A stretch of DNA of 34,871 nt from Methanobacteriota archaeon (GTDB lineage: Archaea > Thermoplasmatota > Thermoplasmata > Methanomassiliicoccales > Methanomethylophilaceae). A program made the translations under genes and the position numbers. The notes below the pieces were generated by a model. It did no database searches and was not told the DNA's origin. It saw only the letters and a list, made by a program, of their open reading frames with translations. Location of the stretch: the NCBI GenBank assembly GCA_012719315.1, contig JAAYAP010000011.1, forward strand, positions 1 to 34,871, in the 5' to 3' direction. Positions 1-34,871 of this stretch are shown one piece after another; position 1 is the first letter of the stretch; each line of letters opens with the position of its first letter.

Positions 1-464
1 ATCATGTCGTAGGCGGCGGGGTCGATCTTCTCGGGATTGGTGTCCTCGTACCTCAGCACGAGCTTCCCGCCGTAGCGTCTGACGTACTCGTCGTTGAGGA
101 TCGACACCCTGGTGTGGCCGATGTGCAATGGGCCCGAAGGTCCCGGGGCGATGCGCATGACCACCTTCCCCTCCTCGGCGCCCTCCAGGTCCGGGAGGTG
201 GTAGACGCGTTCCTTCTTCTCCCTGACGAGCAGCGAGGCGTCCAGCAGCCTGAGCGCCTCGGTCTGGGCCTCCGGGGCCATCCGGTTGACCTCTCCGACC
301 GCGGCGGCGACCATCTCCGCGACCTCGGCCGTCCTGCCCCTGTATTCGGGGAAGCCTCCGAGCACCTTGCCGATGACCGCCTTGGGGTTGGCGGTGCCTT
401 TGAAGAAGACGGCGTTCTGCAGTGCTAGTTTCCTGATCGTATCCTCGATGGATTCCCCGGACAT
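1..464 (-). CDS. gltX: Glutamyl-tRNA synthetase, archaeal type (N-terminal part; truncated by window edge)
   Basis: Reverse-strand translation [37 protein letters not shown]...[55 protein letters not shown]; class I aaRS HIGH-type motif (GPLHIGHTR) and [10 protein letters not shown] typical of GluRS. Confidence 0.9.
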   Translation of the reverse strand, partial: [154 protein letters not shown]

Positions 465-572
465 GGTCTCCACATCCTGATCCCCGTATTTATCTTGTAT
501 CCGGCCCGCGGACGGATCCCGCACGCATGCGCCCGCGGATGCCGCGCGGACGTCGCGCGTGCTCCCAACCAC

Positions 573-582
573 AATTATAAAC
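573..582 (+). promoter_or_regulatory. Putative TATA box upstream of ubiD-like gene
   Basis: AATTATAAAC in GC-rich surroundings, ~25-30 nt upstream of the ATG at 605. Confidence 0.45.
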
Positions 583-604
583 ATCGGCCACGTACGGGGA
601 ACCC

Positions 605-1867
605 ATGTCGCTCAAGGATTTCCTCGGAGAGGATGTTCGCATCATAGACGATTGGATCGATCCCGATTCGGGAGAAGCCACCCGCCGCCTGCACGAAGAC
701 CAGGAGACGACGGTGGTGTTCACCGACCTCAACGGGATGGAGGCCGCCGGCAACGTGTTCTCGACCAGGGAGAAGATCGCCGCCGCGCTGGGCATCGGGG
801 CGGACGACATCATCGCCCGCCTGTCGGACGCCATCGACCGCCCCGTCGCGGTCGAGGAGACGGACGACCCCGTGTTCAGGAGCAGGTCGGTCGCGACCGA
901 CCTGACCGCTCTGCCGATCCCCAAGTACTACCCCGAGGACCGGGGCCGCTACATCACCTCCGGCGTCATCGTCGCCGAGTCCGGCGGCCGGAGGAACATC
1001 TCCTTCCACCGGATGATGGTCATCGACAGGGACAGCCTGGCGGTGCGGTTGGTGCCCAGGCACCTCTACACGATGTTCAGGGAGTCCGAGGAGCGGGGCG
1101 AGGAGCTCAGGATCTCCATCTGCGTGGGTGTGCCCCCCGAGGTCCTGCTGGCCGCGGCGGTCGTGGTCGACTACGGCGTCGACGAGCTGACGATCGCCTC
1201 GGCGCTCAGCATGGCCTGCCGCGGCAGGCCGCTCGCGGTCGGCAGATGCGACAACGGGCTCCTGGTGCCGTCCGACTGCGATTACGTCATGGAGGGCAGG
1301 ATCACCCTGGACAAGGTCGAGGAGGGTCCGTTCGTCGACATCACCGGCACCTACGACGCCGTGCGCATGCAGCCCGTGATCAAAATCGAGAAGACCTGGA
1401 CCGCGCCCGACCCGTGCTTCCACCTGCTGCTCCCCGGCGGCTACGACCACTTCCTGCTGATGGGTCTGCCGCGGGAGCCGATGATCCTGAAGACCGTCAG
1501 GCAGGCGGTCCCCAGGGTCAGGGCCGTCCGCCTCACCGAAGGCGGGTGCTGCTGGCTGAACGGGGTGGTCTCGATCGCCAAGAACAAGGAGGGCGACGGG
1601 GTCAACGCGATCCTGGCGGCCTTCACCGGGCATCCCTCGATGAAGAGCGTGATCGTCGTCGACGAGGACATCGACATCTTCGACGACCGCGAGGTGGAAT
1701 GGGCGGTGGCGACCAGGATGCAGGGCGACCGCATCCTGAGGATACCGGGGGCGGCGGGCTCCTCCCTCGATCCGAGCACCTCGTCGACCACATACAAGGT
1801 CGGATACGATGCGACGCTGCCGATCGGCACGGATATGTTCATGTTCGAGAAGGCGAAGCTGAGATGA
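605..1867 (+). CDS. UbiD-family decarboxylase (possibly archaeal anhydromevalonate phosphate decarboxylase)
   Basis: 420 aa ORF MSLKDFLGEDVRIIDDWIDPDSGEATRRLHEDQ...; family-typical KYYPEDRGRYITSGVIVAES, NISFHRMMVIDRDSLAVRLVPRHLYTMF and GPFVDITGTYD segments. Confidence 0.85.
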   Translation: MSLKDFLGEDVRIIDDWIDPDSGEATRRLHEDQETTVVFTDLNGMEAAGNVFSTREKIAAALGIGADDIIARLSDAIDRPVAVEETDDPVFRSRSVATDLTALPIPKYYPEDRGRYITSGVIVAESGGRRNISFHRMMVIDRDSLAVRLVPRHLYTMFRESEERGEELRISICVGVPPEVLLAAAVVVDYGVDELTIASALSMACRGRPLAVGRCDNGLLVPSDCDYVMEGRITLDKVEEGPFVDITGTYDAVRMQPVIKIEKTWTAPDPCFHLLLPGGYDHFLLMGLPREPMILKTVRQAVPRVRAVRLTEGGCCWLNGVVSIAKNKEGDGVNAILAAFTGHPSMKSVIVVDEDIDIFDDREVEWAVATRMQGDRILRIPGAAGSSLDPSTSSTTYKVGYDATLPIGTDMFMFEKAKLR

Positions 1868-3378
1868 GAGGACGGCGCGAGGGGTTCTGCGCCGCCACCC
1901 GCAGCTTCTACGGCGGCGGCATGAGCGCCAAGGAGTACAAGGGCATCTCCGGGGGCTTCGGCAGCTACTCCCAGAGGGGAGGACGGGCGGGCATGGTCCG
2001 TCTGAGGCTGGCCGGCGGCGTCCTCGACCGGGAGCGGCTGGATTTCATCGTCGACTGCATCGACCGTCACGGCATCGGCAGGGTCCACATGACCGCCTGC
2101 CAATCGCTGCAGCTGCACGACCTCGACGCCGAGGCGGTCTGCGCCATCGTCGGCGAGGCACCCGCCCACGGGATCGACACCTTCGGCGGCGGAGGCGACC
2201 ATCCGCGGAACGTCATGGCCTCGCCGCTGTCCGGCGTCGATCCGGAAGGGTGCTTCGACGTGCTCCCCTACGCGGTCGCGACCGAGCGCTACGTGCTCTC
2301 GCTGGCCGGGAGCATCGACCTGCCGCGGAAGCTGAAGATCGCCTTCGCCGCGTCGCCCGCCAACGACGTGCACGCGACGTTCAGGGACCTGGGGTTCCTG
2401 GCGAGGCCCGACGGCAGGTTCGATGTCCACACGGCCGGCGGCCTCGGGAGGGACCCGCGTCCCGGCCTGCACACGGCCGTGGCGGAGCCGTCCGAGGTCC
2501 TCCTGCACGTGCGGGCGATGATCGACGTCTTCCAGGAGCACGGCGACCGCGGCAACCGGGCGCGGGCACGGACGCGTTTCATCCCCGAGACGCTCGGCGA
2601 GGAACGCTACCGGGAGGCTTACGCCCGGGCTCTGGCGGAAGCCGGACGGGCCGGCGTGCCGCGGATCGGCCCGCCTGCGGAGACCTATGCCCCCGAGGCG
2701 TCGGTCCTCGTCGCCCCGCGCATACGCACGCAGCGGCAGGCGGGCCTGCACAGCGTCTCCTGGCATCCGGTCGGCGGCGATATCGGGCCGGCGATGCTGA
2801 AGCGGTTGCGGGATGCGCTCCGCGGGATGCCCGGGGCGGAGCTGAGGCTCTCCACCGATCAGACGCTGCATATCATCAACTGCGGCCGCGGGGACGCGGA
2901 CACGTTGGCCGGACTGACGGCCGACGGTGCCGCCGATGTTTTCGAGGCCTCGGTCTCGTGCGTGGGCGCAACCGTGTGCCAGATCGGCCTGCGCGATTCG
3001 CGCGCGCTGCTGGAGCGATTGGTCGCGATGTCCAGGCGCAACGCCTTCCCGGACGGGACGCTCCCGCAGGTGCGCATCTCCGGCTGCGGCTCCTCGTGCG
3101 CAGCGCATCAGATCGGGACGATCGGCTTCGTCGGAGTCTCGGCGCGCACTGCCGACGGCGATCCGGTGCCCGCCTACGCGGTGACGGTCGGCGGTTCGAG
3201 ACAGGCCGGGCGCGAATGCTTCGGCAGAACGGTCGGGAGCATACCCGAGGACAGGGTGCCGGCGTTCATGGAGGCCGTCGGCCGAACGGTCATGGCCTCC
3301 GGCAAGGGTTTTGCGGACTGGTATGCCGACGATCCCGACGCGTTCGGGGCGATCGCCTCGGAGTACACGGTCGGATGA
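1864..3378 (+). CDS. Nitrite/sulfite reductase hemoprotein-like protein (siroheme/4Fe-4S)
   Basis: Start ATG overlaps UbiD stop (ATGA). Contains CVGATVC (CX5C) and SGCGSSCAAHQIGTIGFVG (CX3C), matching the siroheme/4Fe-4S cysteine signature of sulfite/nitrite reductases, and N-terminal reductase-like half-domain sequence. Confidence 0.8.
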   Translation: MRGRREGFCAATRSFYGGGMSAKEYKGISGGFGSYSQRGGRAGMVRLRLAGGVLDRERLDFIVDCIDRHGIGRVHMTACQSLQLHDLDAEAVCAIVGEAPAHGIDTFGGGGDHPRNVMASPLSGVDPEGCFDVLPYAVATERYVLSLAGSIDLPRKLKIAFAASPANDVHATFRDLGFLARPDGRFDVHTAGGLGRDPRPGLHTAVAEPSEVLLHVRAMIDVFQEHGDRGNRARARTRFIPETLGEERYREAYARALAEAGRAGVPRIGPPAETYAPEASVLVAPRIRTQRQAGLHSVSWHPVGGDIGPAMLKRLRDALRGMPGAELRLSTDQTLHIINCGRGDADTLAGLTADGAADVFEASVSCVGATVCQIGLRDSRALLERLVAMSRRNAFPDGTLPQVRISGCGSSCAAHQIGTIGFVGVSARTADGDPVPAYAVTVGGSRQAGRECFGRTVGSIPEDRVPAFMEAVGRTVMASGKGFADWYADDPDAFGAIASEYTVG

Positions 3379-3429
3379 CGGCTTCTGCCAGATCCGTCGT
3401 CTGAGGCGCACGCGCCCCGGAGGTCCGTT

Positions 3430-4737
3430 TCAGTCCCACCAGCGTCCGCCGCGGCGGTCGATGGTCTCGTTCCGGTCGGGGCCGATGCTCACGATGTCCG
3501 CGGGCACCTTCAGGAAGTCCTCGACGTACTCGATGTATCCGCGCATCTCGGCGGGCAGGGCGTCGTAGCCCTCCCTGACGACGGCCTCGGTGTCGTTCCA
3601 TGACTTCCAGCCTTTCATCGTCTTGTAGACGGGTTCGGCCCGCTGCATGCGGGAGATCGACGCCGGCAGGTGCTCGACGGTCTCGCCGTCGATCCTGTAG
3701 GCAGTGCACACCGGTATCTCCTCGTAATCGTTGAGCACGTCGAGCTTGGTCATCGCCAACGAGGTGAAGCCGCACATCCGCGTGGCGTGCTCGGCGACCA
3801 CGAGGTCGAGCCAGCCGCATCTGCGGCTCCTGCCGGTGGTGACGCCGATCTCGCCGCCTTTGACCTGCAGCCTCCGCTCCTCCTCGCCCTGCAGGCCGGT
3901 GACGAACGGCCCCTCGCCCACACGGGTGGTGTAGGCCTTGAGGCAGCCGATCACCTGTCCGATCCGGTTCGGGGCGACCCCCGCGCCGGTGCAGATGCCG
4001 CCGCCGCAGGTGGCGGAGGAGGTCACATAGGGATAGGTGCCGTGGTCGATGTCGAGCATCGCCCCCTGGGCACCTTCGAAAAGCACGTTGTCGCCCGCAT
4101 CCAGGGCGTCGTTGATCAGGACCGAGGTGTCGCAGATGCGGTCGCCGACCGCCTCCTTCCACCCCATCATCTTCGCGAAGAGCGATTCGACCGTGCACCC
4201 GCACCGCTCCCCGCCGAGCATCCCCAGGAGGTCGTTCTTGTAGCCGATCAGGAAGCGTATCTTCTCCTTCAGCAGATCCTCTTCGAGCAGGTCCCCGGCC
4301 CGGAACCCGATCCGGGCCATCTTGTCCTGGTAGGCGGGCCCGATGCCCTTCTTGGTCGTGCCCACCACGCCTTTGCCGCGGTAGGCCTCCTCGGCGCCGT
4401 CCAGCTTCTTGTGGTAGTTCATGATCAGATGGGCGCGGTCGGAGATCCTCAGGCCGTCGATGTTGCATCCGTTCTCCAGGACATGCTCCACCTCGACGAG
4501 CAGCTCCTCCATGTTGACGACGACGCCGTTGCCGATGACGGCGAGCTTGCCCGGCCTGACCACGCCCGACGGCAGCCCGTGGAGCTTGAACACCCGGTCG
4601 CCGACGATGATGGTGTGACCGGCGTTGTTACCGCCCTGGAACCGGACCACCATGTCCGCTTCCCCGCTGAGATAATCGGTTATCTTCCCTTTACCCTCGT
4701 CGCCCCACTGGGCACCAATGATTGCAAGGCTCGGCAT
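3430..4737 (-). CDS. purA: Adenylosuccinate synthetase
   Basis: MPSLAIIGAQWGDEGKGKITDYLSGEADMVVRFQGGNNAGHTI, VGTTKKGIGPAYQDKMAR, FEGAQGAMLDIDHGTYPYVTSS: canonical PurA motifs. Confidence 0.97.
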   Translation of the reverse strand: MPSLAIIGAQWGDEGKGKITDYLSGEADMVVRFQGGNNAGHTIIVGDRVFKLHGLPSGVVRPGKLAVIGNGVVVNMEELLVEVEHVLENGCNIDGLRISDRAHLIMNYHKKLDGAEEAYRGKGVVGTTKKGIGPAYQDKMARIGFRAGDLLEEDLLKEKIRFLIGYKNDLLGMLGGERCGCTVESLFAKMMGWKEAVGDRICDTSVLINDALDAGDNVLFEGAQGAMLDIDHGTYPYVTSSATCGGGICTGAGVAPNRIGQVIGCLKAYTTRVGEGPFVTGLQGEEERRLQVKGGEIGVTTGRSRRCGWLDLVVAEHATRMCGFTSLAMTKLDVLNDYEEIPVCTAYRIDGETVEHLPASISRMQRAEPVYKTMKGWKSWNDTEAVVREGYDALPAEMRGYIEYVEDFLKVPADIVSIGPDRNETIDRRGGRWWD

Positions 4738-4782
4738 GGATCCACCTGCCGGCTACCAGTCCGTCGATGTCTATAAACGTTA

Positions 4783-5892
4783 TCACCCGCGGCGGACCGA
4801 TCCGGGGCTGACCGACGCGTAGACGGACTTGACCTCGGCCGCGGTCAGGTCGGTCTTGAACGCGGTCGGCGAGACGTGCGTCCGCGATGCCCGTCCGTGC
4901 TCGCGGAGCGCGTCGATCAGCTCCCCGAGCTTGGGCGGGGAGAGCTTCAGATGCGAGGAGAGCTCGCTCAGGTCGTAATGGAAGGCCTCGTCCAGCTCCT
5001 CGTTCCAGATGTCCAGCGTCTTGGCGCAGCGCCGTTCCGCGGCCATGCCGTCCGCGGCCATGCGCGCCACGGCCCCGCGGTCGTGGAGCGGGCCCATCCA
5101 GAACGGGCCCAGTCCGTGCGTGCCGTCGCAGGTGCGCGAGAACGAGCGTTCCAGCGTGGCGGCGTCGTAGGACATGTAGCCGAGGCGGTCCAGGGTCCGG
5201 TCGGCCGCCGCCGCCCCCTCGGTCACCTGCACATAGGTCCTGAAGTAGTGGTCGGCGTAGAACGAGAGCAGCGGCTTCATGCCGCGGTCGGCTTTGGCGA
5301 GCTCGCCGGCGACCGTGCACATCAGTATGCGCAGCCCGCCCTCGTGGCAGAGGTGGCCCCTGACCGGCTCCGACCGGTACCTGCGCCTGCACTTGGCGGC
5401 GTGCGCCCCGGCCAGGGGCGCGGTGTCGGTGGCGGTGATCGCCAGGATCCCCTGCCGGCGGCAGCCGCGGATCGCCGATTGGATGAAAGGCACGGGCGAG
5501 CCGAACGGATCGATGTCGACGTAGTCGTAGGACTCCTCGCTCAGGAGCGAATGCATGTTCCGGTTGACCGCCCTGCAGTCGGCGAGCCGGTTGAGCTCGA
5601 TGTTCGCCTCGATGTACGGCATGGCGGCGGGGTTGATGTCGTTGGCCGTGACCCGGGTGCCGGGCACCTCGTTGGCGATGCGCGCCGCCCGTGCTCCGGT
5701 GGCGGTCATGGCGTCGCAGACGGTCATCCCCGCGTGCCCGACGGCACGCAGGAGCATCACGCCGACATCGCGGTTGAATGCCATCTGCTCGTTGAAGAAG
5801 ACGTCGCCGCCCCTGGTGCCGGGTCCGCGGAGGGAGCGGTTCTCGGGGACCGCCAGAACAGTGGAGCCCTCGATGATGGTGGTCGCGGTCAT
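4783..5892 (-). CDS. trm1: tRNA (guanine26-N2)-dimethyltransferase Trm1
   Basis: GGDVFFNEQMAFNRDVGVMLLRA, ATGARAARIANEVPGTRVTANDINPAA, YDYVDIDPFGSPVPFIQSAI: Trm1 SAM-methyltransferase motifs. Confidence 0.93.
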   Translation of the reverse strand: MTATTIIEGSTVLAVPENRSLRGPGTRGGDVFFNEQMAFNRDVGVMLLRAVGHAGMTVCDAMTATGARAARIANEVPGTRVTANDINPAAMPYIEANIELNRLADCRAVNRNMHSLLSEESYDYVDIDPFGSPVPFIQSAIRGCRRQGILAITATDTAPLAGAHAAKCRRRYRSEPVRGHLCHEGGLRILMCTVAGELAKADRGMKPLLSFYADHYFRTYVQVTEGAAAADRTLDRLGYMSYDAATLERSFSRTCDGTHGLGPFWMGPLHDRGAVARMAADGMAAERRCAKTLDIWNEELDEAFHYDLSELSSHLKLSPPKLGELIDALREHGRASRTHVSPTAFKTDLTAAEVKSVYASVSPGSVRRG

Positions 5893-6437
5893 CAGGCGTT
5901 TTCACCGTGCATCAGGCGGATGATCTTGTACGGGAGGAGGTTCCGGTTGGTCGGTGTGACCTCGAGGATGCGGACGTCGTCCCGTCTCCGGATATCCTGC
6001 AGCAGGGGGTTCCTCGATTTCTTATGCAGCGTCAGGATCATCGGCTTGTTGCGCTCCAGAGCCCATTTGACGGTATCGACGAACAGCTGGCTCTCGACCT
6101 CGATCTTGCCGATCTCGTCGATGACCACGATATCGCATTCCTCGCACGCCTGCCGGATGGCTGCGATGCCGACCTCCTCGAACCTGTCGAGGTCGACGCC
6201 GATCCGGCCGATCATGATCTTGCTCTCGGTCTCCTGGTCGGCGAAGGACTGCGATTCCCCGGTGAGTATGTTCCTGACGGTGAAGCCGATCTTGCGCCTG
6301 CCGTCGGTGACGGGCTCGTTGATCATGCCGCCCACGGTGTGGCCGCCGTCCCTGAGCATCTCTATGACACGCATCAACGTGTATGTCTTACCGGAACCGG
6401 GCAAGCCGGTTATGCCAATCTTGATATCGCTGACCAT
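5892..6437 (-). CDS. THEP1-type nucleoside-triphosphatase
   Basis: Walker A GITGLPGSGKTYTL, Walker B CDIVVIDEIGKIEVES; size and C-terminal region like archaeal NTPase THEP1. Stop shares one base with the trm1 start (TGATG). Confidence 0.87.
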   Translation of the reverse strand: MVSDIKIGITGLPGSGKTYTLMRVIEMLRDGGHTVGGMINEPVTDGRRKIGFTVRNILTGESQSFADQETESKIMIGRIGVDLDRFEEVGIAAIRQACEECDIVVIDEIGKIEVESQLFVDTVKWALERNKPMILTLHKKSRNPLLQDIRRRDDVRILEVTPTNRNLLPYKIIRLMHGENA

Positions 6438-6497
6438 GATAATCGCTTGAACACAAATTGCGTTCCTGAATATGGTTAAGACTATATATCGATTTGT

Positions 6498-6881
6498 TCA
6501 GAATCCGGTCTTGATGTCCGAAATGTACATGAGCGGGTAGTTGAGGTCCCGGTTGAAGCGCATCTCGGCGGTGACGACCACGTCCTCGATGCGTATCCTC
6601 AGCACGACGTCCAGCATCTCGCCGGTCAGCGAGCAGTAGGAGTACTCGTCCTTCTTGGCGACGAACCCGCTCCGGTCGATGCGGACCCTGACGTCCTTGA
6701 CATAAGGTTGGACCAGGACCCCGCTCTCGATCGACCGCTCCAGGTCCTCGACGCTGTCGGCGTTGACGGGCACGCCCACGAACTGATGGTAGATGGTGCC
6801 CATCTTGATCCCGGCCTCGAACAGCGCCCGCTCCCTCACACTGCAGCCGAACATCCCGGCCGCACGCTCCTCCCGGTTCAT
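6498..6881 (-). CDS. mptD: MptD-like archaeal dihydroneopterin aldolase (DUF381-type)
   Basis: 127 aa; SVRERALFEAGIKMGTIYHQFVGVPVNADSVEDLERSIE..QPYVKDVRV..YSYCSLTGEMLDVV...DLNYPLMYI resembles remembered MptD family pattern; no search run. Confidence 0.7.
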   Translation of the reverse strand: MNREERAAGMFGCSVRERALFEAGIKMGTIYHQFVGVPVNADSVEDLERSIESGVLVQPYVKDVRVRIDRSGFVAKKDEYSYCSLTGEMLDVVLRIRIEDVVVTAEMRFNRDLNYPLMYISDIKTGF

Positions 6882-6934
6882 GGTATGGCGTAGATGGGCG
6901 GAACATTTAAAGAATATGCGCCATACCGAGACCC

Positions 6935-7837
6935 ATGGGATCTGTAGAGGATCGGATTCGCAGGTTGAAGGCCGAGAGGAACGCGGTCATCCTGGCGCAC
7001 AACTACACCACGGCCGCGGTGCAGGAGCTCGCCGATTTCGTCGGCGATTCGCTCGGGCTCGCCCAGATGGCCGCGGCGACCGATGCCGACGTCATCGTCT
7101 TCTGCGGCGTGTCGTTCATGGGCGAGACCGCCAAGATACTCTGCCCGGGCAAGGAGGTGCTCCTGCCCGAGCCCGAGGCGCACTGCCCCATGGCTTCGAT
7201 GTGCACCGCCGAGCAGATCCGTCAGATGCGGGCGCGCCGTCCCGGCCACGCGGTGGTCGGCTACGTCAACAGCACCGCTTCGTCCAAGACCGAGATGGAC
7301 ATCTGCTGCACCTCGTCCAACGCCGTCGAGGTGGTGGCCAACCTCGATGCCGACAAGGTGATCTTCGTCCCCGACCTCAACCTGGGGGCGTACGTCGCCT
7401 CCAAGGTCGGCAAGGAGGTGGTCCTGTGGGACGGCTTCTGCCCGATCCACCACGCCATCACCGTCAGGCAGGTGCGGGCGCTCGCGGAGAGGTTCCCGGA
7501 CGCTCCCGTCCTGGCCCATCCCGAATGCCGGGCCGACGTCCTCGCCGAGGCCGACTTCATCGGCTCGACCGAGGGGATCCTCAACGAGGCCAAGGCCTCC
7601 GACGCCGTCGATTTCATCATCCTCACCGAGGTCGGCATGGGCCACCGGCTCGAGCGCGAATGCCCCGGCAAGCGCTTCCACTTCCCCGAGCAGGCGGTCT
7701 GCACGGCGATGAAGATGATCGACCCCGAATCGGTGCTGCACGTGCTGGAGACCGGGGAGAACCGCGTGGTCCTGCCCGACGACGTCATGAAGCGCGCCTA
7801 CAAACCGGTCAAGAGGATGACCGAGAACGGCATCTGA
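6935..7837 (+). CDS. nadA: Quinolinate synthase A
   Basis: ILAHNYTTAAVQELADFVGDSLGLAQMAA, FCGVSFMGETAKIL, PEAHCPMASMC, YVNSTASSKTEMDICCTSSNAVEV, VLAHPECRADV: NadA motifs. Confidence 0.96.
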   Translation: MGSVEDRIRRLKAERNAVILAHNYTTAAVQELADFVGDSLGLAQMAAATDADVIVFCGVSFMGETAKILCPGKEVLLPEPEAHCPMASMCTAEQIRQMRARRPGHAVVGYVNSTASSKTEMDICCTSSNAVEVVANLDADKVIFVPDLNLGAYVASKVGKEVVLWDGFCPIHHAITVRQVRALAERFPDAPVLAHPECRADVLAEADFIGSTEGILNEAKASDAVDFIILTEVGMGHRLERECPGKRFHFPEQAVCTAMKMIDPESVLHVLETGENRVVLPDDVMKRAYKPVKRMTENGI

Positions 7838-7904
7838 GGCACCGGGCCGCGGACAAAGGCTTATAGCGTCACCCATCCATCGGATTGCGGGAAGGCGTTC
7901 GCTG

Positions 7905-9257
7905 ATGAGGGTGGTCATAGTGGGCGGCGGGAACGTGGGATTCACGTCCGCCGAGGCTTTATGCAGATTCCATGATGTCCTGGTCATCGAGAAGGACACG
8001 GCCAAGGCCGACAACATCCGCAGCCTGCTCAACGTCTCGGTCCTCATGGAGGACGGCAGCAACCCCCGGGTCCTGAGGTCGGCCATCGACCGCATCGACG
8101 CCGAGGTCATCCTCTCGGCGCTGTCGGACGACGGCCTCAACCTCTTCATCGGCATGATCGCCAAGCGCCACAAGCCGGGGATCAAGACGGTGGCCACGCT
8201 CAAGGACCCCGATTACGGGATCGAGACCGCCGCCGAGGGGGTCGAGGGCATCGACGTCCTCATCTCCCCGGAGCAGATCACCGCCGAGATGATCGTCAGG
8301 ATCGCCCTGTTGGACAACGTCGTCCAATACGATTACCTGGAGAGCAGGAACGCCGCCTTCGCGGTCTTCAAAGCCTATCGCGACCACGACATCGTCGGCA
8401 GGGTGGTCATGGAGCTGGACGTGCCCCCGGAGTGCTCGGTCGTGGCGGTCTACCGCGGCGACGCGACGCTGCTGGACACCGAGACGGCGCAGATCCGCGC
8501 CGGCGACCGCATCTGCGTCTTCGGCAGCCCCGAGGCGGTGGAGGACTTCAACCGGCTCATGGGCATCGGCCGCGAGGCCAAGGAGTACATCATCATCGGC
8601 GCCTCGCCGCCCGGCATCGCCATCGCCAAGGCCCTGTCCCAATCGGGCAGACGGCGTTTCATCAAGATGATCGACCGCAGCGAGGCCAACTGCCGCAACG
8701 CCGCCAAGGTGCTGTCCGACGTCGTCATCGTGCATGCGGACATCGCCGATCCGCAGGTCATCCGCGGGGAGAACATCGACCGGGCCGACGTGATCGTCAG
8801 CGTCTCCGCCAACGACGAGCGCAACCTGCTCGCCTGCATGGCGGGGCTGCGCTTCGGCGTCAGGAAGATCGTCTCCCGCTACTCCTCCGAGGAGTACGAG
8901 GAGATCTTCAAGCACACGGGCGTCGAATCGATCATCGGCTACCACCGCATCATCGCCAACGAGATCACCAAGAAGCTGATCTACGACGAGAACGCGATCC
9001 TCAGGCTCGACCGCGAGGGCGAGCTGTTCTTCAGCGTCGGCATCGACGGCAGGTCGAAGATGGTCGATCGCTGCCTCGGCGACATGCGCCTGCCCGAGGG
9101 CGTGCGCATCGCCGCGATCATCCGCGGGCACGGCACCATCTACCCGCGGCTGAACACGATCTTCCTCGAAGGCGACGAGGTGCTGATCTTCGCGCACGAC
9201 GTCAACCGGGCCAAGCTGGCGCGGTTCCTCGGCCGCGACGCCCCCGCGGAGCTGTGA
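7905..9257 (+). CDS. trkA: Trk potassium uptake regulatory NAD-binding protein TrkA
   Basis: Two RCK/TrkA-N domains (MRVVIVGGGNVGFTSAEAL; YIIIGASPPGIAIAKALSQ), TrkA-C like ends. Confidence 0.92.
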   Translation: MRVVIVGGGNVGFTSAEALCRFHDVLVIEKDTAKADNIRSLLNVSVLMEDGSNPRVLRSAIDRIDAEVILSALSDDGLNLFIGMIAKRHKPGIKTVATLKDPDYGIETAAEGVEGIDVLISPEQITAEMIVRIALLDNVVQYDYLESRNAAFAVFKAYRDHDIVGRVVMELDVPPECSVVAVYRGDATLLDTETAQIRAGDRICVFGSPEAVEDFNRLMGIGREAKEYIIIGASPPGIAIAKALSQSGRRRFIKMIDRSEANCRNAAKVLSDVVIVHADIADPQVIRGENIDRADVIVSVSANDERNLLACMAGLRFGVRKIVSRYSSEEYEEIFKHTGVESIIGYHRIIANEITKKLIYDENAILRLDREGELFFSVGIDGRSKMVDRCLGDMRLPEGVRIAAIIRGHGTIYPRLNTIFLEGDEVLIFAHDVNRAKLARFLGRDAPAEL

Positions 9258-9262
9258 GGGCC

Positions 9263-10822
9263 GTGAGGACGATCGGCGGCATCCCGGCGAGGCTTAACCG
9301 CCTGGCGCGGTGGCAGAGCGGCAGCATGAGGATCCTCGGCGCGGTCGAGACCGTCCTCGGCCTGCTGCTGACCGCCATGGCCGTCGCGACGGCGGCGTCC
9401 GGAGGGGACGCGTCCGTCTTCCTGATCCCCGCCCCCTTCCTGCTGGTCCCCGGCATCCTGCAGTACACGCTCTTCGCCGGCGGCCGGGACATCTCGGTCG
9501 CGGTCAGCATACTCACGGTGATGACGGCCTGGTCGATCGCCTTCGCCGCCATGGCCGCCCCCTTCCTGCTGCACGGATGCACCTGGTACGACGCGCTCTT
9601 CGAATCGGTCAGCGGCCTCACCACCACCGGCTTCTCGGTCTTCGCCGACGTGGAGTCCCTGCCGGCCGCCCTGCTGTTCTGGAGGTCGCTCTCCCAATGG
9701 GTGGGCGGTCTGGCGGTCGTCATCGTCTTCATGTTCCTGCTGCCGATGCTGGGCATCGGCGGGAGGGCGCTGATCAACAACGAGCTCTCGGGGGCCGAGG
9801 CCGGCAACTTCGCCGCCAAGCTGAGGGAGGTCGCGGTCAACTTCATCGCCATCTACCTGGCGCTCTCGGCGATCCAGATGCTGCTGCTGGCGATCCTCGG
9901 CGTGCCGGTCTTCGAGGCGGTGTGCATCGGCATGTCCTGCATCTCGACCGGGGGCATGTCGGTGCTCAACGACAGCCTGGCATCGCATACCTTCGCGGTG
10001 CAGGCGGTCGTCGTCGTCTTCATGTTCCTCGGCGGCACCAACTTCTACCTGCACTACCGGTTCCTGTACAAGCGCGACTACAAGGCGTACATCAGGTGCC
10101 AGGAGCTCGTCTGGACCGTGATCTGGTTCGCGGTCGCGACCGTCCTGATCCTCCTGGCGCTGGCGTCCGCCGGCGGCGGCGGCCTCGGCGACGACCTCTG
10201 GAGCTCGCTGTTCGCCGTGGTCTCGTTCGGCACCTCCACCGGGTTCTCCGCCCATGACCATTCGGTCTGGCCGGCGGCGACGCTGCCGGTGCTGATGCTG
10301 CTGGGCCTGTTCGGGGCGATGTCGGGATCGACCGCCGGGGGGATCAAGATATACCGGCTGGTCATCGTCAAGGAGTACATCGCCTACGGCCTCCACCGGA
10401 TGATCCATCCGCGTGCGGTGAGGGATGTCAGGCTGGACGGGCACAGCGTCGGCACCGATGCGCTGATCGCGGCGCTGACGGTCATGCTCTCCTTCCTGGC
10501 GGCGGCGGCCGTCGGCACCGTCCTGTTCATGTGGACCGAGCCCGGCACCGGCCTCGCCGATGCCGCGGGGCTCTGCATCGCCAGCCTCGGCAACGTCGGC
10601 GCGGGCATCGGCGTCCTCGGCGACGGCGTCCCCGTGGCCGACCTGAGCCTGCCGACCAAGGCGGTCATGGCGGCGCTGATGTGGATCGGGCGTCTGGAGG
10701 TGACGATGTTCCTGCTCCTGTTCACCCGGGTCTTCTGGAGCGACGTCCGCAGGCATGCGGCCGCATCTCACAGACGGCCGGGCCGGCGCACGGCCGCGGT
10801 CATCCCCGGCCGGCGGCGCTGA
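9263..10822 (+). CDS. trkH: TrkH-family potassium transporter membrane subunit
   Basis: Multi-TM protein with TrkH pore motifs (FESVSGLTTTGFSVF, ISTGGMSVLNDSL, FGTSTGFSA, ASLGNVGAGIG). GTG start at 9263 assumed; alternative ATG at 9326. Confidence 0.9.
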   Translation: MRTIGGIPARLNRLARWQSGSMRILGAVETVLGLLLTAMAVATAASGGDASVFLIPAPFLLVPGILQYTLFAGGRDISVAVSILTVMTAWSIAFAAMAAPFLLHGCTWYDALFESVSGLTTTGFSVFADVESLPAALLFWRSLSQWVGGLAVVIVFMFLLPMLGIGGRALINNELSGAEAGNFAAKLREVAVNFIAIYLALSAIQMLLLAILGVPVFEAVCIGMSCISTGGMSVLNDSLASHTFAVQAVVVVFMFLGGTNFYLHYRFLYKRDYKAYIRCQELVWTVIWFAVATVLILLALASAGGGGLGDDLWSSLFAVVSFGTSTGFSAHDHSVWPAATLPVLMLLGLFGAMSGSTAGGIKIYRLVIVKEYIAYGLHRMIHPRAVRDVRLDGHSVGTDALIAALTVMLSFLAAAAVGTVLFMWTEPGTGLADAAGLCIASLGNVGAGIGVLGDGVPVADLSLPTKAVMAALMWIGRLEVTMFLLLFTRVFWSDVRRHAAASHRRPGRRTAAVIPGRRR

Positions 10823-10824
10823 GC

Positions 10825-11661
10825 TCAGCGGCAGGCGTCGAGGATGCGCATGACCGCGTCATGCCCGGGCGCCTGCTCGTTGATCGCCCCGGCGATTATG
10901 CGTGCATTGTCCCGCTTCCCCTTCTCGATCAGGCAGAGGGCCAGGATCTCCATGGCGTCGACGTGGCCCGGATCGGCCCTCACGGCCTTGGCGGCGTAAC
11001 CGCCGGCGGCGGCGGTCTTGCCGCTCATCCACATGAAATAGGCGGCCAGGGCGTTGGCGTCCGCCGACCTCTTATCGGCTTTGAGGGCGGCTTTGACGAG
11101 ATCGCCGGCCTCGCGGGAGAGCCCGCGCCGCAGCAGCACCGAGCAACGGCATCTGCCTGCCCGGAAGTCGGAGGGCATCTCCTCCATGAGCCGGGCGGCG
11201 AGCGCGTCGGCGGACGCGAAGTCCCCGAGCGAGCAGAACGCCTCGGCGGCCAGGACGTCGTCGTCGACCGTCGGCTCGGCGATCCGCCCGTAGGCGGCGA
11301 CCGCGTCCGCATGCTCCCCCATCCCGTGGAGGGCGGCCATGCGCTCCCGTTCGACGGCGTCGTCCGCCGGCAGCGCCGCGAGCGCCGCATGCGCTTCCCG
11401 GCGGTATCCCAGTCCCCGCAGCCCGCGGGCGGTCTCCAACGCGGCCGACGGGTCGGCGCGCAGGCTCGCGGCGATCATCCCCAACACGGTCTCGGCGGTC
11501 TCCGTCTCGCCGACCGACCTCAGCAACGAGAGGCAGGTCAGCAGGACGAGCGGCTCGTCCGCCGCCGACGCCGCGATGCCGGCGACCTGCGGTCCGACCG
11601 CCGCGAGGTCGCCGGCGGCGATGCTCTTCCGAATCCCTTCGAAGGCCTGTGCCCTGTCCAT
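10825..11661 (-). CDS. TPR-like helical repeat protein of unknown function
   Basis: 278 aa, Ala/Leu-rich helical repeats with TPR-like spacing (e.g. KADKRSADANALAAYFMWMSGKTAAAGGYAAKAVRADPGHVDAMEILALCLIEKGKRDNA). Confidence 0.65.
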   Translation of the reverse strand: MDRAQAFEGIRKSIAAGDLAAVGPQVAGIAASAADEPLVLLTCLSLLRSVGETETAETVLGMIAASLRADPSAALETARGLRGLGYRREAHAALAALPADDAVERERMAALHGMGEHADAVAAYGRIAEPTVDDDVLAAEAFCSLGDFASADALAARLMEEMPSDFRAGRCRCSVLLRRGLSREAGDLVKAALKADKRSADANALAAYFMWMSGKTAAAGGYAAKAVRADPGHVDAMEILALCLIEKGKRDNARIIAGAINEQAPGHDAVMRILDACR

Positions 11662-11717
11662 GGACGGTCAATGCGTTCCGCGGATTAAACCTTCGGCGGC
11701 GGATGGCGGCGGATGGC

Positions 11718-11732
11718 GGATATATGTATATT
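11718..11732 (+). promoter_or_regulatory. Putative TATA-box promoter of the ATPase/TOPRIM operon
   Basis: GGATATATGTATATT, AT-rich island ~25-35 nt upstream of the ATG at 11755. Confidence 0.45.
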
Positions 11733-11754
11733 ACCGCGAAGCGATACCTCCCGC

Positions 11755-12792
11755 ATGATACTCAGGTCGATAAGGGTGTACGGGCTGTTCGGGGAATACG
11801 ACTACGACATCGAGCTGAGCGGGAACTACATCACCTTCATCCATTCGCAGAACGGACTCGGCAAATCCACGCTGATGCGGCTGATCAGCAGCATCCTCGG
11901 CGGGAACATGGAGGAGGTCGCGTCGACATCCTTCGACAGGATCGAGATGGTCTTCGACGACGGGGCCTTCCTGATCGTCGAGAACCGGTCCGACGGGCCC
12001 GTCGCCATCATCCAGAAGAATGAGGTCGACGAGGTGCTGCTCCCGGAGGACCTGAGGGGCATCCTCAAGGTGACGCACCTCGAACCCGACCGGCTGGTGA
12101 TCATGCGCGACGACTGCCTGATCCCCTCGCTGTGCGTGCTGTACGAGGATTTCGCCGAGAGGCTGAAGGCCGCCTGGGCCGACAGCACTCTGCATCACAT
12201 CCCGCGCTGCGATCCGGAGCAGATGAGCGACGCCGAGATCGAGCAGGGGTTCAAGGAACTCAAGGCCAGGCTGGATTTCATGAAGCAGGCGGGCTTCGAA
12301 CCCGAGCTGCCGCCCGGGTACAGGGTCCCGCCGCCGCGGTTCGAGATCGCCGAGTACCGCACGGAGTACACCGAGCTGTTCTACTCGCTGAACGACTACG
12401 TGGAGCGCTACCATCCGCTGGCCGAGCTGACCGTGATGTACATGGACATCGTCAACAGCATCTTCACCCGGAAGACGCTCCACATCAACGACGCCGGCGA
12501 GTTCTCCATCCTCCTGGACAACGGCAACAACCTCCCGGTGCCCAAGCTGTCCTCGGGCGAGAAGCAGGTCCTGGTGATCTTCTTCAGGCTGCTCTTCGAG
12601 GCCGAGCCGCGTTCGCTCGTGCTCATCGACGAGCCCGAGATCTCCCTGCACATCGTCTGGCAGCACAAGGTGAGCCGGATGCTGCTGGAGGTCGCCAGGA
12701 TGCGTTCGTTGCGTATGATCGTCACCACGCACTCGCCGCAGATCATCCATGACGCCTGGGACCAGGCCGTCGAGTTGAAAGTGGGACAATGA
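11755..12792 (+). CDS. OLD/AAA15-like ABC-type ATPase (PARIS AriA-like candidate)
   Basis: MILRSIRVYGLFGEYDYDIELSGNYITFIHSQNGLGKSTLMRLISSILGG (N-terminal beta-strands + Walker A), LSSGEKQVLVIFFRLLFE (ABC signature), SLVLIDEPEISLHIVWQHK (Walker B + D-loop), MIVTTHSPQIIH (H-loop). No long coiled coil. Confidence 0.85.
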   Translation: MILRSIRVYGLFGEYDYDIELSGNYITFIHSQNGLGKSTLMRLISSILGGNMEEVASTSFDRIEMVFDDGAFLIVENRSDGPVAIIQKNEVDEVLLPEDLRGILKVTHLEPDRLVIMRDDCLIPSLCVLYEDFAERLKAAWADSTLHHIPRCDPEQMSDAEIEQGFKELKARLDFMKQAGFEPELPPGYRVPPPRFEIAEYRTEYTELFYSLNDYVERYHPLAELTVMYMDIVNSIFTRKTLHINDAGEFSILLDNGNNLPVPKLSSGEKQVLVIFFRLLFEAEPRSLVLIDEPEISLHIVWQHKVSRMLLEVARMRSLRMIVTTHSPQIIHDAWDQAVELKVGQ

Positions 12793-13646
12793 TCGAGCGG
12801 CTGACGGCGTCGGACATCGCCAACGAGGTCTCGATGATGCGTTCGGCCTTCAAAGGCACCTTCGTCGTCGTCGAGGGGGTCACCGACAGCCGCCTCTACG
12901 GCAAATTCATCGATCCAGAGGGGGTGATGGTGCTCATCGCCCACTCCAAGGACAACGTCAGGCGCTCGGTGATCGAGTCGCGGACCAACCGCAGGGACCT
13001 CAGGATCATCGGGATCATGGACCCCGACCTGGACCGGCTCAACGGCAGGACCTATCCCATGCCGCTCTTCCTCACCGACAACCGCGACCAGGAGGGCATG
13101 ATCCTGGCGTCGAGGGCCTTGGACGACCTGCTGACCGAGTACGCCGACCAGGCGCTGCTGAAGTCGTTCGAGGACAAGCACGGGCCGGTGCGGGAGGCGA
13201 TCGCTCGTTCGGCGGCGCCGATCGGGCTGCTGATGCACATCTCGCGATGCGACGGGTTGAAACTGTGCTTCAAGGACATGGATTACCGCTCGTTCATCGA
13301 CCCGCGCACGCTGGAGCTCGACATGCAGAGGATGGTGGAGGAGGTCATCTCGCTGTCCAAGGACCCGAACATCGGCCGGAAGGACGCATTGTCGAGACTG
13401 AAACGCGAGCTGAAGCACCTCGAGGACCCCTGGATGGCGGTGCGGGGGCACGACGCCGTCGAGATCCTCACCATCGGCCTGGCCGAGGTCTTCGGCTCGT
13501 ACAACTCCTACGGCATCAAGCACGGCCAGGTGGCGGGCTCGCTGCGGCTGGCGTTCTCCTACGATTACTTCGCCGACACCGGGCTGTACGGCGACACCTC
13601 CGAATGGAGCCGCAAGACCGAGAACCCGTTGTGGCTCAGACGTTGA
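12789..13646 (+). CDS. DUF4435/TOPRIM-like protein (PARIS AriB-like candidate)
   Basis: 4-bp ATGA overlap with upstream ATPase gene. TOPRIM-like motifs: FVVVEGVTDSRLYGKFI (Glu motif), IIGIMDPDLDRLNG (DxD motif), LTDNRDQEGMILASRALDDLL (DUF4435-like). Confidence 0.75.
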   Translation: MIERLTASDIANEVSMMRSAFKGTFVVVEGVTDSRLYGKFIDPEGVMVLIAHSKDNVRRSVIESRTNRRDLRIIGIMDPDLDRLNGRTYPMPLFLTDNRDQEGMILASRALDDLLTEYADQALLKSFEDKHGPVREAIARSAAPIGLLMHISRCDGLKLCFKDMDYRSFIDPRTLELDMQRMVEEVISLSKDPNIGRKDALSRLKRELKHLEDPWMAVRGHDAVEILTIGLAEVFGSYNSYGIKHGQVAGSLRLAFSYDYFADTGLYGDTSEWSRKTENPLWLRR

Positions 13647-13881
13647 GGTCCAGGTCCTCGCGGACCGCGGTCCCGGCGGCGTTCTCGGCGATCGTCTGCA
13701 CCCGGCGCTCGCTCTCCTCGAGTATCCGCCGGCAGTGGTCGCGAAGCGCGATCGCCTCCTCGTAGATGCCCAGGCTCTCGTCCAGGTCCAACCCGCCCGC
13801 CTCCAGCCGTTTGACCATCGCCTCGAGCGCGGTCATGCTCTCCTCGAAACCCATCTCCTCGATTTTCTTCTTCCCGTTCAT
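13636..13881 (-). CDS. xseB: Exodeoxyribonuclease VII small subunit
   Basis: 81 aa; GFEESMTALEAMVKRLEAGGLDLDESLGIYEEAIALRDHCRRILEESERRVQ is the canonical XseB pattern. Confidence 0.93.
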   Translation of the reverse strand: MNGKKKIEEMGFEESMTALEAMVKRLEAGGLDLDESLGIYEEAIALRDHCRRILEESERRVQTIAENAAGTAVREDLDLNV

Positions 13882-15140
13882 CTCGATCTCACATCCTTGA
13901 CTTCCGCGTCGACCGTGCCGTCGCGCATGCGCACGGCGATCGTCTCGCCCCTGCCGATCGATGCCGCCGAGGTCAGCGCCCGGCCGTGCGCGTCGACGAC
14001 CATCCCGTAGCCTCTGCCCAGCACCTCGTAGGGGCTGAGCGCGTCCAGGCGCCCGGCGGCCGCCTCCAGCCTCGACGCGCGGATCGGGACCAGGTCCCGT
14101 GCCGCGCGCTCCAGCATCGACGCCGCGGCCGTGTACCGGCCGCGCATCCTCACGACGCGGTCGCGGAGCACCGCGTCGAGGCGGTCCGAGAGGCGGTCGG
14201 CCTCCAGGGACCGCATCGCCACCAGCTCGGCCGCCCGCCGCGGCGACAGCGAGGTGTCGGCCCTGCCGAAGCGGGCGCGCATCCGCAGCAGGGTCCGCTC
14301 GACGGCGGCGCCGGCGCGGACCAGGCAGCCGTCGGCCCGGCGCGACAGGTCGTGCCTGTCGGCCAGGACGATCTCGGCCGCGGCGGTCGGCGTCGCCGCC
14401 CGCACGTCCGCGACCAGGTCGGCCAGGGTGAAATCCGATTCGTGGCCGACGGCGGAGACGGTCGGGACCGTCGAGGCGGCGATCGCCCGCACCACGACCT
14501 CCTCGTTGAAGGCCCAGAGGTCCTCGGCCGACCCGCCCCCGCGCCCGACGATGATGACGTCGACGCCGGCGCGGTCGAGCAGGGCGATCCCGGCCGCGAT
14601 CGATTCCGCCGCCCCCTCGCCCTGGACCTTGGCCGGGGCCAGCAGGAGGTCGGCCGGGAACCGGCGGCCGGCGGTCACCACCATGTCGTGGATGGCCGCC
14701 CCCGACGGCGAGGTGACGATCCCGACGGTCTTCGGATAAAGCGGCAGCGGCCGTTTGCGGGACGCGTCGAACAATCCCTCGGCGCGCAGCCTAGCCTTCA
14801 ACTCCTCCAGCCTGGCGTACAGGTCGCCCCGTCCGCCGCGCCGCGCCGTCCTGGCGATGAACTGGTAGCTGCCGCGTTCGACGTAGAGGTCGATGCTGCC
14901 GAACAGCGCCACCTCCAGGCTGTCGGTCAGCTCGAAGCCGATCCTGGCGGCATCGGCGCGGAACAGCACGCAGCGCAGCTCGCTGCCGGCATCCTTCAGC
15001 GTGAAGTAGCTGTGGCCCGACTGGTACCTCTTGAAATTGGAGACCTCGCCGGCCACCCAGAGGTCGTTGACCTCGCGGGCCGTCCCCAGTATGCCTTTGA
15101 CACGCGTGTTCAGCTGCGTGACGGTGATCGTCTCTTCCAT
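13878..15140 (-). CDS. xseA: Exodeoxyribonuclease VII large subunit
   Basis: MEETITVTQLNTRVKGILGTAREVNDLWVAGEVSNFKRYQSGHSYFTLKDAGSELRCVLFR (OB fold), VGIVTSPSGAAIHDM, IIVGRGGGSAEDLWAFNEE, SAVGHESDFTLADLVADVRAATPTAAAEI. ATGA overlap with xseB. ORF-track start (15410) judged too long. Confidence 0.94.
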   Translation of the reverse strand: MEETITVTQLNTRVKGILGTAREVNDLWVAGEVSNFKRYQSGHSYFTLKDAGSELRCVLFRADAARIGFELTDSLEVALFGSIDLYVERGSYQFIARTARRGGRGDLYARLEELKARLRAEGLFDASRKRPLPLYPKTVGIVTSPSGAAIHDMVVTAGRRFPADLLLAPAKVQGEGAAESIAAGIALLDRAGVDVIIVGRGGGSAEDLWAFNEEVVVRAIAASTVPTVSAVGHESDFTLADLVADVRAATPTAAAEIVLADRHDLSRRADGCLVRAGAAVERTLLRMRARFGRADTSLSPRRAAELVAMRSLEADRLSDRLDAVLRDRVVRMRGRYTAAASMLERAARDLVPIRASRLEAAAGRLDALSPYEVLGRGYGMVVDAHGRALTSAASIGRGETIAVRMRDGTVDAEVKDVRSR

Positions 15141-15252
15141 CACCGCGGATACGGGGTGCATCGGTAATAGAGTTTCGGCGTCCCCGTCCCCGTGCCGGCA
15201 TGGTATATTATACCGCGACGGGCGTATATCGGGACCGGGAGGAGATGCGAGG

Positions 15253-15735
15253 ATGACTTCGACCTGCCCGCACTGCGGGGTCGCCGTACCGTCCGACTGC
15301 GGGAGATGCCCCAGATGCTTCAGGGACATCGACATCGAGGCGCAGCGCCGTCGCGGCGCCGACGGCGCCGAGTACACGATCGTCGAGTCCGGGTCCCGCC
15401 GGGAGCGCACACGCCGGGAACGGCCGGAGAAGCGGCCGTTGAGCAGCCGCGCCGTCCTGCTGCTGGCGACGCTGCCCGCATTGTTCGGGGTCCTGGGGCT
15501 GGGGCAGATCGTCCGCGACCGCCGCGACGCCGTCGGCTTCTACTTCCTGCTGATCGGGCTGATCCTCTTCATCCCGTCGGTGCTCCTGGTCACCGACACC
15601 TGGGCGGGCGGCATCACCACCGGCCTGCTGAGGGTGTCGGCCTTCGTCCTGCTGATGGGAGCCTACCTGCTGACCGCGCTGGTGTCGCTGGCGGACCTGT
15701 ACTTCGGCTCGCTCTTCAGGTCGATGAGGCTCTGA
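15253..15735 (+). CDS. Zinc-ribbon membrane protein of unknown function
   Basis: MTSTCPHCGVAVPSDCGRCPRCF (two CXXC knuckles) followed by about three hydrophobic segments; SD-like GGAGATGCGAGG upstream. Confidence 0.75.
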   Translation: MTSTCPHCGVAVPSDCGRCPRCFRDIDIEAQRRRGADGAEYTIVESGSRRERTRRERPEKRPLSSRAVLLLATLPALFGVLGLGQIVRDRRDAVGFYFLLIGLILFIPSVLLVTDTWAGGITTGLLRVSAFVLLMGAYLLTALVSLADLYFGSLFRSMRL

Positions 15736-15744
15736 GCCGAGGCG

Positions 15745-16314
15745 TCAGTACTTGCCTTTGTCGATCATGTGGAACATCAGCGCCGCCGACATCCGCGCCA
15801 GGTCGCCGGCGCGTCTGCCGTTCCTCAGTGACGGGTCGCCGCCCTTGATCAGCCTGCGGTAGGCCTTGCGGATGATGTCGGGTTCGTCCTGGGGATGCTT
15901 GCAGCGGAGGCTGATCGGCATCCGCGCCGAGATCGACGGCATCACCGTGGTCCGATGGGTGATGTCCCACGGGGCGCAGGTCATGTACCTGCCGAACTCC
16001 TGACGCGCATCGTAGCAGGCGATGCTCTCCCCTTCGATGATCCCCATCACCCTGCCGACCACGTCGGCCTCGGCCTCCCCGGCGTAGATCGCCTCGCCGG
16101 TGATGCCTGCGGCCTCGGAGAGGTAGTCGAGCTTGGGCTTGCCGAGTTTGCGGGGATCGTAGAAGATCAGGCTCTCGCAGACCAACTCGCTCGTGCGCGC
16201 GTCGAGGTCGGCCCTGCAGACGGCGATCTCGATGATCTCGTCGTACGGGAAGCCGTTCGGACCCGTGGCGACCGCTTGGATGATGTGGACCTCTTCGCTC
16301 ATGACACGGTCCAT
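15745..16314 (-). CDS. DnaQ/DEDDh exonuclease-like protein with degenerate active site
   Basis: 189 aa aligning by eye with the DnaQ-like protein at 24572-25213 (VHIIQAVATG / VYVLDTETTG; YDARQEFGRYM / YNTGYDFGRFL; AYRRLIKGGDP..LARMSAALMFHMIDKGKY / AYRTILGDEDP..DARMASHIMIAMHDAGLY) but lacking the catalytic D-E and H. Confidence 0.6.
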   Translation of the reverse strand: MDRVMSEEVHIIQAVATGPNGFPYDEIIEIAVCRADLDARTSELVCESLIFYDPRKLGKPKLDYLSEAAGITGEAIYAGEAEADVVGRVMGIIEGESIACYDARQEFGRYMTCAPWDITHRTTVMPSISARMPISLRCKHPQDEPDIIRKAYRRLIKGGDPSLRNGRRAGDLARMSAALMFHMIDKGKY

Positions 16315-16325
16315 CCGTCTGATGC

Positions 16326-16333
16326 TATTTATA
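16326..16333 (-). promoter_or_regulatory. Putative TATA box for the 15745-16314 gene
   Basis: TATTTATA (reverse complement TATAAATA) just upstream of the reverse-strand start at 16314. Confidence 0.35.
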
Positions 16334-16423
16334 CAGGGGCATGCGCACGGGACGGGCGGCGCCCGCCTCCGGAACCGACGCCGCGGCCGTCCGCGGACGC
16401 CTGCGGCCGGCCGCGACTGGTTG

Positions 16424-16433
16424 TTTTTATAGG
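16424..16433 (+). promoter_or_regulatory. Putative TATA box for the AddB-like/AddA-like operon
   Basis: TTTTTATAGG in a GC-rich context ~25-30 nt upstream of the ATG at 16455. Confidence 0.4.
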
Positions 16434-16454
16434 CATACGGGCTACGAGAGGGCC

Positions 16455-19124
16455 ATGAGGAGGGCCAAGGGCATCGACGCCCTGTACGAGGAGGTCAGGG
16501 ACTGCGACATGGTCATCACCAACGACGCCCCGCTGGCGACGGCGCTCGACGCCAGGGTCGACCGGGCCATGCTGGGCGGCTTCGCCCGCACCCCGCGGCA
16601 GATCGCCGCCGAGGAGGCGGTCCGCGTGCTCGGCAGAGGCGTCATGGGCGACCTGGGGATCATTGCCGCCATCGCCGACGAGACCGGTTTCGACTTCAAG
16701 TACGTGCACGGCGAGCTGGAGAACATCCGCACGATCCGCAGGTACCGCGAGAACCCGGGGGATTTCCTCTACACCGACTCCGCCCGGGAGGTGCTCCGCT
16801 CGTTCGAGGCCCTGCCGACGATCGAGAAGGTGATGGCCGCCTACGATCCCTCCGAGAGCCTCCTCTTCAAGTCTAAGAAGCGCGTCGCCGTCATCGGCCT
16901 CGACCTCTTCGACGACCTCGACAAGCATTTCGTGCCCGCGGACTTCGTCGATGTCGACATGTTCGAGGCGGGCGAGTACGCGATCGGCACGATCCACCAG
17001 ATCGGCAACGACCGGCAGATCGCCGACGCCGTCGTCGACCTCATCGATGCCGAGGCGGCCGAGGACTTCGCCGTCGTCATCGACACCGAGGGCCCGATCG
17101 CCGACGCCGTCCGGTCGGCGCTCTACCGCAAAGGCGTCCCGTTCAAGAACCTGATGGCGGTCAAGGACCTGGCGCAGATACGCGATTACCTGCGGTTCCT
17201 GGAGCTGGCCTTGGGTTTCGACACGCTCCGGGTGCGGCAGGCCCGGGAGCTGTTCTCCAACTACGGCGGCTACCTGCGTCCCGATCTGGACGCCTACCTG
17301 CTGTCCAAGATCCTGCCCCGCGTCCGCGACGAGACCGCGGTCGGGCTGGCCGCGGTCATGCGGGACGTGCGCTCGCTGACCTTCGGCGAGGTCATGGAGG
17401 CGGTGGTGCACCCGCAGCAGCGTCCGCAGGTGCGCATCCTCCTCGACGAGCTGGCGATGACCGGCCGCAAGGTCACCGCCGCCCTGGTCGGCGAGACGGC
17501 CTACGCCGTCAACAACGTCGCCGACCTGCATCACAACGAGCAGACGCCCGACGACGAGCGGCGCGGGGTCCTGCTGGCCGACTGCAACCGCTCGGTCTAC
17601 ATCGACCGGCCGGCGGTGATCTTCGCCGGCATCGGGCCCGAGTGGTCCCCGGCCATCACCGGCAGGGAGTACATCGACCGCGAGGCCGAGGCCGAGAAGG
17701 ACGCGCTGCGGTTCACGGTGCTCATGCAGCAGGGCTGCGTCCGCATCTACGCCGTCAACCTGATCAGGGAGGGCCGTCCGGCCCGTCCCTGCCCCACGTT
17801 CAAACGCGTGTGCGCCGACTCCGGGATCGAGGTGTTCGGCGACATCTGCGGCGAGGCCGGCCTGGCCAGGGGCACCTGGCTCGCCGAGGCCGAGCCGGTG
17901 CCCGCATCGGTCGGGAGGACGGAGGCGGTCGAGGAGCCCGACGAGGGCTGGCTGTTCTCCAAGAGCAGCTACAACCGCTTCAGGCAGTGCCCCCGGGCCT
18001 ACATGTTCGGCGACCTGGTCAGGACGCCCGATTCGGAGCACACGGTGTTCGGCAGTGTGGTCCACGAGTTCGCCGAGTTCCAGCTCTGCTACCCGGAGCT
18101 GGTGGACGCCAAGGGCGTCGGCCACTACCTGGACCTGATCGAGGACCGTTACTCGGGCATCTCCTGCGAGCAGATGCGGCCGCTGGACCGCACCGAGCTG
18201 CTGGTGAGCATGGACAGCACCATCCGCTATCTGGACCGGGTGGACCGCGCCGGCATCGGGTTGGACCGCCGCAACGCCGACCGCCGCTACCCCAACGAGC
18301 TGATGGCCGCCGAGGGCTGCGAGATGTACAGCGGCGCCACCGAGCACACGCTGTCGTCCGCGCCCGACCGCATGACCGGCAACTTCGACCTGGTCGTCGG
18401 CAACACCATCGCCGATTACAAGACCGGCAAGGCCGTCTCCCTGAAGGGGATACGCGACCGGATGGTCCGGCCGCGGCAGCGGTACGTCGAGTTCCAGCCG
18501 CTGTTCTACCTGGCATTGCTGCACCGCGAGCGCGGAGGGGACTGCGTGTTCGAGCAGGTCTATGTCAGGGACCGCGTGCTCGAAGCGCTCGAGGGTCCCG
18601 CCGGCCGCCGCATCGAGGACGGCATCCGCCGCATCGAGCTGGTCGACCGGGACTTCGACGCGTACGTCCGCGACGACGGCAACCCGGGGCTGGACTGGCT
18701 GTCGTCCAGGATGCGGCCGCTGTTCCTGGAGCACTGGCCGGCGGTCGCCGACCTGCTCCTGGAGCACCGGGAGGACTGGAGCGATTGGGTCGCCGGGGAT
18801 CCGCCCGAGGCGGTCGTCGGCGCCGCGATCGCCGCGCTCGGGCTCAGGGACAACGCCACCAACCGCAAGGCGGTCAGGCCGGCGGTCAAGAAGGCGGTCG
18901 ACAGCATGGCCGGCGGCATGGTCCTCGGCCGGAACGTACTGGTCATCCCGCGCGACACCGTCGCGGACTTCAGGGAGCGCGTGGCCGCCGACCACCGCCT
19001 GGCCTCGGCGATGGCGGTCACCGCCTTCCCGCCGCGGCCGCCGGCCGGCTGCCGCGGATGCGCTTACACCAGGGCCTGCACCTTCGCCGGCGTCACCGAC
19101 GGGGAGGATGACGAGGATGAGTGA
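16455..19124 (+). CDS. AddB-like PD-(D/E)XK nuclease with Fe-S-type cysteines
   Basis: C-terminal SKSSYNRFRQCPRAYMFGDLVR ... FDLVVGNTIADYKTGKAVS ... FQPLFYLALLH ... CRGCAYTRACTF: RecB-family nuclease core flanked by one upstream and three downstream cysteines, as in AddB/Cas4. No Walker A seen in the N-terminal part. Confidence 0.8.
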   Translation: MRRAKGIDALYEEVRDCDMVITNDAPLATALDARVDRAMLGGFARTPRQIAAEEAVRVLGRGVMGDLGIIAAIADETGFDFKYVHGELENIRTIRRYRENPGDFLYTDSAREVLRSFEALPTIEKVMAAYDPSESLLFKSKKRVAVIGLDLFDDLDKHFVPADFVDVDMFEAGEYAIGTIHQIGNDRQIADAVVDLIDAEAAEDFAVVIDTEGPIADAVRSALYRKGVPFKNLMAVKDLAQIRDYLRFLELALGFDTLRVRQARELFSNYGGYLRPDLDAYLLSKILPRVRDETAVGLAAVMRDVRSLTFGEVMEAVVHPQQRPQVRILLDELAMTGRKVTAALVGETAYAVNNVADLHHNEQTPDDERRGVLLADCNRSVYIDRPAVIFAGIGPEWSPAITGREYIDREAEAEKDALRFTVLMQQGCVRIYAVNLIREGRPARPCPTFKRVCADSGIEVFGDICGEAGLARGTWLAEAEPVPASVGRTEAVEEPDEGWLFSKSSYNRFRQCPRAYMFGDLVRTPDSEHTVFGSVVHEFAEFQLCYPELVDAKGVGHYLDLIEDRYSGISCEQMRPLDRTELLVSMDSTIRYLDRVDRAGIGLDRRNADRRYPNELMAAEGCEMYSGATEHTLSSAPDRMTGNFDLVVGNTIADYKTGKAVSLKGIRDRMVRPRQRYVEFQPLFYLALLHRERGGDCVFEQVYVRDRVLEALEGPAGRRIEDGIRRIELVDRDFDAYVRDDGNPGLDWLSSRMRPLFLEHWPAVADLLLEHREDWSDWVAGDPPEAVVGAAIAALGLRDNATNRKAVRPAVKKAVDSMAGGMVLGRNVLVIPRDTVADFRERVAADHRLASAMAVTAFPPRPPAGCRGCAYTRACTFAGVTDGEDDEDE

Positions 19125-21993
19125 CCTCAACGACGCGCAGCGGAGGATCGCCGAGCAGCTGGAGGGGATGATCGTCGTCGACGCCGGACCCGGCACCGGC
19201 AAGACCAAGACGGTGGTCGAGCGGTACCTGAACATCATCCGCTCCGGCGTCGACCCCGAGGACGTCGTCCTGCTGACGTTCACCAAGAACGCGGCCGGCG
19301 AGATGGAGGACCGCATCAAGGCCGGACTGCACCGGGAGGGGATGGAGGACAAGGACCTGAACATGCGGGTGGGGACCTTCGACTCGTTCTGCCGCACCGC
19401 GTTGATGGAATCGCCGGATGCGGTGAGCGGGTTCCTCGGCATCCGCGAGAAGCTCACCCGCGGCGCGGTGCTGGTCGAGAACGACACGCTGAACCGCGCC
19501 TATTTCTCGGACTTCATGGACCGCTTCCTCGCCGACCGCGCCGAGGACTACGGCGACGATGCCATCGTCGCCAGCCAGAACCACGGCGGCATGTACGACC
19601 TGATCGGGAAGCTCATGGCCCGCGGCATCATCCCCCTGCGCGACGGCTGGTTCGGCGCCGACGCCGACCGGGCGCTGACCGGCGACACCGACGCGCTGAC
19701 GGCCGAGCTGTCGCGGCTCGCCGCCGACGAGGAGCAGGCGGACAGGATCCGCAAGGCCCTCGAGAAGGAGGGGATGCCGACGCCCGCCGGCCTGTCCGTC
19801 GCCGGGATCCCCGACCGGCTCGTCGACGCGGCGGTCCATGAGGACCGCACCATGCTGCTGAAGCTGGTCCACGACGTCTACCACGGCTTCATCGCGAGGT
19901 CGGTGGCCGACGACCGGCTGACCTTCGGCCTGACCGCGGTGCTCGCCTTCGTCGCCCTGTACGGCAACGACCGCACCCGCGAGCGCCTGCGCTGCAGGTA
20001 CCTGATGGTCGACGAGTTCCAGGACACCAACGGCAGCCAGCTGATGATCTCGCTGATGCTGCTCAGCGAGCCGAACCTCTGCGTGGTGGGCGACTGGAAG
20101 CAGGGCATCTACGGCTTCAGGTACGTGTCGACCGACAACATCCTCCGCTTCCACGAGCGCAGCCGGGAGCTGACGCGGTTCCTCAACGACGACCGCGAGC
20201 GCGTGCCGTTCGCCGTCGAGGACCGGCCGAAGCTGCCGTTGGACATCAACTACCGGAGCTCGCAGCTGGTCATCGACACGGCGTTCGCCGCACTCGGCAT
20301 CCCCGGGACCGCAGACGAGGAGGTGTCCGTCGACGGCATCACCGGCATCAGGGCGCACAGGACCTGCCTGGACCGGCACACGGCGGCCGAGTGCGTCCGC
20401 ACCTCTTCGCACGAGGAGGAGGTGCGGGAGGTCCTGCGGAGGATCGAACGCTATGTGAACGACGCGCGGTACGCGGTCGTCGAGGACGGAGGCGGCACGC
20501 GGCCCGCGGGCTACGGCGACATCGCCGTCCTCTGCAGGACCACCGCGCTCGCCCGCGAGGTGGCCATGGCCGCCGAGGCGGCCGGCATCCCCGCCTACCT
20601 GCAGGGCGACATCGACGTTATGGGCTCGCGCGAGGGCAAGCTGCTGCTGGCCTGGCTGCGGTACGTCAACAACGAGCGGGACCTGTGGGGGCTGTGCACG
20701 ATCCTCGCCGACCGTGGCTGCACCCTGGCCGAGATGCGGCGGATGACAGGTCCCGGCGCGTCCTGCCCGCCGCCTGCCGACGTGACCGCGCTGAGGCGCG
20801 AGCTGCTCGGCAGGAAGCGGAGGATCACCGGCCTGATCGCAGGGGTCTTCGACCATTACGGGCTGAACAACGATGTGGCGCACACCATCCTCTCGGTGGT
20901 CTCCGCGGCGCACCGGGGCTCGCTGCTGACCGTCTCCGACATCATCACGATGATCGAGGAGGACATGGAGCGGGGCACGGCGTACAGCGTCGAGATGCCG
21001 CTCGACCGCCATGCGGTCACGGTGCAGACCATGCACAAATCCAAAGGACTGGAATATCCGGCGGTGATCGCCGCCGGCTTCAACAGGGGATCGTTCCCCA
21101 ACCTCCGCGGCGACACCTCCGTCTACGTCTTCGACGACCTGACCGGCATCCGCTGCCGTCGCCTGGTGCACCGGGCCGAGGCCGGCGGGGCGGTGATGGT
21201 CCCCTCCTGGAAGACGGCGCTGGTGCAGGCCGCGCTCCCGCGCGACTACAGCGAGGAGCGCCGCCTGATGTTCGTGGCGCTCTCGCGCGCCAAGCAGTAC
21301 CTGACCGTCACCTGCCGGGACCCGTCCCCGTTCTACAAGGGCCTGGAGGCGGTCATGGAATGCACCGCCCCGGGGGAGGGCCCGGTCGCCGCGGCCGCAT
21401 CGGCGGCCGCCGCCGAGACGGCCCCGCGCCCCGTCATCGGGCCGTACGCGCGCCGGAGGCGGAACATCGGCGTGCACGACATCCTCGTCTTCGACGGCGA
21501 GGAGGCGCCCGCGGCAGGGGCCGACCAGGTCTGCGGCAAGGGCATGGAGTACGGCACCAGGGTGCACGAGGCGGCGGAGCTGCTCGCCCGCGGCCTGCGG
21601 CCCGGCGGAGCCTACGCCGGCATGCCGGAGCTGGAGGCGGTCGCGGAGGTGCTGGAATCGGTCTCCGGCGCCGTCTACGTCGAGCCCGAGCTCGACTGCG
21701 CCCTGCCGTTCAACGACCTGGGCGTCACCCTGAGAGGCGTCATCGACCTCTACGCCGAGTTCGCCGACCGCATCGAGATCCACGATTACAAGACCGACGT
21801 CTCCGACCGCTTCGAAGGCGAGTACATGCTGCAGCTGAGCGTGTACGCGCATGCGGCATCCGCCGCCGCCGGCAAGCCGGCGCGGTGCGTGATCGACTAC
21901 GTCTCGCGCGGCATCCGCCGGGAGTTCGCGCCCCTGGACATCGGGATCGTCAGGGACCGCCTGGTCAACTCACCCATATATATGGATAAGTGA
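19117..21993 (+). CDS. AddA-like UvrD/Rep-family helicase with C-terminal PD-(D/E)XK nuclease
   Basis: Walker A DAGPGTGKTKTVVERYL, LLTFTKNAAGEM, YLMVDEFQDTNGSQL, GDWKQGIYGFRYVS, TMHKSKGLEYPAV, EERRLMFVALSRAKQYLTV; C-terminal GVIDLYAEFADRIEIHDYKTD. Alternative in-frame ATG at 19108. Confidence 0.9.
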   Translation: MSDLNDAQRRIAEQLEGMIVVDAGPGTGKTKTVVERYLNIIRSGVDPEDVVLLTFTKNAAGEMEDRIKAGLHREGMEDKDLNMRVGTFDSFCRTALMESPDAVSGFLGIREKLTRGAVLVENDTLNRAYFSDFMDRFLADRAEDYGDDAIVASQNHGGMYDLIGKLMARGIIPLRDGWFGADADRALTGDTDALTAELSRLAADEEQADRIRKALEKEGMPTPAGLSVAGIPDRLVDAAVHEDRTMLLKLVHDVYHGFIARSVADDRLTFGLTAVLAFVALYGNDRTRERLRCRYLMVDEFQDTNGSQLMISLMLLSEPNLCVVGDWKQGIYGFRYVSTDNILRFHERSRELTRFLNDDRERVPFAVEDRPKLPLDINYRSSQLVIDTAFAALGIPGTADEEVSVDGITGIRAHRTCLDRHTAAECVRTSSHEEEVREVLRRIERYVNDARYAVVEDGGGTRPAGYGDIAVLCRTTALAREVAMAAEAAGIPAYLQGDIDVMGSREGKLLLAWLRYVNNERDLWGLCTILADRGCTLAEMRRMTGPGASCPPPADVTALRRELLGRKRRITGLIAGVFDHYGLNNDVAHTILSVVSAAHRGSLLTVSDIITMIEEDMERGTAYSVEMPLDRHAVTVQTMHKSKGLEYPAVIAAGFNRGSFPNLRGDTSVYVFDDLTGIRCRRLVHRAEAGGAVMVPSWKTALVQAALPRDYSEERRLMFVALSRAKQYLTVTCRDPSPFYKGLEAVMECTAPGEGPVAAAASAAAAETAPRPVIGPYARRRRNIGVHDILVFDGEEAPAAGADQVCGKGMEYGTRVHEAAELLARGLRPGGAYAGMPELEAVAEVLESVSGAVYVEPELDCALPFNDLGVTLRGVIDLYAEFADRIEIHDYKTDVSDRFEGEYMLQLSVYAHAASAAAGKPARCVIDYVSRGIRREFAPLDIGIVRDRLVNSPIYMDK

Positions 21994-24587
21994 TTCTGGA
22001 CCCGATGGCACCGGAGGGGCTCAGCGAGCGCGAGGTCGGGGAGAGACGGGCCGACGGCAGGGTCAACTCGGCCGAGTCGCCCGTGAGCCGGAGCTACACC
22101 GACATCCTGGTCAAGAACCTGTGCACCTCGTTCAACCTGATCCTCCTGATCCTGGGTCTGGCGCTGGTCTTCTTCGAGGAGTACATCAACGCGGTGGCGG
22201 CGACGGCGATCATCCTGATCAACGTCCTCGTGTCGACCGTGCAGGAGATGCGGGCCAAACGCAGGCTGGACCGGATCGCGCTGCTCCTCAGGCCCAAGGC
22301 CACCGTCGTCAGGGGCGGCGAGGAGCGGACGATCGACCCCGCCGGCATCGTCATGGACGACGTCGTGCTCATGGTCCCTGGCGACCAGGCCCAGGTCGAC
22401 GGGGTGGTCATCGACTGCCGCTCCTTCGAGATGGACGAGTCGCTGCTCACCGGCGAATCCAGCACCCGCCGGAAGCAGCCGGGGGACACGGTGCACTCCG
22501 GCGCCTTCTGCGTGACCGGCGAATGCCACTACCGGGTGACGGCGCTCGGCGAGGACACCTTCGCCGCCAAGATGCTCTCGAGCGCCAAGCGGTTCGACAA
22601 GAAGAGGACGCCGCTGCAGCGCGAGACGGCCTCGGTGACCGAGATGCTGATGGGCATCGCCTTCTTCTACCTGGGCATCGTCGTCGTCATGAACCTGCTG
22701 GCGAAGAAGCCGGCGGTCGATTCGCTGATCCAGGCGGTGATCATCCTCGACATCGTGCCGATCGCGCTGTTCCTGCTGATCACGCTCACCTACATGATCG
22801 CCGCCGTCCGCATGGCCGACAGCGGCGTCCTGCTGCAGAACGCGTCCTCGGTGGAGGCGATGAGCCACGTGGACACCGTGTGCATGGACAAGACCGGCAC
22901 GATCACCACCAACAACCTGCTGTTCGACAACGCCGTCTACTACACGGACGAGGCGGAGGCCCGGGAGGCGGTGCGGGCGATCGTCTCGGCCACGACCGGC
23001 CGCAACAACACGGTCAAGGCCCTGGAGCGGGAGTACGGCACCGAGGCCGTCGAAACGGTCGCCGAGGTCCCCTTCTCGTCGCAGCGCCGTTTCAGCGCCG
23101 TGCAGGTGCGGCGGCCGCAGGGCGACCTGACCGTGTTCATGGGCGCCTACCCCGTGCTCGCCGCCGCCCTGGCCGACGCCGGCATCGGCGGGACGGTCGC
23201 GGCCTGCGCCGCCCGGGGCCTGAGGACGGTCGTCGTCGGCATCGCCGACGGCCCCCTCTCCGAGGATCCCGAGGCCGAGCTCCCGCCGCTGCGCCCGGCC
23301 GCCGTCATCGGCATCAGGGACGAGATCAGGCCCGACTGCAGGGAGATCATCGGCAGGTTCATCGACGGCGGCATGGAGCTCAAGGTGATCTCCGGCGACG
23401 ATCCCGAGACCGTCGAGGCGATCTTCACCCAGGCGGGGATCCCCGGCGGGAGGGTCGCCGTCTCCGGCGACGACCTCGCCCTCATGGACGCCGACGGACG
23501 GAGGGAGGCGGTGCTCCGGTCCGACATCCTCGGCCGCATGCGCCCCGACCAGAAGGAGGAGGCCGTGAGCATCCTCAAGGCCGACGGCAGGTACGTCGCC
23601 ATGGTCGGCGACGGCGTCAACGACGTCAGGTCGATCAAGGCCGCCCAGGTGGGCGTCGCCCTGCAGAGCGGCTCGGGCGCGGCCAGGGGCGTGGCCGACA
23701 TGGTGCTGATGGACGACCGCTTCGACGCATTGCCGAAGGCGATCGTCGAGGGCAAGCGGACCGTCTCCGGCATGCGCGACATCCTGAGGCTCTACCTGAC
23801 CCGCAACTTCGTGCTCGCCATCCTGGTGGGCATCCTGCTGCTGATCTTCCGCCGGATGCCGATGCTGCCGATCCAGAACTCATACTACGCGTTGATCACG
23901 GTCTCCTTCGCCGCCTTCCTGATGACCCTGTGGGCGAAGCCGTCCGACGACCGGGAGCGGGTGCTGCCCGGGGTCCTGAGGTTCTCGGTCCCGATGGCGA
24001 TGACGATCGCGACCTTCGCCATGGGCATCTACGCGCTCTTCTTCTTCGGGGTGCCGGCCGGACTGTTCCCGGAGGTCTCCTTCGATCTCACCGCCGACGC
24101 CTTCTTCTCGCTCTTCCCCGACGCCACCCGCACCGACCTGATCAGCCACCTGTCCGGCCTGACCGACGCGCCCGACACCGTCGCCGTGCTCGCCGAGACG
24201 GCGGCGATGAACGCCATGCTGGTGTTCCTGGTCGTCGCCGGCATCCTGCAGCTGTTCCTCATCTACCCCCCGTTCGGGTTCATGAGCCGCGACCGGAGGC
24301 CCAAGCGCCGCATCCTGCCGATGCTGCTGGTGGTCCTCCTGTTCACCGTGATGGTCCTGTTCTACGGCTATCCCCCGCTCTCGGTCGGCGTGGCCTCGGT
24401 GATGTACCTGCCCGACGCCGTCTACCTCCTGGTCCTGGCGGTCTCGGCGGCATGGTTCGCCGTCGCCGTCGTCCTCAACCGGAGCGACCGCAGGTCGATG
24501 CTGGTCGAGTTCTCCGAACGCTCCTTCGAGAAGCAGCTGCGCCGGGAGCTCGAGAAAGAGGGCAGGCAGGATCAGCGCGGACGCTGA
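21990..24587 (+). CDS. P-type cation-transporting ATPase
   Basis: GTG start overlapping previous stop (GTGA); alternative ATG at 22005. LLTGESSTRRKQPGD, VCMDKTGTITTNNL (phosphorylation site), MVGDGVNDVRSIKAAQVGVAL, multiple TM segments. Confidence 0.92.
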   Translation: MILDPMAPEGLSEREVGERRADGRVNSAESPVSRSYTDILVKNLCTSFNLILLILGLALVFFEEYINAVAATAIILINVLVSTVQEMRAKRRLDRIALLLRPKATVVRGGEERTIDPAGIVMDDVVLMVPGDQAQVDGVVIDCRSFEMDESLLTGESSTRRKQPGDTVHSGAFCVTGECHYRVTALGEDTFAAKMLSSAKRFDKKRTPLQRETASVTEMLMGIAFFYLGIVVVMNLLAKKPAVDSLIQAVIILDIVPIALFLLITLTYMIAAVRMADSGVLLQNASSVEAMSHVDTVCMDKTGTITTNNLLFDNAVYYTDEAEAREAVRAIVSATTGRNNTVKALEREYGTEAVETVAEVPFSSQRRFSAVQVRRPQGDLTVFMGAYPVLAAALADAGIGGTVAACAARGLRTVVVGIADGPLSEDPEAELPPLRPAAVIGIRDEIRPDCREIIGRFIDGGMELKVISGDDPETVEAIFTQAGIPGGRVAVSGDDLALMDADGRREAVLRSDILGRMRPDQKEEAVSILKADGRYVAMVGDGVNDVRSIKAAQVGVALQSGSGAARGVADMVLMDDRFDALPKAIVEGKRTVSGMRDILRLYLTRNFVLAILVGILLLIFRRMPMLPIQNSYYALITVSFAAFLMTLWAKPSDDRERVLPGVLRFSVPMAMTIATFAMGIYALFFFGVPAGLFPEVSFDLTADAFFSLFPDATRTDLISHLSGLTDAPDTVAVLAETAAMNAMLVFLVVAGILQLFLIYPPFGFMSRDRRPKRRILPMLLVVLLFTVMVLFYGYPPLSVGVASVMYLPDAVYLLVLAVSAAWFAVAVVLNRSDRRSMLVEFSERSFEKQLRRELEKEGRQDQRGR

Positions 24588-25213
24588 TCGCGCGCGAAGG
24601 GGTAGAGCCCCGCATCGTGCATGGCGATCATGATGTGCGACGCCATCCTGGCGTCCGACAGGGCGCGGTGGTCCTGCACCCCGTGGATGCCGGCGGGGTC
24701 CTCGTCGCCGAGGATGGTGCGGTAGGCGACGTCGAGACGCGGCCACCGGTAGCCGTCGTTGTAGTAGAACGGTTTCAGCTTGCAGACCTCGGCGGCGGCC
24801 AGCATGATGTCGCGGCACTCCCTGAAGGCCCCGCACAGGTTCCAGGGCTCCTTGAAGAGGAACCTGCCGAAATCGTATCCCGTGTTGTAGGAGGTGACCC
24901 TCCCGCCGCCGATGACGGACAGCACCTCCTCGCGCACCTCCGGGAACGGCTTCCCCTTCCGCACCATGTCGAGCGTCATGTCGGTGTTCTCGAAGATCCA
25001 GGCGTTCTTACGGTAGTCGTCCCAGGCGTCGACGTCGTGGCCGACCACGGCGGAGTAGGCCTCGGTCACCGAGCCCTCGTCCAAGTCGACCAGGCAGATG
25101 CCGATGTCGACGACCACGTCCTTGGGCGCGCCGTGCAGGCCGGTGGTCTCGGTGTCGAGCACGTAGACCTCGCGCTTGCGCGGGCGCTCGTCGAAGGAGA
25201 AGAGGTCCTTCAT
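24572..25213 (-). CDS. DnaQ-like 3'-5' exonuclease (DEDDh)
   Basis: VYVLDTETTGLHGAPKDVVVDIGICLVD, TSYNTGYDFGRFL, VQDHRALSDARMASHIM: ExoI, ExoII and ExoIII motifs. Confidence 0.87.
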   Translation of the reverse strand: MKDLFSFDERPRKREVYVLDTETTGLHGAPKDVVVDIGICLVDLDEGSVTEAYSAVVGHDVDAWDDYRKNAWIFENTDMTLDMVRKGKPFPEVREEVLSVIGGGRVTSYNTGYDFGRFLFKEPWNLCGAFRECRDIMLAAAEVCKLKPFYYNDGYRWPRLDVAYRTILGDEDPAGIHGVQDHRALSDARMASHIMIAMHDAGLYPFARDQRPR

Positions 25214-25800
25214 GCGGACCCCCTCCCCGCCGCGACGACGGATCCGTACTCCCTCCAGCAGAGCCAGGTCAGCACCGCCGCGGCCGACAGGGCCGCGGCC
25301 GCGACGGCCGCCGCGGGGTCGGCTTCCGGCGACCGGCCGGCGGGCGACGGCGTCACGGGCATCTCCTCCGGATCCTCGTCGGCCTGAGGATACGGGTCGT
25401 AGCCGTCGGGGTACCCGACGACGCTGTGGAAGTAGATCTCGAGGTCGCGGTCGACGTTGTCGACGGTGAAGTACGAATCGTAGCCGATCAGCACCGGGTC
25501 GTTGGCGGACGTGACGGTGCCGCCCCGGGTGCCGGTCGCGACGTCGTATCCGTAGAAGTGGATCCCCGACGCCGAGAGGTCGTACCGCTCGGAGTGGGCG
25601 ACGAAGGTGAGGCTGCCGCCCCTGTCGATGCGCACGACGTTGCCGCCGACGGGGATGCCGTCGATGAACGTGATGTCGATGCCGTCGACCGGCGCGAAAC
25701 GGACCGTGACCGTGTCGGATGCCGCATCCGCGGGGAGTGCGCACAGGCTCACGGCCGTGAGCAGGAGCGCCGATGCGATCAGCAGGGGCCGCTTGTCCAT
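25210..25800 (-). CDS. Secreted/membrane-anchored hypothetical protein
   Basis: N-terminal signal-peptide-like MDKRPLLIASALLLTAVSLCALPADAAS, beta-rich ectodomain, low-complexity DP/E/P linker, C-terminal hydrophobic anchor. ATGA overlap with the downstream exonuclease gene. Confidence 0.7.
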   Translation of the reverse strand: MDKRPLLIASALLLTAVSLCALPADAASDTVTVRFAPVDGIDITFIDGIPVGGNVVRIDRGGSLTFVAHSERYDLSASGIHFYGYDVATGTRGGTVTSANDPVLIGYDSYFTVDNVDRDLEIYFHSVVGYPDGYDPYPQADEDPEEMPVTPSPAGRSPEADPAAAVAAAALSAAAVLTWLCWREYGSVVAAGRGSA

Positions 25801-25824
25801 GCTCCGGGGAGAGCGTATGCATCT

Positions 25825-25832
25825 ATTTAAAT
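25825..25832. promoter_or_regulatory. Putative bidirectional TATA element
   Basis: Palindromic ATTTAAAT between divergent genes starting at 25800 (-) and 25871 (+). Confidence 0.4.
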
Positions 25833-25870
25833 CTGGAATCGCCATCGGCACGCAGGGAGTGACGGAGAGG

Positions 25871-26062
25871 ATGGCAGTCATCATCATCGGCGGGGAGCGG
25901 AAGGACATCGCGGCAGGCATCACGCTGGAGGCCGCGGTCGCCGGCATGGGCATGAACCCCGACACCTACGTGTACCTGATCGACGGGGTCCCGGTGCCCA
26001 TGGACACGGTCCCGGCCGGGGACGCGGCGGTCAAGGCGCTGAGAGTGGCGTCCGGCGGATGA
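25871..26062 (+). CDS. Small beta-grasp ubiquitin-like protein (SAMP/MoaD/ThiS-like) ending in Gly-Gly
   Basis: 63 aa MAVIIIGGERKDIAAGITLEAAVAGMGMNPDTYVYLIDGVPVPMDTVPAGDAAVKALRVASGG; SD-like GGAGAGG upstream; size, strand pattern and C-terminal GG fit the family. Confidence 0.65.
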   Translation: MAVIIIGGERKDIAAGITLEAAVAGMGMNPDTYVYLIDGVPVPMDTVPAGDAAVKALRVASGG

Positions 26063-26872
26063 TCATCCGCGCGCGATCGCATCGATCCTCCCGGGATCGA
26101 AGCCGTTCGCGGCCGCCGCATCCAGCAGGCGGTCCAGTTCCTCGGTCCAGGCGGTGTCCGTCGCGGTTCCGTCGGGCGCGTCCCGGCACGAATCCTCCTC
26201 GGGCAGCGCGACCTCCGTGAACGGCATCACGCCCAGGCAGGGCATGCCGGTGAGCTCCTCGATGCGTTCTATGCCGTCGCCGAGTATCGACGGGTCCCCT
26301 CTGAACCTGTTGATCACGAAGCCCTTCAGCAGCGGACGGACGTCCGCGGGCATCAGCAGCCAGGTGCCGTAGACGGCGGCGAAGACGCCGCCCCGTTCGA
26401 TATCCCCGACCAGCACCGCCGGCATCGGCCGCATCCGCAGCAGGCCGACGTTGGCGAGGTCCCGGTCGATCAGGTTCAGCTCGGCCGGCGACCCGGAGCC
26501 CTCGCAGACGACCGCCTCATGCGCGGCGGCGAGCCTGTCATAGGCGGCGGCGACGATGTCCCCGAGCGCTTCCCGGCCGACCGGCCCGTCGGCGGGCACG
26601 CCCCTCACGACCGTCTCCACGACGCCGCCTCCGCGCGGGCGGAGCAGCACGGGGTTCATGTCGGCGGCGGGCTCGGCGCCGGCGGCGCGGGCCTGGATCA
26701 GCTGGCCGATGCCGATCTCGCCCCCGTCGGCGGTGCGGTGCGAGCGCGTCGAGAGGTTGGAGGCCTTGAACGGCACCGCGTCCACCCCCGTCCGGGCCAG
26801 GTGCCGGCAGTACATGGCGGCCAAGGTGGTCTTGCCGGCGCCGGAGGCGGTGCCGAGGAAGAGGATCCTCAT
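26063..26872 (-). CDS. CobQ/CbiP-like N-terminal ATPase (amidoligase-type) without glutaminase domain
   Basis: MRILFLGTASGAGKTTLAAMYCRHLARTGVDAVPFKASNLSTRSHRTADGGEIGIGQLIQARAAGAEPAADMNPVLLRPRG...VCEGSGSPAELNLIDRDLAN; ends before any GATase domain. Confidence 0.8.
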   Translation of the reverse strand: MRILFLGTASGAGKTTLAAMYCRHLARTGVDAVPFKASNLSTRSHRTADGGEIGIGQLIQARAAGAEPAADMNPVLLRPRGGGVVETVVRGVPADGPVGREALGDIVAAAYDRLAAAHEAVVCEGSGSPAELNLIDRDLANVGLLRMRPMPAVLVGDIERGGVFAAVYGTWLLMPADVRPLLKGFVINRFRGDPSILGDGIERIEELTGMPCLGVMPFTEVALPEEDSCRDAPDGTATDTAWTEELDRLLDAAAANGFDPGRIDAIARG

Positions 26873-28704
26873 TCTCCCGCCCCCAGGATCCCGAGCAGCC
26901 TGTCGAGGTCGAAGCCCGCCTCGAAGACCGCGGCGAGCGCGGCGATCCCCTCTTCGACGCGTTCGGCATGGTCCCGGCCGGACACCGGTCCCGCCGGGGG
27001 CCGGCCGTCGGCGATGAACGACATCAGGTAGCCGCGGAACGCCGGCTTGTCCAGGCATCCGTGCAGATAGGTGCCGAACAGCATCTCCTCCTCCCGCTTC
27101 GAGCCCTCCGGCTCGCTGCCGGAGAAGAATTCCAATCTGAACAGCGGCGGTTCCTCCGTCTCGGTCCTGCCCGCGTGCACCTCGTAACCGGACACCGGGC
27201 CGACGCCGGGCAGGTCGCCGCGCACCTGCCTGACCACCCGCTCGCGGTCGTCCCACACGGTGGTGCAGTCGAAGAATCCCAGGCCCGCGGCCGTCTTGGG
27301 CCCGCCGTCGGGCTGTTCCCGGCGGTCGACCAGGCTGCGGCCCATCATCTGGTAGCCGCCGCATATGCCCAGCACGGGCACGCTTCCCCTCAATCCGGCC
27401 AGCCGGTCGGCGATGCCGGTCGACCGCATCCACTCCAGGTCCCCGAACGGGTCCTGGGAGCCGGGGATCACGACGGCGTCGCAGCCGTCCAGATCCTCCG
27501 GGCGGTCGACGTAGCGGATCGCGGCCCCGTCGGCCGCCAGCGGGTCGCAGTCGCTGAAGTGGGAGATCCTCGGGAACCGCACCACGGCGACGACCGTCCT
27601 CCCCTCCCCGTCCTCCGCGCAGCCGCCCGCGTCCCTGAACGAGCCCGAGTCCTCGGAGGGCAGGCGCACGTCGGCGTGCGGGATGATGCCGATCACGGGT
27701 ATGCCGGTCAGTCTCTCCAGCTCGGCCGCGCCCTCGCGCAGGCCGTCGGTGCCGCCGCGGACGTTGTTCAGGACGATCCCCTTGATCCTCCGCCTGTCCT
27801 CCGCGGGGATGAGGCCGACCGTGCCGACCGCGTAGGCGAACGAACCGCCCCACTCGGTGTTGACCACCAGCAGGCAGTCGGCGTCGGCGATGCGCGCCGC
27901 CTTCATGTTGGCGATGTCGCTGTCGTAGATGTTGATCTCGGCCGGGGAGCCCGCCCCCTCCATGATCACGAAGTCGTACCGCTCCTTGAGGAACTCCAGG
28001 TTCCTGCGGACGATCCCCTCGCCGTGCACGGGCACGAACTCCTCGTAGTACCGGCGCACGTCGTACTCGCCGAAGGGCTCTCCCTCGACGATCACCTGCG
28101 ACACGGTGTCGCCGCGCGGCTTGAGGAGGATCGGGTTCATGTGACGGTCGGGGTTCCTGAGACCGGCCGCCTGCGCCTGCAGCACCTGGATCATCGCGAT
28201 CTCCGCGCCGTCGGGCGCGACCCGGGAGTCCAGGCTCATGTTCTGCGATTTGAAGGGCGCGACCAGGAAGCCGCGGTCGTGCAGGATGCGGCAGATGGCG
28301 GCCACGGTGACCGACTTGCCGGCGTCCGAGGTGGCGCCCAGCACCATCAGCGCCTTACCTTTGCGGAAGAACCTCTCCTTGGCCCGCGGCAGGATGGCGG
28401 CGAGGCGCGGATCGTCGGGATCGGCGATCCCCATGCGCTCGATCTCCGACATCACGTACCTGCAGACCTCGGTGCGGTGGATGAAGAGGCAGTAGGTGCA
28501 GTTCCAGATCTCCCCGCCCCTGCGGGAGCGGAGCACCTCCCCCAGCTCGGGGTCGTTGCAGGGGTAGAACGGGCAGTAGCAGAAGGTGCAGTCCTGCCCC
28601 TCGAAATGGCACGGATAGTACGCGCACCCCCGGTCGGGGCCGAGCCAGCCCCTGTCGATCTCCTCTCTGACCTTCCCTTCGATGTTGCCGCCCCTCATCC
28701 GCAT
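26869..28704 (-). CDS. cobQ: Cobyric acid synthase-like protein with N-terminal cysteine-rich domain
   Basis: Cys-rich N-terminus CAYYPCHFEGQDCTFCYCPFYPCNDPELG...WNCTYCLFIHRTEVC, then CobQ ATPase (MVLGATSDAGKSVTVAAICRIL..FKSQNMSLDSRV..IQVLQAQAAGLRNPDRHMNPILLKPRGD) and GATase (LGICGGYQMMG; YEVHAGRTE). Confidence 0.9.
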   Translation of the reverse strand: MRMRGGNIEGKVREEIDRGWLGPDRGCAYYPCHFEGQDCTFCYCPFYPCNDPELGEVLRSRRGGEIWNCTYCLFIHRTEVCRYVMSEIERMGIADPDDPRLAAILPRAKERFFRKGKALMVLGATSDAGKSVTVAAICRILHDRGFLVAPFKSQNMSLDSRVAPDGAEIAMIQVLQAQAAGLRNPDRHMNPILLKPRGDTVSQVIVEGEPFGEYDVRRYYEEFVPVHGEGIVRRNLEFLKERYDFVIMEGAGSPAEINIYDSDIANMKAARIADADCLLVVNTEWGGSFAYAVGTVGLIPAEDRRRIKGIVLNNVRGGTDGLREGAAELERLTGIPVIGIIPHADVRLPSEDSGSFRDAGGCAEDGEGRTVVAVVRFPRISHFSDCDPLAADGAAIRYVDRPEDLDGCDAVVIPGSQDPFGDLEWMRSTGIADRLAGLRGSVPVLGICGGYQMMGRSLVDRREQPDGGPKTAAGLGFFDCTTVWDDRERVVRQVRGDLPGVGPVSGYEVHAGRTETEEPPLFRLEFFSGSEPEGSKREEEMLFGTYLHGCLDKPAFRGYLMSFIADGRPPAGPVSGRDHAERVEEGIAALAAVFEAGFDLDRLLGILGAGE

Positions 28705-28734
28705 CCTTCCTATGCACGGGCATAGGCCCGCCGA

Positions 28735-28747
28735 CGATAAATAATTT
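28735..28747 (-). promoter_or_regulatory. Putative TATA box for the cobQ operon
   Basis: GATAAATAATTTC about 35 nt upstream of the reverse-strand start at 28704. Confidence 0.4.
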
Positions 28748-28820
28748 CAGGGATGCATGCGCGCGGCCGTCGGCACGCATATGCACAGGGGTTATATCGG
28801 ACGGGAGGCTATGGAGATGC

Positions 28821-30011
28821 ATGGCAGACTTCAGATTCATCCACTGCGCCGACCTGCATCTGGGCGGGAGGGGGCGCGGCATCCGGCGGGGCGGAGAAGG
28901 CATCAACAGGCGCATGTCCGAGGCGGCGATGGAATCGTTCGCGAGGATCGTCGACCGCGCCGTCGCCGAGGATGCCGATCTGATGGTGATCGCCGGCGAC
29001 GTCTTCGACGGGACCAACGAGACGCCGGCCACGCGTCACGCGTTCGCCGAGCAGCTGGGGAGGCTGGATGCGCCGGTGTTCGTCTGCACCGGCAACCACG
29101 ACCGCAGGACGGCCTGGTCGGACACCATCCCCTACCCCGGCAACGTGCATGTCTTCGGCCGCGACCCGCAGAGCCTGGTCGTCGGCCTCCGCGGCGGTAG
29201 CGTCGAGGTGATCGGCAGGAGCTTCCCCGACGACGGCGGGTCCTTCGATCCCCTGGAGGGGATCCGCGGCCGGGAGGGCATGTTCTCGATCGCCGTCCTG
29301 CACTGCACCGTCGACGCCGCGGGCGCGGACCCCGACTACGGCCCCTGCCGGCTCGCCGACATGCGCAACAGGGGCGTGGATTACTGGGCGATCGGGCATA
29401 TCCACAAGCGGACGGTGGTGTCCGAGGACCCGTACGTGGTGTACCCGGGCAGCATCCAGGGCCGCAACCGCAAGGAGACCGGCCCCAAGGGGGCGTACCT
29501 GGTCTCGGTGACCGGCGACCGGGTGACCGGCCTGGAGTTCTTCCCGACCCAGAGCATCCTCTGGGAGGACGTCGTCTGCGACATCGCCGGCCTGGACATG
29601 GAGGGTCTGATCGCGGCATTGGAGCGATCGATCGGCAGGGGGACGATGGTCAACCTGACCCTGACCGGCGCCGGCCCGCTGGACGCGCCGCTGCGTCTCG
29701 GCGGTGACGGCTTCATCCATACTGTCGAACGGCGGACGGGGGCGGTCGTCGCCGACCTGAGCCTGAGGACGCATCCGCTGCGGGACCGCGAGGCCGCGGC
29801 CGGCGGCCGCGACCTGAGGGCGCATCTGATCGTGGCTTCCGACCGCACGGCGTCGTCGGACCGTCAGGCGTTGATCGACACGATCTGCTCGACGAGGCAG
29901 TCCGCGGAGATCAGGCATGTGTTCGAGGCGCTGGACGACGATCGGCTGCGAGAGCTGGTGCGCGACGCGGAAGCCTATGTCATCGACAAGCTGACGGAGG
30001 CGTCGGGATGA
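28821..30011 (+). CDS. Mre11/SbcD (YhaO-like) metallophosphoesterase DNA repair nuclease
   Basis: FRFIHCADLHLGG, LMVIAGDVFDGTNE, VFVCTGNHDR, IAVLHCTVD, YWAIGHIHKR: calcineurin-like nuclease motifs as in SbcD/YhaO. Confidence 0.88.
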   Translation: MADFRFIHCADLHLGGRGRGIRRGGEGINRRMSEAAMESFARIVDRAVAEDADLMVIAGDVFDGTNETPATRHAFAEQLGRLDAPVFVCTGNHDRRTAWSDTIPYPGNVHVFGRDPQSLVVGLRGGSVEVIGRSFPDDGGSFDPLEGIRGREGMFSIAVLHCTVDAAGADPDYGPCRLADMRNRGVDYWAIGHIHKRTVVSEDPYVVYPGSIQGRNRKETGPKGAYLVSVTGDRVTGLEFFPTQSILWEDVVCDIAGLDMEGLIAALERSIGRGTMVNLTLTGAGPLDAPLRLGGDGFIHTVERRTGAVVADLSLRTHPLRDREAAAGGRDLRAHLIVASDRTASSDRQALIDTICSTRQSAEIRHVFEALDDDRLRELVRDAEAYVIDKLTEASG

Positions 30012-32143
30012 GGATCCGCGCGGCGAGGATCGGGTCGTTCGGCGGCATCAGGGACCTGGACCTGGAGTTCGGCGACGGGCTGACCGCGGTGTTCGGAGAG
30101 AACGAGACGGGGAAGACCACCGTCCTGGAGTTCGTCAGGGGGACGCTCTTCCCCGACCGCAGGAACCGGTACCCCGCACGCGCCAGGACCGACCGCGGGG
30201 AGCTGGACATCGAGACGGCCGCCGGCGAACGGCGCACGCTGGTGCGCGAAGCCAACAAGGTCTCCGGCGACGCGGGACTGCCGGCGGGCATCGACTCCGA
30301 CACGTTCCGCTCGGTGTTCGCGATGGCGCCCGAGGACCTGAGGGATGCCGGTATCATCTCGTCGGGGGAGATCAAGAGCCGTTTCCTGACCGTGCCCGGG
30401 GGCGAGGCCCTGCCGGAGGTCATCAAGGACGTGGAGGGGAGGATGCGGGAGCTGCTCAGCCCCGAGAGGCGGTCGGAATCCACCGAGATCGCCAAGGTCC
30501 GCAAGAAGCTCGGGGAGAACGCCGAAGCGCTCGCGGACGCGGTCGCCGACGATGCCGGGTACGGGGCCATGCACGCCCGGCTGGAGGCGCTGCGCGCGGA
30601 GCATGCGGCGGCGGCGGAGGCGCTGAAAGCCAACGCGGAGCTGATGAAGCTGAAGGGACTGCGCGATTCGCAGAAGGAGAACAGGGAGCTGCTGGAGGGA
30701 TTGAGGGAGGAGCACGGGAGGCTCGGGGAGTCGGCGGCGGTCGCCGACGGCGATCCCGGGGAGCATGCCCGGTTGAAGGCGCTGCTGACGGATGCCGCCG
30801 AGGCACGCCGCGAGGCGGGATCGCGTGCAACGGGCCGGCTCCTCGGCCTCGATCCGGACAGGCTGATCGGATGCGCGGCGGGGATCGAGGGACTCGGGCA
30901 GACGGTGACGCGACGCAGCGATCTGAACGCGGAACTCCGGCGGCTGACGGCGGCCCGCGGGGCCGCGGACGGGACCGCGACCGGCACACGGGCGCGCAGG
31001 AGGACCATGCTCGCCGCCGCGGCCGGCGCACTGGCGGCATCCGTGTTGATGGGGATCGTCATCGAGCCGCTGATCGCCGTCATCGGGGCGGCGGTCGCCG
31101 CCGGCATCGCCGCCATGGCCTTCGTCGGCGGCAGAGGCGCGTCCGCGGCCGACGACGCCGCGGCACGCGAGAGGATCGACCGCATCCGCGCAGAGCTCGC
31201 GGCGACGGATTCAGAATGGGAGGCGCTCGCCTCCGCCTTGGGCCGCACGGGCACGCCGGAGGCCGAAGCGGCCCGGCTGGAGGACGCATTGCGTGCGGCA
31301 CGCGGGCTGCGGGACGCGCAGGAGGCCGAGGAGAAGCGGCGCAGGGACCTGGACGCCTTCCTCGCGCGCTTCGGCTCGGAGGAGCGGTTCGCGGAACTCG
31401 TCGGGATGAAGGACGAACGCAAGCGGCTGGCCACGCGGATCGAGACGCTGACCGCGAGCATCGGGGCCGCCGGCTGCGCCGACGCCGAGGGGGACGAGCC
31501 CGAGGACCACGACCTGCTCCTCGGCCGCTACGGGGAGCTGGGCGACGCGGTCAACGAGGCCGCGCGCGAGCTGCGGGCGCTCCGCGAGGACAACGCCACC
31601 GAGAAGCTGCTCGACCGCCGCGCGGACCTGGAGGCGGAGATGCGGGACCTGGCATGCGAGTGGGCGAGGCTGTCCCTGGCCTCGTCGCTGATCGGCGAGG
31701 CCTGCGACGCCGTCTACTCCGACCTGCGGCCCGGGGTGATCTCGACCGCCGACAGGCTGCTGGAGCGGATGACCGACGGGAGGTACGGCATCGAGATGGA
31801 TCCGCGCGACAACGAGATCAGGGCGGTCTCGGGGCCGTCCGGCAGGAAGAAGGGCGAATGGAGCACCGGCCTGGGCGACCAGGTGCTGCTGGCGGTCAAG
31901 CTGGCGGTGGCCAAGGAGCTCTCCGGCGACGAGCCGCCGCCGATCCTCCTCGACGACGTGCTGCAGATGTTCGACCACGGGCGCAGGGAGGCGGCCTGCA
32001 GGGCGATCGCCGACCTCGCCGAGGACATGCAGGTGATCTTCTTCACCTGCGACCGCGCCACGGCCTCGATGCTCGAGGCCACCGGCCGCTGCAAGCTGGT
32101 CGAGCTGCATCCCGGGATCCGGCCCCGACCGCAAACGATTTAA
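30008..32143 (+). CDS. Rad50/SbcC-like (YhaN-like) SMC-type ATPase with central hydrophobic hairpin
   Basis: MRIRAARIGSFGGIRDLDLEFGDGLTAVFGENETGKTTVLEFVRGTLF (Walker A), C-terminal LGDQVLLAVKLAVAKEL...PPILLDDVLQMFD (signature/Walker B); coiled coil interrupted by LAAAAGALAASVLMGIVIEPLIAVIGAAVAAGIAAMAFVGG. ATGA overlap with the nuclease gene. Confidence 0.87.
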   Translation: MRIRAARIGSFGGIRDLDLEFGDGLTAVFGENETGKTTVLEFVRGTLFPDRRNRYPARARTDRGELDIETAAGERRTLVREANKVSGDAGLPAGIDSDTFRSVFAMAPEDLRDAGIISSGEIKSRFLTVPGGEALPEVIKDVEGRMRELLSPERRSESTEIAKVRKKLGENAEALADAVADDAGYGAMHARLEALRAEHAAAAEALKANAELMKLKGLRDSQKENRELLEGLREEHGRLGESAAVADGDPGEHARLKALLTDAAEARREAGSRATGRLLGLDPDRLIGCAAGIEGLGQTVTRRSDLNAELRRLTAARGAADGTATGTRARRRTMLAAAAGALAASVLMGIVIEPLIAVIGAAVAAGIAAMAFVGGRGASAADDAAARERIDRIRAELAATDSEWEALASALGRTGTPEAEAARLEDALRAARGLRDAQEAEEKRRRDLDAFLARFGSEERFAELVGMKDERKRLATRIETLTASIGAAGCADAEGDEPEDHDLLLGRYGELGDAVNEAARELRALREDNATEKLLDRRADLEAEMRDLACEWARLSLASSLIGEACDAVYSDLRPGVISTADRLLERMTDGRYGIEMDPRDNEIRAVSGPSGRKKGEWSTGLGDQVLLAVKLAVAKELSGDEPPPILLDDVLQMFDHGRREAACRAIADLAEDMQVIFFTCDRATASMLEATGRCKLVELHPGIRPRPQTI

Positions 32144-32160
32144 ATACGACATATATATGG
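32137..32160 (+). promoter_or_regulatory. Putative promoter (TATA elements) for dnaG leader or an ncRNA
   Basis: GATTTAAATACGACATATATATGG, AT-rich with two TATA-like cores, ~255-280 nt upstream of the dnaG start. Confidence 0.4.
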
Positions 32161-32164
32161 TAGG

Positions 32165-32414
32165 TCTGGGGAGGCACAGCAATTCTCCCTGTTCACTGAT
32201 TCACTATCACAATCATATACTCCCGTTGAAACGGGAAATACGTCCCGGTCCCCCGCCGTCCGACACACGGCCGCCGGATCCGGATGAAACAGATAAGGGA
32301 AGCACAGGAGGCACACGGCCACAGACGCCGGGCGTCCTTTCGGAGCGTACTGCGGAACGGCAGGCAGAAGAGCAGGAAGTTGTAACCTCCCTCTAATCCT
32401 AACAGAGGGAATAA
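32165..32414 (+). other. Unusually long structured leader / possible ncRNA upstream of dnaG
   Basis: Inverted repeats: GGGAG (32169-32173)/CTCCC (32185-32189); TCCCGT-TGAA-ACGGGA (32221-32236); palindrome CCGGATCCGG (32274-32283); TCCCTCT (32388-32394)/AGAGGGA (32404-32410). Confidence 0.4.
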
Positions 32415-33983
32415 ATGATCGTAGATCCAAACGCAATGAAATATCTGATAAAGGCGAAGATAACGGCCGACGGCATCGTCGAGAAACCGGATGTCGTCGG
32501 AGCCATCTTCGGACAGACGGAAGGCCTGCTCGGCGACGACCTGGACCTCAGGGACCTCCAGAAATCCGGCCGCATCGGCCGCATCGAAGCGGAAGTCGCC
32601 TCCAAGGGCGGCAAGTCCGAGGGCGTGGTCTATATGGCCTCCTCGCTCGACCAGGTCGAGACGGTGATCCTCGCCTCCGCGCTCGAGACCATCGACCGCA
32701 TCGGGCCCTGCAAGGCCGCCATCCGCGTGCTGAGCATCGAGGACGTCCGCATCACCAAGAGGGAGAAGGTCGCCGATCGCGCCAAGGAGCTGCTCAACGA
32801 CCTGATCGCGCAGTCGAAGGACACCTCCTACGACATCGCGCAGAACATCAGGCAGGCGGTGCAGGTCGAGGAGATCGTCTCGTACGGCAAGGACAAGTGC
32901 CCCGCCGGACCCGCGGTCAAGGACTCCGAGGCGATCATCATCGTCGAGGGCAGGTCCGACGTGCTCAACCTGCTCAAGGCCGGCATCAAGAACGCGATCG
33001 CCGTCGAGGGCACCAACGTCCCCAAGACGGTCCAGGATCTCTCCCGCGAGCGGGTCACCACGGCTTTCACCGACGGCGACCGCGGCGGCGAGCTCATCCT
33101 CAGGGAGCTCTTCCAGACCGCCGAGATCGACTTCGTCGCCCGCGCTCCGCGCGCCCACGAGGTCGAGGAGCTCACCCCCAAGCAGATCGCCAAATGCCTG
33201 CGCAACAAGGTGCCCGGCAACCAGTACATGGAGATGAACAAGCTCAGCTACGCGGAGAAGGAGCTCAACGAGACGGCCGAGCGCGACATCCGCGAGGGCG
33301 AGCGCGCCGCATCCCGCCGCAACGGGCGCGAGAGCCGCGAGACGGCCCCCGAGGGCCGCCGCAACGGCGCCCGCGACGATAAGGAATCCAAGGAGCGCGA
33401 GGACGCCCGCCGCGAGCGCAGGGAGCGTTTCAGCACCGAGAACGTCGACAAATACAGGAAGAGGACCGCCCGCGAGGCCGAAGAGGCGGCGAAGGGCGGG
33501 GACGAGGCCGACGACGCCAAGCACGCCGAGCCCGTCGAGGAACCGGTCGCGGAGGTCAAGAAGACGACCGCCCGCAAACCGCGCGAGAAGGCCGAACCCG
33601 AGGACAAGCCGCGGGAGAAGGCCGAGACCGAGGACAAGCCCGCCAGGACGCTCAGGGCCAAGAAGGACAGGAACACCAAGACGCTGTCCCCCGAGCAGGA
33701 GGTCTACAGGGACATGCTCCTCGACATGTCGTCCACCCACAACGCCAAGGTGCTGTCCGACGACAACTCCGTGATCAGGGAGGTGGCGGTCAAAGGGCTG
33801 GTCAACTCGCTGAAGGAGGATGCCGAGGGCGTCTCGAAGATTGTCTTCGACGGCGTGATCTCCCAGAGGATCCTCGACGTGTCCGCCGAGAAGGGCATCG
33901 GCATCGTGGTCGGCACCCGCAAGGGCAACATCACCAAGATGCCGGCCGACATCGTGATCTGGACCAAAGAGGACCTCTACTGA
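32415..33983 (+). CDS. dnaG: Archaeal DnaG-like primase
   Basis: KYLIKAKITADGIVEKPDVVGAIFGQTEGLLGDDLDLRDLQKSGRIGRIEA; TOPRIM IIIVEGRSDVLNLLKAGIKNAIAVEGTNVP...AFTDGDRGG; NQYMEMNKLSYAEKE. Confidence 0.95.
   Translation: MIVDPNAMKYLIKAKITADGIVEKPDVVGAIFGQTEGLLGDDLDLRDLQKSGRIGRIEAEVASKGGKSEGVVYMASSLDQVETVILASALETIDRIGPCKAAIRVLSIEDVRITKREKVADRAKELLNDLIAQSKDTSYDIAQNIRQAVQVEEIVSYGKDKCPAGPAVKDSEAIIIVEGRSDVLNLLKAGIKNAIAVEGTNVPKTVQDLSRERVTTAFTDGDRGGELILRELFQTAEIDFVARAPRAHEVEELTPKQIAKCLRNKVPGNQYMEMNKLSYAEKELNETAERDIREGERAASRRNGRESRETAPEGRRNGARDDKESKEREDARRERRERFSTENVDKYRKRTAREAEEAAKGGDEADDAKHAEPVEEPVAEVKKTTARKPREKAEPEDKPREKAETEDKPARTLRAKKDRNTKTLSPEQEVYRDMLLDMSSTHNAKVLSDDNSVIREVAVKGLVNSLKEDAEGVSKIVFDGVISQRILDVSAEKGIGIVVGTRKGNITKMPADIVIWTKEDLY
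33582..33641 (+). repeat. 30-bp imperfect tandem duplication inside dnaG linker
   Basis: CGCGAGAAGGCCGAACCCGAGGACAAGCCG / CGGGAGAAGGCCGAGACCGAGGACAAGCCC, encoding REKAEPEDKP / REKAETEDKP. Confidence 0.85.
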
Positions 33984-33994
33984 AGGTGTGGACG

Positions 33995-34871
33995 ATGACC
34001 GAGAGGAGACCCGTGGAGACCTGGGAGGACGTGGCCGCGCTCGAGAGCACGGCCGGGATCCTGATCCCCGCCGATCCGATGGACCGGGTCCTGGGGCAGG
34101 AGGAGGCGATCGCCTTGGCGAAGATCGCCGCCACCCAGCGCAGGCACCTGCTGCTGGTCGGTCCCCCCGGCACGGGCAAATCGATGATCGCCCGCGCCCT
34201 CTCGCTGAACCTGCCCAAGCCCAAGCAGGAGATCAGGGTCGTCAAGAACCCCGAGAACGCCGAGAGGCCGTTCCTGGAGGTGCTCAACGAGGACCAGGTC
34301 GGCGAGGAGGAGGGCATCCGCACCGAATCGGTCGGCAAGCTGCTGGACCCCGAGATCGCGCCGCCGAACGTGGCGGAGCGCCTCGGGTACATGTGCCGGT
34401 ACTGCCGGACCTATTCGCTGCCGGGGGAGTTCATCTGCCCCTCGTGCCAGAAGAGCAAGATCGACATGGGCGCCAGCAACAACCCCTTCGGGGACCTGCT
34501 GGGCGGTCTGCTGGAATCGGCGATGCCGCAGGTGACCGCGGGCAAGGAGCGGGTGCACACCACCCGGGTCTCGCCCGACGGCATCGAGGAGACGGTGGTC
34601 TTCGAGCGTGCCGACGACAAGATCCGCATGCTCGACGGCAATGCGCTGCAGAGGCGCAGCCAGCTCAACAAGAAGTCCAACCAGAAGGTGCTGGTCAAGC
34701 TCAGGCGCGACCCGTTCGTGATGGCCACGGGGGCTTCCGAGACCGAGCTGCTCGGCGATGTCAGGCACGATCCGTACGGGGGCCACGAGAAGCTCGGCAC
34801 CCCCGCTTACGACAGGGTCGTGGCCGGTTCGATCCACGAGGCGCACGAAGGGGTGCTGTTCATCGACGAGA
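33995..34871 (+). CDS. lonB: Archaeal Lon protease LonB (N-terminal part; truncated by window edge)
   Basis: MTERRPVETWEDVAALESTAGILIPADPMDRVLGQEEAIALAKIAATQRRHLLLVGPPGTGKSMIARALSLNLP ... ELLGDVRHDPYGGHEKLGTPAYDRVVAGSIHEAHEGVLFIDE: archaeal LonB AAA+ motifs. Not in the ORF track because it is open at the edge. Confidence 0.88.
   Translation, partial: MTERRPVETWEDVAALESTAGILIPADPMDRVLGQEEAIALAKIAATQRRHLLLVGPPGTGKSMIARALSLNLPKPKQEIRVVKNPENAERPFLEVLNEDQVGEEEGIRTESVGKLLDPEIAPPNVAERLGYMCRYCRTYSLPGEFICPSCQKSKIDMGASNNPFGDLLGGLLESAMPQVTAGKERVHTTRVSPDGIEETVVFERADDKIRMLDGNALQRRSQLNKKSNQKVLVKLRRDPFVMATGASETELLGDVRHDPYGGHEKLGTPAYDRVVAGSIHEAHEGVLFIDE

Follow-up and report, generated by a model that had tools for sequence, protein, structure and literature searches.

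The described helicase-nucleases closest to the locus analysed here are AddAB of Bacillus subtilis, whose genes lie in the order B-A, RecBCD of Escherichia coli, in which RecD is a second motor, and mycobacterial AdnAB, a heterodimer of helicase-nuclease subunits with intact helicase motifs in both. In archaea Mre11-Rad50 is regarded as the standard means of sensing breaks and starting resection, and together with HerA-NurA it is predicted to do the same job that we propose for our pair, namely 5' resection before RadA loading, using unrelated proteins. In those hyperthermophiles that have been examined, neither Mre11 nor HerA-NurA can be dispensed with (PMC7407445, PMC7776575). The window (the whole stretch of 34,871 nucleotides that was analysed) comes from an archaeon of the family Methanomethylophilaceae, order Methanomassiliicoccales, and carries two genes, the start of the second overlapping the end of the first by 8 bp (Table 1), which by fold, motifs and gene organization are an AddAB-like pair. 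Similar to B. subtilis AddAB (PDB IDs 3u4q and 4cei), which is the best structural match for both subunits, AddA joins a predicted motor to a nuclease and AddB a helicase-like fold to a predicted Fe-S nuclease. However, the window subunits share only about 10-16% identity with those of B. subtilis, are shorter (889 and 958 aa, the PDB chains having about 1120-1180 residues), belong to an archaeal host, and have lost the AddB Walker A that B. subtilis retains. RecB and RecC also match the window proteins structurally, and RecC too is an inactive helicase fold, but its nuclease-like domain is inactive (PMC1185551) whereas the nuclease site of the window AddB is intact, and there is no RecD-like gene next to the pair. 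AdnAB is likewise among the structural matches, although in the window pair only AddA has intact helicase motifs. Judged by these features, the window AddAB appears to be set apart from known AddAB both in sequence and by the loss of Walker A from AddB.

Fold and motifs of the two subunits

The AddB-like protein consists of inactive, N-terminal SF1-helicase-like domains without Walker A and a C-terminal PD-(D/E)XK nuclease with a four-cysteine Fe-S pattern. Its sole Pfam match above cut-off is PDDEXK_1 (PF12705, E 3.8e-14, residues 501-875), it has no match in NCBIfam, and because searches of PDB sequences, with the protein singly and as a 52-row profile, did not find AddB, its identity is seen by fold comparison only. 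We found that an AlphaFold2 model built from 52 aligned sequences (mean pLDDT 87.2) has B. subtilis AddB chains as its top five Foldseek matches in the PDB (E 3.2e-11 for 3u4q_B to 1.3e-10), with alignments long enough to cover the protein end to end; UvrD, AdnA and RecC come after, and UvrD/PcrA helicase cores match too. The sequence-only reading had made its AddAB assignment depend on an AddB-like helicase fold in the N-terminal ~500 aa, and according to the model and Foldseek this half of the protein is predicted to have just such a helicase-like AddB/RecC fold. When compared with AddB and AddA, both subunits give moderate query-normalised TM-scores (0.45-0.61), as expected because these are multi-domain proteins at 10-16% identity.

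The nuclease residues of AddB (H537, E630, D645, D654, K656, Q681 and Y685) are invariant in 52/52 aligned sequences and form a complete PD-(D/E)XK site. The cysteines flanking this core, first noticed in the window as a C..CXXCX5C pattern, prove to be real, with C512 and C866-x2-C869-x5-C875 kept in 50-51/52 sequences, and would hold a putative Fe-S cluster. The earlier observation that AddB has no recognisable Walker A holds across the alignment as well: all 52 sequences lack a Walker A or P-loop in their N-terminal half, and a conserved VITNDAPLATALN-type block stands in its place. As AddB is not the motor, we treat this loss as a variant feature; the related RecC does not have a Walker A either.

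The AddA-like protein had been described from the window as a full UvrD-type helicase with a C-terminal nuclease, which agrees with its UvrD N- and C-terminal domains (PF00580, E 2.5e-41; PF13361, E 1.5e-23), its C-terminal PDDEXK_1 domain (E 3.1e-07) and its AlphaFold2 model (46 aligned sequences, mean pLDDT 87.7), for which Foldseek lists AddA first (4cei_A, E 4.3e-36) and then RecB and UvrD. Its Walker A, DEFQD motif and nuclease residues (H/D/D-x-K/Q/Y) are invariant in the 46 sequences. From the helicase and nuclease motifs of the two subunits, AddA is predicted to be the single motor of the pair, and AddA and AddB are both predicted to be nucleases. In NCBIfam the first match of the AddA-like protein is AddA of Gram-positives at 142 bits, below the cut-off of 708, and since AddB finds none, both proteins lie far from the named AddA and AddB families by sequence. 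The bacterial AddB-AddA organization proposed earlier is borne out, as B precedes A and each subunit has its own AddAB counterpart as best PDB structural match. In fact AddA directly follows AddB in nearly every locus long enough for both (archaea and Ignavibacteria), the two genes are adjacent or overlapping across Methanomethylophilaceae, and relatives could be traced to ~20% identity, so that chance is excluded.

Distribution of AddAB and of the canonical resection genes

AddB is present in 98/102 Methanomethylophilaceae genomes (43/45 of those of high quality) and, within a survey of the order, in 20/20 genomes of this family against 1/41 from sister families, and a Rad51/RadA domain is found in 102/102 of the family genomes. 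Since the Pfam model of the Rad50 zinc hook was too insensitive, missing the Haloferax and Methanosarcina controls, we used full-length Rad50 and the neighbouring Mre11 and HerA as queries; in sister families these form a HerA-Mre11-Rad50 cluster (seen in locus L109). Strong matches to each of the three occur in 38/41 sister-family genomes, whereas with these sister-family queries canonical Rad50 was found in 0/102 Methanomethylophilaceae genomes, and Mre11 and the neighbouring HerA in 0/20 tested. The Rad50 query gave weak partial matches of at most 39 bits in 16/102 genomes of the family, and in one (G007) these adjoin an SbcD-like match, which suggests that SbcCD-type genes occur sporadically. 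NurA was detected in 1/61 genomes of the order, as a weak match. The sequence-only reading had called for a search of the genome for herA and nurA, and the outcome is divided: canonical HerA is absent, as are Mre11 and Rad50, but the gain of AddAB was not accompanied by a loss of NurA. Because NurA went undetected in 60/61 genomes of the order, it had probably been lost or had diverged before AddAB was gained, and we have given up the view that HerA-NurA as such was replaced by AddAB.

Nearly all named relatives belong to Methanomethylophilaceae, under the labels Methanomassiliicoccaceae, Methanomethylophilaceae or Thermoplasmata and including many gut MAGs; those beyond the family are five Ignavibacteria, one haloarchaeon, one Methanomicrobia MAG and one Bacteroidetes MAG fragment. 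Elsewhere in the phylum, outside the order, clean matches come from one family only (f32: G089, partial in G105). In the single sister-family genome with an AddB-like gene (L021, G004:C128:1580-3613, on a 7.7-kb contig) canonical Rad50, HerA and Mre11 are found elsewhere, reflecting either co-existence with AddB or contamination. Two family genomes that are at least 91% complete (G229 and G370) showed neither AddB nor Rad50, owing to assembly gaps or real loss. In an unrooted AddA tree the Methanomethylophilaceae, haloarchaea and Ignavibacteria form one group each with support of 100, and as the family AddA is thus a single clade, its sequences fit a single acquisition with vertical descent thereafter.

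Taken together, we think it quite probable that the two genes encode a compact and divergent AddAB, which acts as the main double-strand-break resection machine of Methanomethylophilaceae, replacing Mre11-Rad50-HerA and feeding RadA. On the basis of gene content this takeover is the best-supported explanation: AddB is near-universal in the family, canonical Mre11-Rad50-HerA is absent and RadA is present, and, moreover, the two proteins find AddB and AddA first in the PDB, the catalytic and Fe-S residues are conserved, and so is the neighbourhood across genera. The best reading of its history is that a divergent AddAB was acquired once, before the Methanomethylophilaceae radiated, and took over break resection, so that one repair engine seems to have been naturally exchanged for another. 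This is weakened by the fact that the contrast between presence of AddAB and absence of Mre11-Rad50-HerA, although strong, is essentially one event on the tree and not a repeated correlation, as well as by the SbcCD-like genes of some family genomes and by the two genomes more than 90% complete in which AddB went undetected. By analogy with bacterial AddAB, from which we infer enzymatic activity, polarity and regulation, the heterodimer would bind a duplex end, where AddA, as the only ATP-driven motor, would translocate 3'-5' and unwind the DNA. The AddA nuclease would cut the 3'-ended strand and the Fe-S AddB nuclease the 5'-ended strand, with the inactive helicase fold of AddB providing a scaffold and perhaps a site for Chi-like scanning, and a 3' tail would be left for RadA.

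Genes around the pair

We compared the neighbourhood in ten genomes from several genera and found that the same order recurs as far as the retrieved sequence extends: an AAA ATPase and its partner, XseA, a small RNase T-like protein, AddB and AddA, followed by a P-type ATPase, an RNase T exonuclease, CobQ, a metallophosphoesterase, an AAA_27 ATPase and DnaG.

Table 1. Coordinates of the AddAB-like pair and neighbouring features in the window, with the evidence for each assignment.
Feature	Coordinates	Strand	Evidence and remarks
xseB, exonuclease VII small subunit, 81 aa	13636..13881	-	TIGR01280 62.2 bits, cut-off 35
xseA, exonuclease VII large subunit	13878..15410	-	TIGR00237 429.6 bits, over cut-off; synteny
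Small DEDD/RNase T-like protein	15745..16314	-	Transcribed divergently from addB; cross-matches relatives' RNase T neighbour
addB-like gene	16455..19124	+	ATG 16455, stop 19124, 889 aa; open reading frame, Pfam, AlphaFold2 model, Foldseek, motif conservation
addA-like gene	19117..21993	+	ATG 19117, stop 21993, 958 aa; Pfam, NCBIfam, AlphaFold2 model, Foldseek, motifs
RNase T-type exonuclease domain protein	24572..25822	-	PF00929 E 7.2e-08
Mre11/SbcD-like metallophosphoesterase (YhaO-like)	28821..30011	+	PF00149 E 3.4e-16
YhaN-like/Rad50-like AAA_27 ATPase	30008..32143	+	PF13514 E 3.2e-11, PF13476 E 7e-10
DnaG-type Toprim protein	32415..33983	+	Toprim domains; synteny; end of conserved neighbourhood

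Beside AddAB (13636-15410, minus strand) the window encodes exonuclease VII, a bacterial-type enzyme whose XseA is kept there family-wide, and as XseB adjoins XseA this enzyme is complete. The small protein between XseA and AddB found no family match in Pfam. On the far side of exonuclease VII (11713-13646, plus strand) an AAA_21 ATPase overlaps a 285-aa protein without a Pfam match; the two are conserved as a pair in the family and resemble ATPase-effector pairs.

The metallophosphoesterase is divergent from archaeal Mre11, weakly like Mre11 structures (1ii7, E 4.2e-11) and below the SbcD and Mre11 cut-offs of NCBIfam (56 bits against Mre11 cut-offs of 500-600). Its partner ATPase has a hydrophobic stretch and no CxxC hook, and reaches at most about 18 bits with Rad50 models. 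We take this pair (28821-32143) to be like the bacterial YhaO/YhaN; it lies 7 kb from AddAB and is linked to it across several genera. Its sequences make it a candidate for residual Mre11-Rad50-like work, and that it could keep some of this role weakens the case for full replacement by AddAB. addBA, xseA and the yhaON-like pair all resemble bacterial-type repair genes, and that their linkage is conserved would also fit a two-step system overlapping with our favoured explanation, in which the phosphoesterase-ATPase pair cleans blocked ends in the manner of SbcCD and AddAB then resects. However, the phosphoesterase is too divergent to reach either the Mre11 or the SbcD cut-off, and the ATPase has a hydrophobic segment in addition to lacking the zinc hook, which makes their role speculative; we regard the two-step arrangement as possible but doubtful, and equally tentative is its implication that Methanomethylophilaceae possess a complete bacterial-style system.

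Haloarchaeal relatives and alternative functions

The AddB-AddA pair is also found on 33 haloarchaeal plasmids (all listed organisms being haloarchaea), and these pairs, like those of Ignavibacteria, are related to the window pair in sequence and share its gene order and its AddB Walker A loss. Mostly annotated as a PD-(D/E)XK nuclease and an ATP-dependent DNA helicase, the plasmid-borne pairs stand in varying contexts, near transposases, a DNA methylase or BREX-5 genes (loci L165, L166, L167, L169 and L170), whereas the Methanomethylophilaceae pair is core and has a fixed neighbourhood. In Salinigranum rubrum (L169) addB and addA are separated by an IS5 transposase gene. That the plasmid-borne pair looks accessory weakens the replacement reading and, along with the linkage of the metallophosphoesterase/AAA_27 pair in several genera, could mean that the AddAB-like pair is mainly a nuclease for defence or DNA degradation, which may also be true of the plasmid relatives, with break repair left to its Mre11-like/YhaN-like neighbours. 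We consider this unlikely, as in Methanomethylophilaceae the pair is near-universal, vertically inherited and fixed in its neighbourhood, unlike defence genes that come and go, and, moreover, among the PADLOC models none match AddB while AddA matches those of UvrD helicases only. No relatives were found among the phages and viral contigs searched, which counts against a defence role and led us to set aside a phage or viral origin of the pair. It is highly improbable that we are dealing with the UvrD-Cas4 type of helicase-nuclease of mesophilic archaea and bacteria, an identity that we rejected, since that type, although it too combines Cas4-like PDDEXK_1 domains with UvrD helicases, is a single fusion protein without a conserved partner (PMC5704561), whereas here two consistently paired subunits are each structurally closest to their own AddAB subunit.

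Extending the replacement of Mre11-Rad50-HerA by AddAB, we lean towards the wider view that a whole archaeal family dispenses with canonical Mre11-Rad50 and HerA-NurA, and processes ends for recombination with AddAB coupled to RadA, supported by a bacterial-type neighbourhood (exonuclease VII and the Mre11-like/YhaN-like pair), possibly with a Chi-like signal of its own. If true, the resection engine would be exchangeable while RadA stays, in common animal-gut methanogens without the canonical set, in which one could then study, in a naturally occurring case, whether a Rad51-type recombinase can take over from AddAB and whether organisms other than bacteria have Chi-type control. In the open-access literature, with subscription journals outside the search, we found no report joining Methanomassiliicoccales with AddAB or with this replacement, and a 2014 comparative genomics paper of the order makes no mention of Mre11, Rad50 or repair; the observation may nevertheless have been published, and these proteins could already form a group in orthology databases. 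An exploratory scan of octamer statistics, run without a positive control on 400 kb sampled each from three genomes (G036, G011 and G042), gave no Chi-like candidate, with a maximum z of 4.7 and none standing out in G036, and leaves room for a shorter or degenerate signal; the top words in G011 and G042 resemble pieces of repeat arrays. One single-contig Methanomethylophilaceae genome carries a second, diverged copy of AddB (L022, G054:C1:713406-716084), with 34% identity to that of the window.
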